From the NCBI RefSeq assembly GCF_012317045.1, contig NZ_CP051154.1, forward strand, positions 3,224,001 through 3,288,000: 64,000 bases of DNA, written 5' to 3'. Shown piece after piece: positions 1 to 64,000 of the stretch (within the stretch, counting starts at the first letter, position 1; every line of letters starts with the position of its first letter). The translations under genes and the position numbers were made by a program. The notes under the pieces were generated by a model. That model had not been told where the DNA came from and made no database searches. It worked only from the letters and a program-made list of their open reading frames with translations. The stretch comes from Leifsonia sp. PS1209. Its GTDB lineage: Bacteria > Actinomycetota > Actinomycetes > Actinomycetales > Microbacteriaceae.

Positions 1-2
1 CT

Positions 3-545
3 GACATCCGGTTCGTGCTGCGCGGAGGGACGGCGGACACGGTGCTGGATGCGCTGCGCGAGGGAGCGGCCGACCTCGCCTTCACCAGCCCGGACCCCCG
101 GGACCGCGAGATCGAGTGGCGACCACTGACCTCCGAACGACTGGCGGTCGGGGTGCCGGATGCGCATCCACTGGCCGGACGCGCGGTGATCGACGTGGAC
201 GACCTCGAACCGTTCGAGTTCGTCGCGCTGCGCACCGGATCCGGGCTGCGGCACATCGCCGACGCATACTTCGCCCGGCGCGGGATCGTGCCGAACATCG
301 TGCTGGAGGTCACCGAACTGGTGACGCTGCAGGCACTGGTGCGCGACGGGGTCGGGATCGCGCTGCTGCCGGACTCCTCGACCGAGCCGGGCGTGACGCT
401 GGTGCCGCTGGCGGAAGAGGCGGTGCGCGTGATCGGGCTCGCCAGGAACCTGGCGCGCAGCGAATCGGCCGCCGCGTCGCAGTTCGCACGGTTCGTGCGC
501 GAGGAGCTGGGGCTGGACGGGCGGCGGCAGGGCGCCCAGCGGTAG
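3..545 (+). CDS. LysR-family transcriptional regulator, C-terminal part (5' end outside window)
   Basis: Reading is open from the window edge, so only the effector-binding half is present (about 180 residues); the N-terminal winged helix-turn-helix lies upstream. The visible part has the usual LysR substrate-domain pattern: a stretch ending in DLAFTSPDP, then LAVGVPDAHPLAG, then FVALRTGSGLRH, and the typical end of the second subdomain, VTLQALVRDGVGIALLPDSS. LysR proteins are cytoplasmic tetrameric activators or repressors that respond to a small ligand. Its usual target, a divergent neighbour, would be outside the window. The next gene runs in the same direction 58 bp later and is unrelated, so nothing here identifies the ligand. 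Confidence 0.85.
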   Translation, partial: DIRFVLRGGTADTVLDALREGAADLAFTSPDPRDREIEWRPLTSERLAVGVPDAHPLAGRAVIDVDDLEPFEFVALRTGSGLRHIADAYFARRGIVPNIVLEVTELVTLQALVRDGVGIALLPDSSTEPGVTLVPLAEEAVRVIGLARNLARSESAAASQFARFVREELGLDGRRQGAQR

Positions 546-603
546 GGCGGGCTGCGACAACGCTGCTCGCGCCGGTGTCGGTCGCCGCGGTTACGCTTCC
601 CGC

Positions 604-1170
604 ATGACTGGCACCACCCCGTGCGCCGTCGTCGCCGGTGGCGTCGCGTGCACGAACCCCGCGCATCCCGGGGCGCCGCTGCCGCTCTGCCTGCAGCACC
701 TGCTCGTCGCGGCCGACTGGGTGGCCGACGAGTACGGCCAGATGGATGCGCTGCCGTCGCCGTGCGCGCTCTGCGGCTCGCGGCTGGGGGTGCGCTACCC
801 GTCCGGCTGGCTGTGCGCGGTGTGCGAATGGCGGGTGGGCGAGACCGTGTCCGGCGAGCTGCCGCCGCCGCGGGTGGACGTGGTCTACTACCTGCGATTC
901 AGGGACAGGGTGAAGATCGGCACCACTGCCAATCCGCGCGTGCGGTTCTCGAGCCTGCCGCACGACGAGGTGCTCGCGTTCGAGCGCGGCGACCGGGCGC
1001 TCGAACAGCGCAGGCACGCGCAGTTCGCCGCCCACCGCATCCCGCGCACCGAGTGGTTCGAGCGCACCGATGACCTGGATGCGCACCTCGCCGCCGTGAG
1101 CGCGGGTGTCACCGATCCGTGGTCGCTGCTGGCGTTGTGGCGGAGTCAGGCGATCGCGTTGCGGGGATAG
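604..1170 (+). CDS. GIY-YIG nuclease-family protein with zinc-ribbon N-terminus
   Basis: 188 residues. Residues 7-32 hold a possible metal site (C7, C16, C29, H32) and residues 54-74 a clear zinc ribbon (C54xxC57 ... C71xxC74). Residues 94-152 look like a GIY-YIG domain of the T5orf172/MUG113 kind: VYYLRF, then KIGTT, an arginine in PRVRF, a glutamate in ALEQRRHAQF and the closing RTEWFE. Such domains cut or bind DNA and occur in phage, restriction and orphan cellular proteins; no partner gene lies nearby, so the role is unknown. The ATG start follows a 58-bp gap. The last 62 bp overlap, tail to tail, the end of the TetR gene on the other strand. Domain call is by motif only. Confidence 0.7.
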   Translation: MTGTTPCAVVAGGVACTNPAHPGAPLPLCLQHLLVAADWVADEYGQMDALPSPCALCGSRLGVRYPSGWLCAVCEWRVGETVSGELPPPRVDVVYYLRFRDRVKIGTTANPRVRFSSLPHDEVLAFERGDRALEQRRHAQFAAHRIPRTEWFERTDDLDAHLAAVSAGVTDPWSLLALWRSQAIALRG

Positions 1171-1828
1171 GAGACGCGACGGTCGACGTCACCGTGGCGA
1201 TCAGCCAGTCCCGGTAGCGCTCGTACGTCCACCCGCTCTGCTGCACGAGCTGCTGGTGGCCCTCGGGCGACATGAGGAAGGAGAGCACGTCGGCGAGCGC
1301 CTGGAGGTCGTCGTCGGACGCGGCCCGCGCATCCACTGCCCCGCGGGAGGCGAGGAGGCCGACCAGGCGGCGGTAGTCGGCGTGGCGGCGGTCGAGCAGC
1401 GAGGCGAGGACCTCTCCGACGTGGGCGTCCCCTGCCGCGGCGGCGAGGAAGGCCGCCCAGAGGCCGCTGGTCCTGGCGTTCGCCTCGGCGATCATGCCGA
1501 CCATCGCCGTGAGGAATTCGCCGGTGTCTTCGATGCCCATGATCGCGGCGACCTCCGGCCGCTCGCTCAGCGACTCCTCGCCGGCGCTCCCGGCGAACGC
1601 GAGCTCGAACGCGCCGAGCAGCAGGGCGCGTTTCGGGCCGTGCACCTTCACACTTTCGACCGAGACCCCGGCGCCTGCGGCGATGTCGGCGAGGGAGGCG
1701 CCGGTGTATCCCTTGGCCGAGAACACCTCGAATGCGGAGGCGAGGATGCGCTGCCTGGTCTGCCGCGCCTGCTCCTCGCGGAGCGTCGAGCGGTACTGCC
1801 GCGGGGCGACGTTCTCCGAATCAGCCAT
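1109..1828 (-). CDS. TetR-family transcriptional regulator
   Basis: 239 residues. The N-terminal helix-turn-helix is typical of TetR: QTRQRILASAFEVFSAKGY, then GASLADIAAGAGVSVESVKVH at about residues 42-62. The remaining all-helical part would be the ligand and dimer domain. It is divergent from the glycosyltransferase at 1898 with a 69-bp gap that carries an inverted repeat, so it probably represses that gene and itself. The start codon overlaps the -35-like element reading the other way. Its 3' end overlaps the convergent GIY-YIG gene by 62 bp. The ligand is unknown; a substrate or product of the glycosyltransferase (a hydrophobic aglycone or drug) would be the usual guess. Confidence 0.88.
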   Translation of the reverse strand: MADSENVAPRQYRSTLREEQARQTRQRILASAFEVFSAKGYTGASLADIAAGAGVSVESVKVHGPKRALLLGAFELAFAGSAGEESLSERPEVAAIMGIEDTGEFLTAMVGMIAEANARTSGLWAAFLAAAAGDAHVGEVLASLLDRRHADYRRLVGLLASRGAVDARAASDDDLQALADVLSFLMSPEGHQQLVQQSGWTYERYRDWLIATVTSTVASPIPATRSPDSATTPAATTDR

Positions 1829-1858
1829 TGACTACCCTTCGTGTGTAGTGAATACTAT
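1828..1858 (+). promoter_or_regulatory. Promoter and TetR operator candidate between tetR and the glycosyltransferase
   Basis: A TTGACT (-35-like, 1828-1833) is followed after 17 bp by AATACT (-10-like, 1851-1856) reading toward the glycosyltransferase. Inside it ACTAC (1831-1835) is mirrored by GTAGT (1845-1849), and TAGT-GAAT-ACTA (1846-1857) is a second short inverted repeat. Repeats over the spacer and -10 are where a TetR repressor would act. Elements were found by eye. Confidence 0.45.
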
Positions 1859-1897
1859 CAGCGTTCATCAAACTCTAAACCCGAATGCGAGCATCCC

Positions 1898-3217
1898 ATG
1901 ACCACCCTCCTCCTCTGCAGCACACCGGTCCACGGCCACGTGATCCCGCTGCTCGCCGTCGCCAGGCACCTCGTCGACCGCGGCCACCGCGTCCTCTTCC
2001 TCACCGGCGGCCGCTACGCCGCGCGCGTCATCGCCACCGGCGCCACCTTCCTCCCGCTCCCCACCGAAGCCGACTACGACGACACCGACATGGATGCGGC
2101 CTTCCCCGGCCGCGTCGGACTCACCGGCCCGGCGGGCATCCGGTACGACATGACCACGATCTTCCTGCGCCCGGCCAGCGCGCAGCTCGCCGCCGTCGAC
2201 GCGATCGTCGCCGAGCACGGGGTGGACGTCGTGCTGGCGGAGAGCCTGTTCCTCGGCGCCGCCCTGCTCTCCACGCGGCCCCGCGCATCCCGGCCCGCTG
2301 TGGTCAACCTCGGCATCGTGCCGCTCGGGCTGAAGAGCAAGGACGTGGCTCCGCTCGGGCTCGGGGTCCAGCCGAAGCCCGGGATCGGCGGGCGCCTGCG
2401 GAACGCCGCCCTCACCGCCGTCGCGGAGAAGATCATCTTCGCGCCGGTGCAGAAGGCGGCGAGCAGGATCGCGCACGAGGCGACCGGCGCATCCCTCGAC
2501 GGGTTCATCCTCAACTGGCCGGCGCACGCGGACGCCGTGGTGCAGTTCACGGTTCCGGAGTTCGAGTACCCGCGCTCCGACCTGCCGTCGACGGTCCACT
2601 TCGTCGGGCCCGTCTCCCGCACCCGGCCGTCGGATACGCCGCTCCCGGCCTGGTGGGACGACCTCGCGGACGGGCGCCCGATCGTCCACGTCACCCAGGG
2701 GACCGTCGCCAACCGCGACTTCGGCGACCTGCTGCTGCCGACCATCCGGGGCCTGGCGGGCGACGACGTGTGGGTGGTCGCCAGCACGGGAGGGCGGCCG
2801 GTCGCCGAACTGGATGCGGACCTGCCGCCGAACGCGCGCGTCGCCGCCTACCTGCCGTACGACGCGCTGCTCCCGCGCACCTCGGCGTACGTGACGAACG
2901 GCGGGTACGGCGGCGTGCACTACGCGATGGAGCACGGCGTCCCCGTCGTGATCGCGGGGACGACGGAGGACAAGGTGGAGGTGTCTGCGCGCGTGGCGTG
3001 GTCGGGCGTCGGCGTGAACCTCGCGACGAACCGCCCGACCGACGCGGCGGTGGCCGGGGCGGTGCGGACGGTGCTCGCGGAGCCGGGATACTCCGAACGC
3101 AGCGCGGCCATCGGGGACGCGATCCGCGCATCCACGGGGCTGGCCGGACTGGAACGCGCCGTCCTGGGGCTGGTGGATGCGGCGGGCGGCACCCGCACTC
3201 ATTCGTCGCGTCGCTGA
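1898..3217 (+). CDS. MGT/UGT-type glycosyltransferase (GT1 family)
   Basis: 439 residues, the usual size for bacterial GT-B enzymes that transfer a sugar from a nucleotide donor to a lipophilic acceptor (OleD/macrolide glycosyltransferase type). The N-terminus MTTLLLCSTPVHGHVIPLL holds the His of the acceptor site; VTQGTVANRD marks the start of the donor domain. The donor motif near residues 335-370 reads TNGGYGGVHYAMEHGVPVV then TTEDK, where most relatives have HGG...DQ, so the first His is replaced by Asn. The ATG at 1898 is chosen over an in-frame upstream ATG at 1841 because the protein then begins at the conserved first strand. The divergent TetR gene suggests substrate-inducible detoxification or decoration of a small molecule. 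It is cytoplasmic with no signal peptide. Confidence 0.85.
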   Translation: MTTLLLCSTPVHGHVIPLLAVARHLVDRGHRVLFLTGGRYAARVIATGATFLPLPTEADYDDTDMDAAFPGRVGLTGPAGIRYDMTTIFLRPASAQLAAVDAIVAEHGVDVVLAESLFLGAALLSTRPRASRPAVVNLGIVPLGLKSKDVAPLGLGVQPKPGIGGRLRNAALTAVAEKIIFAPVQKAASRIAHEATGASLDGFILNWPAHADAVVQFTVPEFEYPRSDLPSTVHFVGPVSRTRPSDTPLPAWWDDLADGRPIVHVTQGTVANRDFGDLLLPTIRGLAGDDVWVVASTGGRPVAELDADLPPNARVAAYLPYDALLPRTSAYVTNGGYGGVHYAMEHGVPVVIAGTTEDKVEVSARVAWSGVGVNLATNRPTDAAVAGAVRTVLAEPGYSERSAAIGDAIRASTGLAGLERAVLGLVDAAGGTRTHSSRR

Positions 3218-3331
3218 ATCGCAGAAACGCGCGCTGTTGGATTCGATGAATGGCGCTGCGTACGATCGGAGAAGGCAGACCACCGTCGCTCGGCCACCCC
3301 ACCACCGCCGAACGATCTTCGAGGAGTCGCC

Positions 3332-3853
3332 ATCACCGAGTTCCGCATCGAGCTGGTCTCTCGCGACGAGCTCGGCTCCATCGTCACCCTGTTCACGTCG
3401 CACGGCGCCGTCGACGCCGCGACGGCCGCTGCCGAGATCGCGAACGGCACGGCCACCTACGTGACAGGGCCGGACAGCTACGTGCGCGCCGTCGTCAGCC
3501 CCATCTCGTCGCCGGTCGGGCCGTATCTCTACGTGAACTGGGACGGCACCCGTCGCAACAACCTGCACGACCTGTCGACGGGCAGGCGGGCGCCGCTGCC
3601 CCGCCGGTCGGCGGCGGCGGCGCGTGCGGCGGCGCGGGATGCGGCGGCTGCAATGGCGCGGGACGCGGCGGCGCAGGACGCGACGGCGGCGCAGGCCGCG
3701 ACGGCGGCGCAGGGCGCGTGGATGCGCATCCTCACCTCCCTCACGCGCCCGGCGACCCTGCCGCGCCGGCGCCCGACCCTCTTCGCCCCGCTCTTCCTCG
3801 ACCTCCTCCGCCCCCACGGCATCACGCCGCGCCGCAGCACGAGACACCAGTAA
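3332..3853 (+). CDS. DUF3892-like protein with apparent ATC start and Ala/Arg-rich tail
   Basis: No ATG, GTG or TTG lies in this frame between the glycosyltransferase stop (3215-3217) and 3461, yet protein-like sequence starts much earlier: TEFRIELVSRDELGSIV from 3335. The end of this part, YLYVNWDGTRRNNLHDL, matches the signature of DUF3892 proteins. A Shine-Dalgarno-like GAGGAG (3321-3326) sits 5 bp before an ATC codon at 3332, so ATC is the likely (rare) start; a start-codon mutation is the alternative. A start at 3461 would remove half the domain. Residues about 1-85 are the domain. About 86-130 are an Ala/Arg/Asp-rich, possibly coiled stretch, and the end is basic. The stop codon lies inside a 58-bp palindromic repeat. 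Function unknown. Confidence 0.6.
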   Translation: MTEFRIELVSRDELGSIVTLFTSHGAVDAATAAAEIANGTATYVTGPDSYVRAVVSPISSPVGPYLYVNWDGTRRNNLHDLSTGRRAPLPRRSAAAARAAARDAAAAMARDAAAQDATAAQAATAAQGAWMRILTSLTRPATLPRRRPTLFAPLFLDLLRPHGITPRRSTRHQ

Positions 3854-3897
3854 CTGCGCCACATCCCGGGCGTTTCGCGACAGTTACTGGCATCTCG
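3840..3897. repeat. 58-bp palindromic repeat, copy A
   Basis: Outer arms CGAGACACCAGTAACTG and CAGTTACTGGCATCTCG are near-perfect inverted repeats around a centre containing CCCGGGCGTTTCGCGA. Two further 58-bp copies lie at 6373-6430 and 23461-23518. This copy sits between the convergent DUF3892 and Rid genes and carries the TAA stop of the DUF3892 gene. It could act as a two-way transcription terminator or be a REP-like mobile palindrome. Confidence 0.8.
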
Positions 3898-3905
3898 CCG
3901 CCGCG

Positions 3906-4316
3906 TTAGGGCGCGACGGCGGCGACGGCCTCGACTTCGACGAGCTGGTCGGGGTAGCCGAGAACGGTGACGCCGAGCAGCGTGCTCGGCACGTCGTGGT
4001 CGCCGAACGCCGCCCGGACGACGGCCCACGCCGTGCCGAGGTCCTCGCGACGGGCCGACGCAACGAGCACCCGCGTGCTGATCACATCGCCGAGCGACGC
4101 GCCGGCCGCATCCAGGGCCGTCACCAGGTTCGCGACCGCCGCCTCGGCCTGCGCAGCGTAGTCGCCGACGCCCACTGTCGACCCGTCGAACGCGAGCGGA
4201 CACGCCCCGGCCAGGAAGATGTACCGGCTGCCCGCCGGGGCCGTCGCCGCATACGCGTACTCGGCGATCCCGGACAGTCTCTCCGTGCGGATCAGCTCGA
4301 CCCTGCCAGCCGTCAT
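3906..4316 (-). CDS. Rid-family (RidA/YjgF-like) protein lacking the catalytic arginine
   Basis: 136 residues in the single-domain Rid fold, which forms homotrimers. Recognisable parts are SRYIFLAGACPL near the start, DYAAQAEAAVANLVTALDAAG, then VISTRVLVAS and the ending LVEVEAVAAV. True RidA deaminases use an Arg in a PAR(S) segment just before the last strand to bind the imine/enamine carboxylate; here the aligned segment reads VPSTLLGVTVLG with no Arg. It therefore belongs to one of the other Rid subgroups and probably does not hydrolyse 2-aminoacrylate. The start at 4316 fits the family N-terminus. It stands alone between unrelated genes, with copy A of the palindromic repeat at its 3' end. 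Confidence 0.85.
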   Translation of the reverse strand: MTAGRVELIRTERLSGIAEYAYAATAPAGSRYIFLAGACPLAFDGSTVGVGDYAAQAEAAVANLVTALDAAGASLGDVISTRVLVASARREDLGTAWAVVRAAFGDHDVPSTLLGVTVLGYPDQLVEVEAVAAVAP

Positions 4317-4378
4317 CGTGCCTCCCTCGCAGCCCGACCACGGTACCGCACCCCGGATGCGCCGCTAGGCTCTGCCGC

Positions 4379-4720
4379 ATGGATGCGACATGGCTGCGGT
4401 CCCCGGAGGAACCGACCTGGGATCGCGGAGGGCAGACGGTGTACCGCGTGCGCCTCTGGGCTCGACCGCCGGAGCCGTACACCGGCTGGAACCTCGACGA
4501 CTGGGAGGTCACCGCCACCGCCGTGACAGAGGTCATCGCCTGGGCGGAGCAGGAAGCCGCGCGCCTCAGGGGCGGGCGGTGCGAGGTCTTCGTGCAGGCG
4601 ACAGACCACGGCACCCTCCGCGACGGCACGCTCGCCGAGCAGGTGCACCACATCCGGGTGTACGGGGAGCCAGCGGACACCGCCGCGACGGAGACTGTGC
4701 TGACGTTCCGGACGGAGTGA
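4379..4720 (+). CDS. Hypothetical protein, 113 residues
   Basis: I do not recognise the family. The protein is soluble and mildly acidic with no signal or membrane segment. Trp/Tyr-rich pieces (YRVRLWARPPEPYTGWNLDDWEV) are followed by a helical part (VTEVIAWAEQEAARLRGG) and two strand-like parts (CEVFVQATDHG, HHIRVYGEP). The alternating strand-helix-strand pattern suggests a small alpha/beta fold. It starts 62 bp from the divergent Rid gene and converges on the phospholipase D-like gene with a 10-bp gap. Codon use is like its neighbours, which supports it being a real gene. Confidence 0.6.
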   Translation: MDATWLRSPEEPTWDRGGQTVYRVRLWARPPEPYTGWNLDDWEVTATAVTEVIAWAEQEAARLRGGRCEVFVQATDHGTLRDGTLAEQVHHIRVYGEPADTAATETVLTFRTE

Positions 4721-4730
4721 CCGCCGCGCG

Positions 4731-6330
4731 TCAATCCGGCGCGACGGAACGCGACGCCAGCACGGCCCAGTCGTGCTCGAAGAGCTGGGTGAAGTATGCG
4801 GCGATCTCGGCGTTTTCGAGGATCACGCCCGCATCCCGGTTGGTCAGCGTCCCGGCCGGCGACCAGTTCTGGCTGCTGACGAGCGCGGCCCGGCCGTCGA
4901 CGACGATGCCCTTGTTGTGCACGTTGTTCTGCAGCTTCACCCTGTTCACGACGTCGAGGCCTTCGGCCTGCAGTTTCTCGAGGTAGCCGGCCGTCTCGAA
5001 CTGGCTCATGATGATGCGCACGTCGACTCCGGCCTGCTGACGGTCGATCACCGCGTGGATCAACGCGAGGAACTCGGCGGGGGCGTCCGCGACCGTCTTC
5101 GGCAGTTCGATGTACTGGAACTGCATCAGCAGCGATGTCGTGGCGCTCCGGATGAGGTCCAGGATGTGCGGGGCGTAGCTGCCAGCATCCGGGGTGAGCA
5201 GCGGCGTCACCGTCAGCTGCCGCTCGGCGGTGTCTGCAGCGAAGAAGCGCTGGTACGGCGGCGTGGTCGCGAGCGGGGCGAGCAGGGCCGGGACAGGCCC
5301 GGCGGCCGGAGTGGTGGCCTGGTGCTGCGCGGCGACAGCGAGGTCGTTGAGCAGGAAGGCCTCGAAGGTTCGCGCGAGTTGCTCGTTCTCGATGACGACG
5401 TGCCAGTCGCGGTCGCCGGAGCGGGCGGCCTCGGCGTCGGCCGGCGTGGTGACCGGGTCGATGTCCGGCTGGTTCGAGTTGTTCCAGTTGCCGCTGGACA
5501 GCCAGACGGCGGACGAATCCCGCACGGCGACCTTGATGTGGTACGCCGACGGGAAGATCCAGGCGGCGGCGAGCGGGTCCATCCTGGAGAGCGCCCACGC
5601 CTGCGTGAGGTGGTCGCCGAAGGCGGTGGCGAGGGCTGCGACGGTCTGCTCGTCGGTCTGGTCGGCGGTGGGATTCTTGGCGGGATGGTCGAGGACGAGC
5701 CGCACGGTTCGGCCCGCGAGGACGGTTTCGACGGTCTGCAGGATGTGCCGCGAGGTGAAGTCGTAGAGGCCGACGGTGAGGGTCTCGCGCACCCCGGAGA
5801 GGAACGCGCCGAGCGTCGGCCAGCCGGAGTCCGGACTCGCGCTCAGCGTCACGCGCATGGTACCGGAGACCGGGGCGAGGGCGGCGCCGGGCGGGGGCGC
5901 GTACGGGAGCTGGGTTTTGGCGGCGGCGGCGAAGTCGACGCGGGGGACGATGGATGCGCCGGGCGCCGGATGCGGCGCCGCCGACCGCGCCCGTCAGGTC
6001 GTACTCGTCGGCGAACTCCGGCACCGCGCCGCGATCGGGCGCTGGCCCCGCCGTGCGCGCGAAAGCGGCGGGCTCGGTCAGCATGCGCTCCTTGGCCGCC
6101 GACGCAACGCGCACATCCACGGGGAGGCCATCCACCTCGGCCGGCAGGGCGGCGCGCAGGGTGGGGAGCGACGCATCCCGTGCGATCGTCACCACGATGG
6201 CCGGGGTGTCCGTGATCCACCCGTCGGCCAGCAGGTAGCCCGGTCGCACGCTGAGGGCACCGGGGACGGCGAACTCGGGGAGGTGCTCGCGGATGACGGA
6301 GCCGATGTGTTCGGCGTTCAGGTTCGGCAT
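4731..6330 (-). pseudogene. Phospholipase D-like protein gene with a frameshift near codon 120
   Basis: Two halves of one protein are in different frames. From the ATG at 6330 the frame encodes about 120 plausible residues (MPNLNAEHIGSVIREHLPEF ... EFADEYDLTG) to about 5970, then turns into Arg/Pro-rich nonsense. The neighbouring frame reads sensibly from about 5970 (GASIVPRVDFAAAAKTQLPY) through an internal ATG at 5858 to the stop. The second part has two HKD-type motifs, HIKVAVRD...SSGNWNNSN and HNKGIVVD...SSQNWS, the phosphatidyl-transfer sites of PLD-like proteins. Intact length would be about 530 residues. The shift falls in a run of GGCGCC/GCGCCG words, so an assembly error is as likely as real decay. 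If real, only the 375-residue part from 5858 might be made. Confidence 0.7.
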
Positions 6331-6372
6331 ACCCCTGGCTTACTCCGCGAGACGGCACAGCGCCAGCACCCG

Positions 6373-6430
6373 CGAGATACCAGTTTCTGTCGCCGATCCC
6401 GGGCGTGTTGCGACAGTTTCTGGCATCTCG
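6373..6430. repeat. 58-bp palindromic repeat, copy B
   Basis: Same length and layout as copies A and C: CGAGATACCAG at the left, CTGGCATCTCG at the right and the shared centre with CCCGGGCGT. Unlike A and C the inner arms read CAGTTTCTG on both sides (direct rather than inverted), so only the outer 11 bp pair well. It lies between the divergent PLD-like and UvrA-like genes. Confidence 0.78.
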
Positions 6431-6503
6431 TAAACCCGCTGAATACGTGCAATTCTGTGGCATCTAGGATGAGGCGCACAGCCAGACAGATGGAGATCGC
6501 ACC

Positions 6504-8879
<2,376 letters not shown>

Positions 8880-8882
8880 AGA

Positions 8883-8910
8883 AGCGGCCACTCGCGTACG
8901 AGCGGCCGCT
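8883..8910. terminator. Two-way terminator hairpin after the UvrA-like gene
   Basis: AGCGGCC (8883-8889) pairs with GGCCGCT (8904-8910), and inside it CTCG pairs with CGAG around a CGTA loop, with one A/C mismatch between the two stems. It lies in the 47-bp gap between the convergent UvrA-like gene and the secreted hydrolase. There is no clear T-run on either side. Confidence 0.6.
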
Positions 8911-8926
8911 CCCTCCTCCACACTCC

Positions 8927-11044
8927 CTACTGAATGCCCTCGCGCACGAACTGCCACTGCTGGTTCGTGGCGCCCGTCGCCGCGTTCTGCTGGGCGGCGG
9001 CGCCGTTCGCCGTGGACGAGCCGGCGATCTCCAGGGGCTTGCCGCTGTTCGCGTTGGTCAGCGTCCAGTAGCCGCCGCTGGTCGTGAGGTTCCAGTTCTG
9101 GGTGGCGTTCCCGGTCGGACCCCACTGCCCGGCCTGCACCGCGTTGCCCGTCTGCGCACCCGGGATCTCCAGCAGCTTGCCGCTGTTGTCGTTGAACAGC
9201 TGCGTGCTTCCCGTCACCGGGTGGACGTTCCAGATCTGGGTGGGGTTCGCGGTGTCCGCCCACTGGCCGGCCAGCGCGCCGTCAGTGGTGAGCGCCGAGG
9301 CGATCTCCAGCAACTTGCCGCTGTTGCGGTTCACGATCCGGAACTGCGAGTCGAGCTGCGTGCTCGGCTGGTAGACCTGCAGCTGGTCGAGTTCCGCGTA
9401 CGACGTCCCCTTGCTGAACGCGATCGTGTTGGCGCCCGCATTCAGCGTCACCGTCTTCTGCGCCCAGCCGAAGCGGCCCCAGTCGACCGTCGCCGGATAG
9501 CTGATGCTCGACGCCGTCCCACCGTTCACCGAGACGTTGTGCGTGCTCGCCGCACCTGTGCCGTTGTCGTACCGCACGTTGAGCGTGTACGAGCCCGCGC
9601 TCGGAACGCGCACCGTGAACGTGACGGCACTCGTGCTGTTGTTGATGTTGCCGACCTTGCTCCCGTTGGCGGCGTTCACATCGGTCACCAGCGAGGTGTC
9701 GGACGTGCGTGCCGCCTTCTCCGCCTCGTACTGCTGCGCATCCAGCGGGATCGAACCCACGCGGATGTCGTTGTACGTGGTCGCCGCGTTCTCCACGTTC
9801 GTCGCCTGGTAGAGCGTGCGCCCGTCGACGCTGGTGTCGAAGCTCTGCGCGAACCCGGAGAATGTGCCGCCCGCCGTGTCGGTCGAGTCGTAGGTGACCG
9901 CCATCGGCAGCCGCTCCCACGGTCCGGCACCCAGGTTGTAGTTGACGTAGAAGTCCTGGCCGCCGCTGATGTTCCCCGAGGCGTCGAGACCCCACTTGGA
10001 TGCGACGACCACCATCCCCTTCGGGCCGCCGGTCGGCACCCACTTCACGTACGGGGACGAGCCGATCCCGCGCCCGTTGGCGAGGGCGATCTGCGTGCCG
10101 ATGCTCGTGCTGGGCGACCAGGTGACCCCATCCGGAGAGATCTTGAAGTACACCGGCGCCGTGTTGTTGGTCTGGCTCGGCCGGTTGACGACCTCGAACG
10201 TGGCGAGGTAGCGGCCGTCCGGCAGCTTCGTCACCGTGATCATGCCCGGGCGGTCGCTCTGGTTGGTCGGCGCGGACACGTTGCCGAGCGCACCCCAGGT
10301 GAGGCCGCCGTCGCTGGACTCACGGTACGAGACCGCCTGCAGCACGCCGTTCGCCTTCTGCCGCTCGTCCGAGAAGTACGCGGCGAGCTTGCCGTTTCCG
10401 TCGACGATCAGCGACGGCTCCCACACCGTCGTGGTGGTGGAGGTGGGAGACGGGTCGTACGTCGCGGGGCCGCCGGTGTCGATGGTGCTGAGATACGACC
10501 AGGTGGCTCCGTGGTCAGCGCTCTTGTAGACGACGAGCCTGCTGCTCGACCGGTCCGTGGGCATGATCATGCCGGAGAGCAGGATCGTGCCGGCCGGGAG
10601 GTTGCCGACCTGCTGGGGCAGCTCGTAGAGGAACGGCTGCGACGTGCGCGCGAGCGTCGGGAAGTCGTTGTTCGGGACGACGTCGGTGAGGTGCGTCCAC
10701 GTCGTCCCGTTATCGGTGCTCCGGTAGATCGGGTACACCTGCTTGCCGCCGACGAGCACCAGCTGGTCGTAGGTGACGAGCTGGGTGCCGTTGGATGTTC
10801 CGCTGTTCTTCAGGACGATGTTCTTGGCGTAGGTGGTTCCCGCCGCGCGTCCGCCCTCCGGATTGAAGGACGTCCCGGCCGCGGGCGAGTACACCAGCGC
10901 GCCGTTGCCTGTCGTGACGGCCTCGGCGGGAGGGGCGATCGCCGCCTGGGCGAACACGGCGACTGCTGCCGCGGTGAGAGCTGCCGCCAGCATCCGGCGG
11001 CGGAAGGTTCGCGGCTGGGCCGCTCCCCCGGTGGATCCGATCAT
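8927..11044 (-). CDS. Secreted sialidase-fold (GH93-like) hydrolase with CBM6/35 and ricin-type modules
   Basis: 705 residues. Residues 1-42 are a signal peptide (FRRRMLAAALTAAAVAVFAQ then PPAEA). Residues about 45-440 form a BNR/sialidase-type propeller with Asp-box-like repeats STDNGTTWTHL, SADHGATWSYL, SSDGGLTWGAL and SPDGVTWS. Residues about 445-575 are a CBM6/35-like beta-sandwich starting QYEAEKA and ending YAELDQLQVYQ. Residues about 580-705 are a ricin B-like (CBM13) trefoil with three repeats ending QIWNVHP, QNWNLTT and QQWQFV. GH93 exo-arabinanases share this propeller, and the adjacent GH51 gene favours release of arabinose or arabinobiose outside the cell; other sialidase-fold activities are possible. 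The ATG at 11044 has GGAG upstream. It lies 141 bp after GH51, perhaps on the same transcript. Confidence 0.75.
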   Translation of the reverse strand: MIGSTGGAAQPRTFRRRMLAAALTAAAVAVFAQAAIAPPAEAVTTGNGALVYSPAAGTSFNPEGGRAAGTTYAKNIVLKNSGTSNGTQLVTYDQLVLVGGKQVYPIYRSTDNGTTWTHLTDVVPNNDFPTLARTSQPFLYELPQQVGNLPAGTILLSGMIMPTDRSSSRLVVYKSADHGATWSYLSTIDTGGPATYDPSPTSTTTTVWEPSLIVDGNGKLAAYFSDERQKANGVLQAVSYRESSDGGLTWGALGNVSAPTNQSDRPGMITVTKLPDGRYLATFEVVNRPSQTNNTAPVYFKISPDGVTWSPSTSIGTQIALANGRGIGSSPYVKWVPTGGPKGMVVVASKWGLDASGNISGGQDFYVNYNLGAGPWERLPMAVTYDSTDTAGGTFSGFAQSFDTSVDGRTLYQATNVENAATTYNDIRVGSIPLDAQQYEAEKAARTSDTSLVTDVNAANGSKVGNINNSTSAVTFTVRVPSAGSYTLNVRYDNGTGAASTHNVSVNGGTASSISYPATVDWGRFGWAQKTVTLNAGANTIAFSKGTSYAELDQLQVYQPSTQLDSQFRIVNRNSGKLLEIASALTTDGALAGQWADTANPTQIWNVHPVTGSTQLFNDNSGKLLEIPGAQTGNAVQAGQWGPTGNATQNWNLTTSGGYWTLTNANSGKPLEIAGSSTANGAAAQQNAATGATNQQWQFVREGIQ

Positions 11045-11141
11045 CGTGTGTCTCCGATCTGAGAGTTCGCGTCGCGGGAATCCGTGGCGCAGTGCCGACG
11101 CGGTCCGCGCCGTCACGCCTGAGGGGGTAAGCGTGCTGGGG

Positions 11142-11192
11142 GTGGGAGGTTCTACCGGTGGGGAGGTTCTACGGGTGGGAAGGGTCTAAGCG
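11142..11192. repeat. Three degenerate 16-18 bp tandem repeats
   Basis: GTGGGAGGTTCTACCG, GTGGGGAGGTTCTACGG and GTGGGAAGGGTCTAAGCG follow one another. The last unit contains the stop codon of the GH51 gene (CTA at 11186-11188 read on the minus strand). It could be local slippage; no function is evident. Confidence 0.5.
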
Positions 11193-12721
11193 GTGACCGG
11201 GTTCTGTGGGGTGAGCAGGATCTCCGTCCAGGAGACGGCGGGCAGGTCGATCCGCAGGACGCCCCCGTCCGTGCTGACGGTGGTGTTGTCGGCGAGGGCG
11301 ACGCGTTCCGGGTTCTCGCGGTTGTTGGAGGCTGTGATGTCCGCGTCGCTCAGCGTGCGTGCGGTGACCGCGTATGTGCCGGGGTGCGCGCGGGACGGGA
11401 GGTCGATCTCGAGGGAGGTCCCGGCATCCACGGCCCGGTTGACGACGTAGACCGCGATGCTGCCCGTGCTCTCGTCGAGGCTCGCGACGGCGTCGACGAG
11501 CGGCACGTCTCCGAAACGCTCGGTCGGGTAGCTGTCGCTCACCGGGGTCACGTCGAGGGCGATGCCGGTGGCGTTGGCCGCCGTCGCCGCGAACGGGAAG
11601 AAGGTGGTCTGGCGCCAGGATGCGCCACCCGGCTCCGTCATGATCGGCGCGATCACGTTGACGAGCTGGGCGAGGGAGGCGCTGGTCACCCGGTCGGCGT
11701 GCTTCAGCAGGGTGATGAGCAGGCTGCCGAACACCACAGCATCCGCCACCGTGTACTCGTCCTCGAGCAGGCGGGGCGCAATCGGCCAGTTGTCGACGCC
11801 GGTGATCTTGTCGACGTTCTCGTAGCGGCTGTTGTACCAGATGTTCCACTCGTCGAACGAGATGTTGATCGTCTTGTCGCTGCCGCGCACCGCCTTGACG
11901 TGGTCGGCGGTGGCGGTGACGCTGCGGATGAAGTGGTCCATGTCGATCCCGGATGCGAGGAAGCTCGCCAGGTCGCCGGTGTTCTCGTAGTACGCGTGGC
12001 AGGAGATGTAGTCGACCGCGTCGTACGCGTGGGTGAGCACGACGCGCTCCCACTCGGCGAACGTCGGCATCGACGAACTCGACGAGCCGCAGATCACCAG
12101 CTCCAGGTCGGGGTCGAACGCCTTCATCGCGCGTGCCGTCTGGGCGGCGACCTTGCCGTAGTCGTCGGCGGAGCGGTGTCCGAGCTGCCACGGGCCGTCC
12201 ATCTCGTTGCCGAGGCACCAGATGCGCACGTCGAACGGCTCCGCGCGTCCGTTCGCCGCCCTCCGGTCCGCGCGCGCCGTGCCCTGCGCGAGGTTGGCGT
12301 ACTCGAGCAGTTCCAGCGCCTCCGGCGTTCCCCGGGTGCCGAGGTTCACGGCGAGCATGAGCTCGCTGCCCACGGCGTCCAGCCAGCGCTGGAACTCGTG
12401 CAGGCCCACCTCGTTCGTCTCGGTGGTGTGCCAGGCCAGGTCGAGCCTGGTCGGCCGTTCCTCCCGCGGGCCGACACTGTCCTCCCAGTTGAAGCCGGAG
12501 ACGAAGTTGCCTCCCGGGTACCGGATGGCGGTGACGCCGAGCTCCTTGACGAGGTCGATGACGTCGGTGCGGAAGCCGTCGCCGTCGGCCAGCGGGTGGC
12601 CCGGCTCGTAGATGCCGTCGTAGACCGAGCGGCCGAGGTGCTCGACGAACGAGCCGAACAGCCGAGGGTTGATGGCGCCGATCCTGGCCGACGTGTTGAT
12701 GGTGAGGTGTGCGATGTGCAT
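11186..12721 (-). CDS. Intracellular alpha-L-arabinofuranosidase, GH51
   Basis: 511 residues with no signal peptide, so it acts on imported arabino-oligosaccharides in the cytoplasm. GH51 hallmarks are FGSFVEHLGRSVYDGIYEP at residues 22-40, RYPGGNFVSGFNWED at 67-81, the acid/base glutamate E173 in WCLGNEMDGPW and the nucleophile E291 in ISFDEWNIWY. The reaction is retaining hydrolysis of terminal alpha-L-arabinofuranosyl residues to free L-arabinose. It is the fifth gene of the minus-strand operon that starts with the binding protein at 17214 and follows the GH1-like gene by 12 bp. Free arabinose could then enter the oxidative route encoded at 28-33 kb, which is an inference from shared location. 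Confidence 0.93.
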   Translation of the reverse strand: MHIAHLTINTSARIGAINPRLFGSFVEHLGRSVYDGIYEPGHPLADGDGFRTDVIDLVKELGVTAIRYPGGNFVSGFNWEDSVGPREERPTRLDLAWHTTETNEVGLHEFQRWLDAVGSELMLAVNLGTRGTPEALELLEYANLAQGTARADRRAANGRAEPFDVRIWCLGNEMDGPWQLGHRSADDYGKVAAQTARAMKAFDPDLELVICGSSSSSMPTFAEWERVVLTHAYDAVDYISCHAYYENTGDLASFLASGIDMDHFIRSVTATADHVKAVRGSDKTINISFDEWNIWYNSRYENVDKITGVDNWPIAPRLLEDEYTVADAVVFGSLLITLLKHADRVTSASLAQLVNVIAPIMTEPGGASWRQTTFFPFAATAANATGIALDVTPVSDSYPTERFGDVPLVDAVASLDESTGSIAVYVVNRAVDAGTSLEIDLPSRAHPGTYAVTARTLSDADITASNNRENPERVALADNTTVSTDGGVLRIDLPAVSWTEILLTPQNPVTA

Positions 12722-12733
12722 GGATGTGTTCCG

Positions 12734-14035
12734 TTACGGGTTCGGCGTGAGGCGGCTGGCGGGCAGGTCGGACAGGGCGGACAGGGCGGACGTGGCGTGG
12801 TGCCGATAGCGGTCGGCGACCGGGTTCCGGGAGCGGAGGAGACCGTCGCCGGTCTCGACGAGGTCGTAGAGGCCCATCGTGAGCAGGTGGTCGGCGCGCG
12901 GGTTCTCACTGTGCCGCCAGGTCCACTCGTACATGTCGAAGAGAGGCCACCAGGTGTATCCGACGATGTCCGTCCCCTCCGCGCGCATCCGGTGCACGAG
13001 CGCGACGGAGTCGTCGAGCCAGGCGATGCGTTCCTCGACGCTGCCGGTGACGCAGGTCTCGGTGACCATGACGGGCGCTCCGTACCGGTCGGCGTACGAC
13101 TGCAGCGCATCCCGGAGCCCGGCGGCGCCCCTGTCGACCGATGGCCGGGGGTCGGCGAAGCCGCCCGCGTGGTGCACGCCCGCCTCGAACAGCTCGGTGG
13201 AGTGGCGCGGGTAGTAGTTGACGCCCATCACATCCGGCTGCACGGTGTGCTCAGCGAACCAGGCGAGGTCGTCGTCGCTCAGCCCGTTGGCGCGGAGGCC
13301 GGCGGCCAGCGGATGGCCGTCGTCCACCCGGCCCGTGACGAGGTCCTCCACCAGGTGCACCTGCTCCGAGAGCCGCGCAGCCTCCTCCGCGTGCTCGGGG
13401 GCCGTGTCCGCGCCGACGAACGTCATCGCGGCATCCACGTGGACGAAGGATGCGCCGGGCAGCACCTCTGCGATGCCGCGCTGCGTGTGCACGAAGCCGC
13501 GCGCGAGGTTGGCCGCGATGGTGGTGAAGCCGCGCGCACCGGAGAGGTACGGAGGCCAGTACGCGTACTCGCCGGCGAACAGCGCATGGATCACCGGCTC
13601 GTTCACCGGCGTGTAGTCCTGTGCGACGTCGGCGTAGCGCTCGGCGAACCGGACGGCGTACTCGGCGACGTGCTGCGGATAGTCCGGATGCGCGAACTGG
13701 TCGTCCAGCCAGGTCGGCGTGCCGTAGTGCAGCAGGTCGACGATCGGGCGCAGCCCGGCGTCCGCCATGCTCGCCAGCGCACGGTCGGTCCACGACCAGT
13801 CCCAGCGTCCTGGCTCCGGTGCGACGCGGTACCAGGGCACGCCCCAGCGCAGCAGCTCAGCACCGACCCCGGCCGCGAGCCGGAAGTCGTCGTCGAACCG
13901 TTCGTAGTGCTCTGTCAGCTCGTATTCGTCGATGGCGCGCTCGCCCGGCCGCGTCTGCGGCACGAAGGTGTCCTCGATGCCGAGCGCGAAACGCAGGCGG
14001 CCGTCCTCGAACCAGCGAGGGGTCTGTCGGGTCAT
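12734..14035 (-). CDS. GH1-like family glycoside hydrolase
   Basis: 433 residues, close to normal GH1 length. The clan A acid/base E146 sits in YTPVNEPVIH as in GH1. The nucleophile region reads MVTETCVTG with E326, where GH1 enzymes normally have (I/V)TENG; the altered residues next to the nucleophile suggest a shifted specificity. The ATG at 14035 is 5 bp downstream of the permease stop, so translation is probably coupled. It is cytoplasmic. Being between a CUT1 importer and GH51, it may remove the non-arabinose sugar (galactose, glucose or fucose type) from an imported arabinoside. The substrate cannot be read from the sequence. Confidence 0.78.
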   Translation of the reverse strand: MTRQTPRWFEDGRLRFALGIEDTFVPQTRPGERAIDEYELTEHYERFDDDFRLAAGVGAELLRWGVPWYRVAPEPGRWDWSWTDRALASMADAGLRPIVDLLHYGTPTWLDDQFAHPDYPQHVAEYAVRFAERYADVAQDYTPVNEPVIHALFAGEYAYWPPYLSGARGFTTIAANLARGFVHTQRGIAEVLPGASFVHVDAAMTFVGADTAPEHAEEAARLSEQVHLVEDLVTGRVDDGHPLAAGLRANGLSDDDLAWFAEHTVQPDVMGVNYYPRHSTELFEAGVHHAGGFADPRPSVDRGAAGLRDALQSYADRYGAPVMVTETCVTGSVEERIAWLDDSVALVHRMRAEGTDIVGYTWWPLFDMYEWTWRHSENPRADHLLTMGLYDLVETGDGLLRSRNPVADRYRHHATSALSALSDLPASRLTPNP

Positions 14036-14040
14036 GCCGG

Positions 14041-14919
14041 TCACTTCAATCCGGTTGTCGCGACCGATTCGATGAACCGGCGCTGGACGATCAGGAACAG
14101 GATGGCGAGGGGCAGCACCGCGATCAGCGAGCCGGCCATCATCGTGCCGTACGGGATGATCCCGCTCGGCCCGGTCAGCAGCGTGAGCCCCGAGGTGACG
14201 GTTCCCATCTCCGGCGTCGTCGTGAAGACCAGCGGCCAGAGCAGGTCGTTCCAGTTGTTCACGAAGGTGAAGATGCCGAGCGTGAGCAGGGCGGGAAGCG
14301 CGTTCGGCAGCACGACGCTGCGGAACACCCGGAACTCGCTCGCGCCGTCGATGCGCGCCGCGTTGTCGAGGTCGCGCGGGAGGGCGATGAAGAACTGGCG
14401 GAGGAAGAAGATCCCGAACGCGTCCGCTGCGCGCGGCAGGATGAGCCCGGCGAACGTGTTCACCAGCCCGAGGTTGCCGACCAGCTGGTAGATCGGGATG
14501 AGCGTCGCCTGGAACGGGATCATCAGGCTCGCGACGATCACGATCAGGAGCACCCTGTTCCCGCGGAAGTCCAGCCGCGCCAGGGCGTACGCCGCCAGCG
14601 AGTCGAAGACGAGGGCGAACAGCGTCACCCCTCCCGCGAACACGAAGCTGTTCAGGAACAGCCTCGCGAACGGCAGGTCGGCGAAGATGCGCGTGAAGTT
14701 GTCGAGCGTCCAGGCGCCCGGCGCGAGCGTCGGAGGGTACGCGTTGATCTCGGAGGACGGCTTGAACGCCGTGAAGACGATGACGATCACGGGCAGCAGC
14801 ACGATCAGCGTCAGCGCGAGCACTGCCGCGAACAGCAGCCACCTGGATGCGCGCTTGCCGACGCGCAGGCCGGGCCGCGTGAGCGTCCCCCGTCGGTTCT
14901 GGATGGTCGAAGTGGTCAT
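14041..14919 (-). CDS. CUT1 sugar ABC importer, permease (MalG type)
   Basis: 292 residues with six expected membrane helices; the first is LLFAAVLALTLIVLLPVIV. The cytoplasmic EAA loop reads ARIDGASEFRVFRSVVLPNA, which docks the ATPase. It ends in the short tail typical of MalG-like subunits. It shares one base with the upstream permease (TGATG arrangement at 14919), so the two are co-translated and form a heterodimer. No ATP-binding gene is present in this operon. The substrate is probably an arabinoside or arabino-oligosaccharide, judged from the GH51 and GH1-like genes downstream. Confidence 0.92.
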   Translation of the reverse strand: MTTSTIQNRRGTLTRPGLRVGKRASRWLLFAAVLALTLIVLLPVIVIVFTAFKPSSEINAYPPTLAPGAWTLDNFTRIFADLPFARLFLNSFVFAGGVTLFALVFDSLAAYALARLDFRGNRVLLIVIVASLMIPFQATLIPIYQLVGNLGLVNTFAGLILPRAADAFGIFFLRQFFIALPRDLDNAARIDGASEFRVFRSVVLPNALPALLTLGIFTFVNNWNDLLWPLVFTTTPEMGTVTSGLTLLTGPSGIIPYGTMMAGSLIAVLPLAILFLIVQRRFIESVATTGLK

Positions 14920-15869
14920 CAGCTGAGGTCCTTTTCACGACGGCCGAAGAAGCGGAACTGCACCAGGCTGAGGATCAGCGTCGCCAGCAGCAGCACGTAC
15001 GACAGGGCGGACGCGAGGCCGAGGTCGAGCTTCTTGAAGCCCTCCTGGTAGATCTCCATGACGACGGTCTGGGTGCTGCGGTACGGGCCGCCTCCCGTCA
15101 TCACGTAGATCTGGTCGAACGCCTGCAGCGCGGCGATCATGGCGAAGATCACGACGAAGGCGAGCGTGTTGCTCAGCTGCGGCAGCGTGATGTTGGTGAA
15201 CCGCTTCCAGGCGCCCGCACCGTCGATGCGGGCCGCCTCGTACAGGCTCACCGGGATCTCCTGCAGTCCGGCGATGAAGATCACCATGTAGAAGCCGAAG
15301 CTCTTCCACACGGCCACCAGCACGACCGTCGGCATGGCGAGCACGGGATCCTGCAGGACGTTGCCGAGCTGGATGCCGACCGACCGCAACCAGAAGTTGA
15401 GGAGCCCGACCTGCGGGTCGAGCAGGTACGACCAGGCGAAGGCGGCGACCGCGAGCGAGACGATGAACGGCACGAACAGCGCCGTGCGGAAGAACCCGCG
15501 CCCGGCCAGCCGGGGGTTGTTGAGCAGCAGCGCGAGGGCGAGCGCCCCGATCAGCGCGGTCGGCGTGAACAGCACCGCGTAGAGCGCGGTGGTCGACAGC
15601 GTGCCCAGGATGCTCGGGTTCGTGAAGATCTCGACGTAGTTGCCGAAGCCCACCCACTGCTCCGGCCCGAACCCGCTGCTGTCGGTGAACGACGTGCGGA
15701 GCGCCGAGAGCATCGGCCAGGCGACGAAGGCGGTGAGGATGATCAGTGCCGGCAGCAGGAAGATCAGCGCGATGCGGGCCGATCCCTTGCGCGTCCTGAT
15801 CGGTCCGCGACCCCCGAGGGGCGCCGGAGGCCGGTAGGCCCGTTTGGGTGGTCTGACGGTCGTTGTCAT
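14919..15869 (-). CDS. CUT1 sugar ABC importer, permease (MalF type)
   Basis: 316 residues. A basic N-terminus (PPKRAYRPPAPLGGRGPIR) precedes the first helix (IALIFLLPALIILTAFVAW). The EAA loop is ARIDGAGAWKRFTNITLPQL. The motif TGGGPYRSTQTVV before the last helices is characteristic of the MalF/UgpA subgroup. Partner of the permease at 14041; both depend on the lipoprotein encoded at 15952 and on an ATPase encoded elsewhere. It is separated from the binding-protein gene by 82 bp holding a stable hairpin, which would let the binding protein be made in excess. Confidence 0.92.
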   Translation of the reverse strand: MTTTVRPPKRAYRPPAPLGGRGPIRTRKGSARIALIFLLPALIILTAFVAWPMLSALRTSFTDSSGFGPEQWVGFGNYVEIFTNPSILGTLSTTALYAVLFTPTALIGALALALLLNNPRLAGRGFFRTALFVPFIVSLAVAAFAWSYLLDPQVGLLNFWLRSVGIQLGNVLQDPVLAMPTVVLVAVWKSFGFYMVIFIAGLQEIPVSLYEAARIDGAGAWKRFTNITLPQLSNTLAFVVIFAMIAALQAFDQIYVMTGGGPYRSTQTVVMEIYQEGFKKLDLGLASALSYVLLLATLILSLVQFRFFGRREKDLS

Positions 15870-15882
15870 GGTGTCTCCACAG

Positions 15883-15917
15883 CGGTAGCCGCCGCGCCGG
15901 ACGGGCGGCGGCTACCG
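15883..15917 (-). terminator. Intercistronic hairpin between binding protein and permease genes
   Basis: CGGTAGCCGCCGC (15883-15895) and GCGGCGGCTACCG (15905-15917) are perfect 13-bp arms with a 9-nt loop. It lies inside the operon just after the binding-protein stop and has no T-run. It is better read as a 3'-end stabiliser or partial terminator than a full stop. Confidence 0.65.
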
Positions 15918-15951
15918 GGTTGTCGGAACTGCTCTGTTAGGTGCTCAGCGC

Positions 15952-17214
15952 CTATTTGCTCAGCGCTTGGGTGACCTTGGTGGACGCCGCGCTCAGCAGG
16001 TCGCTGGGGTCTCCCCCCGCGAGCGACTTCTGCGTCGCCTCGTCGACCGCCGAGAGCACATCCACGCTGTTGGCGACGCCGGGCAGCAGCGGACGGGCGG
16101 TTCCCGAGATGGCCGTCAGCGCCGCGACCACCGGGTTCGACGACACGTCGGAGGCGGGGATGTCGGTGCGCAGGGGCGGCCAGCCGGAGCCGAGGGACCA
16201 CTTGGTCGCGACCTCTTTGGTGAAGAAGTAGTCGAAGAACTTCTTGGCCGCAGCCTGCTTGGTCGAGTCGGCCTGCGCGGTCACGGCCGCACTGATGCCG
16301 ATCGCCGACGCCGCCTGCTCCTTCGGGCCGGCGGGGATGCCCGCGATACCCCAGTCGATCTTCGCGTCTGCTGCGACCCCTGCCATCCACGGGCCGCCGA
16401 TCTCCATCGCGGCCTTGCCGGAGCTGAACAGCTTGTCGGACGCGACGCCGTCGAGTCCGGTGGGCGAGATGTGCCCGGTGGTGACCGCGTTCGACCAGAA
16501 CTTCAGGGTCTCCACGTTGGCGGCGGAGTCGACGACGGACTTGCCGCTCTTCACGATGTCTCCGCCGTTGCCGTAGAACAGGCTGGCCCAGACGCCGTTG
16601 CCGACGGTGGCGTGGTCGGGCAGCGCGAGGCCGTACTGCTCCGGCGTGCCGTCGCCGTTCTCGTCGACGGTCAGCTTCTTGGCATCGGCGACCCACTCGT
16701 CCCAGGTGGTCGGGAAGGTGGTGATGCCGGCTTTCTCGAACAGGCCCTTGTTGTAGATGACGGAGAGCGGGACGAAGCCGGTCGGCACGCCGAAGTACGA
16801 CCCGTCGACCTTCTCCATCTCGACGGCGCGCGGATTGAGGTTGGCGCTCTTGATGCTGTCGGACGCGTAGAAGTCGTCGAGCTTCGCGAACGCGCCCTTG
16901 CTGGCGTAGACGGGGAGGTTCTCTGCGGGGAGGGCGACGATGTCCGGGCCCTTCTTCGCGCTGAGCGCCGGGAGGAGGGTGTCGCCGATGACGGCCCAGG
17001 TCTTGGTGGTGGTCTTGATCGTGATGTTCTTCTGCGACTTATTGAAGTCGTCGACGATCTGATCGAGGACCTTGCCGTCTGCCTCGGTGTATCCGTGCCA
17101 GAAGGTCAGATCGACGTGGGAGGAGGACGATGAGCCGGTGCCGGAGCCTGAGCAGCCCGCCAGCGCGACGGCCGCCCCCGCCGCGAGCGCGACGGCCGCG
17201 ATGAGTTTCTTCAT
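15952..17214 (-). CDS. CUT1 sugar ABC importer, substrate-binding lipoprotein
   Basis: 420 residues. The signal peptide KKLIAAVALAAGAAVALAGC ends in a lipobox (LAGC), so the mature protein is lipid-anchored outside the membrane, followed by a Ser/Gly linker. The rest is a family 1 periplasmic-binding fold: VDLTFWHGYTEADGKVLDQ, then DIVALPAENLPVYAS, VIYNKGLFEKAG and AAMEIGGPWMAG, typical of sugar-oligomer binders. The ATG at 17214 gives a normal short n-region; an in-frame ATG 66 bp upstream lies inside the leader and is rejected. First gene of the region A operon. A near-consensus promoter with LacI-type operators lies about 50-110 bp upstream. Confidence 0.93.
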   Translation of the reverse strand: MKKLIAAVALAAGAAVALAGCSGSGTGSSSSSHVDLTFWHGYTEADGKVLDQIVDDFNKSQKNITIKTTTKTWAVIGDTLLPALSAKKGPDIVALPAENLPVYASKGAFAKLDDFYASDSIKSANLNPRAVEMEKVDGSYFGVPTGFVPLSVIYNKGLFEKAGITTFPTTWDEWVADAKKLTVDENGDGTPEQYGLALPDHATVGNGVWASLFYGNGGDIVKSGKSVVDSAANVETLKFWSNAVTTGHISPTGLDGVASDKLFSSGKAAMEIGGPWMAGVAADAKIDWGIAGIPAGPKEQAASAIGISAAVTAQADSTKQAAAKKFFDYFFTKEVATKWSLGSGWPPLRTDIPASDVSSNPVVAALTAISGTARPLLPGVANSVDVLSAVDEATQKSLAGGDPSDLLSAASTKVTQALSK

Positions 17215-17262
17215 TGAATGCCTCTCAGAGTGACCGACGACGGCGTCGATCCACGGGTTTTT

Positions 17263-17321
17263 ACAACGTTGAATTTTCAACGTTGTATCGGATTATAGAA
17301 AGAACCATTTCCGGATGTCAA
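17263..17321 (-). promoter_or_regulatory. Region A promoter with LacI-A operators
   Basis: On the minus strand TTGACA (17316-17321) and TATAAT (17292-17297) are separated by 18 bp: an essentially consensus promoter for the binding-protein operon. Immediately downstream, at 17263-17286, two CAACGTTG palindromes (17264-17271 and 17278-17285) form a larger inverted repeat with 11-bp arms ACAACGTTGAA / TTCAACGTTGT around TT. A third, imperfect CAACGTTC overlaps the -35. A repressor bound here would block initiation. A matching CAACGTTG lies before the lacI-A gene. Confidence 0.8.
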
Positions 17322-17381
17322 CGTTCGGTATCGTTAGCGTCTCACGCCCTCGATGGCGCGACCGACGAATGGAGTCGCCGA

Positions 17382-17981
17382 ATGCTCGTCAGACACCGCG
17401 ATGCCGAACCCTCGATCGACCCCGCCGCCTTCGTGGCGTCGACGGCCGTCATCGTGGGGAACGTCCGGATCGCGGCGGGAGCCCGCATCCTGCACGGCGC
17501 GGTGATCAGCGCAGAAGACGGCGAGGTCGTCATCGGCGAGGACGCCGTCGTCATGGAGCACGCCGTCATCCGGGGCAGGGCCGAGCATCCCGCGCTGGTC
17601 GGCGCCGCCGTGATGGTCGGGCCGCACGCGCACATCAACGGGAGCACGGTGGGCGACGAGGCGTTCATCGCGACCGGCGCGGCGCTCTTCCCCGGCAGCA
17701 GCGTCGGCGCAGGAGCCGAGGTCCGCATCCACGGCGTCGTGCAGGTCAACACGACGCTGCAGCCCGGCGCCGTCGTCCCGATCGGCTGGGTCGCCGTCGG
17801 AGACCCGGCGGTCATCCTCCCTCCGGATCGTCACGACGAGATCTGGGCGATCCAGCGCGAACTGGACTTCACCGGAACGGTCTACGGTGTGGGGCCGGAT
17901 GCGGGGATGCGGACGATCATGCGGAAGCAATCCGATTTCTACGGCGCGCACGTCGCCGACCAGGCCGTCGACCCGCACTGA
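17382..17981 (+). CDS. Gamma-carbonic-anhydrase-like left-handed beta-helix protein
   Basis: 199 residues of hexapeptide repeats (VIVGNVRIAAGARI, VVIGEDAVV, AVMVGPHAHING, AEVRIHGVVQVNT) followed by a short C-terminal helix region (DEIWAIQRELDFTG). Three histidines in VMEHAVIRG, GPHAHINGS and VRIHGVVQ are placed like the zinc ligands of gamma-class carbonic anhydrases. Many such proteins are not proven anhydrases and related folds are acyltransferases, so activity is uncertain. It forms trimers by family. GGAG at 17371-17374 lies 7 bp before the ATG; upstream in-frame codons lack a ribosome site. It diverges from the region A operon, so the operators at 17263-17325 could also affect it, and it converges on lacI-A with a 9-bp gap. 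Confidence 0.75.
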   Translation: MLVRHRDAEPSIDPAAFVASTAVIVGNVRIAAGARILHGAVISAEDGEVVIGEDAVVMEHAVIRGRAEHPALVGAAVMVGPHAHINGSTVGDEAFIATGAALFPGSSVGAGAEVRIHGVVQVNTTLQPGAVVPIGWVAVGDPAVILPPDRHDEIWAIQRELDFTGTVYGVGPDAGMRTIMRKQSDFYGAHVADQAVDPH

Positions 17982-17990
17982 CCCCGTCCG

Positions 17991-19034
17991 TCAGCTGCTG
18001 TGGGCCGTGGTGACGGCCGACATCGACAGGGTGGACTCCCTGGCGACCGTGGTGAACGGCACCTCGATCATCCTGGGCGCCCCGATGTGCCCGTCACGGT
18101 CGCCGATGCGCTCGATGAGTGCTGCGACGGCGCGCTCGGCGATGTCGGCGCGGCCGGGGTCGATGGTGCTCAGGCTCGGCATCGCGAACTGACCTTCGAT
18201 GAGGTTGTCGAACCCGATCACCGCGACGTCGTCCGGCACCCGCACGTTGTCCTGGTGCAGCACGCGCAGCGCTCCGAGGGCCAGCTCGTCGTTGAGTGCG
18301 AAGATCGCGTCGAACGGTGTGCCGGAGTCCAGCAGCTCGCGCGTCGCTGCCGCGCCGTCCGTGCGGTGCCAGCCCTCGCGGAACACGACCAGCTCGTCTC
18401 CGGTGTCGATGCCGGCGTCCGCGAGCGCCCGACGGTACCCCTCCAGCCGCAGGGACGCGGAGCCGACCCGCTCGGCGACGTGCGCGCCGAGCACGGCGAT
18501 GCGCCGCCGGCCGGAGTCGATGAGGTGCGCGGTGGCCGCATACCCGCCATTGACGTTCTGCATGACGACGTGATCGGTCGGGCCACCGAAGATGCGCTCG
18601 CCGAGCAGCACCAGCGGGTAGTCGACGTTCAGGGAGTCCGCGTCGTCGGTCGACATGCCGAGCGGGGAGAACAGCAGGCCGTCGAGCATGGACAGCCGCG
18701 ACCCGCGCAGCAGCTCGAGTTCCGCATCCCGGTCGCCGCCCGTCTGCTCGATCAGGGTGACGAAGCCGAGCTTGCGTGACGCCTCGAGCACGGCATCCGC
18801 CAGCTCGGCGAAGTAGCTGAAGCTGAGGGACGGGACGGCCAGACCGATCACGCCGGTGCGGCCCGCCCGCAGATTCCGTGCGGCCAGATTCGGCTGATAG
18901 CCGAGCTCCTCGATGGCGGAGAGGACGCGCTCCCTCGTCGACGCCTTGACGAACTCGTACCCGTTGACGACGTTGGACACGGTCTTCACGGAGACACCGG
19001 CCGCCCCGGCGACATCCTTCAGCGTCGCGACCAC
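17991..19034 (-). CDS. LacI-family repressor (LacI-A) of the region A operon
   Basis: 347 residues. The N-terminal helix-turn-helix is TLKDVAGAAGVSVKTVSNVV and the hinge helix QPNLAARNLRAGRTGVIGL is canonical (ARNLR). The periplasmic-binding-protein-like ligand domain follows (FVTLIEQTGGDRDAELELL ... VPDDVAVIGFDNL). It sits next to the region A sugar operon and a CAACGTTG half-site lies 24 bp upstream of its start, suggesting autoregulation plus control of the promoter at 17292-17321. The inducer is probably the imported sugar. Its recognition helix (TVSNVVNG) is the same as that of LacI-C at 44027, whose operators also contain ACGTTG, so cross-talk is possible. Confidence 0.92.
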   Translation of the reverse strand: MVATLKDVAGAAGVSVKTVSNVVNGYEFVKASTRERVLSAIEELGYQPNLAARNLRAGRTGVIGLAVPSLSFSYFAELADAVLEASRKLGFVTLIEQTGGDRDAELELLRGSRLSMLDGLLFSPLGMSTDDADSLNVDYPLVLLGERIFGGPTDHVVMQNVNGGYAATAHLIDSGRRRIAVLGAHVAERVGSASLRLEGYRRALADAGIDTGDELVVFREGWHRTDGAAATRELLDSGTPFDAIFALNDELALGALRVLHQDNVRVPDDVAVIGFDNLIEGQFAMPSLSTIDPGRADIAERAVAALIERIGDRDGHIGAPRMIEVPFTTVARESTLSMSAVTTAHSS

Positions 19035-19057
19035 CTGGCGCCTCCCTCGACGGATTT

Positions 19058-19066
19058 ACAACGTTG
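19058..19066. promoter_or_regulatory. Single LacI-A operator upstream of lacI-A
   Basis: ACAACGTTG, identical to the left unit of the operator pair at 17263-17286, lies 24 bp before the lacI-A start; CACACGTTG follows at 19077-19085. It is probably an autoregulatory site. Confidence 0.55.
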
Positions 19067-19142
19067 CTAGCTTCGCACACGTTGCCGTCACGACGTCAAG
19101 GATCGCTCGATTCGGCCTCTCAGCGCGCCGCCCGGGGCCCCC

Positions 19143-19178
19143 GGTCAGACACCGGGTGTATTCACCCAGTGTCTGACC
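19143..19178. other. Long inverted repeat in a divergent intergenic region
   Basis: GGTCAGACACCGGGTG and CACCCAGTGTCTGACC form 16-bp arms with one mismatch and a TATT loop. The 368-bp gap (19035-19402) separates the divergent lacI-A and UbiA genes, so this is not at the 3' end of a visible gene. No T-run follows. It could be an operator, a leader-RNA structure or the end of an unseen short RNA. Confidence 0.6.
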
Positions 19179-19298
19179 GCTCCCCCCAACACGGCGCGAC
19201 GCGCATGCGCCACCCGAGACGTAGCGCCATCGGTGCCAGAGTGGCGAAGCCGAATAAGCCACTCCCCCTTAACGTACGAACTCTCCACGGCGAGCGAA

Positions 19299-19364
19299 AT
19301 GCCACTTTGGTCGCATATCCGGCGGCGCGGTCGGCAAAGATGTGACTTTGGTCGTACGCTCCGG
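19299..19364 (+). promoter_or_regulatory. Two direct repeats upstream of the UbiA / two-component operon
   Basis: ATGCCACTTTGGTCGCATA (then TCCGG; 19299-19322) and ATGTGACTTTGGTCGTAC (then GCTCCGG; 19340-19364) share a core of ACTTTGGTCG and start 41 bp apart, about four helix turns. They lie 39-104 bp before the UbiA start. They may be binding sites for the NarL-type regulator encoded two genes downstream. Confidence 0.45.
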
Positions 19365-19402
19365 CATCGTGCTGCGGGCCGCGGCATACGCATGATGAGC
19401 GG

Positions 19403-20305
19403 GTGACCCGAACCATCGGGGTCCGCGCAGAGGCGAGCGGGCCCCTCTCCGTCCTGCGTACCCTCTGCTGGTCGTACACCGAAGCACGGCCCATCGTGCT
19501 GTGGGTGTTCAACCTGCGGTTCCTGGTGGGCGGGATGCTGGCGTTCGGCGGGGATATCCCGGTCCTCAAAGCAGTGGTCGGGGGCGCGTCGTGGTTCCTG
19601 GCCGTGTGGGTGGTCTACCTCGTGAACGGCATCAGCGACATCGCGGGAGACCGGGCGAACGGATCGCATCGGCCACTCGCGTCCGGAGCGCTCACGACGA
19701 ACGCGGCCGGCTCGTGGTGCGTGGTGCTCGCCGTCGCGTCGCTGACGATCGCCGTGCACGTCACGCTGGTGTTCGTGCTGCTCGTCGTCCTGATGCTGAC
19801 CCTCGGCCTCGCGTACTCGCTCGGTGCTCACGCCGCGAAGAAGTGGGCGGTACCCGCCCTGGCGGTGGCCGCATCCGGTGGCCTGCTCACCTACCTGGCC
19901 GGAGCGGAGGCGTTCCACGGCACCATCCCATCGGCCGTGCCGGTGTTCGCGGTGGTGATGGCGCTGTGGATCGCGGTGGTCGGGCACGCGAAAGACTTCG
20001 GCGACGCCGTCGGGGACAGGATCGCCGGGCGGCGGACGCTGCCGATCGTGCTGGGCGAGCGGGCCGCGCGGCTGGCCGTCGCCACCGGGTCGGCGGCGAT
20101 CGGCGGGCTGGGCGTGCTGGCCGCCGCGCTCAATCCCGCTCTGCTGTCGCTGGCCGCGCTCGGCCCGTGCGCCGTCGCCGTCAGCGGCCTGTCGATCGCC
20201 GGACGCGGACAGGACCGGCGCGCGCAGCGGCGGCCGTATCGCGCATTCATGGTGTCTCAGTACACGGTCAACCTGCTCGCCGTGGGCCTGGCGGCCACGC
20301 CGTGA
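19403..20305 (+). CDS. UbiA-family prenyltransferase-like membrane protein
   Basis: 300 residues, mostly membrane helices (eight or nine expected). The two Asp-rich loops of the family are present: VNGISDIAGDRANGSHRPL (N75, D79, D83) and HAKDFGDAVGDRIAGRRTLP. UbiA enzymes use these to bind a prenyl diphosphate through magnesium and transfer the prenyl group to an acceptor at the membrane face; the acceptor cannot be inferred. The first motif has NG in place of ND, a mild deviation. The GTG start at 19403 is weakly supported by GATGAGCGG upstream. It is followed after 13 bp by the histidine kinase gene, so the three genes probably form one operon under the direct repeats at 19299-19364. Confidence 0.82.
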   Translation: MTRTIGVRAEASGPLSVLRTLCWSYTEARPIVLWVFNLRFLVGGMLAFGGDIPVLKAVVGGASWFLAVWVVYLVNGISDIAGDRANGSHRPLASGALTTNAAGSWCVVLAVASLTIAVHVTLVFVLLVVLMLTLGLAYSLGAHAAKKWAVPALAVAASGGLLTYLAGAEAFHGTIPSAVPVFAVVMALWIAVVGHAKDFGDAVGDRIAGRRTLPIVLGERAARLAVATGSAAIGGLGVLAAALNPALLSLAALGPCAVAVSGLSIAGRGQDRRAQRRPYRAFMVSQYTVNLLAVGLAATP

Positions 20306-20318
20306 TAGAAAGCACAGG

Positions 20319-21365
20319 ATGACTACGAGACCGATCGACGCCGACCTCGCCGGGGCGCGCGCCGCCGTCGTGGAGCGCGTGACCAGCGCTCTGCGTTCGG
20401 CGGACAGCGTGCTCGTCTCCGACTCGTACATCGAGGCCGAGTTCGTGGCGCAGGTGCAGCGCATCCTCGCGCAGACCTTCTCGCGGCTCGGGCTGCTACT
20501 GCCCTCCGAGCCGCGGCAGGCGTCGCGCGGCGCGGAGGTGGGCGAGCAGCGGGCCCGCCAGAACGTGCATCCGGTGGACAGCCTCAAGGCGGCGACGCTG
20601 CTGTTCGACGAGGCGCTCAGCGTGCTGGTGCATGCGGTGGGCCACCTGGTGGGGAACGACGAGATCGCCAGGGCGCTCAACGCATCCATCATGGGCAACG
20701 TCATCCCCGCCTCCGTCGCATACGTGAACGTGCTGCTGGAACGGCTCGCCGTCGCGCACAGCGAGGAGCGGCTCGGCATCTCCCGCGAGCTGCACGACAG
20801 GGTCGCACACAGCATCGCGGCCGGGATGCAGCGCGTCGACCTCAGCGGCCTCTCCGACCCGGAGGGCAGCGCCGCCCAGGCCAGGCTGGCGGAGGGCATG
20901 GCCCTGTTCGACGGCGCGCTCGACGAGACGAGGGCCATCGCCAGGGATCTGCGGCACTTCGTGGGAGACAAGCGGCTCGACGAAGCGCTCGACGACTACG
21001 TCGCCGACCTCGACGAGGCCGGGCCTCCGGTGATCGTCGAGCTCGACGGGCAGCCGTTCCGGCTCGGCACCGGAACGCAGGAGGAGGCGTTCATCATCGT
21101 GCGCGAGGCCATCCACAACGCCCGCCGCCACTCCGACGCCGACAGTATCGTCGTGCGTTCCACCTGGCGGCCGGAGAGCGTGCTGCTGTCGGTGCGCGAC
21201 GACGGTCACGGCTTCGAGCACGACAGGATCCGCTCGGGCGCGCTCGGGCTGGTCGCCGCGCAGGAGCGCGCGGAGCTCATCGGAGCCGACCTCACCATCG
21301 ACCCCGGCCCCGGCGTCGGCACGAGGGTCGAGCTCACCATCCCCGTTCAGGAGGCCGGCCTATGA
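20319..21365 (+). CDS. Cytoplasmic sensor histidine kinase (HisKA_3 type)
   Basis: 348 residues with no membrane segment. Residues 1-145 are a helical sensor part without a recognisable domain. The dimer/phosphoacceptor helix follows at about 148-170 with H159 in ERLGISRELHDRVAHSI. The ATPase domain has REAIHNARRHSDA (N box), VRDDGHGF (G1) and GALGLVAAQERAELIG then GPGVGTRVELTIP. This is the NarX/DesK-type kinase class that pairs with NarL/FixJ regulators, and the gene overlaps the next one by 4 bp (ATGA). The signal is likely intracellular, possibly a membrane or prenyl metabolite given the UbiA gene before it; that is speculation. Confidence 0.9.
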   Translation: MTTRPIDADLAGARAAVVERVTSALRSADSVLVSDSYIEAEFVAQVQRILAQTFSRLGLLLPSEPRQASRGAEVGEQRARQNVHPVDSLKAATLLFDEALSVLVHAVGHLVGNDEIARALNASIMGNVIPASVAYVNVLLERLAVAHSEERLGISRELHDRVAHSIAAGMQRVDLSGLSDPEGSAAQARLAEGMALFDGALDETRAIARDLRHFVGDKRLDEALDDYVADLDEAGPPVIVELDGQPFRLGTGTQEEAFIIVREAIHNARRHSDADSIVVRSTWRPESVLLSVRDDGHGFEHDRIRSGALGLVAAQERAELIGADLTIDPGPGVGTRVELTIPVQEAGL

Positions 21366-21994
21366 CGGCGGAACGTCGCAGCATCGTGATCATCGACGAC
21401 CACAGCCTGTTCCGGCAGGGCATCCGGGCGCTGCTGGAGAGCGCGTTCGACATCGTCGGAGAGGGCGGAACGAGCTACGACGCTCTCCGGCTCGTCGCAG
21501 ACAGCGCGCCCGACGTGCTCCTGCTCGACGTCGAGCTGCCCGGCATCCCCGCCGAGCAGACCATCACGCGCATCCGGAGGGACCACCCCCAGGTGGCGGT
21601 GGTCGTGCTCACCATGCACAACGACGTCGCCCTGGAACGGCAACTGCTGCGCGCGGGGGCGAGTCACTACGTCACCAAGAAGATCAGCGGGGAGGACCTC
21701 TCGATGATCGTCTCCGGCGCGCGACCCGCGCCAGCCACCCCGCATCCGGCGGGAGACGACGTGGATGCGGGCGGCAACGCCATCCTGACCAGCCGCGAAC
21801 TCGAGGTGCTCCGGATGATCGCGCAGGCGTACACGAACCGCGACATCAGCCTGCAGCTGCACATCGCGGAGGGCACCGTGAAGCGCCACACCACGAACAT
21901 GTACCTCAAGCTCGGCGCCACCTCCCGCATCGACGCCGTGCGCAAGGCGGCCCGACTCGGCCTGCTCGACGGCCCCGCTCCATACGCGCCCTGA
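21362..21994 (+). CDS. NarL/FixJ-family response regulator
   Basis: 210 residues. Receiver domain: acidic pocket D12/D13 (VIIDDHSLF), phosphorylation site D56 (VLLLDVELPG), conserved Thr in VVLTMHNDV and Lys in YVTKKISGED. The linker is Pro/Ala-rich (about 125-140). The LuxR-type helix-turn-helix is at about 143-200: LTSRELEVLRMIAQAYTNR, then IAEGTVKRHTTNMYLKLG. It overlaps the kinase stop by 4 bp. The likely target is its own operon through the ACTTTGGTCG repeats upstream of UbiA, and perhaps the MFS gene 116 bp downstream. Confidence 0.93.
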   Translation: MTAERRSIVIIDDHSLFRQGIRALLESAFDIVGEGGTSYDALRLVADSAPDVLLLDVELPGIPAEQTITRIRRDHPQVAVVVLTMHNDVALERQLLRAGASHYVTKKISGEDLSMIVSGARPAPATPHPAGDDVDAGGNAILTSRELEVLRMIAQAYTNRDISLQLHIAEGTVKRHTTNMYLKLGATSRIDAVRKAARLGLLDGPAPYAP

Positions 21995-22110
21995 GGTCGG
22001 CCAGCAGCGTCCCTGACGTCCCTCTGTCGCCCGCGTCCGTCATCCGCTTCCGCCGCCGGATGCGCCGCGACCCGGTGACAGGACCGGCCGCGTCCCGTAG
22101 CCTCGACAGC

Positions 22111-23460
22111 ATGACGGAGCCGTCAGCAGCCGCGTCAGTCACGTCCGCCTCCCCACCGGCGGGCGGCACCCGCACGTTCATGCAGGTGCTCGTCAACACG
22201 ATGATCGCCAACGTCACGACGAGCTTCCTCTGGTTCGCACTCACGTTCTGGGTGTACCTGGAGACGCGCTCCGTGCTCGCGACCGGCATCGTCGGCGGTG
22301 CGTACATGCTGCTGGTCGCCGTGTTCTCCATCCTGTTCGGCTCGATCGTCGACCGCTACCGCAAGCACGCCGTGATGGTGGTGGCGAGCGCCGTCACGCT
22401 GGTGTCGTTCTGCATCGCCGGGGTCTTCTACCTGCTCTACCCCGAGTCGACGCTGCTCGACCTCGGCGGGCCGATGTTCTGGGTGTTCGCCGGCATCATC
22501 CTGTTCGGGTCGGTGATCGAGAACATGCGCAACATCGCGCTGTCGACCACGGTGACCCTGCTCATCCCGGTGGAGCGCCACGCCAACGCCAACGGACTGG
22601 TCGGCACGGTGCAGGGGCTCGCCTTCATCGTCACCAGCGTGTTCAGCGGTCTGGCCATCGGGATGCTCGGGATGGGCTGGACGCTCGTCATCGCCATCGC
22701 GGTCACCGGGCTGGCGCTGCTGCACCTGCTGTTCCTGCGCATCCCGGAGGACGCACCGCACGCGGACGGGGAGAAGCCGCCCGGCATCGACCTCCGCGGC
22801 AGCATCGCGGCGATCCGCAGCGCGCCCGGCCTGTTCGCGCTGATCGTGTTCTCCACGTTCAACAACCTGATCGGCGGCGTCTATCTGGCGCTGATGGACC
22901 CGTACGGGCTCGAACTGTTCCGGGTGGAGGCGTGGGGCATCGTCCTCGCCGTCACGGCGACGGGGTTCATCATCGGCGGCCTGCTGGTCGCGAAGTTCGG
23001 GCTGGGCGCGAACCCGATCCGCACGATGCTGCTCGTGGTGATCGCGATGGGGGTCCTGGGCGCGCTGTTCACCATCCGGGAGTGGTGGTGGCTGTACGCG
23101 CTCGGCATCTGGCTGTACATGACGCTGATCCCCGTGGTCGAGGCGGCGGAGCAGACGGTGATCCAGAAGGTGGTGACGTTCCGGCGCCAGGGGCGCGTGT
23201 TCGGGTTCGCGCAGGCGATGGAGTCCGCCGCCGCGCCGATCACGGCGTTCCTGATCGCGCCGATCGCGCAGTTCGTCATCATCCCGTACATGGCCGGCGA
23301 CGACGGGCAGGCGACGTGGGGCTGGCTGCTCGGAGAGGGCGACACCCGGGGCATCGCGTTCGTCTTCCTGGTCTCCGGTCTCGTGATGGTGCTGCTCGGG
23401 GCAGGGGCGTTCCTCACCCGCTCGTACCGGATGCTCTCCCGGGAATACGAGACGGCCTAG
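22111..23460 (+). CDS. MFS transporter (macrolide-efflux-like group)
   Basis: 449 residues with about 12 membrane helices. The start of the fold is FMQVLVNTMIANVTTSFLWF, and the loop 2-3 motif reads GSIVDRYRKHAVMV as in the MFS_3/MefA-like group that exports drugs. The second half includes GFIIGGLLVAKFG and ends in a basic tail (TRSYRMLSREYE). The ATG at 22111 is preferred to one at 22060 because the longer N-terminus is Arg-rich and has no counterpart in the family. It lies downstream of the two-component genes with a 116-bp gap, so regulated efflux is possible. Copy C of the 58-bp palindrome begins at the base after its stop codon. Confidence 0.85.
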   Translation: MTEPSAAASVTSASPPAGGTRTFMQVLVNTMIANVTTSFLWFALTFWVYLETRSVLATGIVGGAYMLLVAVFSILFGSIVDRYRKHAVMVVASAVTLVSFCIAGVFYLLYPESTLLDLGGPMFWVFAGIILFGSVIENMRNIALSTTVTLLIPVERHANANGLVGTVQGLAFIVTSVFSGLAIGMLGMGWTLVIAIAVTGLALLHLLFLRIPEDAPHADGEKPPGIDLRGSIAAIRSAPGLFALIVFSTFNNLIGGVYLALMDPYGLELFRVEAWGIVLAVTATGFIIGGLLVAKFGLGANPIRTMLLVVIAMGVLGALFTIREWWWLYALGIWLYMTLIPVVEAAEQTVIQKVVTFRRQGRVFGFAQAMESAAAPITAFLIAPIAQFVIIPYMAGDDGQATWGWLLGEGDTRGIAFVFLVSGLVMVLLGAGAFLTRSYRMLSREYETA

Positions 23461-23518
23461 CGAGATACCGGTAACTGCGGCGCATTCCGGGCGTTTCGCG
23501 ACAGTTAGTGGCGTCTCG
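23461..23518. repeat. 58-bp palindromic repeat, copy C
   Basis: CGAGATACCGGTAACTG on the left, CAGTTAGTGGCGTCTCG on the right, and the shared centre with TTCCGGGCGTTTCGCGA. It starts at the base after the MFS stop and contains the TAA stop (23505-23507, minus strand) and last codons of lacI-B. It separates convergent genes, as copy A does. Confidence 0.8.
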
Positions 23519-24539
23519 CGGTGGAGTCGCGCGGGATGAGGGTGGTCGAGAGTTCGATGCGGGGTGGACGGGAGGGCTCGTCGTCTGGGTGGGTCTGGCG
23601 GGTTTGGAAAAGGAGGCCGACGGCGCCGGCTCCCATCTCGGCGACCGGCTGGTGCACCGTGGTGATCGCGGGCGTCGCCCACTCGGCCTCCGGGCCGTCG
23701 TCGAAGCCGACGACGCTGAGGTCGCCCGGGATGCTCAGGCCGAGCGAGCGCGCTGCGTCGTACACGCCGAGCGCCATCAGGTCGGAGCAGGCGAAGACGG
23801 CAGTGGGCCGGTCGTCGGCCGAGAGCAGCTCGACGGCACGCTCGGCGGCCAGTGGCCTGCTCCAGTCGGCGAACGCGACGGCCGGCTCTGCCACTCCCGC
23901 TTCGCGGAGGGCGGAGCGGAAGCCGTCGATCCTGGCCGTGTTGTAGAGGTGGTCTCGTCCGCCGCCGATGACGCCGAAGCTGGTGTGGCCGAGCTCCAGC
24001 AGGTGCTCTGCCGCGGTGCGGCCTCCCTCCCAGTTGGTGACGCCGACGCTCGGCACCGGCGCGGCCGGCCTGCTCATCGGCGTGACGAGGACGACGGGGA
24101 CGCCGCCGGCCGACAGGGCGGCGAGCTGCGCATCCGTCGGATCGACGAGCACGATGACGGCGCCCTGCGACGGCCGCCGGAGCAGGCGGGAGACCCAGTC
24201 GCCGTCCCCGCGGGCGATGGTGATGACCACGTCGACGTTGGCGGCGGCGGCTGCCCGTTCCACGCCGACCAGCACCCGGTTGGCCCAGCTGCCGTCGACG
24301 TGGTTGACGACCAGGTCGATGAGCGGTGGAGCCTCGGAGGAGACCGGCCTGGCCCGTGGGCGCGGGGCGCCTTTCGCGTATCCGACCTCGCGGATCGCGG
24401 ACATCACCCTGTCTCGCGTGGCCGGAGAGATGTCCGTTCCGCCCCGCAGGACTTTCGAGACCGTCGGCACGCTCGTGCCGGCAACGGTGGCGACGTCCGA
24501 CAGGGTCGGCTGCCGCTCCCGTTTCTTCTCTGGGGACAT
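23505..24539 (-). CDS. LacI-family regulator (LacI-B) of the region B pentose genes
   Basis: 344 residues. The helix-turn-helix is TLSDVATVAGTSVPTVSKVL; the ligand domain runs from PLIDLVVNHVDGSWANRVL to GDLSVVGFDDGPEAEWA. The usual hinge helix (LA.xLR) is missing: after VGYAKG comes APRPRARP, so its minor-groove contact must differ from most LacI proteins. The ATG at 24539 precedes the conserved N-terminus; another in-frame ATG at 24560 is possible and neither has a good ribosome site, so a short leader is likely. CGCAAGTTTTCG lies 30 bp upstream and similar sites lie before the dehydratase operon at 32.9 kb. The last residues are encoded by repeat copy C. Confidence 0.9.
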   Translation of the reverse strand: MSPEKKRERQPTLSDVATVAGTSVPTVSKVLRGGTDISPATRDRVMSAIREVGYAKGAPRPRARPVSSEAPPLIDLVVNHVDGSWANRVLVGVERAAAAANVDVVITIARGDGDWVSRLLRRPSQGAVIVLVDPTDAQLAALSAGGVPVVLVTPMSRPAAPVPSVGVTNWEGGRTAAEHLLELGHTSFGVIGGGRDHLYNTARIDGFRSALREAGVAEPAVAFADWSRPLAAERAVELLSADDRPTAVFACSDLMALGVYDAARSLGLSIPGDLSVVGFDDGPEAEWATPAITTVHQPVAEMGAGAVGLLFQTRQTHPDDEPSRPPRIELSTTLIPRDSTARRH

Positions 24540-24562
24540 GATCAGAGCATATACATACAATC

Positions 24563-24580
24563 AACTTGCGCAAGTTTTCG
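24563..24580. promoter_or_regulatory. LacI-B operator, lacI-B/importer side
   Basis: AACTTGCGCAAGTT (24563-24576) is a perfect 14-bp palindrome. It overlaps CGCAAGTTTTCG (24569-24580), which matches the sites upstream of the dehydratase gene; AAGTTTTCGCGA is identical in both places. It lies 24 bp before the lacI-B start. Confidence 0.6.
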
Positions 24581-24653
24581 CGATCTGAATCGGTTGCATC
24601 CGTTGTATTGACTGTGCGAGGATCGCACCGTCGCTTCGCCCTGAATGCTTCTT

Positions 24654-24669
24654 TTGCGCAATTTCTTGC
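24654..24669. promoter_or_regulatory. Second LacI-B operator candidate, near the binding-protein gene
   Basis: TTGCGCAA (24654-24661), the centre of the first operator, recurs here and runs into GCAA-TTTC-TTGC (24658-24669). It lies about 80 bp before the binding-protein start. A TTGACT at 24608-24613 may be part of the promoter, but no convincing -10 was found. Confidence 0.45.
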
Positions 24670-24745
24670 ACTCCAGGGGCCGGCGGGTCGGCACTCCATC
24701 ACTCAACGATGACCACCGGCAAAGCTGCCGGGAATGGAGAAGACG

Positions 24746-26059
24746 ATGCCCGGGTTCGACACCCCCCTGACGGTCTCCCGCCGCGGACTGCTCGCCGGCG
24801 CCGGAGGAGTCGCCGTTCTCGCCGCGCTCGCGGCGTGCGCACCGGCCGGTGGAGGCGGAGGTGGTTCGGGAGCGATCAAGTTCTGGAACATGCCGTGGGG
24901 GAACACCCAGTTCACTCCGCTCGACAAGAAGATCACCCTCGGATACAAGCCGAAGAGCGGGCTCCCCTCCGCAAGCTACCAGGCCGTGCAGTGGGCGAAC
25001 TTCACCACCACGTTCGCCTCGGCGGTCGCATCCAACACGGGCCCGGCGGTCAGCAGCGGAAGCGGAACGCAGGCGTTCCAGTTCTCGCAGCAGAACCGGA
25101 TCGCGTACGCGGACCACCTGCTCGAGTCGTGGAAGTCGAACGGCATGTACGACGACTTCCTCCCCGGCCTCCTCGACACGATGAAGACGTCGCGCGGGTA
25201 CGTCGCCCTCCCGTACAACCTCGACATGCGCGCCCTCTGGTACCGCAAGTCGCTGCTCGAGAAGGCCGGCGTCGAGCCGCCCACCGACTGGCAGTCGTAC
25301 CTGGACGTCTGCGAGGCGCTCAAGAAGATCGGCATCTTCGGCTACGGGATCGCGGCCGGCGCACAGGGCAACGGCGCGCAGGGCATCGTCGGGCTGATGA
25401 TCAACAACGGCGGAGGGCTCTTCGACCACGACCAGAAGCCGAACTGCGTGACGCCGCAGAACATCCAGGCGCTCGAGTTCATCGTCGAAATGGTGAAGAA
25501 GGGCTACATGGACCCCGGCAGCGTGAGCTACTCCAGCAGCAACGCGCAGGCGCAGTGGAAGAACGACAAGTTCGCGATGGGGTTCGAGGCGCCGTCCCTC
25601 GCCCAGATCCTCGGCGGGACGGTCCAGGACGACATGAGAGTCGGCGACCCGCTGGTCAGCGCGAACGGCACCAAGGGCGCGCTCTACTTCCCGAACAACA
25701 TCATGATGTACAAGAACACCCCCAGCCAGAAGGGCTCCGAGGCGTTCCTGACCTACTACTACCAGAACATGAAGCAGCTCTGGACGACGAGCACCGGAGC
25801 CGGCCTCCCCGTGCTGCGCTCGATCGCCGAGACCCCGGAGTTCCGCGCGGATGCGAACGCGGCCAAGATGGTCGATGTCTGGCAGCCCGTCTGCAAGACG
25901 TGGGCCGCCCCGGGGAACGACGCGCTCTTCCCCAACGTCGCCCTCGTGGACAGCACCCCGGCCATGTCGACGTTCGCGCAGAGCATCCTCTCGCTCAAGG
26001 TCACTCCGAAGGATGCGCTCAGCACCCTGCAGAAGGCCATCACCGCCGGGATGAAGTGA
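24746..26059 (+). CDS. CUT1 sugar ABC importer, Tat-type substrate-binding lipoprotein
   Basis: 437 residues. The N-terminus has a twin-arginine motif and lipobox (SRRGLLAGAGGVAVLAALAA then C), so it is probably exported folded and lipidated. After a Gly-rich linker comes a family 1 binding fold: AIKFWNMPWGNTQF, LPYNLDMRALWYRKSLLEKAG, IGIFGYGIAAGAQGNG, FAMGFEAPSLAQIL. The ATG at 24746 is chosen over one at 24734 because GGAGA at 24736-24740 is correctly spaced for it. First gene of a plus-strand operon with two permeases and, further on, the SMP-30 lactonase. The likely ligand is a pentose or pentose oligomer, from the pathway genes around it. Confidence 0.9.
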   Translation: MPGFDTPLTVSRRGLLAGAGGVAVLAALAACAPAGGGGGGSGAIKFWNMPWGNTQFTPLDKKITLGYKPKSGLPSASYQAVQWANFTTTFASAVASNTGPAVSSGSGTQAFQFSQQNRIAYADHLLESWKSNGMYDDFLPGLLDTMKTSRGYVALPYNLDMRALWYRKSLLEKAGVEPPTDWQSYLDVCEALKKIGIFGYGIAAGAQGNGAQGIVGLMINNGGGLFDHDQKPNCVTPQNIQALEFIVEMVKKGYMDPGSVSYSSSNAQAQWKNDKFAMGFEAPSLAQILGGTVQDDMRVGDPLVSANGTKGALYFPNNIMMYKNTPSQKGSEAFLTYYYQNMKQLWTTSTGAGLPVLRSIAETPEFRADANAAKMVDVWQPVCKTWAAPGNDALFPNVALVDSTPAMSTFAQSILSLKVTPKDALSTLQKAITAGMK

Positions 26060-26065
26060 GTGGCG

Positions 26066-27028
26066 ATGTCCACCGAAACTCTGCGGCGATCCGTCGACAG
26101 GGCGCGCAGCGGGGTCGGCTCGTCCGGCCGTGGCCGCCCGCCAGGCGCCGGACGTCCCCGCCGCCGCTTCAGCGTCTCCTGGACGCTGCTGCTGTTCGCG
26201 CTCCCCTCGCTCATCCTGCTCGTCCTGCTGAACGCCTATCCCGTGGTCTACGCCGCCCTGCAGTCTCTGCGGAACGGCGACCTCATCGACGCGGGCGAGT
26301 TCGTCGGCCTGGCCAACTACGTCACGGTGCTGCAGTCGCCCGAGTTCTGGCGGGCGGCGCAGTTCACGGTGGTCTTCACGATCGTCGGCGTCTTCGGCAG
26401 CTGGGCGATCGGACTCGCGCTCGCCCTGCTGCTCCGGCCGCGCACCCCGGGCGGCGGCATCTTCAAGGTGCTGCTCCTGCTCCCCTGGGTCGTGCCGATC
26501 GTCGTCTCCGCGATGTCCTGGAACTGGCTCGTCGCGACGCCGCAGAGCCCCCTGCCGATGCTGACCAAAGCGCTCGGTCTCGGCGACACCCTGTTCCTCG
26601 CCGACCCGACGCTCGCGCAGATCACCGTGTGCATCTTCAAGGTGTGGATCAGCTTCCCGTTCATGATGATGATGATGAGCTCGGCGCTCGCGTCGGTGGA
26701 CGCCAACGTCTATGAGGCGTCCCGGGTGGATGGCGCAGGGCCCTGGCAGACGTTCCGCCACATCACGCTGCCGATGATCTCGCGCTCCACCTTCATCAGC
26801 TGGATCCTGATGACCATCTTCTGCGTCAACGACTTCCCCACGGTCTTCCTCCTCACCGGGGGCGGCCCGCTGCAGTCGACGCAGACGCTCGTCGTGCTCG
26901 CGTATTCGACGGTCTTCCAGAACTTCCAGACCGGGCCGGGGGTGGCCATCGCCTTCCTGATGACGCTCGTGCTCGTCGTGATCTCCGTGTTCCTCTACCG
27001 ACGGATTCGAAAGGTCGACATCTCGTGA
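26066..27028 (+). CDS. CUT1 sugar ABC importer, permease (MalF type)
   Basis: About 320 residues. A long basic, Arg/Gly-rich N-terminus leads to the first helix WTLLLFALPSLILLVLLNAY. The EAA loop is SRVDGAGPWQTFRHITLPMI, and TGGGPLQSTQTLVV precedes the last helices as in MalF/UgpA proteins. A GTG at 26060 directly after the previous stop is an alternative start two codons earlier. It overlaps the next permease by 4 bp (GTGA). No ATP-binding gene accompanies it. Confidence 0.9.
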   Translation: MSTETLRRSVDRARSGVGSSGRGRPPGAGRPRRRFSVSWTLLLFALPSLILLVLLNAYPVVYAALQSLRNGDLIDAGEFVGLANYVTVLQSPEFWRAAQFTVVFTIVGVFGSWAIGLALALLLRPRTPGGGIFKVLLLLPWVVPIVVSAMSWNWLVATPQSPLPMLTKALGLGDTLFLADPTLAQITVCIFKVWISFPFMMMMMSSALASVDANVYEASRVDGAGPWQTFRHITLPMISRSTFISWILMTIFCVNDFPTVFLLTGGGPLQSTQTLVVLAYSTVFQNFQTGPGVAIAFLMTLVLVVISVFLYRRIRKVDIS

Positions 27029-27855
27029 GCACCACCACCGCCGAGACGACAGGAGGGCGCATCCAGTGGCTGCGGTTCTCCGCCCTGCTCCTGATCGCCG
27101 CTCTCGTGCTCGTTCCGCTCGCCGCCGTGATCTTCCTCTCCCTGCAGCCGGCCTTCGGCAGCAGCACGCAGGGACTCACCCTCGACAACTACGCGACGGT
27201 GTTCTCGGAAACCGGGGTCGCCGCCTGGCTGGGCAACAGCGTCCTGGTCGCTCTCATCACCGTCGTCGTCGCGATCGTGGTCGCCGCCCCTGCCGGATAC
27301 GTCCTGTCTCGCGGACGCGGGCGCCTGGTCTCCGGATACTCGCTCGGCCTGTTCGTGATCCAGTCGCTGCCGGTGATCACCTCGATCATCCCGCTGTTCA
27401 TCCTGTTCGCGAACCTGGGGCTGGTGGACAGCCTCGGCGGCATCATCATCCTGTACGTGGGCGGCACCCTGGCGGTGGCGACCTGGATGATGGCGGCGTA
27501 CTTCGACTCCATCCCGATGGCGCTCGAGGAGGCGGCCTGGATGGACGGCTGTTCGGTTTTCACCGGGTTCCTCCGGATCGTCCTCCGCAACTCGCTCCCC
27601 GGCATCCTGTCGACGGCGATCTTCTCGTTCCTGCTCTCCTGGAACGACTACCTCGTCGCGGTGATCTTCCTCCGCTCCGAACAGAACTACACACTGCCGA
27701 TCGGCCTGCAGACCTTCTTCCAGCAGAACGCGACGGACTGGGGGCCGGTGATGACGGTGGCGGTCGTGATGATGGTGCCGCCCATCCTGATCTTCGCCTT
27801 CCTGAACCGCTACTTCAGCGTCGGAGGCATCGGCGGGTCGCTGGCGGGTCGCTGA
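27025..27855 (+). CDS. CUT1 sugar ABC importer, permease (MalG type)
   Basis: 276 residues with six helices expected. The first is LRFSALLLIAALVLVPLAAV, and the EAA loop reads AAWMDGCSVFTGFLRIVLRNS. The GTG start overlaps the stop of the upstream permease, showing translational coupling. Only 10 bp after its stop, dehydrogenase-tail sequence begins (see 27866), so the operon end has been rearranged. It is a partner of the permease at 26066 and the binding lipoprotein at 24746, and needs a shared ATPase. Confidence 0.9.
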   Translation: MSTTTAETTGGRIQWLRFSALLLIAALVLVPLAAVIFLSLQPAFGSSTQGLTLDNYATVFSETGVAAWLGNSVLVALITVVVAIVVAAPAGYVLSRGRGRLVSGYSLGLFVIQSLPVITSIIPLFILFANLGLVDSLGGIIILYVGGTLAVATWMMAAYFDSIPMALEEAAWMDGCSVFTGFLRIVLRNSLPGILSTAIFSFLLSWNDYLVAVIFLRSEQNYTLPIGLQTFFQQNATDWGPVMTVAVVMMVPPILIFAFLNRYFSVGGIGGSLAGR

Positions 27856-27865
27856 GCCCCACTCC

Positions 27866-27958
27866 GCCGATGTCGCCAGACTGATGCTGTGGCCGGCGGC
27901 CGACGACTCCCGGCCGGCCACCGCGCAGACGTGGGTCATGGATGGAGGCTGGCAGTGA
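27866..27958 (+). pseudogene. C-terminal remnant of a short-chain dehydrogenase (SDR)
   Basis: An open stretch without a start encodes ADVARLMLWPAADDSR followed by TAQTWVMDGGWQ and TGA (27956-27958). This is the usual end of an SDR sugar or alcohol dehydrogenase (family pattern DVA..VLFLASDDSR..TAQ...DGGW). Everything upstream of about the last 30 residues is missing and the permease stop is 10 bp away, so the rest of the gene appears to have been deleted. The stub still overlaps the lactonase GTG by 4 bp (GTGA), which suggests the intact gene was co-translated with it. Confidence 0.75.
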
Positions 27959-28818
27959 AGGCTGAACAGGTCACGGCACCGGTCACCTGGCACGGGGAAG
28001 GGCCGTCGTGGGACCGGGTGGGGCAGCGCCTGCTCGTGGTCGACATGCTCGCCGGCGCCGTCGTCGACCTGGCGTCGTTCGACCGCCCGCGGCGCTACGA
28101 CGTCGGCAGCCCTGTCGCCGCGGTGATCCGGCGCAGGGCCTCCGGCGGTTTAATCGTGGCGACAGAGCACGGCTTCTCGCTGTTCGATGAGGAGTTCTCC
28201 CTCGACCGGCGCCTGCCCGACGTGCTGACCGACCCCGGCATCCGGCTCAACGAGGGAGGCTGCGATCCGTTCGGCCGGTTCTTCTGCGGCTCGATGGCCT
28301 ACGACGCGACTCCCGGAGCCGCCGCCATCTACCGGCTCGAACCGGACGGAAAGACGTCCGTCGCCCTGACCGGTGCCACCATCTCGAACGGCCTGCAGTG
28401 GAGCGCAGACGGGTCGCTCGCTTACTACGTCGACACGGACACCAGGCGGGTGGATGTGTTCGACTACGACGGCGCCGACGGCTCGTTCCACGATCGCCGC
28501 CCGCTCGTGACGATCGGCGACGACGTCGCGGGCTCGCCGGACGGCATGACCATCGACGCGGACGGCGGACTCTGGGTGGCCTTCTGGGGAGGAGGCGCCG
28601 TGCGACGCTACGACCAGACGGGAGCTCTGACGGCGGTGCTCGACGTGCCAGGCGTCACGAACACCAGCGCCGCCGCCTTCGGTGGGCACGACCTGGACAC
28701 CCTCTACATCACGTCGTCCAGGCAGCACCTTCCGGACGACGCCGAGCCGCAGGCGGGGGCCGTGTTCGCCGCGCAGCCGGGGGTGCGCGGCGTCGCACTC
28801 CCCGACTACGCCGGCTGA
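27955..28818 (+). CDS. SMP-30/gluconolactonase-family sugar lactonase
   Basis: 287 residues in a six-bladed propeller fold that hydrolyses sugar-1,4/1,5-lactones to aldonic acids with a divalent metal. Expected ligands are present: Glu in WHGEGPSWD near the start, Asn in ATISNGLQWSADG and Asp in SPDGMTIDADGGLWVAFWGGG. RLNEGGCDPFGRFFCGSM is also typical. The GTG at 27955 is supported by GGAGG (27944-27948) 6 bp upstream, inside the SDR remnant. In the context of the pentonate dehydratase operon facing it, it probably opens L-arabino- or D-xylonolactone. It converges on the aldehyde dehydrogenase gene with a 1-bp gap. Confidence 0.88.
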   Translation: MKAEQVTAPVTWHGEGPSWDRVGQRLLVVDMLAGAVVDLASFDRPRRYDVGSPVAAVIRRRASGGLIVATEHGFSLFDEEFSLDRRLPDVLTDPGIRLNEGGCDPFGRFFCGSMAYDATPGAAAIYRLEPDGKTSVALTGATISNGLQWSADGSLAYYVDTDTRRVDVFDYDGADGSFHDRRPLVTIGDDVAGSPDGMTIDADGGLWVAFWGGGAVRRYDQTGALTAVLDVPGVTNTSAAAFGGHDLDTLYITSSRQHLPDDAEPQAGAVFAAQPGVRGVALPDYAG

Positions 28819-28819
28819 A

Positions 28820-30277
28820 TCAGGGCAGCTGGATCGTGCCGTCCACCAGGCGCGGGATGCCCAGCGGGTTCGCCTCCTTCAGGGCGGGCGGCAGCGCAGC
28901 ATCCGGAGTGTCCTGGTAGGCGACCGGCCGCAGGAACCGCCCGATGGATGCGGTGCCCACCGAAGTGAAGTGCGGCGCCGTCGTCGCCGGGTACGGCCCG
29001 CCGTGCTGCTGCGCGTACGTCACGGACACGCCGGTCGGCCAGCCGTTCCAGAGCACGCGGCCCGCCTTCGCGGCGAGCAGCTCGATCAGGTCGCCGACGC
29101 TGTCGTCGTCCTCGCCGTGCACCGTCGCGGTGAGCTGGCCGTTCAGGCTGCGCGCGGCGGCGAGCAGCTCGTCGTCCGAGCCGTAGCGGACGAGCAGGGC
29201 GGCAGGCCCGAAGTGCTCCTCCAGCAGCTCCTCCGGATGCGCGAGGAAGGTCGCGACGTCTGTGCCGTACACCGTCGGCGTCGGCTGGTCTCCGCGCTCG
29301 GCCGACCCGGCGAGGAGGTCGACGCCGTCGCGACCGGCGAGCGGGTCGAGGCTGCCGTAGAAGCCGTCGCGGATCGTGTCGGAGAGCATCGGGCCTCCGT
29401 TGCTCGCGCGCACCGCATCCACCACCAGTTGCTGGAGCGCAGACGACTCCGGCACGAACAGGACGCCCGGCTTCGTGCAGAACTGGCCGACGCCGAGCGT
29501 CATCGACGCCGCGAAGCCGTCGGCGATCCGCTCCGGCCGGGCCGCAGCGGCCGCCCGCGTCACGAAGACAGGGTTGACGCTGCCGAGCTCGCCGTAGAAC
29601 GGGATCGGCTCCGGCCGGGATGCTGCCAGGTCGAACAGCGCGCGCCCGCCGGAGAGCGACCCGGTGAAGGTCGCGACGGCGAGCCGCGGGTCGAGCACGA
29701 GCGTGCGCCCCTCCTCCCTGCCCTCGACGATCGCGAACGTTCCGCCGGGTGCCCCCGCCTCGTCCAGCGCAGCCAGAATGTGCCCCGCGACCGCCCGGCT
29801 GAGCTCCGGATGCGCGGGGTGCGCCTTCAGGACCACCGGCGCTCCCGCCGCGATGGCCGCCGCGGTGTCTCCACCGGCAACGGAGAAGGCGAATGGGAAG
29901 TTGCTCGCCGCGTAGACGGCAGCCGGCCCGATCGGGCGGAGCACCCTGCGCAGGTCGGGGCGGGCGCCCATCGGCCAGTCCGGATCGGCGTGGTCGATGG
30001 TCGCGTCGAGGTAGCGGCCGTCCTCGACCGTCTGCGCGAACAGGCGCAGCTGGAAGGTGGTGCGCACCAGTTCGCCGGTGAGGCGCTGGGTGGTGAGGTG
30101 GCTCTCGCGCCCGGCGAGGTCGACCAGGGCGTCCGCGTCGGCATCCAGCCGGTCGGCGATGGCGCGCAGCCAGGCGGACCGCGCGGCGGGCGCCGAGAGG
30201 GCCAGCTGCGGGGCGGCGGCTGCCGCGTCCGTCATGGCGGTCTCGACGTCCACGGTGATCGTGTCCGATGCTGTCAT
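28820..30277 (-). CDS. Alpha-ketoglutarate semialdehyde (2,5-dioxovalerate) dehydrogenase
   Basis: 485 residues, aldehyde dehydrogenase superfamily of the KGSADH group. The NAD(P) site is [15 protein letters not shown] and K151 in [12 protein letters not shown]230 lies in [11 protein letters not shown] and the catalytic C267 in GQFCTKPG. It oxidises 2-oxoglutarate semialdehyde to 2-oxoglutarate, the last step of the oxidative pentose route. The third gene of the operon dehydratase - FAH enzyme - ALDH, it overlaps the FAH gene by 4 bp. A paralogue of the same group lies at 47615, in a different regulon. The substrate is inferred from family and operon. Confidence 0.9.
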
Positions 30278-31158
30278 CGCGTTCCCTCCTTCTGGGTGCC
30301 GACGAGCGACACCCCGTTGACCAGGCGCCCGACCCCGGTGATGTCGACGGCGACCTCGTCGCCGGGCAGCAGCGTGAAGTCCGCATCCGGCACCACGCCG
30401 GTGCCGGTCAGCAGGATCACACCGTCGGGGAAGTCCAGCCCCCGGAACAGCCAGTCGGCGAGGTCGTCGAGCGTGCGCGCCATCTGATCGGTCGACGCAG
30501 AGCCGCTGAAGACCGTCTCGCCGCCCCGGCTGATCTCGAGACCGATCGCGAACGGCGCCGCCACCTCCCAGGCCGGGACGATCTCCGGACCCAGCCCGCA
30601 GGCGGCGGTGTACACCTTGGCCTGCGGAAGGTAGAGCAGGTTCTCCCCCTCGATCGACCGGCTCGACGCGTCGTCACCCGGCACGTAGCCGAACAGCCCG
30701 CCGTGGGCGTCGAGCACGAGGCCGAGCTCCGGCTCCGGCACGTTCCAGGGCGAATCCGCGCGGACGCCGACGTTCCCTCCCGTCCCGATCACCCGCGCGC
30801 CCGTCGCCTTGAAGAACAGTTCGGGGCGCTCGGCGGCGTAGACCTTGTCGTACGGTGTCCCGTCGCTCGCCTCCTCGATGCGGCCGTCCCGGCTGCGCAG
30901 GTAGGTCACACCGGCGGCCCAGACCTCCTGCTGCGGATCGACAGGCGCGAGCACCCTGGTGGGCACGATGCCGCCACCGGATGCGCGCTCGACGGCGCTG
31001 CGCGCATCCGGAGCAGGCAGCCGGAGCAGCTCGGTCAGGGTGAGGCCGAGCGGCGAGTACTCGTCACCGTGGCGGACCGCCCAGACGATCTCGCTGCCGG
31101 CCTCCACCCTGGCGATGGCCGTGTGCGCCCGGGCTGTGGCGGTGTTCTCGGTGCTCAA
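30274..31158 (-). CDS. FAH-family 2-keto-3-deoxypentonate dehydratase (probable)
   Basis: 294 residues. Fumarylacetoacetate-hydrolase superfamily features are [27 protein letters not shown] with paired Glu metal ligands, and [20 protein letters not shown]. In Weimberg-type pathways FAH-fold enzymes (XylX, KdaD) dehydrate 2-keto-3-deoxypentonate to 2-oxoglutarate semialdehyde, and the flanking dehydratase and semialdehyde dehydrogenase fit exactly that step. The start is TTG at 31158: it follows GGGAG by 5 bp and overlaps the dehydratase stop (TTGA). An ATG is not available near the conserved N-terminus. Other FAH activities cannot be excluded by sequence alone. Confidence 0.82.
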
Positions 31159-32864
31159 TGGGACTCCCTCGTGACCACCGAGCCACTCGACCCGACGAGG
31201 AAGTCGAGGTCGGCGCCGGTGTCTGCTCCTTGGACGTGTTCGATGTACAGCTTCTGCCAGCCGCGGTCTGCCCTCGCGAAACCGTCGACCTCGCGCTGGG
31301 CGGCGGTTCTGCCCGCCAGCTCCGCCTCGTCGACCAGGAGTTCGAGGCGGCGGTTCGGCACGTCGAGCGAGATCAGGTCGCCGTCCTGCACGAGCGAGAG
31401 CGGTCCGCCGGCGGCCGCCTCGGGGGCGACGTGCAGCACGACGGTGCCGTATGCCGTTCCGGACATACGTCCGTCGCTGATCCTGACCATGTCGCGCACG
31501 CCCTGCTTCAGCAGCTTCTGCGGGATGGGCATGTTGCCCACCTCCGGCATGCCGGGGTAGCCCTTCGGCCCGCAGCCGCGGAGGACGAGCACGGAGTCCG
31601 CATCGACGTCGAGGTCCGGGTCGTCGAGGCGCGCGTGGGCGTCCTCGATGGAGTCGAAGACGACGGCCTTCCCGGTGTGCACCAGCAGCTCGGGGGTCGC
31701 GGCGGCCGGCTTGATGATCGCGCCGCGTGGGGCGAGATTGCCGTGCAGGACAGCGATGCCCGCGTCGTCCTGCAGCGGGTCGTCGCGGAGCGTGATCACG
31801 CCGCTGTCCCACACCTGGTTGCCGCCGAGGTAGTCGGTGAGCGGACGCCCGGTGACGGTCTGCGCCGCGGGGTCCAGCAGGTCGGTGAGCTGGTCGAGCA
31901 CGGCGAGGAAGCCTCCGGCGCGGAACAGGTCCTCCATCAGGTATGCGCCCGCCGGCTGCAGGTTGACGAGCAGTGGCACCTGGCCGCCGATCCTGTCGAA
32001 GTCCTCCAGGGTGAGATCGATGCCCAGCCGCCCGGCGATCGCCAGCAGGTGCACGACGGCGTTGGTGGATCCCCCGATCCCGGCGAGCGCGACGATCGCG
32101 TTGTGGAAGGACTCCTTCGTGATGACCTGCGAGATGCGGCGGTCCTCCAGCGCGAGCTCCACCGCGAGCCTGCCGGACGCGTGAGCGGCTTCGAGCAGGC
32201 GGCTGTCCGCGGCCGGAGTGCCCGCGACGCCGGGGATGGTCATGCCGAGCGCCTCGGCCATCAGCCCCATCGTGGATGCGGTGCCCATCGTGTTGCAGTG
32301 CCCCTTGCTGCGGATCATCTTCTTGTCCGTCGCCTCGAACTCCGCCTCGCTGAGGGTGCCGGCCCTGACCTCCTCTGAGAGCTGCCAGACACCGGTGCCG
32401 CACCCCATCCGCTCCCCGCGGAAGTAGCCGTTCAGCATCGGGCCACCCGGCAGCACGACGGCGGGGATGTCCACCGACGCCGCTCCCATCAGCAGAGCGG
32501 GGATCGTCTTGTCGCAGCCGCCGAGCAGCACGGCGGCGTCGATCGGGTTGGCGCGCAGCATCTCCTCGGTGGCCATCGCGGCCAGGTTGCGCCAGAGCAT
32601 CGCCGTCGGCTTGACCAGCGTCTCCCCCAGTGACACCATCGGCACGTTGACCGGGACGCCGCCCGCCTCCCACACTCCCTGCTTGACGTATTCGGCCACC
32701 TCGTTGAGGTGCATGTTGCACGGCGTCAGGTCGCTCGCCGTGTTCGCGATGGCGATCTGCGGCCTCCCGTCGAACGCGTGATCCGGCACGCCTCTGCGCA
32801 TCCACGCCCGGTGGATGTACGGGTCGCGGCCGTCGCCGCCGTACCAGCCCTGTGATCGGACCAT
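31155..32864 (-). CDS. IlvD/Edd-family pentonate dehydratase
   Basis: 569 residues, the sugar-acid branch of the IlvD/Edd family (L-arabonate / D-xylonate dehydratase type). The [2Fe-2S] cysteines are C49 ([12 protein letters not shown]), C117 ([11 protein letters not shown], with the metal-binding Lys beside it) and C190 ([11 protein letters not shown]). The C-terminal ending [20 protein letters not shown] binds the substrate. It removes water from the aldonate to give the 2-keto-3-deoxy acid. GGAG lies 9 bp before the ATG. First gene of the operon; two LacI-B-like operators lie 45-137 bp upstream. Whether arabonate, xylonate or another aldonate is preferred cannot be read from the sequence. 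Confidence 0.9.
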
Positions 32865-32909
32865 CGAGTGAATCTCCTTCGATTGATGTGCCCTACGGCG
32901 TGCCGATTA

Positions 32910-33000
32910 CGAAAGTTTTCCACGTTCGGCCATCCGCCGACGCAGGAGCCGAGGGCCCCTGATCCCGTCCGCTCTGACCTCGTTTTCGCGAAAACTTTCG
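32910..33000. promoter_or_regulatory. Pair of LacI-B-type operators upstream of the dehydratase operon
   Basis: CGAAAGTTTTCC at 32910-32921 and, in opposite orientation, CGAAAACTTTCG at 32989-33000 (CGAAA/TTTCG arms, 2-bp centre) lie 79 bp apart. The second adjoins GTTTTCGCGAAAAC, a perfect 14-bp palindrome at 32982-32995. The same core occurs upstream of lacI-B (24569-24580). The spacing allows looping. I see nothing else in the 230-bp gap. Confidence 0.6.
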
Positions 33001-33094
33001 TTAAATCTACGACTTGTTTCGTCGCGCTCTCAGGCTAGGGATGCGGTCTGAAGGTGTCAAGCGCGCCGACGCAGAGCGCGGCTATCCTGTGCCG

Positions 33095-33385
33095 ATGACC
33101 CTTGAACTGTGCGTCCTGCTCTGGGCATCCGACGGCAACGACGACGCCCTCTCCCGCTACGAGGACACCGTCCTCGCACTCGTGCCGGAGCACGGAGGCC
33201 GGGTGGTCAGCCGGGTGCGCCGCATCGGCGACGGCGACGCCCCGCTCGAGGTGCAGGTCATCCAGCTGCCGGACGACGCAGCGCTGCAGGCGTACCTGAC
33301 CGATCCGAGACGGGTGGCGCTGGCCCACGTGCACCGCGAGGCCGTGGCCCGCACCGAGCTGATCCGGGTGGAGACACTGGTCTAG
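33095..33385 (+). CDS. Small DUF1330-like protein
   Basis: 96 residues with the beta-alpha-beta-beta pattern of ferredoxin-like dimeric proteins: LELCVLLWASDGNDDALSRY, VLALVPEHGGRVVSRVRRI, EVQVIQLPDDAALQAYLTD and RTELIRVETLV. This resembles DUF1330 and related small monooxygenase-fold proteins, but key residues cannot be checked. The ATG at 33095 begins the first strand; a GTG six bases earlier is possible. It is divergent from the dehydratase operon and stands 76 bp before the MarR gene. It may be unrelated to pentose metabolism. Confidence 0.65.
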   Translation: MTLELCVLLWASDGNDDALSRYEDTVLALVPEHGGRVVSRVRRIGDGDAPLEVQVIQLPDDAALQAYLTDPRRVALAHVHREAVARTELIRVETLV

Positions 33386-33422
33386 GCCGTTGCCTCCCGG
33401 GCCCGCCAACGGGAAAGAGGGA

Positions 33423-33441
33423 TATACTGTCCTCAAGACAG
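33423..33441 (+). promoter_or_regulatory. MarR promoter/operator candidate
   Basis: A -10-like TATACT (33423-33428) overlaps an inverted repeat CTGTC-CTCAA-GACAG (33427-33441), 20 bp before the MarR start. This is the normal position for a MarR autoregulatory site. No clear -35 was seen. Confidence 0.5.
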
Positions 33442-33461
33442 CATTTCGAGAGGCGGCGGCA

Positions 33462-34019
33462 ATGGCAGTGGATGAGGTTCCCGGCACGGCCCCCGGCCTG
33501 CCCTATCGCTCCGGCCAGCTCGCCGCGCTGCTCGAAGTCTTCGCGCTCTGGTCGTCCGGCGCGTTCATCCGGGGTCTCGCCGGCCGGGTCGGCGTCGAGC
33601 TGGACACCACGGCGATCGTCGCCATCACCCTGCTGGCCAGGGACGGCGAGCAGCGCGCATCCACCCTCGCCTCCCGACTGCACGTCGGAGCATCGGCGAT
33701 CTCGAAGCTGAGCGCCAGGCTCGGCGCGCACGGCCTCGTCGAGAAGCGCGACGATCCGGAGGACTCCCGCGCGACACTGCTCCGGCTGACGGAGGACGGC
33801 ACCGCTGCGGCGAACGCCCTGGTCGACGCGGGCGACGCCATGATGGCCGACCTCCTTCAGACCTGGCCGGACCGCGACCGCGACGACTTCCGCCGCCTCC
33901 TGCAGCGCTTCAGAGACGAGGCCGTCGCATACGCTGCGGGCGTCTCCGACCCCGCAGCCACCACAGCACGACCGCCTCAGACCGACACACCCGCATCACC
34001 CGAGAAAGAAGAGAAATGA
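33462..34019 (+). CDS. MarR-family transcriptional regulator
   Basis: 185 residues. The winged helix is recognisable: TTAIVAITLLARDGEQRAST then LASRLHVGASAISKLSARLG (recognition helix), LVEKRDDPEDSRATLLRLTEDG (wing with the DxR motif). The C-terminus is a Thr/Pro-rich tail ending in EKEEK. The ATG at 33462 is preceded by GAGAGG. It overlaps the SDR gene by 4 bp (ATGA), so the pair is one operon, probably repressed by its own product through CTGTC...GACAG upstream. Confidence 0.9.
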   Translation: MAVDEVPGTAPGLPYRSGQLAALLEVFALWSSGAFIRGLAGRVGVELDTTAIVAITLLARDGEQRASTLASRLHVGASAISKLSARLGAHGLVEKRDDPEDSRATLLRLTEDGTAAANALVDAGDAMMADLLQTWPDRDRDDFRRLLQRFRDEAVAYAAGVSDPAATTARPPQTDTPASPEKEEK

Positions 34020-34795
34020 CCCGCACCTACCTCGTCACCGGAGCCGCGAGCGGCATCGGTAAGTCGACAGCCGAACTCCTGCGCTCCGGCGGACATCGCG
34101 TGATCGGCGCCGACCTCGCCGGCACCGACATCTCCGCCGACCTCTCCACCGCGGAGGGACGCGCGACGCTCGTCGAGAAGGCGACTGAGCTCTCCGGCGG
34201 AGTGCTCGACGGCGTGCTCGCCGTCGCCGGGCTGAGCGCCGGCATCCCCGTCACCGCAGCCGTCAACTACTACGGCGCCATCGGGACGCTCGACGGGCTG
34301 CGCCCGCTGCTCGCCGCCTCCAGCGCTCCCCGCGCCGTGGCCGTGGCGTCGATGGCCTCGCTGCAGAGCCACGACGAAACGCTGGTCGACCTGCTGCTCG
34401 ACGGCACCGAGGAGGATGCGCTCGCCCGCGCCACCGTGCTCGCCGAGTCCCCGGCCACCGCGCACCAGATCTACTCGTCCAGCAAGCGCGCGCTCGCCCG
34501 CTGGCTGCGCCGGAACGCCGCGACACCGAAGTGGGCGGGCGCGAGCATCCCGCTCAACGCCATCGCCCCCGGCGTCGTTCTCACCCCGATGACCGCGGAG
34601 CTGGTCGCCACACCGGAGGGCCGCGCCCGTCTGAACGAGCAGGTGCCGATGCCCCTCAACGGGCCGTTCGGCCCCGAGGTCGCCGCCGAGCTGCTGGTCT
34701 GGCTCGCCGGCGAGCAGAACTCGCACCTGTGCGGACAGGTGATCTTCGTCGACGGCGGCTACGAAGTCACCGTGCGCGGTGACAGCACCTGGTGA
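34016..34795 (+). CDS. Short-chain dehydrogenase/reductase
   Basis: 259 residues. Nucleotide motif TYLVTGAASGIGKSTAELL at the N-terminus, VLAVAGLS (NAG-like) in the middle, the catalytic Ser in VAVASMASLQ and Y/K in QIYSSSKRALARW, ending CGQVIFVDGGYE. A roughly 30-residue insertion between Ser and Tyr (DETLVDLLLDGTEEDALARA) is like that of 3-alpha-hydroxysteroid/carbonyl reductase-type SDRs, so a ketone or aldehyde substrate is likely. It is co-translated with MarR and followed by a strong terminator. It is not a copy of the deleted SDR at 27866, whose tail differs. Confidence 0.88.
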   Translation: MTRTYLVTGAASGIGKSTAELLRSGGHRVIGADLAGTDISADLSTAEGRATLVEKATELSGGVLDGVLAVAGLSAGIPVTAAVNYYGAIGTLDGLRPLLAASSAPRAVAVASMASLQSHDETLVDLLLDGTEEDALARATVLAESPATAHQIYSSSKRALARWLRRNAATPKWAGASIPLNAIAPGVVLTPMTAELVATPEGRARLNEQVPMPLNGPFGPEVAAELLVWLAGEQNSHLCGQVIFVDGGYEVTVRGDSTW

Positions 34796-34806
34796 GCTGA
34801 TCCGGA

Positions 34807-34848
34807 CGGCCGCGAGCGGAGGGATGTCCGCTCGCGGCCGCTTTTGTT
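34807..34848 (+). terminator. Intrinsic terminator after the MarR-SDR operon
   Basis: CGGCCGCGAGCGGA (34807-34820) and TCCGCTCGCGGCCG (34827-34840) are perfect 14-bp arms with a GGGATG loop, followed by CTTTTGTT. This is the clearest rho-independent terminator in the window. Confidence 0.88.
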
Positions 34849-34866
34849 GCTATGGTCTGGATAGTT

Positions 34867-34883
34867 ATTTCCACGTTGCAACT
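34867..34883. promoter_or_regulatory. LacI-C operator upstream of the MFS-GH2 operon
   Basis: ATTTCCACGTTGCAACT, 19 bp before the MFS start. TTTCCACGTTGCAAC is repeated exactly at 45176-45190 and its 14-bp core TTTCCACGTTGCAA recurs in reverse at 43964-43977. Confidence 0.7.
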
Positions 34884-34901
34884 CTCGATGATGAGGATGT
34901 G

Positions 34902-36218
34902 ATGGGTCCACGAACCGAACCCGCAGCCCCCGCAGCAACCCGCGCGACCCGTCCCGTCCTCGGCGGCAGGACCTGGCTGGCGCTCGTCGTCGTCGGCCTG
35001 GTCGGCCAGCTGGCCTGGACCGTCGAGAACATGTACCTCAACGTGTACGTGTACGACACCATCTCGCCCGACCCCAACGTCATCGCCATCCTGGTCGGGT
35101 CGAGCGCGGTCGCCGCGACCGTCGCCACACTGCTCGTCGGAGCCTGGTCCGACCGGATGGGTCGCCGCCGCGCGCTCATCGCCGTCGGCTACGTCGCCTG
35201 GGGCATCTGCACGGCCGCGTTCGGATTCGTCGGAGCCCCGTCCGGTGCTGAAGCTCCCACCGGGGCCGCCCTCATCGGCGCCATCGTCGCGATCGTGCTG
35301 CTCGACTGCGTGATGAGCGCGTTCGGCTCCGGCGCCAACGACGCCGCGTTCAGCGCGTGGGTGACAGACTCCACCGCTCCGGCCAACCGGGGCAGGGTCG
35401 ACGGCGTGCTCGCCGTGCTCCCGCTGATCGCCATGCTGCTGGTGTTCGGGCTGCTCGACGGCCTCACCCGCGCCGGAGACTGGAAGCTGTTCTTCGGCGT
35501 GGTCGGCATCGTCACCATCGCGACGGGCGCGCTGTCGTGGTTCCTCATCCGGGATCGCGGCGTTCCGGCCAGGCGGGAGCACATCCTGAGCGCAGTGGTG
35601 CACGGTCTGCGCCCGAGCACGGTCAGGCGACAGCCGGCCCTCTATCTCACGCTGGCGATCTGGGCCGTCATCGGGACGAGCACTCAGGTGTTCCTGCCCT
35701 TCGTCATCATCTACCTGCAGCGCTACCTCCGCATCGAGTCGTACGCGCTCGCCCTCGGGATCGTCCTGATCCTGGCGTCCGCGCTGAGCATCGTCGCCGG
35801 CCGCGTGATGGACAGGGTGGGCAAGGCCAGATTCCTGCTCCCCGCCGTCGGCGTCTTCGCTGTCGGCCTGATCGCCATGACCTTCGCGCGCGACCTGCCG
35901 CTGGTCATCGCGGCGGCCACGGTGATGATGGCGGGCATGATGGCGTCACTGGCGACGGTCTCCGCGATGACCCGCGACCACACCCCGGCCGACCGTGCGG
36001 GCGCCGTGCAGGGCATCCGGATGATCCTCGCGGTGATGATCCCGATGATCGCCGGTCCGTTCCTCGGCGCCGCTGTCATCTCCGGTGCGGCGAACACGTA
36101 CACCTCGCTCGGCGTCGTGCAGCCGGTGCCCGGTCCGGAGATCTTCGCGACGGCGGCCGTGGTGCTCGTGCTCGTTCCCGTGCTCGTCGCCGTGCGCGCG
36201 AAGTGGGGCCGCTCGTGA
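34902..36218 (+). CDS. MFS transporter (sugar-type, linked to GH2)
   Basis: 438 residues with about 12 membrane helices. The first is WLALVVVGLVGQLAWTVENM, and VGAWSDRMGRRRALIAVGYV carries the loop 2-3 motif D-R-x-G-R-R. The gap between helix 6 and 7 is short. Homologues beginning with an AWTVENMYLNVYVYD segment are commonly found beside glycoside hydrolases in actinobacteria (general knowledge), suggesting glycoside import or sugar export. The ATG at 34902 follows GAGG with good spacing; earlier in-frame starts lie inside the operator and terminator. It overlaps the GH2 gene by 4 bp. Confidence 0.85.
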   Translation: MGPRTEPAAPAATRATRPVLGGRTWLALVVVGLVGQLAWTVENMYLNVYVYDTISPDPNVIAILVGSSAVAATVATLLVGAWSDRMGRRRALIAVGYVAWGICTAAFGFVGAPSGAEAPTGAALIGAIVAIVLLDCVMSAFGSGANDAAFSAWVTDSTAPANRGRVDGVLAVLPLIAMLLVFGLLDGLTRAGDWKLFFGVVGIVTIATGALSWFLIRDRGVPARREHILSAVVHGLRPSTVRRQPALYLTLAIWAVIGTSTQVFLPFVIIYLQRYLRIESYALALGIVLILASALSIVAGRVMDRVGKARFLLPAVGVFAVGLIAMTFARDLPLVIAAATVMMAGMMASLATVSAMTRDHTPADRAGAVQGIRMILAVMIPMIAGPFLGAAVISGAANTYTSLGVVQPVPGPEIFATAAVVLVLVPVLVAVRAKWGRS

Positions 36219-38038
36219 GTCTGAGGACGCCGTGGGCCGACTCCCTCGACCGGGATGCCGTGCTGCAGGAGTACCCGCGCCCGCAGCTCGTGCGCGACAG
36301 CTACCTCAACCTCAACGGCCGGTGGGAGTACGCGATCACCGACAGCGCAGAGCATCCGGTGGACTGGGACGGCGACATCCTCGTGCCGTTCTCCCCGGAG
36401 GCGGAGCTCTCCGGCGTCGGGCGGCAGCTGCTTCCTGGACGGCACCTCTGGTACCGGCGCACGGTGCGCATCCCGAGCGGGTTCGCGGAGGACAGGGTGC
36501 TGCTGCACTTCGGGGCCGTCGACCAGGACTGCGTCGTGTACCTCGACGGCGTTCGGGTGGGCGGGCACTCCGGCGGGTTCCTGCCGTTCTGCATCGACCT
36601 CGGTTCCGCTCTGTCCGACGAGGCCGAGCACGTGCTGACCGTCGACGTGGTCGACGTCAGCGACACGAGCCACCGTTCCCGCGGCAAGCAGGCGCTGCGC
36701 CGCGGGGGCATCTGGTACACCGCGCAGTCCGGGATCTGGCAGACGGTCTGGCTGGAGTCCGTGCCGGCGGTGCACGTGCAGCGGCTCGACATCCGGCCGC
36801 TGCTCGCGGACGCCACGGTCGAGGTGACCGTGATCGGCAGCGCCGCCTCGACGACCACCGAGGCCACGGTCGTCCTGACCGCCGATGGCGCGGTGGTGTC
36901 GAGCGGCAGCGGCAGGCCGGGCGAGCCGATCACCCTCCCCGTCGACGACGTGCGTGCGTGGAGCCCGGAGGATCCGTACCTCTACGACCTCGAGGTGCGA
37001 CTCGGCAGCGACAGCGTCACCAGCTACGTCGGGATGCGCTCCGTCGGCGTCGAGCGCGACGGGAACGGCATGCCCCGACTGCTCCTCAACGGCCGCCCGT
37101 ACTTCCACGCCGGCGTCCTCGACCAGGGCTACTGGCCGGACGGCCTGCTCACCGCACCCTCCGACGACGCGCTCATCCACGACATCCAGAGCATGAAGGA
37201 GCTCGGCTTCACGATGCTGCGCAAGCACATCAAGGTCGAGTCGCTGCGCTGGTACCACCACTGCGACAGGCTCGGGATGCTCGTGTGGCAGGACATGGTG
37301 AACGGCGGCCGCCGGTACAACCCGGCGGTCATCACCGCACCGGTTCTGCTGCCCGTGCGCATCGACGACCGGCGGCATCGCGTCTTCGGCAGGCAGGATG
37401 CCGCGGGGCGCGAGGAGTTCCAGCGCGAGCTCGCCGAGACCGTCACGCTGCTGAAGAGCGTGCCGAGCGTGGTGGCCTGGGTGCCGTTCAACGAGGGCTG
37501 GGGGCAGTTCGACGCCCTCGACGCCGTGGAGCGCATCCGGTCGCTCGACCAGGACAGGGTCATCGACCACGCGAGCGGCTGGCACGACCAGGGCGGCGGC
37601 GACCTGCGCAGCCTGCACGTCTACTTCCGCCGCATCCGGCCGTCCAGGAGCTGGGGCCGCGACGGGCGCGCCGTCGTCGTGTCCGAGTACGGCGGGTACA
37701 GCCTCCGCCTCGCGGGGCACGCGTTCAGCGACCGCGAGTTCGGCTATCGCAGACTCCCGTCCGTCTCCGCGTTCACGGATGCGTTCGCCGCACTGCACAG
37801 GAACGAGGTGCTTCCCGCCATCGCGGAGGGGCTGTCCGGGATCGTGTACACGCAGCTCGCCGATGTCGAGGACGAGCTGAACGGCCTCCTCACCGCCGAC
37901 CGGACCGTGCTGAAGGCCGACGCGGACACCGTCCGCACGATCATCCGGGAGCTGGCCGCGCGGTTCGCGCTCGTCGCCCCACCGAATCCGCCGGCACACG
38001 AAGGAGTCCATGATGGGTCGCAGAATCGTCGAGCGTGA
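36215..38038 (+). CDS. GH2-family glycoside hydrolase (cytoplasmic)
   Basis: 607 residues. Domain order is that of GH2: a sugar-binding sandwich (residues about 20-190, YLNLNGRWEYAI, GGHSGGFLPFCIDLG), an immunoglobulin-like domain (190-285) and a TIM barrel (285-600). Acid/base E427 sits in AWVPFNEGWGQF and nucleophile E491 in VVVSEYGGYS. No signal peptide, so it hydrolyses an imported beta-galactoside, glucuronide, mannoside or alpha-arabinoside type bond. The GTG start overlaps the MFS stop (GTGA). Its last 26 bases overlap the DUF2804 gene in another frame, so three genes are coupled. Confidence 0.9.
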   Translation: MSLRTPWADSLDRDAVLQEYPRPQLVRDSYLNLNGRWEYAITDSAEHPVDWDGDILVPFSPEAELSGVGRQLLPGRHLWYRRTVRIPSGFAEDRVLLHFGAVDQDCVVYLDGVRVGGHSGGFLPFCIDLGSALSDEAEHVLTVDVVDVSDTSHRSRGKQALRRGGIWYTAQSGIWQTVWLESVPAVHVQRLDIRPLLADATVEVTVIGSAASTTTEATVVLTADGAVVSSGSGRPGEPITLPVDDVRAWSPEDPYLYDLEVRLGSDSVTSYVGMRSVGVERDGNGMPRLLLNGRPYFHAGVLDQGYWPDGLLTAPSDDALIHDIQSMKELGFTMLRKHIKVESLRWYHHCDRLGMLVWQDMVNGGRRYNPAVITAPVLLPVRIDDRRHRVFGRQDAAGREEFQRELAETVTLLKSVPSVVAWVPFNEGWGQFDALDAVERIRSLDQDRVIDHASGWHDQGGGDLRSLHVYFRRIRPSRSWGRDGRAVVVSEYGGYSLRLAGHAFSDREFGYRRLPSVSAFTDAFAALHRNEVLPAIAEGLSGIVYTQLADVEDELNGLLTADRTVLKADADTVRTIIRELAARFALVAPPNPPAHEGVHDGSQNRRA

Positions 38039-39023
38039 GCTGACGGAGCCCGTGTCGCTCTGCCTCGCGGATGGGCGGCTCGACCGCCGCTCGGTCGGCT
38101 GGTCGCGCACACCGCTGCACGACACGTCCGGCATCGACGGCCGCACCGTCTGGGGCCGCAACAAGCGCTGGGAGTACTGGGCCGTCACGACGCCGACGCA
38201 CATCGTGTCTCTCACCGTCTCGTCGCTCGACTACGCGGCGGTGCACGGGATCATGGTCCACGACATCCGGTCGGGCGCGACCGTCGAACGCGGAGCCGTC
38301 TCCCCCCTCGCCGGGAGCGCGACCCTCCCTCCCCGGCTGGGCGCGTCGTCGGCCAGGGCGCGCACCCGCTCGCTCTCCATCGACATCGACGAGCTGCCGG
38401 GCGGCACGCGCCTGCGGGGAACAGCACCCGGCGTCGCCTTCGACATCACCGCCGAGCGTCCGGACGGACACGAGGTGCTCGCCGTCGTCGTCCCCTGGTC
38501 GCACAAGCGCTTCCAGTACACGGTCAAAGACGTCGCGCGCCCCGCCACCGGCTGGCTGGACATCGACGGCACGCGCGTGGAGCTGCCGTCCGGCGAGAGC
38601 TGGGCCGTGCTCGACCACGGCAGAGGGCGCTGGCCGTACCGGATGCGGTGGAACTGGGGCGCGGCATCCGGTGTGGTCGACGGGAGGACGATCGGCCTGC
38701 AGCTCGGCGGGAGGTGGACGGACGGGACGGGCTCCACGGAGAACGGCGTGCTCGTCGACGGCGTGCTGCACAAGATCAGCGAAGAGCTCGACTGGGCATA
38801 CGACGAACGGGACTGGCTGGCGCCGTGGCGCATCCACGGCAGCAGCGTCGACGTGACCTTCGTGCCGTTCTGGGACCACACCAGCTCGACGGAATTGGGC
38901 GTCTTCGGCAGCCGCGGCCACCAGTGCTTCGGCCACTACTCCGGGTGGGCCGACACCGCGGAGGGGCGCATCCGGATCGACGGGCTGCTCGGCTGGGCGG
39001 AAGACGTGCGCAACCGCTGGTGA
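38013..39023 (+). CDS. DUF2804 protein, paralogue 1
   Basis: 336 residues. DUF2804 features are WGRNKRWEYWAVTTPTHIVS, VVPWSHKRFQYTVKD, VLDHGRGRWPYRMRWNWGAA, LGGRWTDGTGSTENGVLVDG and CFGHYSGWADT. The fold is believed to be a lipocalin-like double domain related to AttH/carotenoid-hydratase proteins, but no enzymatic role is established to my knowledge. The ATG at 38013 is spaced 6 bp from GGAG (38003-38006); an ATG at 38010 is too close. It is the third gene of the MFS-GH2 operon and converges with a small gene. The second copy is at 39521 on the other strand. Confidence 0.85.
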   Translation: MGRRIVERELTEPVSLCLADGRLDRRSVGWSRTPLHDTSGIDGRTVWGRNKRWEYWAVTTPTHIVSLTVSSLDYAAVHGIMVHDIRSGATVERGAVSPLAGSATLPPRLGASSARARTRSLSIDIDELPGGTRLRGTAPGVAFDITAERPDGHEVLAVVVPWSHKRFQYTVKDVARPATGWLDIDGTRVELPSGESWAVLDHGRGRWPYRMRWNWGAASGVVDGRTIGLQLGGRWTDGTGSTENGVLVDGVLHKISEELDWAYDERDWLAPWRIHGSSVDVTFVPFWDHTSSTELGVFGSRGHQCFGHYSGWADTAEGRIRIDGLLGWAEDVRNRW

Positions 39024-39026
39024 CGC

Positions 39027-39353
39027 TCAGCCGATGAGCGCGTGCGCCCTGGCCGGGAACGACGTCGGAGACTCGGCGAGCAGCGTGAAGACGCCGAGCT
39101 CGCCGATCACGCTGTGCAGCACCCAGGTCCTGCTGTGCAGGCCGCCGGACGACGCGTAGTCGACCACGATCATGTCCGGATGCGGGGCGTCGCCCTCCAG
39201 GCGCAGGATGCGGGCGGTGCCGGAACCGGCCGGCCCGCTCAGCCAGGCCGAGCATCCGCCCTGGTCGTCGCCGGAGCGGGGAGAGGCGATGGCGAGCGCT
39301 GCGTCGCTGACGCGGAGCACGGCGGGAGTCTGGCGCGTGGTCTTCACTGACAT
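39027..39353 (-). CDS. Hypothetical protein, 108 residues
   Basis: I do not recognise the family. A strand-rich, soluble protein: AVLRVSDAALAIASP, CSAWLSGPAGSGTARILRL, MIVVDYASSGGLHSRTWVLH, LGVFTLLAESPTS. The pattern suggests a small beta-sandwich or barrel. The ATG at 39353 is preceded by GGAGACCGCACC. It is the last gene of the minus-strand importer/DUF2804 run but is separated from DUF2804 by 167 bp with two hairpins, so it may be transcribed at a lower level. Its 3' end is 3 bp from the end of the convergent DUF2804 paralogue 1. Confidence 0.6.
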   Translation of the reverse strand: MSVKTTRQTPAVLRVSDAALAIASPRSGDDQGGCSAWLSGPAGSGTARILRLEGDAPHPDMIVVDYASSGGLHSRTWVLHSVIGELGVFTLLAESPTSFPARAHALIG

Positions 39354-39407
39354 GGTGCGGTCTCCGATCGGTGCGGGTGGTGGTGCTGTGAAGGTGGTGC
39401 TGTGGTG

Positions 39408-39441
39408 AGCGGGGCGCCGCATATCGGTACAGCGCCCCGCT
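39408..39441 (-). terminator. Hairpin downstream of DUF2804 paralogue 2
   Basis: AGCGGGGCGC (39408-39417) pairs perfectly with GCGCCCCGCT (39432-39441) around a 14-nt loop. There is no T-run on the minus strand. A smaller hairpin, CGGGCC-CGGA-GGCCCG, lies at 39494-39509, just after the DUF2804 stop. Together they could end or attenuate the operon before the small gene at 39353. Confidence 0.55.
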
Positions 39442-39520
39442 CGGCTCCGGCTGCGGTAGTGGACCTACGCAGTGGCGTCCGGAGCGGTCTGTACGGGCCC
39501 GGAGGCCCGGGTGAGGTGCG

Positions 39521-40555
39521 TCACCAGCGGCGTTCGACCTCCTCGACGTGGCCGAAGACATCCGCGAACTGGACGACCTCGCCGGTCTCGAGCGTGATCC
39601 GCCCGGAGTAGTGGCCGAAACAGCTGTCCGCCCTGCTCATCACGATCCAGCGGTCGAACACGTGCCGGGAGTGGTGCTCCGGGGTGAAGGTGACCTCCAC
39701 GCCGGGACCGGTGAGGGTCCAGGGCCGCAGCCACGCCGTCGGGTCGTAGCGCCAGTCGAGGTGCGAGCTGATCTTGTGCAGGCGGCCGTCGACGCGGATC
39801 CAGTTCTCGGTCGACGGCGTTCCGTCCGTCCACTTGCCGCCGAACTGCAGGCCGAGCTCCCGCCCGTCCGCGCTCAGGCCGTTGCCTGCTCCCCAGTTCC
39901 AGAAGGTGAAGTACGGCCAGCGGCCACGACCGCGGTCGTGCACGGCGTACGACTCGTCCGGCTCGATGTGGTGGGTGACGCCGTCCACGACGATCACGCC
40001 CTGCGCGCGCAGGCAGTTGTCCTTCTTCGTGTACTGGAAGACGCGGTCGCTCCACGGGACGACGACGCCCATCGACTCGTGATCCGGTTCGCCGATGATG
40101 CGCAGGTCGACCGAGATGCGCGCAGACTCGGCGTGCAGCACGGTGTTCACCCCGCGCGGCGTCATCCTGACCAGCACGTCGTTGCGGCTTGCCTCCATCG
40201 GCTCGCGGTTGGTCTCGTCGCGCATCCCGCCTGCTCCGGGGAACCAGGTGTTCCCGCCCTGCCGGATCTCGGTGTACGTGGCGCGATCGAGGTGGGTGAC
40301 GGAGACGTTCGCGCGGTAGTCGTGGTGCGAGATGTTCATCGTGACGATCGACGTCGGCGTGACGATGGCCCAGTACTCGAAGCGCTTGTTGCGCCCCCAG
40401 CCCGGCAACCCCGTCCTGTGCAGCGCCCTGCGCGTCCAGCCGACCGCCGCCGGGTTCAGCTTGCCCGATGGGAGGCACAGCTCCGTCGTCTCGGTGATCT
40501 CGCGCTCGATGACGCTCTCGCCACCGGGCTCCACCTGTTTGAGAGGTAGCCTCAC
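39521..40555 (-). CDS. DUF2804 protein, paralogue 2
   Basis: 344 residues, clearly homologous along its length to the protein at 38013: REITETTELCLPSGKLN, GRNKRFEYWAIVTPTSIVT, VVPWSDRVFQYTKKDNC, DRGRGRWPYFTFWNWGAG, LQFGGKWTDGTPSTENWIRV and CFGHYSGRITLE. The invariant Trp/Arg/Asp residues are kept in both, while the middle third differs, so they have diverged and probably handle different substrates. It follows the MalG-type permease by 36 bp on the importer operon. Two DUF2804 genes in facing operons of one regulon suggest a role in the sugar pathway rather than in lipid metabolism, which is inference. Confidence 0.85.
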   Translation of the reverse strand: MRLPLKQVEPGGESVIEREITETTELCLPSGKLNPAAVGWTRRALHRTGLPGWGRNKRFEYWAIVTPTSIVTMNISHHDYRANVSVTHLDRATYTEIRQGGNTWFPGAGGMRDETNREPMEASRNDVLVRMTPRGVNTVLHAESARISVDLRIIGEPDHESMGVVVPWSDRVFQYTKKDNCLRAQGVIVVDGVTHHIEPDESYAVHDRGRGRWPYFTFWNWGAGNGLSADGRELGLQFGGKWTDGTPSTENWIRVDGRLHKISSHLDWRYDPTAWLRPWTLTGPGVEVTFTPEHHSRHVFDRWIVMSRADSCFGHYSGRITLETGEVVQFADVFGHVEEVERRW

Positions 40556-40591
40556 TCGTTCCGGCCTTTCTGTCTGTCGTCGTTCATGGGA

Positions 40592-41488
40592 TCAGCCCTT
40601 CGTGGCGCCGTCGGCGAGGCCGCGGATCAGCCACTTCTGGACGAGGAGGGCGAGGATCACGACGGGCACGACCGTGAGCATGCCTGCTGCGGACAGCGCT
40701 CCCCAGTTGGCGCCGTGCTCGGTGTCGCCCGCCATCCCGGCGATGGCGACGGGGAGCGTCGTGGCCTTGCGATTGGTCAGCACCAGGGCGAAGAGGAGCT
40801 CCTCCCAGGCCAGGATGATGCTGAAGATGAAGGTGGAGATGAGTCCGGGTGCGGAGATCGGCACGATGATCCGGAAGAAGGCGCCCATCCGGGAGCAGCC
40901 GTCGATCATGGCCGACTCCTCCAGCTCCTTCGGCAGCGCGAGGAAGAACCCGCGCATCAGCCACATCACGTACGGGATGACGAACGAGCAGTACGCGAGG
41001 ATGAGCGTGATGTGCGTGTCCGTGATCCCGAGCGTGCGGGCCACGAGGAACATCGGCACGGCCAGGGCGATCGGCGGAACACCGCGGGAGGCGAGGATCA
41101 GCACGCCGATCGTGGCTGCGCCCTTGATCTTCAGGCGGGACAGCGCGTAGCCGGCCATCGCTCCGGCGACCAGCGACAGGATGCCCGCACCGCCCGCCAC
41201 GATGATCGTGTTGATCATCTTCGGGCCGAGGCCGCCCTGCACGAACGCCTGCACGTACTGGTTGAGCGTCGGATCGAAGAAGATCGTCGGCGGGGTGGTG
41301 AAGATGTCCCTCTGCTGCTTGAACGAGGTGAGGAGCATCCAAAGCAGCGGCAGCAGGAAGAGCGCGCAGATGATGACGCCCGACCAGATGCGGGCCCGCT
41401 CGCTGCGGCGTCGCCGGACGATGGCGGAGGTCTTGGGCTGCTTCGTCTGCTCCCTGAGACTCTCCCTGTCCCTGGTGATCGTGGTCAC
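40592..41488 (-). CDS. CUT1 sugar ABC importer, permease (MalG type)
   Basis: 298 residues. A basic N-terminus (IVRRRRSERARIW) leads to helix 1 (SGVIICALFLLPLLWMLLTS). The EAA loop is AMIDGCSRMGAFFRIIVPIS. GTG at 41488 is the start: it overlaps the upstream permease stop by 4 bp and no ATG lies near the expected N-terminus. Third gene of the region C importer operon (binding protein, two permeases, DUF2804). No ATPase gene is present. Confidence 0.9.
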   Translation of the reverse strand: MTTITRDRESLREQTKQPKTSAIVRRRRSERARIWSGVIICALFLLPLLWMLLTSFKQQRDIFTTPPTIFFDPTLNQYVQAFVQGGLGPKMINTIIVAGGAGILSLVAGAMAGYALSRLKIKGAATIGVLILASRGVPPIALAVPMFLVARTLGITDTHITLILAYCSFVIPYVMWLMRGFFLALPKELEESAMIDGCSRMGAFFRIIVPISAPGLISTFIFSIILAWEELLFALVLTNRKATTLPVAIAGMAGDTEHGANWGALSAAGMLTVVPVVILALLVQKWLIRGLADGATKG

Positions 41489-42408
41489 AGTCTGTCCTCC
41501 AGTTTCTTGCTGCCCAGCAGGAACACGAACGTGAGGATCATCGTGATGACGAGCACGATCACCGCCATCGCCGACGACTCGCTGAACTTGAGCAATCGGA
41601 ACGCCTGTTGATAGATGAAGAGGTTGACGACGTTCGTCGCCTCCCCCGGGCCGCCGTTCGTGGTCGCGAGGATGATGTCGAACATCTTCACCGCACCCAG
41701 CCAGCGCACCACGAAGGTCGCGGCGATGATCGGGCCCAGCATGGGGAGGCTGACCGATTTGAGCGTCTGCCACCAGTTGGCCCCGTCCACCTTGGCCGCC
41801 TCGAACACGTCCTTCGGCAGCGCGAGCAGCGCGGCGGCGGCGATCAGGGCGACGAACGGCACGGAGCGCCAGGTGTCGATGAGAACCACGCTGATCATCG
41901 ACATGGTCGCGTTGCCGAACCAGTCGATCGGCGGGATCCCGAACAGGCCGAGGAACCAGCCGACCACACCCCAGAGCGGGTCGAGGATCATCTTCCAGAT
42001 CCCGCCGGAGACGACGGGGGCCACGACCATCGGGATGAGGAAGAGGGCGCGGACGATGCCACGCCCTCTCCACTCGGCGTTCATCAGATAGGCGATCCCG
42101 AAACCGAGCACGATCTGCAGCGGAAGAGCGAGCACCAGGTAGATGCCGGTGACGACCAGGGAGTTCTGGAACGTCTCGTTCTGCAGTGCGGCCGTGTAGT
42201 TCTCGAGACCGACCCATTCGGTCGGTGAGAACGTTGCGAGGTCGAACTTCGAGAAGCTGATCTGCAGCGTGTAGAGCAATGGATATGCGAGGACAGCGGC
42301 GAGGAGCACCGTTGCCGGCAGCATGAACGTCCATCTGCTGAAGATGTCCCGCATCCGCGAGACGCGACGAGCGCGGTCCACACGCTGTCTCGTGAGTTCG
42401 ACCGTCAT
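41485..42408 (-). CDS. CUT1 sugar ABC importer, permease (MalF type)
   Basis: 307 residues. Helix 1 is WTFMLPATVLLAAVLAYPLL and the EAA loop reads AKVDGANWWQTLKSVSLPML. TNGGPGEATNVVN before the last helices is the MalF/UgpA-type motif. It starts 4 bp after the binding-protein stop, with no hairpin between them, unlike the region A and D importers. Partner of the permease at 40592. Confidence 0.9.
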   Translation of the reverse strand: MTVELTRQRVDRARRVSRMRDIFSRWTFMLPATVLLAAVLAYPLLYTLQISFSKFDLATFSPTEWVGLENYTAALQNETFQNSLVVTGIYLVLALPLQIVLGFGIAYLMNAEWRGRGIVRALFLIPMVVAPVVSGGIWKMILDPLWGVVGWFLGLFGIPPIDWFGNATMSMISVVLIDTWRSVPFVALIAAAALLALPKDVFEAAKVDGANWWQTLKSVSLPMLGPIIAATFVVRWLGAVKMFDIILATTNGGPGEATNVVNLFIYQQAFRLLKFSESSAMAVIVLVITMILTFVFLLGSKKLEDRL

Positions 42409-42412
42409 GTTC

Positions 42413-43780
42413 CTACTTCTTCAGGAGTTTGTTGATCTGATCCGTGGCCTTCTTCAGCGCGTCCTCCGACGACGCCTGGCCTTGGACGGCTGCACTCGTC
42501 TGGTCGGCGAGGACCTCCTGGATCGCGTTCGACTCCGGGCTGCGGGGCCGCCACATCTGGCCCTTCTCCGCCACGTCGTACGCGCTCTGGATGGTCGTGA
42601 AGACCGGGGAGAGCCACGCCTGCTCGGGAGTGGTCGCGAGCGTCGACTTGCGGGCGGGGAACGACCCGAGGGTGTTGGTCGTCCAGACCTCGCCCTTCTT
42701 CGACGTCATCCACTGCAGGAACGTCCAGGCCGCCTCCGGGTGCGTGGAGTTCTTGAAGACCGAACCGCTCCAGATGCCGCGGTGCGTGCTCGGCCCGTCC
42801 GAACCGGCCGGCATCGTCTGGATGCCCACCTGGTCCGGCGTCAGCTTCGTGACGGCCGGGTCGACGGCGGCGCTCTTGTACGCGCTGCCCCAGGTGAAGA
42901 TGGAGGCGACCTTGCCCTGGCGGAACGCATCCAGAGGCTCGGTGTAGTTGTAGTTCGTCGCTCCGGGAGGCGCGTACTTGAGCAGGTCGACCTGCGTTTG
43001 CAGCGCGGCAGCGCCTTCCTTAGTGTCGAACGTCGGCTTCATGTTCTTGTCGAACAGAGCGCCTCCGTTGGAGTTGAGGACGGCCTGCCAGACCGGCGGG
43101 GAGAGCACTCCGCGCATCCAGGTGAGCCCGACGGCCCACGAGTCGACCTTGCCGTCTCCGTCGGTGTCCTGCACCAGTGACGGAGCCTCCTTCAGGTACT
43201 GGTCCCAGGTGAGCTCGGGGGTGGGCTCTGCGAGACCGGCCTTCGCGTACAGCGCCTTGTTGTAGAACATCAGCAGCATGTTGGAGCGCAGCGGGACGCC
43301 GTACTGCTTGCCGTCCCACTCACTGGATGCGAGGGGCGCCGCGTTGAAGTCGGCCCAGTCGTACGCCTTGTCCGTCCACTGCTTCGCGTCGTTCTTGAGG
43401 TCGAGCAGCACCCCGGCGTTCGCCAGCTGCGGCGTCCACGGGTCGTCGAGCGTGATGAGGTCGTACTGGGGCTCGGGATCCGTGCCGTTGAGCAGGCCCT
43501 TCGCGAGCAGTTCGGTGTACGGCACGGCGTCGATGGTGACGTCGATGTACGGGAACTCTTTGTTGAACTCGGGGACCAGCTGGTCCTGCCACTGCTGTGC
43601 GAACGCGTCGTTCGACATCATCGTGATCTTGACGTGCTTCTTGGCCGTTCCGATGCCTCCGCCGTCCGCGGCGGGCGCTTCGCTGGTCCCGGTGCACGCG
43701 GTGAGTGCGATCAGGCTGAGTGCCGCAGCTCCTGCGACTGCCAGCAGCCGTTTCGGCCGCCGTTGGGTGCCTGCTGTCAT
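42413..43780 (-). CDS. CUT1 sugar ABC importer, substrate-binding lipoprotein
   Basis: 455 residues. The signal peptide (RRPKRLLAVAGAAALSLIAL, then TAC lipobox) anchors it as a lipoprotein. The fold is a family 1 binding protein: KITMMSNDAFAQQWQDQLVP, VTIDAVPYTELLAKGLL, YDLITLDDPWTPQLANAGV, MLLMFYNKALYAKAGL, ASIFTWGSAYK. Aromatic-rich segments suggest an oligosaccharide or glycoside ligand. The ATG at 43780 has GGAG 9 bp upstream; the ATG at 43789 is too close to it. Its promoter region (43963-43993) is overlapped by two LacI-C operators and lies back-to-back with lacI-C. Confidence 0.93.
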   Translation of the reverse strand: MTAGTQRRPKRLLAVAGAAALSLIALTACTGTSEAPAADGGGIGTAKKHVKITMMSNDAFAQQWQDQLVPEFNKEFPYIDVTIDAVPYTELLAKGLLNGTDPEPQYDLITLDDPWTPQLANAGVLLDLKNDAKQWTDKAYDWADFNAAPLASSEWDGKQYGVPLRSNMLLMFYNKALYAKAGLAEPTPELTWDQYLKEAPSLVQDTDGDGKVDSWAVGLTWMRGVLSPPVWQAVLNSNGGALFDKNMKPTFDTKEGAAALQTQVDLLKYAPPGATNYNYTEPLDAFRQGKVASIFTWGSAYKSAAVDPAVTKLTPDQVGIQTMPAGSDGPSTHRGIWSGSVFKNSTHPEAAWTFLQWMTSKKGEVWTTNTLGSFPARKSTLATTPEQAWLSPVFTTIQSAYDVAEKGQMWRPRSPESNAIQEVLADQTSAAVQGQASSEDALKKATDQINKLLKK

Positions 43781-43962
43781 ACAGATCATCTCCTCGTCGT
43801 TGAATGGATGTTCGTGGTCGGTGGCCGCTGGGCGCTTCGAGGAGGGGGTGCCTCGATGTGGTGTGCGAAACGGTGCTCCGGCCGGAATGTGAATGCCGGA
43901 GAGCTGGCGCCGGGGGTGTGGCGAGCTGCTCTGCAGAGACACTCAAGCAGACATTCCAAAAT

Positions 43963-44003
43963 ATTGCAACGTGGAAACATGCAAATGTGTCAACGTTGCA
44001 ACA
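43963..44003 (-). promoter_or_regulatory. Importer promoter overlapped by two LacI-C operators
   Basis: On the minus strand TTGACA (43988-43993) and TGCAAT (43963-43968) are separated by 19 bp and read toward the binding-protein gene. The operator TTTCCACGTTGCAA (43964-43977, minus) covers the -10. A second, TTGCAACGTTGACA-like site (43989-44003) covers the -35 and also lies just upstream of lacI-C. Confidence 0.7.
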
Positions 44004-44026
44004 ATCTGCTCCCCTACGATGTGACC

Positions 44027-45160
44027 GTGACCAGTATGGACGAGCAGACACCGGGCCGACGATCGGGAGCACCCACGATCAAAGACGTGGCCGCGCTCGC
44101 CGGCGTCTCGTACCGCACGGTCTCGAACGTCGTCAACGGGCACAAGTACATCAGCGAGGCGACCCGCACGAAGGTCGAAGCGGCGATCGCCGAGATCGGC
44201 TACCGCCCGCAGCTGGCGGCCAGGCAACTGCGCAGCGGACGGAGCAACCTGCTCACCCTGTCCGTGCCGTTCGTCTCCCACCCGTACTTCGCCCAGCTCG
44301 CCCACGCCGTCGTCACCGAGGCGGAACGGTTCGGCTACGACGTGGTGATCGACGAGACCAGGGGCCTGCTCGAGCGGGAGCTGCGCGTGGCGGCCGGATT
44401 CCGCACGATCCTCACCGACGGGATCCTGTTCAGCCCGCTCTCGATCGACCTCGAACGCTTCGAGGCGGAGCGCGGCTCGACCCCGCTGGTCCTCCTCGGC
44501 GAGCGCTTCCGCAGCGAGAGGATCGACAGCGTCGTCGTCGACAACGTCCGCTCCAGCTACGACGCGACGATGTGCCTCATCGAAAGCGGCAGGCGCGCCC
44601 TCGGCTTCCTCGGAAACGTGAAAGTCGGAACGATCGGCGCGGCCCCGGCCGACCTCCGCATCCGGGGCTTCCAGAAAGCCCTCGACGAAGCGGGACTCAC
44701 CGCAGACCCGGCACACATCGTCACCGTGTCGCGCTGGGACCAGTCGAGCCCGGACGGCGACTACTCGCGCGAGGAAGGCTACGAGCGCACGAAGGAGTTG
44801 ATCGAGCGGCTGGGTGCTGGTGGCGCGGGTGGCGCGGGTGGCGCGGGTGGCGCATCCAACCCCCTCGGCGGCCTGGACGGGCTGGTGTGCGCCAACGACC
44901 TTCTCGCCATCGGCGCGTTGCGGGCGTTCCGCGAGGCGGGCATCTCCGTGCCGGGCGACATCGCGGTGGTCGGCTGGGACAACACCGCGGAGGCCGCGTT
45001 CTCCGCCCCGTCGCTGACCACCATCTCCCCCGACCTGCACGAGATCGCCCGGCTGGCGATCGTCGCCATGTTGCGGCGCCTCGACGAGCCGGAGGCCGAG
45101 CCGCGCACCGACCACGCGCCGTACAGCCTCGTGCGCAGGGAGTCCACCGCGGTCGGCTGA
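44027..45160 (+). CDS. LacI-family regulator (LacI-C) of the region C regulon
   Basis: About 377 residues. Helix-turn-helix TIKDVAALAGVSYRTVSNVV, a canonical hinge RPQLAARQLRSGRSNLLTL, then the ligand domain ending GDIAVVGWDNTAEAAFSAP. No ribosome site is visible; a TACGAT -10-like box at 44015-44020 would start RNA at or near the GTG at 44027, so a leaderless message is likely (the ATG at 44036 is the alternative). A Gly/Ala repeat interrupts the ligand domain near residue 265-280. Exact or near copies of TTTCCACGTTGCAAC stand before this gene, the importer, the MFS operon and the CoA-transferase operon, so it probably controls all four. Confidence 0.9.
   Translation: MTSMDEQTPGRRSGAPTIKDVAALAGVSYRTVSNVVNGHKYISEATRTKVEAAIAEIGYRPQLAARQLRSGRSNLLTLSVPFVSHPYFAQLAHAVVTEAERFGYDVVIDETRGLLERELRVAAGFRTILTDGILFSPLSIDLERFEAERGSTPLVLLGERFRSERIDSVVVDNVRSSYDATMCLIESGRRALGFLGNVKVGTIGAAPADLRIRGFQKALDEAGLTADPAHIVTVSRWDQSSPDGDYSREEGYERTKELIERLGAGGAGGAGGAGGASNPLGGLDGLVCANDLLAIGALRAFREAGISVPGDIAVVGWDNTAEAAFSAPSLTTISPDLHEIARLAIVAMLRRLDEPEAEPRTDHAPYSLVRRESTAVG
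44821..44853. repeat. 9-bp tandem repeat inside lacI-C
   Basis: TGGCGCGGG is repeated three times plus a partial fourth copy, encoding a GAGGAGGAGGAGGA-type stretch in the ligand domain. Units of 9 bp keep the frame, so copy-number change would only lengthen or shorten a flexible loop. Confidence 0.85.
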
Positions 45161-45175
45161 GCGGCTCCACAAATA

Positions 45176-45190
45176 TTTCCACGTTGCAAC
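45176..45190. promoter_or_regulatory. LacI-C operator upstream of the CoA-transferase operon
   Basis: TTTCCACGTTGCAAC, identical to the site at 34868-34882, located 17 bp before the CoA-transferase start and 15 bp after the lacI-C stop. Confidence 0.7.
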
Positions 45191-45207
45191 AAGACAAGGA
45201 TGTCTGA

Positions 45208-46464
45208 TTGGATGCACGCATGACGCACCACGAGCCGCCGATGCCACTCGCCGGGGTGCCACTCCCCGGGGCACCGCTCGCGGGCATCCGGGTCGCCGAC
45301 TTCACGCGCATCCTGGCCGGCCCGTACGCGACCATGATGCTGGCCGACTTCGGCGCGGACGTCGTCAAGATCGAGAGCCCGCTCGGCGACGACACCCGCC
45401 GCTGGGTTCCGCCCACCGACGAGCACGGCGACTCCACGTACTTCTCCGGCGTGAACCGCTCCAAGCGCTCCGTCGTCTGCGACCTGCGCACCCCGCAGGG
45501 ACTCGCCACCGCCCGCCGCCTCGCGCACACCGCCGATGTGGTGATCGAGAACTTCCTCCCGCGGACGATGGAGCGGTTCGGCCTCGGCGACGCCGCCGTC
45601 CGCGCGGCTAACCCCGGGGTCGTCTACTGCTCGATCACCGGGTTCGGACCGGGAAGCGACCTCCCCGGCTACGACCTGCTCGTGCAGGCGGTCGGCGGTC
45701 TGATGAGCGTGACCGGCGCGGCAGACGGACCTCCGACCAAAGCGGGCGTGGCCCTCGTCGACGTGCTCACCGGGCTCAACGCCTTCTCGGGCATCCTGCT
45801 CGCCCTCCGCGCCCGCGAGACGACCGGACTGGGCGACCATCTCGACGTCGACCTCCTCAGCACCCTGCTCGCCGCCCTCACCAACCAGGCGTCGAGCGCG
45901 CTCGCCACCGGCATCGACCCAGGGCGTCTCGGCAACGCGCACCCGAGCATCGCCCCGTACGAGCTGTTCGCCTGCCAGGACCGCGAGCTCGTCATCGCGG
46001 TCGGCAACGACCGCCAGTTCGCCGCCCTCGCCGACGAGCTGGGCCGCCCCGACCTCGCCGCCAACGAGCGTTTCCGCAGCAACGCGCAGCGCGTCGGCCA
46101 CCGGGATGCTCTCCGCCGCGAACTCGAGTCCGTCCTCCGCACCGCTCCGGCCGCGCACTGGAAACAGCGCCTCGACGCCAGGGACGTACCCGCCGGGCTG
46201 GTCAACACGATCACCGAGGCCGTGGCGCTCGCGGAGAGCCTCGGCGCGCATCCGGTGCAGGAGCTGGTCGACGACCGGGGCGAGGTCGCCGGCCGCCAGC
46301 CGGCCAACCCCATCCACCTGGCCGGTTCGCCTCCTCGGCCCGGCCGCACCGCGCCCGGCCTCGGCCAGCACGCCGACGCCGACTGGCTCCCCGCCGCCGC
46401 CCCGACCCTCCGCCACTCCACACCCGACGACGACCCCGGCACCCACCGACAGGAACCCCGATGA
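45208..46464 (+). CDS. Family III (CaiB/BaiF/Frc-type) CoA-transferase
   Basis: 418 residues. Family hallmarks: LAGIRVADFTRILAGPYATM, FGADVVKIESPLGDDTR, KRSVVCDLRTPQG, DVVIENFLPRTMERFGLG, VVYCSITGFGPG and the catalytic Asp D156 in GYDLLVQAVGGLMSVTG. These enzymes move CoA between carboxylic acids, often dicarboxylates (succinyl-CoA to glutarate, oxalate, mesaconate). The TTG at 45208 has AAGGA 7 bp upstream; an ATG at 45220 is the alternative. It overlaps the acyl-CoA dehydrogenase gene by 4 bp and is preceded by a LacI-C operator, so it is placed in a sugar-type regulon. Confidence 0.9.
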   Translation: MDARMTHHEPPMPLAGVPLPGAPLAGIRVADFTRILAGPYATMMLADFGADVVKIESPLGDDTRRWVPPTDEHGDSTYFSGVNRSKRSVVCDLRTPQGLATARRLAHTADVVIENFLPRTMERFGLGDAAVRAANPGVVYCSITGFGPGSDLPGYDLLVQAVGGLMSVTGAADGPPTKAGVALVDVLTGLNAFSGILLALRARETTGLGDHLDVDLLSTLLAALTNQASSALATGIDPGRLGNAHPSIAPYELFACQDRELVIAVGNDRQFAALADELGRPDLAANERFRSNAQRVGHRDALRRELESVLRTAPAAHWKQRLDARDVPAGLVNTITEAVALAESLGAHPVQELVDDRGEVAGRQPANPIHLAGSPPRPGRTAPGLGQHADADWLPAAAPTLRHSTPDDDPGTHRQEPR

Positions 46465-47615
46465 CAGCACTCTCCGACACCTTCGACCTCGCACCGCTGC
46501 TCACCGCCGAGGAGCTGGGCTGGCAGGAGCGGGCGCGCACGTTCGCCCGCGAGCGCCTGCTCCCGGTGGTCGACGAGGACTTCGAGAACCGGCACTTCCG
46601 CCGCGAACTCATCGCCGAGTTCGGCGCCGCCGGGTTCCTCGGCATGCACCTCCCCGACGATGGCTGCGCCGGGGCCGGAGCCGTCAGCTACGGCCTGGTC
46701 TGCCACGAGCTGGAGGCCGTCGACAGCGGGTGGCGCACGTTCGTGTCCGTGCAGGGTTCGCTCGCCATGACCGCCATCTCGCGGTTCGGCGCGTCCGATC
46801 AGAAGGCCCTCCTCCCCGCGATGGCCCGCGGCGAGCTGATCGGCTGCTTCGCGCTGACCGAGCCGCAGGGCGGAAGCGACCCCGCCGCGATGACCACCAC
46901 AGCCACGAGGGACGGCGACGACTGGCTGATCAGCGGGCGCAAACGCTGGATCGGCCTGGCGGGCGTCGCGGACGTCGCCGTGGTGTGGGCGCGCACCGAC
47001 GACGGCATCCGGGGCTTCGTCGTCGACACCGCCTCCCCCGGCTTCACCGCCACGATCATCGACGACAAGCTCTCCATGCGCACCTCCGTGCAGTACGAGA
47101 TCGACCTCGACGCGTGCCGTGTCCCCGCCTCGGCGCAGCTGCCGGATGCGGTCGGACTGTCCGCACCGTTCACGTGCCTCAACGAGGCGCGGTTCGGGAT
47201 CGTCTGGGGCGCGATGGGCGCCGCCCGCAGCTGCATCGAGGTCGCTGTCGAGCGAGCGACGTCTCGCGAGGTGTTCGGCTCACCGATCGGCTCGAAACAG
47301 CTCATCCAGCAGCGCCTCGCCGACATGCTGGTCGAGTACGAGAAGGGCATGCTGCTCGCCCTGCACCTGGGTCGCCTGGAGGAGCGGGGAGCCATCACAC
47401 CCGTGCAGATCAGCGTCGGCAAACTGAACAACGTGCGCGAGGCGCTGACCATCGCGCACAGCGCCCGGACGATCCTCGGCGGTGACGGTGTCACGAGCGC
47501 GTTCCCGGTGATGCGGCACATGGCCAACCTGGAGTCGGTGAGGACCTACGAGGGCACGGACGACATCCACACGCTCGTCATCGGCCGCTCGCTCACCGGC
47601 CTCTCGGCGTTCTGA
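46461..47615 (+). CDS. Acyl-CoA dehydrogenase, glutaryl-CoA-dehydrogenase-like
   Basis: 384 residues. FAD/substrate motifs: LIGCFALTEPQGGSDPAAM, WLISGRKRWIGLAG, and the catalytic base E364 in TYEGTDDIHTLVIGRSLTG, which closely follows the glutaryl-CoA dehydrogenase end (YEGTHDIHALILGRAITG type). The segment VDSGWRTFVSVQ keeps the Arg (R92) that in glutaryl-CoA dehydrogenase binds the free carboxylate of the substrate, with Thr instead of the next Ser. This points to a dicarboxylyl-CoA substrate such as glutaryl-CoA; whether it also decarboxylates is not visible. Co-translated with the CoA-transferase before it and the aldehyde dehydrogenase after it (TGATG). Confidence 0.88.
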   Translation: MTALSDTFDLAPLLTAEELGWQERARTFARERLLPVVDEDFENRHFRRELIAEFGAAGFLGMHLPDDGCAGAGAVSYGLVCHELEAVDSGWRTFVSVQGSLAMTAISRFGASDQKALLPAMARGELIGCFALTEPQGGSDPAAMTTTATRDGDDWLISGRKRWIGLAGVADVAVVWARTDDGIRGFVVDTASPGFTATIIDDKLSMRTSVQYEIDLDACRVPASAQLPDAVGLSAPFTCLNEARFGIVWGAMGAARSCIEVAVERATSREVFGSPIGSKQLIQQRLADMLVEYEKGMLLALHLGRLEERGAITPVQISVGKLNNVREALTIAHSARTILGGDGVTSAFPVMRHMANLESVRTYEGTDDIHTLVIGRSLTGLSAF

Positions 47616-49054
47616 TGGCAGGACCGGCCCCCGTGGAGGCAGCGGTCACCGCCGCGGCCTCGTCCGGCTTCACCGCCACCACCCGCTCGGAGCGCGCCGC
47701 CGCCCTCGTCGCATTGGCCGCGGCGCTGGAGCGAGCGAGCGCCGAACTCGTCGCCATCGCCGCGGCCGAGACGCACCTGACGCCCGGCCGCCTCTCCGGC
47801 GAGGTCACGCGCACGGCGAACCAGCTGCGCTTCTTCGCCGAGGTGATCGAGGAGGGCGGCTATCTCGAAGCGGCGGTCGACCGCGCCGACCCGTCCACAG
47901 TTCCTCCGCGCCCCGACCTGCGGCGCATGCTGCGCCCGCTCGGCGTCGTGGCCGTGTTCACCGCCTCCAACTTCCCGTTCGCGTTCTCGGTGCTCGGCAA
48001 CGACACCGCGTCCGCCATCGCGGCGGGGTGTCCCGTGGTGGTCAAGGCGCATCCAGGGCATCCGCTGCTCTCCCGCCGCACCGCGGAGCTGGCAAGGGAG
48101 GCGCTGGCCGCCGCGGGCATCCACCCCGATGCCATCACCCTCGTGGAGGGCATGGAGGCCGGAGTCGAACTCGTCCGTCACCCGCTCGTCACCGCGGTGG
48201 CGTTCACGGGTTCCGAGCGCGGGGGCAGAGCCCTCTTCGAGGTGGCGGCGTCGCGTCAGCAGCCCATCCCGTTCTACGGCGAACTGGGCAGCATCAACCC
48301 GGTCGTCATCACCGCCGCCGCGGCGAGCGCCGACGCCGCCTCCCTCGCCGCCGGGCTGGTGGAGGTGGTGACCAGGGACGCCGGGCAGTTCTGCACCAAG
48401 CCTGGCCTGGTGTTCGTCCCGGCCGGGCACGGCTTCGCCGCAGCGGTGGCGAGCGAACTCGCGTCGGCTCCCGCGCATCCACTGCTCACCGACGGCATGA
48501 CGAGCGCGTTCGAGCAGCGGGTGTCCGCGCTCTCCCGGCGCGACGACCTCGCGGTCTCGCGCGGCCCAGGAGACGCGGACGCGCGCCCCGCCGTGGTGAC
48601 GGCGGACATCGCGGCGTTCCTCGCCGACCCGGATGCGCTGCTCGCCGAGTGCTTCGGCCCCCTGACCGTCGTGGTCGAGTACACCGCCGGCGACGACCTG
48701 CTCCCCGCGCTCGGCCACCTGCCCGCCTCGCTGACGGCGACCATCCGCTCGGCGCCGGACGAGGACGTGACCTGGCTCGCCGCGATCCTGTCGCCCCGGT
48801 GCGGAAGGCTGGTCTTCGACGGCTGGCCAACCGGTGTCGCGACGGGATGGGCCCAGCACCACGGCGGAGCGTGGCCGGCCACGACGGGCTCGCTGCACAG
48901 CTCGGTCGGCGCCAGTTCGCTCCGCCGCTTCCTCACCCCGGTCGCCTACCAGAACGCCCCGGAGAGCGTGCTGCCGGCCGAACTCCACGACGCGAACCCA
49001 CTGCACCTCCCGCGCCGGGAGAACGGGAGGCTGGTGCCCGCCGCCCGCGGGTAG
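47615..49054 (+). CDS. KGSADH-type aldehyde dehydrogenase (paralogue 2)
   Basis: 479 residues, same group as the enzyme at 28820: [19 protein letters not shown]144 in VVVKAHPGHP, E223 in [13 protein letters not shown] and catalytic C260 in GQFCTKPG. The family oxidises C5 semialdehydes that carry a distal carboxylate (2-oxoglutarate semialdehyde, also glutarate semialdehyde in some members). Its start overlaps the acyl-CoA dehydrogenase stop (TGATG). With a CoA-transferase and glutaryl-CoA-dehydrogenase-like enzyme, a scheme semialdehyde to dicarboxylate to dicarboxylyl-CoA to enoyl-CoA is plausible but unproven. Confidence 0.88.
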   Translation: MAGPAPVEAAVTAAASSGFTATTRSERAAALVALAAALERASAELVAIAAAETHLTPGRLSGEVTRTANQLRFFAEVIEEGGYLEAAVDRADPSTVPPRPDLRRMLRPLGVVAVFTASNFPFAFSVLGNDTASAIAAGCPVVVKAHPGHPLLSRRTAELAREALAAAGIHPDAITLVEGMEAGVELVRHPLVTAVAFTGSERGGRALFEVAASRQQPIPFYGELGSINPVVITAAAASADAASLAAGLVEVVTRDAGQFCTKPGLVFVPAGHGFAAAVASELASAPAHPLLTDGMTSAFEQRVSALSRRDDLAVSRGPGDADARPAVVTADIAAFLADPDALLAECFGPLTVVVEYTAGDDLLPALGHLPASLTATIRSAPDEDVTWLAAILSPRCGRLVFDGWPTGVATGWAQHHGGAWPATTGSLHSSVGASSLRRFLTPVAYQNAPESVLPAELHDANPLHLPRRENGRLVPAARG

Positions 49055-49082
49055 TCCACCGGGCCAAGAAGGAAGCTCCCGT

Positions 49083-49856
49083 TCACCCTCTCCGCAGCGC
49101 CGCGAAGTCCAGCAGCCGCTGCTGCGACTCTGCGTACGACGTCGCCGACGGCACCGCACGCCCGTCCCGGACGGCCGCAGCGACCTCCACCGCCGCGTCG
49201 ATCGCCACGCGGTACGGCAGCGACCCTGTGCTCACCCTCCGCACGCCGAGCTCCCCGAGTCTGGCCAGCGACAGGCCCGGCGTGACGAGCACGTTGAGCG
49301 GGAGCGGGATGGCGGCGGCCAGCTGTTCGATGGTCGCCGGGTCGGAGGCGCCCGGCACGAAGATCCCGTTGGCACCCGCGTCGGCGTACGTCTTCGCCCG
49401 CTCGACGACGGCGGCGACCGTGTCGTCCTCGTGGAACCAGTACGAGTCGATCCTGGCGTTGACGAACACGTCGGGGGCCGCGCGCCGGATCGCCGCGATC
49501 TTCGCCGCGGGGATGCCGGGGTCGACGAGCCGCCCGTCCGCCGAGTCCTCGAGGTTCACGCCGGCGACGCCGAGCCCCGCCACGAAGTCGGCCACCTCGG
49601 CCGGGTCGTCGCTGTAGCCGTCCTCGATGTCCGCGGAGATGTGCACGGGCAGGGCGGTGAGCATCCCGACCAGCGCGACGGTCGCATCCCTGCTCGCGCC
49701 CCCGGCGTCCGGCCGGCCAGTGGATGCGTTGACCCCGAAACTCGTCGTGCCCACCGCGGGGAAGCCCGCAGCGACGAAGGCGAGCGCGGAGCCGACGTCC
49801 CACGCGTTCGGCAGCAGCAGCGGAATGTCCTGATCGTGCAGTGCGGTGAACGTCAT
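49083..49856 (-). CDS. Isocitrate lyase/PEP mutase-family protein
   Basis: 257 residues in a compact phosphoenolpyruvate-mutase/isocitrate-lyase barrel. Motifs: LLLPNAWDVGSALAFVAAGF, VHISADIEDGYSDDPAEVAD with the metal-binding acidic cluster, VNLEDS, VFVNARIDSYW, GIFVPGASDPATIEQLA. The Cys-containing KKCGH loop of true isocitrate lyases is absent, so it is one of the many short members acting on other 2-oxo or phosphonate acids. GGAAGGACC precedes the ATG. It overlaps the hydrolase gene upstream by 4 bp. It is convergent with the aldehyde dehydrogenase operon and has no obvious pathway partner. Confidence 0.85.
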   Translation of the reverse strand: MTFTALHDQDIPLLLPNAWDVGSALAFVAAGFPAVGTTSFGVNASTGRPDAGGASRDATVALVGMLTALPVHISADIEDGYSDDPAEVADFVAGLGVAGVNLEDSADGRLVDPGIPAAKIAAIRRAAPDVFVNARIDSYWFHEDDTVAAVVERAKTYADAGANGIFVPGASDPATIEQLAAAIPLPLNVLVTPGLSLARLGELGVRRVSTGSLPYRVAIDAAVEVAAAVRDGRAVPSATSYAESQQRLLDFAALRRG

Positions 49857-51178
49857 GGTGGTCCTTCCCACCCTGCGAGAGTACCGCCGGGGGCAGGGAC
49901 CGGCGCACGGGCGACCGCGGTGACCAGGCCGACCTCGCGGAGGGACTGCGTTCCCACGTCGAGGTAGCCGTGCTCGGCCAGGTGCGCCAGGAAGGCCTTC
50001 TGCCTGTCCTGCGGGGCGGGGATCGCCGTCCACACGGCGGACCGGATGTCGTCGTTGTACGCGGAGTGCAGGATCGGCGCATGGCCGGTGACGGCAGCCA
50101 GCCCGGCCGCCCGGTCGCCGTCGACGGGGAGCACGTGGGCGCCGAACCCCGGCGAGCGAGGGTCGGAGCGGCTCGCCCTGCCGAGCCCGGCCTCCGCGTC
50201 TGCTGCCGCCTCTCCGGCGAACACCGCTCCCGCGTGCAGGGCGGCTGCGGTGGGGATGCGCTCCTCGACCCCGGCGGATCCGAGCATCACGAAGGTGCTC
50301 ACTCCGAGCGGTGTGTCTGCCAGGGCGTCCGCTGCCATCGTCGTGCCGTAGGAGTGCGCCACCACGTTCAGGGTGGGCGCATCGTGGGAACGGGAGGCGG
50401 CCAGACCCTGGATCGCCTCGGTGAGCTCCGGAGCCCCTCGCGTCGCGTATTCGCCCAGTGCTGCGTCGATGCCGACCGGCGGCACGACGTACCCCATCCA
50501 GGCGATGACCGCGTGATCGGCCGGAGCAGCAGCATCCCGTTGCGAACCCCACAGGTTCTGCGCGGCCAGCGCCCACAGCTGCATGTCGGTGGCGTACGTG
50601 CCCATGCCGGGAACGGCCCAGGTGACCATCGACGCCGTCTCCGGGTTCCCCACCGCGATGGCCGCGGTCGGGCGCACGCCGGGAACGAATTCGATCAGAT
50701 GCCGCGACGGGTGGGTCTTCGCGTGCAGCGCAGCGGAGATCGCCGTGTACGCCGCCAGGCTCAGCAGCCCCGCCTGTCCCGACGGGTGCGTCCTGACGGC
50801 AGCCCTGGCCGCGGCCAGCTGCTCGGTCAGCGCACGCCGGTTGGCCCGGTCGCGAACCGTGTACGAGACGCCGTCCAGGTTTCCGACCAGACTGGGCAGG
50901 TCGCGCTCCAGCCGGCTGCGCGCTGCCGCCGGCAACGCAGGCCACTCCCGTGCCGCCTGCCGGGGCAAGGAGTTCAGCAGCTCGAGGATCTGGTCGGGAT
51001 GCTCGGAGATGACGGCGTCCACCGCGCTGCCCTCGAGCGAGGCCAGCTGGTGCAGGACCAGCGAACTCGACTGCTGGCCGCCCGCGGGGGCGACGACCAC
51101 CGCGGCGACGGCGAGCACCGACGCGCCGCACGCGATCAGGATGCGCCGCACACCGTGAGCCCGAGTCGCACCCCTCAT
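49853..51178 (-). CDS. Exported alpha/beta hydrolase (DUF1023 type)
   Basis: 441 residues. The N-terminus RRILIACGASVLAVAAVVVA is a signal or anchor helix, so the protein is probably outside the membrane. The first half is helical (VLHQLASLEGSAVDAVISEH, RSRLERDLPSLVGNLDGV); the second is an alpha/beta hydrolase of the DUF1023 group with VPGVRPTAAIAVGNPETASM, nucleophile Ser in VAHSYGTTMAADAL and a likely His in HSAYNDDIRSAVW. The start is uncertain: GGGGAG touches the ATG at 51178, and a later GTG at 51151 is possible. It overlaps the PEP-mutase-family gene by 4 bp. The substrate is unknown; such proteins are common in actinobacterial envelopes. Confidence 0.8.
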   Translation of the reverse strand: MRGATRAHGVRRILIACGASVLAVAAVVVAPAGGQQSSSLVLHQLASLEGSAVDAVISEHPDQILELLNSLPRQAAREWPALPAAARSRLERDLPSLVGNLDGVSYTVRDRANRRALTEQLAAARAAVRTHPSGQAGLLSLAAYTAISAALHAKTHPSRHLIEFVPGVRPTAAIAVGNPETASMVTWAVPGMGTYATDMQLWALAAQNLWGSQRDAAAPADHAVIAWMGYVVPPVGIDAALGEYATRGAPELTEAIQGLAASRSHDAPTLNVVAHSYGTTMAADALADTPLGVSTFVMLGSAGVEERIPTAAALHAGAVFAGEAAADAEAGLGRASRSDPRSPGFGAHVLPVDGDRAAGLAAVTGHAPILHSAYNDDIRSAVWTAIPAPQDRQKAFLAHLAEHGYLDVGTQSLREVGLVTAVARAPVPAPGGTLAGWEGPP

Positions 51179-51254
51179 CTCCCCGAGGGTACGCCAAGCG
51201 GGTTCCCCGGACGCCGGCGGAAACGAATGCCGCCGACGTCCGATGACCTCGTGA

Positions 51255-53525
51255 TCAGCGCACCTCGAACCCCGCGGACAGCAGGTCCGAGTTCCGCGAC
51301 GACGGGCCGACCAGCACCTCGAACGCGCCGGGCTCCACGCGGCGCAGCCCCGCAGCATCCACGATCGTGCACTCGGCGACGGGCAGCCGGATGCCCACCC
51401 GCGCGGACTCGCCCGGCGCGAGGTCGACGTGCCGGTATGCCTTCAGCTCCTTGTCCGCCCAGCTCACGCTCGTGACGAGGTCGCGCACGTACAGCTGCAC
51501 GGTCTCGCGGACGGGGCGTTCCCCGGTGTTGCTCACCGTCACCTCCGCGACGATGTCGTCCTGGAGGCCGACCTCCGTGCGCGCGACCGTGAGGTCCGCG
51601 TACTCGACCGTCGTGTACGAGCGGCCTTCGCCGAACACCCAGGCCGGCGCCTGCGTGAGGTCGGCGTAGCGGTCGCCGTGCTGGCCGCGGAGCTGGTTGT
51701 AGTACGTGGGCTGCTGGCCGACGTGCCTGGCGAAGGAGATCGGGAGGCGCCCCGACGGCTCCACCTGTCCTGCGATGACCTCGGCGATGGCCTGGCCGCC
51801 CAGCATCCCCGGGTTGGCCGCCCACAGCACGGCCGCGGCCTGCGCGACCGACGGAGGAAGCACGAGCGGCTTGGAGGCGAGGAGCACCACGACCACCGGC
51901 TTCCCCGTCGCGATCATGGCGTCGAGCAGCGCGTTCTGGCCGCCGATCAGCTCGAGGGTCGCCGTCGAGCGGCCCTCGCCGACGAGTTCGATGCGGTCGC
52001 CGACGACCGCGACGACCACGTCGGATGCCTCGGCGGCGGCGACCGCTTCGTCGAGCATCCGCTGGTCCGGCTGCGACGGCACGACCAGCGGCGGCCTGGG
52101 CTGCCCGTCCGGGAACGTCGCGCCGAGCGGGTCGGGCGCGAGGGTCAGGATGTCCGCCCCGCGAGCATGCTCGACGGTCCAGCCGTCGATCGCGCTCAGC
52201 CCGTCGAGCACGGTGGTGATCATCTCGCGCGGCTGGCCGTCGAGCCACCCGGCCTGGCCGGAGCCTCCCGCCCAGTCGCCGAGCTGCGTCTGGGCATCGT
52301 CGGCGAGCGGTCCGACGAGCGCGACGCGGAGCGGAGACGACGCAGACGACGCCAGCGGAAGGGTGCCGTCGTTCTCCAGCAGCACGATGGAGCGGCGAGC
52401 GATCTCGAGGTTGAGGTCGGCGTGTTCTGCGCTGCCGACCACCGCGTCGAGCTCGGCCTGCGGCAGGCGCGGGTTCTCGAAGAGTCCGAGATCGAACTTG
52501 ATGGTCAGGATGCGCGCGACGGCGTCGTCGAAGTCGTCCTCGGCGAGCAGCCCCGCCGCCACGGCTTCGAGGGCGCCCTCGTAGAACAGCGGCGTCGTCA
52601 TGATCATGTCGTTGCCGGCCTTCACCGCGGCGGCCGCCGCGTGCGCGTAGTCGGGCTGCACCTTCTGCTCCCAGACCATGCGGCCGACGTTGTCCCAGTC
52701 GGTGATGAGCGTTCCGGTGTAGCCCCACTCGCCGCGGAGCACCTCGCTGAGCAGCCAGTCGTTCACCGTGATCGGCACGCCGTCTGTGCTCTGGTAGCCG
52801 AGCATGAAGGTGCGGCAGCCCTCGCGGGCCACGCGCTCGAACGGGGGAAGGAACCAGCTGCGCAGCTTGCGCCGCGAGATGTCCGCTTCGCTCGCGTCGC
52901 GGCCGCCCTGCGTCTCGGAGTACCCGGCGAAGTGCTTCGCCGTCGCGAGGATCGCCGTCGGGTCGTCGAGGCCGTCGCCCTGGTAGCCGCGGACCATCGC
53001 GCTCGCCAGCTCGCCGATCAGGTACGGGTCCTCGCCGAACGTCTCGCTGATCCGCCCCCAGCGCAGGTCGCGGGCGATGCAGAGCACGGGAGAGAAGGTC
53101 CAGTGCACACCGGTCGCCGCCACCTCTTCGGCCGTGGCCCTGGCCACGCGCTCGATCAGGTCGGCGTCCCACGACGCTGCCATGCCGAGCTGGGTCGGGT
53201 AGATCGTCGCGCCCGGCCAGAACGAGTGGCCGTGGATGCAGTCCTCCCCGACCAGGAGCGGGATCTGCAGCCGCGTCTCCGCCGTCAGCCTGTTCGCCTC
53301 CAGGATGCGTTCCGGCGAGGTGTGCAGGATGGAGCCGGCGCGGCGGCGCAGGATGTGGTCCTGCAGGTCGTCGCGCGCATCCAGTTGCAGCATCTGCCCG
53401 ATCTTCTCCTCCACCGTCATCCGGCTGAGCAGGTCGTCGACCCGCTCCGCCGTCGTGAACGATGGATCCCGGTACGGGACGAAACCGGAGGGCCGTGCCT
53501 CTGTTGCCGGCAGGGTCGATGTCAT
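51255..53525 (-). CDS. GH3 beta-glycosidase (cytoplasmic)
   Basis: 756 residues. The N-terminal barrel runs DLLSRMTVEEKIGQMLQLDA, GEDCIHGHSFWPGATIYP, KHFAGYSETQGGRDASEADI, with the nucleophile D276 in LITDWDNVG. The C-terminal sandwich (from about 385, RRSIVLLENDGTLPL) and a fibronectin-III-like end (EVTVSNTGERPVRETVQLYV) complete the classical GH3 layout. No signal peptide, so it cleaves imported beta-glucosides or xylosides. It is the last gene of the region D operon and overlaps the DppC-type permease by 4 bp, giving a direct link between an Opp/Dpp-type importer and an oligosaccharide substrate. Confidence 0.92.
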   Translation of the reverse strand: MTSTLPATEARPSGFVPYRDPSFTTAERVDDLLSRMTVEEKIGQMLQLDARDDLQDHILRRRAGSILHTSPERILEANRLTAETRLQIPLLVGEDCIHGHSFWPGATIYPTQLGMAASWDADLIERVARATAEEVAATGVHWTFSPVLCIARDLRWGRISETFGEDPYLIGELASAMVRGYQGDGLDDPTAILATAKHFAGYSETQGGRDASEADISRRKLRSWFLPPFERVAREGCRTFMLGYQSTDGVPITVNDWLLSEVLRGEWGYTGTLITDWDNVGRMVWEQKVQPDYAHAAAAAVKAGNDMIMTTPLFYEGALEAVAAGLLAEDDFDDAVARILTIKFDLGLFENPRLPQAELDAVVGSAEHADLNLEIARRSIVLLENDGTLPLASSASSPLRVALVGPLADDAQTQLGDWAGGSGQAGWLDGQPREMITTVLDGLSAIDGWTVEHARGADILTLAPDPLGATFPDGQPRPPLVVPSQPDQRMLDEAVAAAEASDVVVAVVGDRIELVGEGRSTATLELIGGQNALLDAMIATGKPVVVVLLASKPLVLPPSVAQAAAVLWAANPGMLGGQAIAEVIAGQVEPSGRLPISFARHVGQQPTYYNQLRGQHGDRYADLTQAPAWVFGEGRSYTTVEYADLTVARTEVGLQDDIVAEVTVSNTGERPVRETVQLYVRDLVTSVSWADKELKAYRHVDLAPGESARVGIRLPVAECTIVDAAGLRRVEPGAFEVLVGPSSRNSDLLSAGFEVR

Positions 53526-54610
53526 TCGGCAGCGCCTTCCGAGGTGGTTCCTGGCGAGGTGGTTCCCCGCGAGGTGCGGACCTCCGTGACGGTGGCGTTG
53601 ATGTTCAGACCTTTCCGCTTCATGGCGCGAGCGCGCTCACCGGCCGAGCGCAGCCGGGGGTTGACGTACTCGTCGATGCCGAAGTTGACGAGAGAGAGGG
53701 CCACCCCGAGGATGGCGATGCACAGTCCGGCGGGGACGTACCACCACCAGTAGTCGGGGAAGGCGTTGTTCTGCTGCGCCCAGAACAGGATGGTGCCCCA
53801 GTTGAGGTTCGACACCGGGATGACGCCGATGAACGCGAGCGTCGTCAGGCCGAGGACCGCCGCGGTCATCGTGCCGACGAAGCTGGACGCGATGAGCGCC
53901 AGCAGGTTCGGCAGCATCTCCACCAGGATGATGCGGTGCAGCGGTTCGCCGTTCGCCCGCGCCGCCTGGATGAAGTCGCGGTTCCTCAGCGACATGGTCT
54001 GCGCACGCAGCACGCGCGCTCCCCACGCCCATCCGGTGAGACCGAGCACCGCGGCGATGACGACGAGCGGCGGATCCTGGAACTGCGACGCGATGATGAT
54101 CATCAGCGGGAGCCCGGGGATGACGAGGAACACGTTCGACAGCGCGGACAGCGCCTCGCTCTTCCAGCCGCGCAGGTACCCGGCGGTCACGCCGACCGCG
54201 ATCGCGACGATCGTGGCCATGATCGTGGCCAGGAACCCGACGACGAGCACGCCGCGGGTGCCGTAGACGAGCTGGCTGAACACATCCTGGCCGATGTGGG
54301 TCGTGCCGAGGAGGTGCTGGAACGACGGCGGCTGAAGTGTCGCGCTCAGGTTCTGCGCCTGGGGGTCGTACGGGGCGATCAACGGGGCGAAGATCGCGAC
54401 CAGCACGAACACACCGAGGATGATGAGCCCGGTGGCGGACTTCGGGTTGCTGAACATCGCCAGCGACAGCTTGAGCTGCGACCAGAAGGTCTTCTTCTCC
54501 GGACTCTCGCTGCCCTGCTGCGGACGACCGGCCAGGACGGCCGCCGTCTCCGGGGCTCCGACGCCGACCGGCTGCGCGAGCGTGGATGTTCTCTCTGCGG
54601 GGGTGGTCAT
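53522..54610 (-). CDS. Opp/Dpp-type ABC importer, permease (DppC-like)
   Basis: 362 residues. A long soluble N-terminus precedes helix 1 (SATGLIILGVFVLVAIFAPL). DppC signatures: HLLGTTHIGQDVFSQLVYGTR, the loop RNRDFIQAARANGEPLHRII contacting the ATPase, and WWWYVPAGLCIAILGVALSL then NFGIDEYVNPRLR at the end. The last residues contain short Thr/Ser repeats (RGTTSPGTTSEG) encoded by an imperfect tandem AGGTGGTTCC repeat. It lies 2 bp after the DppB-like gene. Confidence 0.92.
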   Translation of the reverse strand: MTTPAERTSTLAQPVGVGAPETAAVLAGRPQQGSESPEKKTFWSQLKLSLAMFSNPKSATGLIILGVFVLVAIFAPLIAPYDPQAQNLSATLQPPSFQHLLGTTHIGQDVFSQLVYGTRGVLVVGFLATIMATIVAIAVGVTAGYLRGWKSEALSALSNVFLVIPGLPLMIIIASQFQDPPLVVIAAVLGLTGWAWGARVLRAQTMSLRNRDFIQAARANGEPLHRIILVEMLPNLLALIASSFVGTMTAAVLGLTTLAFIGVIPVSNLNWGTILFWAQQNNAFPDYWWWYVPAGLCIAILGVALSLVNFGIDEYVNPRLRSAGERARAMKRKGLNINATVTEVRTSRGTTSPGTTSEGAAE

Positions 54611-54612
54611 GA

Positions 54613-55698
54613 TCAGGCCTCCGTCTGACGTGTGCGCGGGTCGAGGATGGCGTATGCGATGTCCGCGATGATGTTCGCGACCAGCACCGCCAGCACCAGG
54701 ACGAGGAAGATGCCCTGCATCAGCGCGTAGTCCTTGGCGTTCGTCGCGTTGAGCAGCAGCAGCCCGATGCCGGGATACGAGAACACCATCTCCATCACGA
54801 GCGTGCCGCCCACGATGAAGCCGAGCGCGAGCGCGAAGCTCTGGATCTGCGGCAGCACGGCGTTCCGGGCGGCGTAGCGCCAGAGCACGCGGCGGTTCGG
54901 CATGCCCTTGGCCTGCGCGACCGTGATGTAGTCCTCGTCGAGCACGGTGAGCATCATGTTGCGCATCCCGAGCACCCAGCCGCCGAGCGAGACGACCACG
55001 ATGGTCGCCACCGGCAGCACGGCGTGCGAGACCACCTCCGAGATGAACTCGGCGTTCCAGCCGGGTTCGACACCGACCTCGTACGCGTGCCCGGCGGGGA
55101 ACCAGCCGAGCGTCGTCGAGAAGATCGCGATGAAGATCAGGCCGAGCCAGAAGTACGGGATGGTGCCGAGGAACGTCGTGACAGGCACGAACGCATCCAG
55201 GCCGCTGCCGCGCTTCCAGCCGATGACCGCGCCGAGGCTGGTGCCGATCACGAACGAGATGATCGTGGCGACGCCCACCAGTCCGAGGGTCCACGGCAGG
55301 GCGGACGCGATCGCATCCCCCACCGGCGCCATGCCCGTGGAGATCGAGACGCCCAGGTTGCCGTGCAGCAGCATGTTCCAGTAGTCGAGGTACTGCTGCC
55401 AGAGCGGCACGGAGGTGTCCAGGCCGAACATCGCACGCAGCGCTTTCTCCGCCTCCGGGGTCAGCTGCCCCTGGCTGCGCGCCATGAACGACGACACCGC
55501 GTCGCCCTTCATCATGCGCGGCAGGAAGAAGTTGACGGTGATGGCGGCCCACAGCGTGAACAGGTAGAACGCCACCCGGCCGCCGATGAACCGCCACGGG
55601 ATGCGCGGACCGCTGCGCTCCGTGCGGGCGGCGGTCGTGCCGACGAGGGTCGGGTCGACCGGGGTCTTGTCGACGGGGGTCTGGGTCTCTGCGCTCAT
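54613..55698 (-). CDS. Opp/Dpp-type ABC importer, permease (DppB-like)
   Basis: 361 residues. Helix 1 is VAFYLFTLWAAITVNFFLP followed by the large external loop typical of DppB (AEKALRAMFGLDTSVPLWQQ, HGNLGVSISTGMAPV). The cytoplasmic loop is DEDYITVAQAKGMPNRRVLW and the closing part GGTLVMEMVFSYPGIGLLLL. It overlaps the ATPase gene upstream by 4 bp. Together with the DppC-like protein it forms the channel. Confidence 0.92.
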   Translation of the reverse strand: MSAETQTPVDKTPVDPTLVGTTAARTERSGPRIPWRFIGGRVAFYLFTLWAAITVNFFLPRMMKGDAVSSFMARSQGQLTPEAEKALRAMFGLDTSVPLWQQYLDYWNMLLHGNLGVSISTGMAPVGDAIASALPWTLGLVGVATIISFVIGTSLGAVIGWKRGSGLDAFVPVTTFLGTIPYFWLGLIFIAIFSTTLGWFPAGHAYEVGVEPGWNAEFISEVVSHAVLPVATIVVVSLGGWVLGMRNMMLTVLDEDYITVAQAKGMPNRRVLWRYAARNAVLPQIQSFALALGFIVGGTLVMEMVFSYPGIGLLLLNATNAKDYALMQGIFLVLVLAVLVANIIADIAYAILDPRTRQTEA

Positions 55699-56507
55699 CG
55701 CGCACCTCCCGAGTTCTGGGCGGACAGTTCCCGGAAGAACTTCTCCGGGTCCGGCGAAGCGGCGCGCAACTCGCGCGTGTACGGGTCGCTCGGACGGAGG
55801 ATGACGTCGTCGGCCGTCCCGCGTTCGACGACCCTGCCCTGGTTGAGCACCATGATCTCGTCGCTGAAGTGGCGAGCGGTGGCCAGGTCGTGGGTGATGT
55901 AGAGGACGCCGAGCCCTTCCTCCCTCTGCAGGTCGGAGAGGAGGTTGAGCACGCCGAGGCGGATCGACACGTCGAGCATCGAGACCGGCTCGTCCGCCAC
56001 CAGGAGGGCGGGGCGGGATGCCAGCGCCCTGGCGATGGCGACGCGCTGCCGCTGACCGCCGGAGAGCTCGTGCGGGCGGCGGTCGATCACGGCGTCAGCA
56101 TCCAGGCGCACGCGGAGCAGCAACCTCCGCACCTCCGCATCCACCTCGGAGCGCGGGACGACGTTGTCGAGTCGCAGCGGGCGCTCGATGTGGTGGCGGA
56201 TCGAGTGGGACGGGTTCAGCGAGGCGAACGGGTCCTGGAACACCATCCGCAGCTGCTGGCGGTAGCTCCGCAGCCGCCGTCCGCTCCGCGGGATCGGGAC
56301 GCCGTCGAGCAGTACATCGCCGCTCGTCGGGGTCTCCAGCTGGGTCAGGATCTTGGCGATCGTGGACTTGCCGCTCCCCGACTGGCCGACCAGGCCGATG
56401 GTCTGGTGCGACGACAGCGTGAAGCTCACGTCGTCGAGCGCTCGGAGCTGTCCGGAACCGCGGACGTTGTAGACCTTGGTGACGTTCCTGAATTCGAGGG
56501 TCGTCAT
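55695..56507 (-). CDS. Opp/Dpp-type ABC importer, ATPase (DppF-like)
   Basis: 270 residues. Walker A is GLVGQSGSGKSTIAK near residue 40-54, Q-loop RMVFQDPFASLNP, signature LSGGQRQRVAIARALASRP, Walker B LLVADEPVSMLDVSIR and switch His in YITHDLATA. The OppF-type C-terminal extension (RPSDPYTRELRAASPDPEKF) is present. It overlaps both its neighbours by 4 bp. This makes the region D importer self-contained, unlike the three CUT1 systems. Confidence 0.94.
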   Translation of the reverse strand: MTTLEFRNVTKVYNVRGSGQLRALDDVSFTLSSHQTIGLVGQSGSGKSTIAKILTQLETPTSGDVLLDGVPIPRSGRRLRSYRQQLRMVFQDPFASLNPSHSIRHHIERPLRLDNVVPRSEVDAEVRRLLLRVRLDADAVIDRRPHELSGGQRQRVAIARALASRPALLVADEPVSMLDVSIRLGVLNLLSDLQREEGLGVLYITHDLATARHFSDEIMVLNQGRVVERGTADDVILRPSDPYTRELRAASPDPEKFFRELSAQNSGGAR

Positions 56508-57328
56508 CGCGCGACCACTCCTCTCTCGCCGGTCAGGCGCGGGAACGACGCCAGGAGGTTCTTCGTGTACTCGTGCTGCGGGTCGTTCCAGATCCGCTCC
56601 GCGGTCGCGAGCTCGACGATCTCGCCCTCGCGCATGATCGCGATCCTGTCGCTGATCTCCAGCAGGAGGGGGAGGTCGTGGGTGATGAAGACGACGGAGA
56701 AACCGAACTCGTGCCTGAGCTGGGAGATCTGCCGCAGGATCTCGCGCTGGACGAGCACATCCAGAGCGGTCGTCGGCTCGTCCATCACCATCAGCTGCGG
56801 CCGGAGGGCGAGCGCCATCGCGATCATCACGCGCTGGCGCATACCGCCGGACAGCTCGTGCGGGTACGAGCGCATCCGCTGACCGCCCACCTTGACGATC
56901 TCCAGCAGTTCGACGACGGCCTTCTTGCGTTCGGCGCGGCTCAGTTCCGGCCGGTGCACGATGAACACGTCCTCGAGCTGGGCGCCGATGGTCGCCACCG
57001 GGTTGAGGGCGTTCATCGCCCCCTGGAAGACCATCGAGATCTTGTCCCAGCGGAACCGGCGCATCTCCTCGACCTCGAGGGCGTTGATGTCGATGTCGTC
57101 GCCGCTCTTGTCGTGGAACACGACGCTTCCGTCGGTGATGACCGCCGGCGGACGGAGGAGTCGCTGCACGCCGTATGCGAGCGTGGTCTTCCCGCACCCG
57201 CTCTCCCCGGCGAGGCCGACGATCTCGCCCCGTTTGATGTCGATGGTGACGTTCTTGACCGCCCGCACAGGGGGATCGACGTCGTACACGACCGAAAAGT
57301 CGCGCACGGAAAGAAGGCTGTCTGTCAT
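56504..57328 (-). CDS. Opp/Dpp-type ABC importer, ATPase (DppD-like)
   Basis: 274 residues. Walker A GLAGESGCGKTTLAYGV, Q-loop SMVFQGAMNALNP, signature LSGGMRQRVMIAMALALRPQ, Walker B LMVMDEPTTALDVLVQ and switch His in VFITHDLPLLLE. The C-terminal part (WNDPQHEYTKNLLASFPRL) matches OppD, though the usual iron-sulphur-like cysteine tail is absent. The start at 57328 has only a weak ribosome site. It is separated from the binding-protein gene by 85 bp holding a strong hairpin. Confidence 0.94.
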   Translation of the reverse strand: MTDSLLSVRDFSVVYDVDPPVRAVKNVTIDIKRGEIVGLAGESGCGKTTLAYGVQRLLRPPAVITDGSVVFHDKSGDDIDINALEVEEMRRFRWDKISMVFQGAMNALNPVATIGAQLEDVFIVHRPELSRAERKKAVVELLEIVKVGGQRMRSYPHELSGGMRQRVMIAMALALRPQLMVMDEPTTALDVLVQREILRQISQLRHEFGFSVVFITHDLPLLLEISDRIAIMREGEIVELATAERIWNDPQHEYTKNLLASFPRLTGERGVVAR

Positions 57329-57357
57329 GTGCTTGTCGCTTTCTTGCTGGCCGCGAA

Positions 57358-57405
57358 GCATCCGGGGCGGACTCGGGAGGTGAGTCCGTCGTCCGCCCCG
57401 GATGC
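57358..57405 (-). terminator. Intercistronic hairpin after the Dpp-type binding protein gene
   Basis: GCATCCGGGGCGGAC (57358-57372) and GTCCGCCCCGGATGC (57391-57405) are perfect 15-bp arms; inside, GACTC pairs alternatively with GAGTC. It lies 9 bp after the binding-protein stop and has no T-run. Its place between binding protein and ATPase genes suggests mRNA stabilisation or partial termination. Confidence 0.7.
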
Positions 57406-57413
57406 GCTGGGGA

Positions 57414-59093
57414 CTACTTGGCAGCCGGCTTCAGCTTCATGACCACCTGCACAGCCCAGGGCTGCGTGGGGTCTGCCGTCGCGTACTGGTCGGACTCGCT
57501 CGGCCACCCGGTGAACTTGCGGGTGTTGTACTCGCCGAGCTGCGGGTGCGTTCCGATGGCGATGGCCGGCACGTCCTCGACGAAGATCTTCTGGATCTTG
57601 TTGAGGGCTGCGGTGCGCGATGCGTCGTCCGAGGCCTGCGCGTACTCCTTGAGCAGCGCGGTCGCCTCCGGGTTGTTGTAACGGCCGAAGTTGTCAGCGA
57701 CCTTGCCGCCCGCTGCCTGCTCCAGGTATGCGCCGTTCATCACGTCGTCGTAGATGTGCCACGGGTTCGATCCCGATCCCGTCCAGTGCAGCACGGCGTC
57801 GAAGTTGCCCGTCGCCACGTTGGTGGTCCAGGTGTCCGCGTCCGGGGTGGCCACCTTGGCATCAGCACCGAGCGTGTTCTTCACCTGCGTCGCCACCAGC
57901 TGGATGCCCGTGACGTAGTCGTTCCAGCCCTGCGGGTCCTGCAGGGTGAAGGAGACCGGGTTTCCGGACGGGTCGATCAGCGCGCCGCTCTTCCAGGTGT
58001 AACCGGCGTCGGTGAGGACCTTCTTGGCGCCGTCGACGTCGATCTTGAAGTTCTGGTCCTTGTACTCGGGGGCGATGTACTGGTCACCCGTCGGCTGCGG
58101 GATGCCGGTCACGCTCTTCAGCTCGGGACCCGCGTTGCTGCGCGCCTTCTCGGCGTGCGCGGTGCGGTCGACGACCATGTTGACCGCCTTGCGGAACGCC
58201 ACGTTGTCGAACGGAGCCTTCGTCGTGTTGACCACGATCATGTCCGGGCTCAGGATGTTCGCACCCCAGAACACGTTGTGCTTCTTGTCCTTGTCGACGT
58301 AGTTCTTCTGGTAGTCGGTGATGAAGATCTGCGCCCAGTCGGTCTCGCCGTTCTGCAGTGCGCGGAGGAGGCCGGTGTTGTCGTTGTACTCGAGGTACTT
58401 CAGCTCGGCGACGGGGACCTTGCCGCCCCAGTAGTCGGTGCGGGCCTTCAGCACGACGCCCTGCGACGAGAAGGTCTTGATCGTGTACGGGCCGGTGCCG
58501 ACGGCGTCCTTGACCGCATCCTTGGTCGGGTCTGCGATGCCCTTCCAGATGTGCTCGGGAACGATGGCGGTTTGCAGCACGTCGCCCTGCTTGACGAACT
58601 TCGACTCGGTGAAGCTGAGCACGACGTTGCCGCCGTCCTTCTTGACGTCTGCGAGCTTCAGGCCGGCCAGGTCGAGGGCCGGCGTGCTCTTGATGAGGTT
58701 GAAGGTGTAGACGATGTCGTCCGCGGTGAACGGCTTGCCGTCGCTCCACTTCACGTCCGCGCGGGGCGTGACGGTCAGCTGCGTGTAGTCCGCGTTCCAC
58801 TCGACCTTCGAGGCGAGCCACGGGGTGGTCTCGTTCTTGCCGACCGGGTTGACCATCGCCAGGGGCTCGAAGATCATCCGGTTGTATCCGAGGGACTGGC
58901 CGGAGCCTGTGCTGATGAACGGGTTGTTGATCTGCGTGGCGAGCACTGCGGAGCCGTCCGGCTTCGCGATCGTGAGGGAGCCGCCGCTCCCGCCGTTCGC
59001 GGTGGACGAGCCGCTGGATGAGCAGCCGGTGAGCGCGATCGCGCTGAACGCGGCGATCGCGGTTGCCGTGATCAAGTACTTCTTAAGCCTCAT
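57414..59093 (-). CDS. Family 5 (Opp/Dpp-type) extracellular binding lipoprotein
   Basis: 559 residues. Signal peptide KKYLITATAIAAFSAIALTG followed by Cys (lipobox LTGC), then a Ser/Gly linker. The SBP_bac_5 fold shows MIFEPLAMVNPVGKNETTPW, WSDGKPFTADDIVYTFNLIK, GTGPYTIKTF, FRKAVNMVVDRTAHAEKA and the ending LGEYNTRKFTGWPSE. The family binds peptides, nickel or, in actinobacteria and thermophiles, cello- and xylo-oligosaccharides; the GH3 gene in the operon favours the latter. GGAG before the ATG is well placed. It is divergent from TetR, with inverted repeats in between. Confidence 0.93.
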   Translation of the reverse strand: MRLKKYLITATAIAAFSAIALTGCSSSGSSTANGGSGGSLTIAKPDGSAVLATQINNPFISTGSGQSLGYNRMIFEPLAMVNPVGKNETTPWLASKVEWNADYTQLTVTPRADVKWSDGKPFTADDIVYTFNLIKSTPALDLAGLKLADVKKDGGNVVLSFTESKFVKQGDVLQTAIVPEHIWKGIADPTKDAVKDAVGTGPYTIKTFSSQGVVLKARTDYWGGKVPVAELKYLEYNDNTGLLRALQNGETDWAQIFITDYQKNYVDKDKKHNVFWGANILSPDMIVVNTTKAPFDNVAFRKAVNMVVDRTAHAEKARSNAGPELKSVTGIPQPTGDQYIAPEYKDQNFKIDVDGAKKVLTDAGYTWKSGALIDPSGNPVSFTLQDPQGWNDYVTGIQLVATQVKNTLGADAKVATPDADTWTTNVATGNFDAVLHWTGSGSNPWHIYDDVMNGAYLEQAAGGKVADNFGRYNNPEATALLKEYAQASDDASRTAALNKIQKIFVEDVPAIAIGTHPQLGEYNTRKFTGWPSESDQYATADPTQPWAVQVVMKLKPAAK

Positions 59094-59110
59094 TGCTTCT
59101 CCTTCGTGGC

Positions 59111-59129
59111 GGACACATCCGTTGTGTCC
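59111..59129 (-). promoter_or_regulatory. Inverted repeat in the binding-protein leader
   Basis: GGACACA-TCCGT-TGTGTCC, perfect 7-bp arms, 18 bp before the binding-protein start. It could be a leader hairpin or an accessory operator. Confidence 0.5.
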
Positions 59130-59156
59130 TGTGGTGCGTGGAATGTCGCTGACGAT

Positions 59157-59184
59157 AACTTGCTTACTGGACAGAAAGCAAGTT
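59157..59184. promoter_or_regulatory. TetR operator candidate of region D
   Basis: AACTTGCTT (59157-59165) and AAGCAAGTT (59176-59184) are perfect 9-bp inverted arms with a 10-bp spacer, in the gap between the divergent binding-protein and TetR genes. The size and place fit a TetR-family operator. Confidence 0.7.
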
Positions 59185-59244
59185 GGGGCAAGGTTACTGA
59201 GTGGTAAGCTCGCTCGCAACCAGCACGAGAAGGAAGCGATAGGA

Positions 59245-59892
59245 ATGGCAACAAGCGGCGGCAGTGCCAGTCCACGCCCGGAAACGGAACGCAAGCGCAA
59301 GGAGATCCTGCGCGCGGCGATCGAGACCTTCGGAACCAAGGGTTCGACGAACGGCACCCTCGCCGACATCGCCGAGCAGGTCGGCATCACCCACGCGGGC
59401 GTCCTGCACCACTTCGGCTCCAAGCAGAACCTGCTCCTCGAAGTGCTCGAGTTCCGCGACAAGGACGACGTCGCCCAGCTGCCGGACCGCCACGTCCCTC
59501 GTGGTCCCGCCCTGTTCGCGCACCTCGTCGCGACCGCGCAGCGCAACGCCCTCCGGCCCGGCATCGTGCAGGTGTACACCGTGCTCTCCGCCGAGTCCGT
59601 CACCGACGACCACCCCGCGAAGGCGTTCTTCCAGGACCGCTACCGCGTGCTCAGAGAGGAAGTCGACGCTGCCTTCCGCGCCCTCTGCGCCCAGGAGAAT
59701 CTGACGGAGCCGGAGACGATCGACAAGGCTGCCGCCTCCATCCTGGCCGTGATGGACGGCCTCCAGCTGCAGTGGCTCCTCGACCCGACAGCCGTCGACC
59801 TCGCCGGCGCGAGCGAGTTCGCCATCCAGGGGATCGTCAACAGCGCACTCAACCCCGGACCGGAGCTCGGCACCTACCTGCGCGAGGGCTGA
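59245..59892 (+). CDS. TetR-family regulator of the region D importer
   Basis: 215 residues. DNA-binding part: RKRKEILRAAIETFGTKG then TNGTLADIAEQVGITHAGVL and HHFGSKQNLLLEVLEFRDKD. The ligand domain ends with a long helix pair (EPETIDKAAASILAVMDGLQ). The ATG at 59245 is the first one after a purine-rich stretch. It is divergent from the Opp/Dpp-type operon; the repeat AACTTGCTT/AAGCAAGTT between them is its likely target. The inducer is probably the transported oligosaccharide or a product of the GH3 enzyme. Confidence 0.9.
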   Translation: MATSGGSASPRPETERKRKEILRAAIETFGTKGSTNGTLADIAEQVGITHAGVLHHFGSKQNLLLEVLEFRDKDDVAQLPDRHVPRGPALFAHLVATAQRNALRPGIVQVYTVLSAESVTDDHPAKAFFQDRYRVLREEVDAAFRALCAQENLTEPETIDKAAASILAVMDGLQLQWLLDPTAVDLAGASEFAIQGIVNSALNPGPELGTYLREG

Positions 59893-59906
59893 GCCCGTTC
59901 GCGGGC
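59893..59906. terminator. Small UUCG hairpin between convergent TetR and DeoR genes
   Basis: GCCCG-TTCG-CGGGC starts at the base after the TetR stop and ends 5 bp before the DeoR stop. TTCG is a very stable loop. The stem is short and lacks a T-run. Confidence 0.45.
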
Positions 59907-59911
59907 GCCGC

Positions 59912-60664
59912 CTACTCGGCCAGCACGATCCGCGTGCCGTGCTCGGCGGCCGCCTCCAGCGTCGCCGTGCCTGACCCCGGCGTGGTGACGACCGACTCGA
60001 AGTCCCGGATGGACGCGATGCGGTAGACACCCTCCCCGGGGAACTTGAGCGACGTGGCGACCAGGATGCTGCGGTCGGCCGCACGGCGCATCCTGTCTTT
60101 GACGCCCGCCTCCTGATTCAGGTCGGTGACGACCGAGCCGTCCGGGCGGATGCCCCCGCTGCTGATGACGGCGACGTCGGCGTGGATCAACGCCAGCATC
60201 TGCTCGGTGAGCGGGCCGGAGACGGTACCGGGCTTCGAGCCGACCGCGCCGCCGAGCAGGATGAGCGTGCACGTCGGATCGTCACCGAGCGCGCGCAGGA
60301 TCCACAGGTTGTTCGTGACGATGGTGACGGGACGGTCCTTCAGCTGCCGCGCGATGGCGAGCGTGGTGTGGCCGATGTCGAGGAGCACCACCTGGCCGTC
60401 GCCGATCAGGTCGGCCGTCGCAGCGGCGACGACCAGTTTCTCTCCGGCGTCCGGGTCGAGATCCGGATACTCGTCGTCCGGCGTCTCCGCCGGCTTCGCT
60501 CCCCCGTGCACCCTGCGCAGGCTGCCGGCGATCTCGAGTCGTTCGAGGTCGCGGCGGATCGTGGTTCCGCTGACCGCGAGGAGCTGCGACAGTTCGTCCA
60601 CCGTCGCGCTCCCTGCTCTGCGGACGCGGTCGACGATGGCAGCTTCGCGCTGGTGGGTGAGCAT
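59912..60664 (-). CDS. DeoR-family transcriptional regulator
   Basis: 250 residues. Winged helix: MLTHQREAAIVDRVRRAGSA then VDELSQLLAVSGTTIRRDLE and LRRVHGGAKP, the standard DeoR start. The effector domain resembles ribose-5-phosphate isomerase: VVLLDIGHTTLAIARQL, TNNLWILRAL, LLGGAV, ISSGGIRPDGSVVTDLNQEA, RSILVATSLKF. The family usually senses phosphorylated metabolites. It is divergent from the importer at 60871, and repeated GCTCATNTGAA motifs lie between them. Confidence 0.92.
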   Translation of the reverse strand: MLTHQREAAIVDRVRRAGSATVDELSQLLAVSGTTIRRDLERLEIAGSLRRVHGGAKPAETPDDEYPDLDPDAGEKLVVAAATADLIGDGQVVLLDIGHTTLAIARQLKDRPVTIVTNNLWILRALGDDPTCTLILLGGAVGSKPGTVSGPLTEQMLALIHADVAVISSGGIRPDGSVVTDLNQEAGVKDRMRRAADRSILVATSLKFPGEGVYRIASIRDFESVVTTPGSGTATLEAAAEHGTRIVLAE

Positions 60665-60704
60665 GTTTTCTTCTCTCGTGGCGGGCGAACCTCAGTCTCG
60701 CCGT

Positions 60705-60758
60705 GCTCATTTTCGCTCATATGAACGCCGAATGAACAGTATCTGGCGCTCATTTGAA
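60705..60758. promoter_or_regulatory. Repeated DeoR-type operator motifs
   Basis: GCTCAT occurs at 60705-60710, extended as GCTCATATGAACGC at 60715-60728 and GCTCATTTGAA at 60748-60758, with AATGAAC at 60731-60737 in between. Repeated short elements are typical of DeoR control. They lie 41-94 bp before deoR and 113-166 bp before the importer gene. Confidence 0.55.
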
Positions 60759-60870
60759 AGGTGCTGCGCAACTATCGCCAAGAACGTGCACCCCCGATTA
60801 GCGTGACGAGTGTTCGCCCCGACGACCAGGACGAACGCCCCTCCACCCCCTTCCCTCTCAGGAGTGCTCC

Positions 60871-62022
60871 GTGAAAACCCCTCGCCTGATCGCCTCCGTG
60901 GCAGCCGTCGCTGCCATCGGGCTCGCCCTCGCCGGCTGCGCGCAGAGCAGCTCGGCCGCGTCGTCCACCGACGGCGCAGACAAGAAGCTCACCGTCTTCC
61001 TCAGCGCAGACACCAACATCCAGGATCTCTGGCAGAAGACGCTCATCCCCGCGTTCGTGAAGGCCAATCCGGGATACAGCGTGTCCGTCGACTTCGACCT
61101 GCACGGGCTGCACGACCAGCAGACCGTCGCCAAGCTCACCGCGGCGACCATCCAGAAGAAGGACCCCGGCTACGACCTCGTCGACGCCGGTTTCGTCTCG
61201 CAGGTCGCCGCATCCGGGCTGCTCGAGAAGGTCTCCGGCACCGACGTCCCCGGCCTGAAGGACGTTCCGAAGGACCTCGTCACGGCCGGCGGCAACGGCG
61301 GCATCCCCTACCGCGGCTCCAGTGTCGTGCTCGCGTACGACACCAAGACCGTCGCCACCCCGCCGAAGACGCTCGACGACCTGCTCGCCTGGATCAAGGC
61401 CAACCCCGGCAAGTTCACGTACAACTCCCCGGACACGGGAGGCAGCGGCCAGTCGTTCGTCACGACCGTGCTCGACCAGAACGTCTCCGCCGCCGACCGC
61501 ACCAAGCTGGTCACCGGCTCGGCGCCCGAGGTCGAGGGCGACTGGGACAAGGGATTCGCGACGCTCGCGAGCCTCAACCCGTACGTGTACCAGAAGGGCG
61601 TGTACCCGAACGGGAACAACCAGGTGCTCGATCTCCTCTCCAGCGGCCAGATCTCGATCGCCCCGGTGTGGAGCGACCAGTTCGTCACCGGCCACAAGAA
61701 CGGCCAGATCCCCGCGAACATCGCGTACACCCAGATCTCCGACCCGTCGCTGACCGGCGGCGCCAGCTACCTCGGCATCCCCTCCGCCACCCCGCGCAAG
61801 GCGGGAGCCGAGAAGCTGGTGTCCTGGCTGCTCACCCCGGATGCTCAGGCGCTCGTCGCAGACAGCATCTCCGGATACCCGGTGATCGCGCTCGACAAGC
61901 TGCCGTCCTCGGTTCAGGACCAGTTCAAGAACGCCGACATCGCCAACCTCCGCCCGGCATACTTCGCCACCACCGCCGCCGACATGAACAAGGCGTGGGC
62001 GCAGAAGGTCCCCGGCAAGTAA
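60871..62022 (+). CDS. ABC importer binding lipoprotein (ferric/phosphonate/polyamine type)
   Basis: 383 residues. Signal peptide LIASVAAVAAIGLALAGC with lipobox. The fold is the small type II binding protein group (AfuA/PotD/PhnS-like): KLTVFLSADTNIQDLWQKTL, PGYDLVDAGFVSQVAASGL, GGIPYRGSSVVLAYDTKTV, ISIAPVWSDQFVTGHKNGQI, YLGIPSATPRKAGAEKLVSW. The GTG start is preceded by GGAG with 6-bp spacing. First gene of a four-gene operon (binding protein, two permeases, ATPase). The ligand is uncertain; DeoR control suggests an organophosphate, phosphonate or sugar rather than iron. Confidence 0.88.
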   Translation: MKTPRLIASVAAVAAIGLALAGCAQSSSAASSTDGADKKLTVFLSADTNIQDLWQKTLIPAFVKANPGYSVSVDFDLHGLHDQQTVAKLTAATIQKKDPGYDLVDAGFVSQVAASGLLEKVSGTDVPGLKDVPKDLVTAGGNGGIPYRGSSVVLAYDTKTVATPPKTLDDLLAWIKANPGKFTYNSPDTGGSGQSFVTTVLDQNVSAADRTKLVTGSAPEVEGDWDKGFATLASLNPYVYQKGVYPNGNNQVLDLLSSGQISIAPVWSDQFVTGHKNGQIPANIAYTQISDPSLTGGASYLGIPSATPRKAGAEKLVSWLLTPDAQALVADSISGYPVIALDKLPSSVQDQFKNADIANLRPAYFATTAADMNKAWAQKVPGK

Positions 62023-62969
62023 TGGCCACCGTCACCGCCGCCCCGGCGGCGACCACCGCGGTCCGCAGCGCCAGCACGGCGCGGCGGTCCGCGGTGACCG
62101 GCTTCCTGCTCGCGCTGCCTCCCGTGGTGGTGATCGCCCTGTTCGTCGGGGTGCCCGTGGTGCTCGCCCTCGCGTTCAGCGTCGGCTTCACGGGCGGCCT
62201 GAACTCCGTGATCGCGGCCGTCGGTCAGAACGTGCACCACGCGGACGGCGCCCTGCCGACCTTCGCCGCATACGGCGACGTGTTCGCCACCGAGGCGTTC
62301 TGGCAGGACCTCGGGCTGACGCTCGGGGTGACCGTCGCGAGCACCGCGATCGTCGTCGTCCTCGCGGGCGGCATCGGCCTGTATCTGCGGCTGCGCGGCG
62401 GCTGGCTCGCCCGGTTCCTGTCCGCCATCGCCATCGTGCCGCTGTTCATCCCCGTGGTCATCGCCTCCTGGGCGATTCTCACCTTCTACTCCGCCGACGG
62501 CTTCCTCCGGAGCCTGCTCGCGCAGATCGGCGTCGACGGCCCGGTGTGGGCGTACACGGCGACCGCCATCGTCATCGGCTCCGCGTGGACGTCCCTTCCG
62601 TTCGCCGTGCTGATGATCGTGTCCGGGCTGCAGTCCGTTCCCGACGCTCTGATCGAGGCGGCCAGGGATGCGGGAGCGGGCACCGTGCGGATCGTGCGCA
62701 CCATCCTGCTGCCGATGAGTGCCGTCCCGATCGTGATCGCCGTCACCTTCACCGCCATCGGCGTGATCGGCTCGTACACGGTCCCGTACTTCACCGGTCC
62801 GAACGCTCCGACCATGCTCGGCGTCGCTCTCGCCAGCTACTTCACCTCGTACAACCAGCCGCAACAGTCGCTCGTGATGGCCTTCGTGGTCTTCCTCGCC
62901 GCGGCGGGCATCGGCGCGCTGTACGTCTGGGCGAACTTCCGCAGCGCCCGCCGCGAGGGGAGGATCTGA
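62022..62969 (+). CDS. ABC importer permease 1 (PotB/ThiP-like)
   Basis: 315 residues with six helices: VTGFLLALPPVVVIALFVGV first. The EAA loop reads AARDAGAGTVRIVRTILLPM, and YTVPYFTGPNAPTMLGVALA precedes the last helices as in spermidine/phosphonate-type permeases. The start shares bases with the binding-protein stop (TAATG). It overlaps the second permease by one base (TGATG). Confidence 0.9.
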   Translation: MATVTAAPAATTAVRSASTARRSAVTGFLLALPPVVVIALFVGVPVVLALAFSVGFTGGLNSVIAAVGQNVHHADGALPTFAAYGDVFATEAFWQDLGLTLGVTVASTAIVVVLAGGIGLYLRLRGGWLARFLSAIAIVPLFIPVVIASWAILTFYSADGFLRSLLAQIGVDGPVWAYTATAIVIGSAWTSLPFAVLMIVSGLQSVPDALIEAARDAGAGTVRIVRTILLPMSAVPIVIAVTFTAIGVIGSYTVPYFTGPNAPTMLGVALASYFTSYNQPQQSLVMAFVVFLAAAGIGALYVWANFRSARREGRI

Positions 62970-63790
62970 TGCCGGGCGCCGTCTCCGCCGTGCTCCGCGC
63001 ATCCGGTGCCACGCTGTTCGCGATCGTGCTGCTGGTGTTCGTGCTCGGCCCGCTGCTCTGGCTGGGCGCCCACGCGTTCGCGGACACCTGGACGTACCCG
63101 CACCTGCTTCCAGACTCGTGGACGCTGCGCTGGTGGTCGACGGTGTTCAGCGATCCGGCGCTCGGCTCGTCCATCCAGAACTCGCTGCTCATCACGCCTG
63201 TGGTCGTGCTCGTCTCCGCCGTGGTCTGTCTGCCCGCCGCATACGCCTTCGCGCGGTTCGAGTTCCCCGGTCGCCGGCTCTTCCTGATCGGCCTGTTCGC
63301 CACGAACGCGTTCCCGCGGATGGGGCTGTTCGCGACCCTCGCCTCCCTCTACTACGCGCTCGGCCTGATGAACACGATCGCGGGTGTCGTGGTGGTGCAG
63401 CTCCTCGGGACCATCGTGTTCATGACCTGGATCCCGGCCGCCGCGTTCTCCGCCGTCCCCCGCTCGCTGGAGGAGGCCGCGCGCGACGCGGGAGCATCCC
63501 GGGCGCGCGTGTTCTTCACCGTCACGCTGCGACTGGCGCTCCCCGGCATCCTGGTCGGCGCCGTGATGGCGTTCCTCGCGGCGTTCGACGAGGCGCAGGG
63601 CACGTACCTGGTCGGCGCACCGGACATCCTCACCATGCCGACCGAGATGTACAGCCTCGTCCTCAACTTCCCCAAGCAGGTCGCCGCCGTCTTCTCGATC
63701 CTCCTCGCCATCCCCTCCGTCGTGCTGCTGCTCACCGTGCGCAAGCACGTGATGGGCGGCCAGCTCGCCGAAGGCTTCCAACTCAAATGA
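62969..63790 (+). CDS. ABC importer permease 2 (PotC-like)
   Basis: 273 residues. Helix 1 is LFAIVLLVFVLGPLLWLGAH; the EAA loop is AARDAGASRARVFFTVTLRL. GAPDILTMPTEMYSLVLNF lies before the last helix. It starts in the TGATG overlap with permease 1 and its stop overlaps an ATG (63787) that is in frame with the ATPase gene. Confidence 0.9.
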   Translation: MPGAVSAVLRASGATLFAIVLLVFVLGPLLWLGAHAFADTWTYPHLLPDSWTLRWWSTVFSDPALGSSIQNSLLITPVVVLVSAVVCLPAAYAFARFEFPGRRLFLIGLFATNAFPRMGLFATLASLYYALGLMNTIAGVVVVQLLGTIVFMTWIPAAAFSAVPRSLEEAARDAGASRARVFFTVTLRLALPGILVGAVMAFLAAFDEAQGTYLVGAPDILTMPTEMYSLVLNFPKQVAAVFSILLAIPSVVLLLTVRKHVMGGQLAEGFQLK

Positions 63791-63819
63791 CCGTCCGACT
63801 CACGAACAAGGAGCACTCC

Positions 63820-64000
63820 GTGACCTCCCTCTCCGCCGCGACCGGCGGCTCCGGTGCAGGCGGCCTGCGTCTCTCCGGGCTCAGCAAGACGCTGGGCGGC
63901 CGCACCATCATCGACGACCTCGACCTCACCGTGCAGAGCGGCGAACTGGTCTCCCTGCTCGGTCCGTCCGGCTGCGGCAAGACCACCACGCTCCGGATGA
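63820..64000 (+). CDS. ABC importer ATPase, N-terminal part (cut by window end)
   Basis: The visible 60 residues contain LRLSGLSKTLGGRTIIDDL and Walker A LLGPSGCGKTTTLRM, typical of PotA/FbpC-like ATPases. GTG at 63820 has GGAG 6 bp upstream and is preferred; an in-frame ATG at 63787 overlaps the permease stop and would add 11 residues. The gene completes the importer that starts at 60871 and continues beyond the window. Confidence 0.88.
   Translation, partial: MTSLSAATGGSGAGGLRLSGLSKTLGGRTIIDDLDLTVQSGELVSLLGPSGCGKTTTLRM

Follow-up and report, generated by a model that had tools for sequence, protein, structure and literature searches.

In Leifsonia sp. PS1209, genes for sugar uptake and glycoside cleavage lie beside genes for acyl-CoA chemistry and a gene for a LacI-family regulator. 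The first-pass annotation of this DNA had proposed that these genes form one linear pathway leading from a glycoside to a dicarboxylyl-CoA. Does the locus encode such a pathway, or does it hold two modules that came under one regulator? We addressed this question by analyzing the window, i.e., the whole stretch of 64,000 nucleotides, taken from a genome of one 4.09-Mb contig, along with the genomes of relatives.

Gene organization of the joined locus

All of the genes originally listed were found at positions 34902 to 49054, as judged from Pfam profile matches and translations of open reading frames. They are arranged in four units, MFS-GH2-DUF2804-A (+ strand), SBP-permF-permG-DUF2804-B (- strand), lacI (+ strand), and CoAT-ACAD-ALDH (+ strand), accompanied by an extra small gene. 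The sugar module (module 1) comprises the MFS carrier, GH2, two DUF2804 proteins, the CUT1 importer, and LacI. The CoA cassette (module 2) comprises a family III CoA-transferase (CoAT), a glutaryl-CoA dehydrogenase (GCDH)-like acyl-CoA dehydrogenase (ACAD), and an aldehyde dehydrogenase (ALDH). Start codons are from a home-made gene caller and may be off. The genes are as follows.

34902..36218, + strand, MFS carrier (PF07690, 137 bits; relatives of 61-89% adjoin GH2 at other loci)
36215..38038, + strand, GH2 glycosidase, probably a group III (GH2_18/19-like) furanosidase (from nearest solved chains)
38010..39023, + strand, DUF2804-A, predicted AttH/CrtC-type double-lipocalin fold (DUF2804 match, 336 bits; structure model)
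39027..39353, - strand, small protein (no match in Pfam)
39521..40555, - strand, DUF2804-B (PF10974, 287 bits)
40592..41488, - strand, CUT1 permease of the MalG type, permG (translation; relatives of 81-92% adjoin permF and SBP)
41485..42408, - strand, CUT1 permease of the MalF type, permF (PF00528, 60 bits)
42413..43780, - strand, sugar-binding protein SBP_bac_1 (PF01547, 157 bits)
44036..45160, + strand, LacI-family regulator (PF00356, 69 bits; PF13377, 111 bits)
45220..46464, + strand, family III CoA-transferase (PF02515, 395 bits)
46461..47615, + strand, acyl-CoA dehydrogenase, glutaryl-CoA dehydrogenase-like (residues and nearest solved chains)
47615..49054, + strand, aldehyde dehydrogenase (PF00171, 138 bits)

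No ATP-binding subunit for the CUT1 importer was called within the cluster; clusters of CUT1 importers commonly lack this subunit. Relatives of the small protein (43-81%) occur in loci L101/L112, L103, and L104/L114, every one of which has both DUF2804 genes.

Predicted functions of the two modules

Among solved structures, the GH2 protein is most similar to 7sf2 (443 bits), 9j6n (a beta-D-galactofuranosidase; 414 bits), and 7xyr (238 bits), with the next chain at 80 bits, and the catalytic residues are kept (NE at 426-427, and SEY with its E at 491). Excerpts from a 2025 subfamily paper (PMC12243196) assign 9J6M to GH2_18 and 7XYR to GH2_19, within a group that has activities on furanoses, and give no subfamily for 7sf2, the top match. 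With the solved group III members (9j6n and 7xyr) far above other GH2 chains, the protein is probably a group III (GH2_18/GH2_19-like) furanosidase. DUF2804-A, to which DUF2804-B is 41% identical, is predicted to have the fold of the AttH/CrtC double-lipocalin superfamily: its structure model displays the double beta-barrel of AttH, kievitone hydratase, and Diels-Alderases, and its fold is shared with kievitone hydratase and 25-phosphosteroid lyase. Operons and one fused reading frame connect part of the DUF2804 family with furanosidase-like GH2 enzymes. Elsewhere in the window, an ArfA arabinofuranosidase scored over its cut-off in a profile search, and one operon resembles those for oxidative pentonate breakdown; the window therefore fits furanosides. 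The best reading of module 1 is a furanoside-use regulon with predicted substrates.

As to module 2, the carboxylate-binding residue R92 that had been claimed for ACAD is indeed present and aligns with human GCDH. The human enzyme (1siq) has the same residues at the positions aligned with E85 and R92 (with no gap up to there), Y363, and E364, and the GCDH-type set in ACAD consists of E85, R92, T93, Y363, and E364. We take these residues to include the carboxylate-binding Arg, the catalytic Glu, and the neighboring Glu/Tyr. Of its ten best solved relatives, nine carry the name glutaryl-CoA dehydrogenase, in one case with the qualifier "putative." The score against the NCBIfam GCDH model NF045552 was 165 bits, which does not reach the cut-off of 470, and we therefore describe the protein as GcdH-like rather than filing it as GcdH.

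Asp181 of the CoA-transferase (numbered from 45220), presumably the nucleophile of this family, aligns with an Asp of its best solved relatives, formyl-CoA transferase 10uh and the CaiB/BaiF protein 4ed9; succinate-hydroxymethylglutarate CoA-transferase 9br7 is third. Its best NCBIfam match is NF052585 (succinate-glutarate CoA-transferase), at 334 bits versus a cut-off of 750, so we did not file it as GcoT/SUGCT. The first-pass annotation called ALDH KGSADH-type, a label best kept as tentative. ALDH has C260, E223, and N119, and its nearest solved relatives, 1eyy (341 bits) and 3v4c (319 bits), were deposited simply as aldehyde dehydrogenases and not as alpha-ketoglutaric semialdehyde dehydrogenases (KGSADHs). 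Against two KGSADH models, which do not represent all KGSADH clades, it scored 75.5 bits (NF042993; cut-off, 770) and 83 bits (NF052305; cut-off, 750). KGSADHs exist in other ALDH clades as well. No NCBIfam model came near its cut-off for ALDH among the best 25 of 39 matches, and none of the three cassette proteins reached an NCBIfam cut-off among the matches listed. Module 2 is best read as a glutarate-type cassette with predicted substrates.

A putative LacI operator precedes each unit

In a motif search, an operator-like motif was found before each of the four units, at the following positions.

34868..34881, + strand, putative LacI operator TTTCCACGTTGCAA, exact, before MFS-GH2-DUF2804-A; same place in Leifsonia sp. 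Root227
43964..43977, - strand, putative LacI operator, exact, before the SBP operon (between SBP and lacI)
43988..44001, + strand, imperfect second copy, 2 mismatches, before lacI
45176..45189, + strand, putative LacI operator, exact, before the CoA cassette; present in Root227

When at most 1 mismatch was allowed, TTTCCACGTTGCAA occurred at 3 sites in the whole 4.09-Mb genome, all exact, and likewise at 3 sites in the whole genome of Root227 (G310), in the same places and all exact. The reversed control pattern had 0 matches in either genome, and the 3 copies in the window compare with none in 100 shuffles of the window. A copy with 2 to 3 mismatches stands at the same 24-base spacing before lacI in loci L112, L113, L114, L103, and L091, and a related palindrome, TTTCAACGTTGAAA, precedes MFS in all seven Agromyces loci. 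LacI would bind at the motif copies and act as a repressor. Control of the CoA genes by LacI, at first only surmised, gains support from the exact putative operator at 45176-45189.

It could be that the cassette is a mere neighbor of lacI outside LacI control, and that the motif at 45176 is a leftover or affects lacI from its downstream side. The motif starts 16 bases past the lacI stop codon and could serve there as a roadblock or looping site. When the lacI-CoAT spacers of the two merged genomes were aligned, the conserved block covered the motif and extended beyond it toward the start codon, which is not a pure operator footprint. However, the motif is exact in both genomes although their cassette proteins are only 80-90% identical to each other. 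Moreover, cassette-free loci with LacI orthologues have no match directly after lacI at up to 3 mismatches, with the exception of L089, where the matches stand before its SBP gene. We therefore consider this reading very unlikely. That the sugar and CoA genes are joined under one putative operator motif is well supported by the sequences, but only two of the genomes examined show it, those of the source Leifsonia and Leifsonia sp. Root227.

The two modules are separate in relatives

Orthologues (at least 70% identity) of ACAD and GH2 were compared across 28 Leifsonia genomes. ACAD is present in 24 of these and has no orthologue in the other four (G301, G302, G125, and G320). GH2 is present in four, all of which also have ACAD; the two genes are about 10 kb apart only in the source genome (G000) and Root227, and the modules stand at separate places in G303 and G306. 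We inspected 40 ACAD loci, including the merged locus L112. A CoA-transferase lies within 3 kb of ACAD in 34 (L112 and 33 others), and none was found within that distance in L206, L207, and L209 to L212. In the flanks of about 10 kb around the 33 non-merged CoAT-ACAD loci, sugar-module genes (at least 40% identity) were found in none. A GntR relative (at least 50%) lies within 5 kb in 27 of them and is missing at that distance from six (L072, L105, L108, L201, L205, and L208); an ALDH (at least 50%) adjoins ACAD in 26 and not in the other seven.

The view from LacI is similar. We kept 80 of 95 LacI loci found, and 11 of these have a LacI of at least 63% identity; the cassette is missing from 10 of the 11, and ACAD is present in L112 only among all 80. 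No cassette was found near the LacI relatives (55-81% identity) of G303, G240, and G244 either. CoAT-like matches occur without ACAD at L159 and L179.

The first-pass annotation had named relatives that keep the CoA genes apart from the sugar genes as evidence against its pathway, and such relatives were found from both directions (0/33 and 10/11). One ancestral linear pathway is therefore not supported. Of the original proposal, the GCDH-type residues of ACAD and the operator motif shared by the sugar and CoA genes, seen again in a second species, are supported; the single route from glycoside to dicarboxylyl-CoA is not.

The usual setting of the cassette

The usual gene order in Leifsonia is a PP2C-FHA-Cache protein-GntR stretch, then CoAT-ACAD-ALDH, and then permease-PatD-Lrp-GabT-PuuB, with some genes missing from some loci. 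The labels PP2C, FHA, Lrp, and PuuB come from reading the sequences alone, and GntR, Cache, and permease from Pfam matches. PatD scored 679 bits against NF010000 (cut-off, 615) and the aminotransferase 806 bits against NF005102 (cut-off, 574), and the PuuB-like gene matches models for aminophosphonate oxidoreductase and pipecolate oxidase, both below the cut-off. The aminotransferase landmark is kept at 16 of 18 inspected cassette loci, which come from 17 of the 22 other Leifsonia genomes with ACAD. L061, the single locus scanned from another genus, has nearby an amino acid permease, an SSADH-like gene (below the cut-off), a class III aminotransferase, and an MMSDH gene (650 bits; cut-off, 448.5). 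In Leifsonia G311, a second copy of the cassette stands beside nucleoside-type genes. The usual setting points to the breakdown of polyamines or omega-amino acids, with glutarate on a C5 branch, and it requires no glycoside.

History of the joining

At the usual site, both merged genomes (L192 in G000 and L193 in Root227) retain the outer genes and lack GntR, the Cache partner, CoAT, ACAD, and ALDH; a search of both whole genomes gave no match to the Cache partner. The site is also cassette-free in G125 and G302, both without any ACAD orthologue. Given these two sites and the four Leifsonia genomes without ACAD, loss is common, and an empty site alone therefore proves no move.

The merged pair falls inside the Leifsonia plus g29 group in the ACAD tree (99/94), adjoins the Leifsonia plus g29-type group in the CoAT tree (97/93), and is sister to the Leifsonia copies in the ALDH tree (98/96) and in the concatenated tree (91/95, under the level that the tool stars). 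Its stems are long in all three protein trees (0.61 in the concatenated tree). These stems would agree with a cassette acquired horizontally from an actinobacterium outside the sample, the Leifsonia GntR-linked copy being lost independently, as the ACAD orthologue is gone from G301, G302, G125, and G320. However, all three proteins are placed among the Leifsonia/g29 cassettes or beside them, and nothing closer than 75% was found in 396 genomes of the order. We regard transfer as possible but unlikely; relocation within the Leifsonia lineage is the simplest reading of the sequences.

The merged ACADs have a mean identity of 75% to Leifsonia ACADs, versus 90% among the latter. This larger divergence could mean a new substrate and hence real metabolic integration, which counts against simple capture. 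In the two strains, the imported glycoside may carry a dicarboxylate-yielding part (for instance, an acyl group of the HMG or glutaryl type, or an aglycone that DUF2804 would open) that the captured cassette degrades. Such integration would fit the shared operator motif, which occurs nowhere else in either genome (at most 1 mismatch), and likewise the loss of GntR from the usual site and of the Cache partner from both genomes, the predicted DUF2804-A fold with its likeness to kievitone hydratase and 25-phosphosteroid lyase, and the place of 9br7 among the CoA-transferase relatives. On the other hand, the 27 positions changed in the merged ACAD include none of the named GCDH residues, no esterase was found among the scanned cluster genes, relatives' cassettes have no sugar genes, and the cassette is missing at 10 of 11 LacI loci. 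Integration is thus rather improbable. A more specific version, to which we attach a similarly low probability, is a dedicated furanoside branch in which a DUF2804 hydratase or lyase would open the dicarboxylate-yielding group of a plant furanoside and the diverged CoAT and ACAD would burn the acid. If so, different catabolic regulons would recruit the cassette as a portable end-module, as the second copy in G311 hints.

A model of regulon rewiring

We consider it probable that the cassette moved under the putative sugar repressor in an ancestor shared by both strains, i.e., that the locus reflects rewiring of a regulon and not an ancient single pathway. This model builds on features present in the sequences themselves: the two modules, the motif copies, the separation in relatives, and the cassette-free usual site. 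Module 1 would take up a sugar compound by CUT1 and MFS and cleave it by GH2, and the DUF2804 proteins, with their predicted AttH-type fold, would act on either the sugar or the aglycone. In module 2, ALDH would yield a C5-type dicarboxylate for activation by the family III CoA-transferase, and the GCDH-like ACAD would dehydrogenate, and probably decarboxylate, the CoA ester. In the common ancestor, the cassette would have moved from the GntR site to a position 3' of lacI and acquired a LacI operator there, with the result that the inducing sugar would now turn on dicarboxylate catabolism. The benefit is perhaps that both nutrients are available together. Repression by this LacI, the direction of evolution, this benefit, and all of the substrates are what we infer.

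If this is correct, the locus is a clean case of regulon rewiring, with one regulator, three putative operators per genome, the before-state in relatives, and a cassette-free usual site. DUF2804, which one paper of the literature searched mentions by name, gains a predicted fold, and with it a type of chemistry to look for, and the family is partly linked to GH2 furanosidase-like enzymes.

Comparison with known systems

A known counterpart of the Leifsonia cassette is the gcdR-gcdH-gcoT module of Pseudomonas putida; in the part of the source consulted (PMC6667623), GCDH and a glutarate CoA-transferase are co-transcribed and the regulator is a glutarate-responsive LysR protein. Both systems pair a GCDH or GCDH-like enzyme with a CoA-transferase, whereas the Leifsonia pair, judged against that same part, has an added ALDH and a LacI-type regulator, and its activity toward glutarate is a prediction. 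The likely source of the merged cassette is the GntR-linked CoAT-ACAD(-ALDH) cassette of family relatives, in which CoAT likewise adjoins ACAD (33 loci); these differ from the merged locus in having a GntR relative within 5 kb (27/33) and sugar-module genes in none. The MFS-GH2-DUF2804-LacI locus of Agromyces and Microbacterium sp. STN6 resembles the sugar module in its LacI (63-76%) and in the related palindrome before MFS, but its fetched flanks contain neither CUT1 orthologues nor a CoA cassette. The group III furanosidases (9J6M and 7XYR, as grouped in the excerpts cited above) are far closer to the GH2 protein than other solved GH2 enzymes, with the catalytic NE and E kept. The AttH/CrtC double lipocalins (NE1406, 2ich; kievitone hydratase, 7a0q; CghA, Fsa2, and Phm7; and 25-phosphosteroid lyase) are the predicted fold relatives of DUF2804, at 8-12% identity.

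Distribution of the sugar-module and CoA-cassette genes in relatives

Relatives of the LacI regulator at 41-46% are harbored by 14 loci (L122-L134 and L161) from Promicromonospora, Isoptericola and others, and at 13 of these a GH2 protein of 35-39% is encoded near LacI. No match to DUF2804 or to the CoA cassette was found at any of the 14 loci compared. The small protein encoded at 39027-39353 of the window, which matched no Pfam family, is also present in Leifsonia sp. Root227 (G310) and two further Leifsonia (G303 and G306), the three other genomes with both DUF2804 copies in the cluster. At the Agromyces fucosus locus L135, a single open frame of 950 residues (7113-9965) spans both GH2 and DUF2804.

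Leifsonia G311 harbors a second CoAT-ACAD-ALDH copy (L105/L220, C17), whose ACAD is 70% relative to that of the window. This copy is clustered with genes for a BPD_transp_2-type ABC transporter, PNP_UDP_1, PfkB, isochorismatase-like and SIS proteins and a further ALDH, and possibly represents a second recruitment of the same CoA cassette. At L061, a GntR-linked cassette locus of another genus, the GntR gene adjoins one for a Cache/PDC-type domain protein (5113-5826), relatives of which are present at the other GntR-linked cassette loci; the two proteins may together form a carboxylate sensor.

Other genes in the window

11186-14044, ArfA-type arabinofuranosidase (above the NCBIfam cut-off) and GH1-like protein
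27955-32864, SMP-30 lactonase, ALDH, FAH-family and IlvD/Edd dehydratase genes
51255-53525, GH3 exo-beta-1,3/1,6-glucosidase (NCBIfam cut-off exceeded)

Judged by reading the sequence alone, importer-like and LacI-like genes, reaching as far as 19034, lie near the ArfA/GH1-like pair, transporter-like genes lie behind the GH3 gene, and importer-like genes precede the lactonase-ALDH-FAH-IlvD/Edd set. This last set, adjoining the sugar/CoA cluster, looks like an oxidative pentose operon of the Weimberg type.
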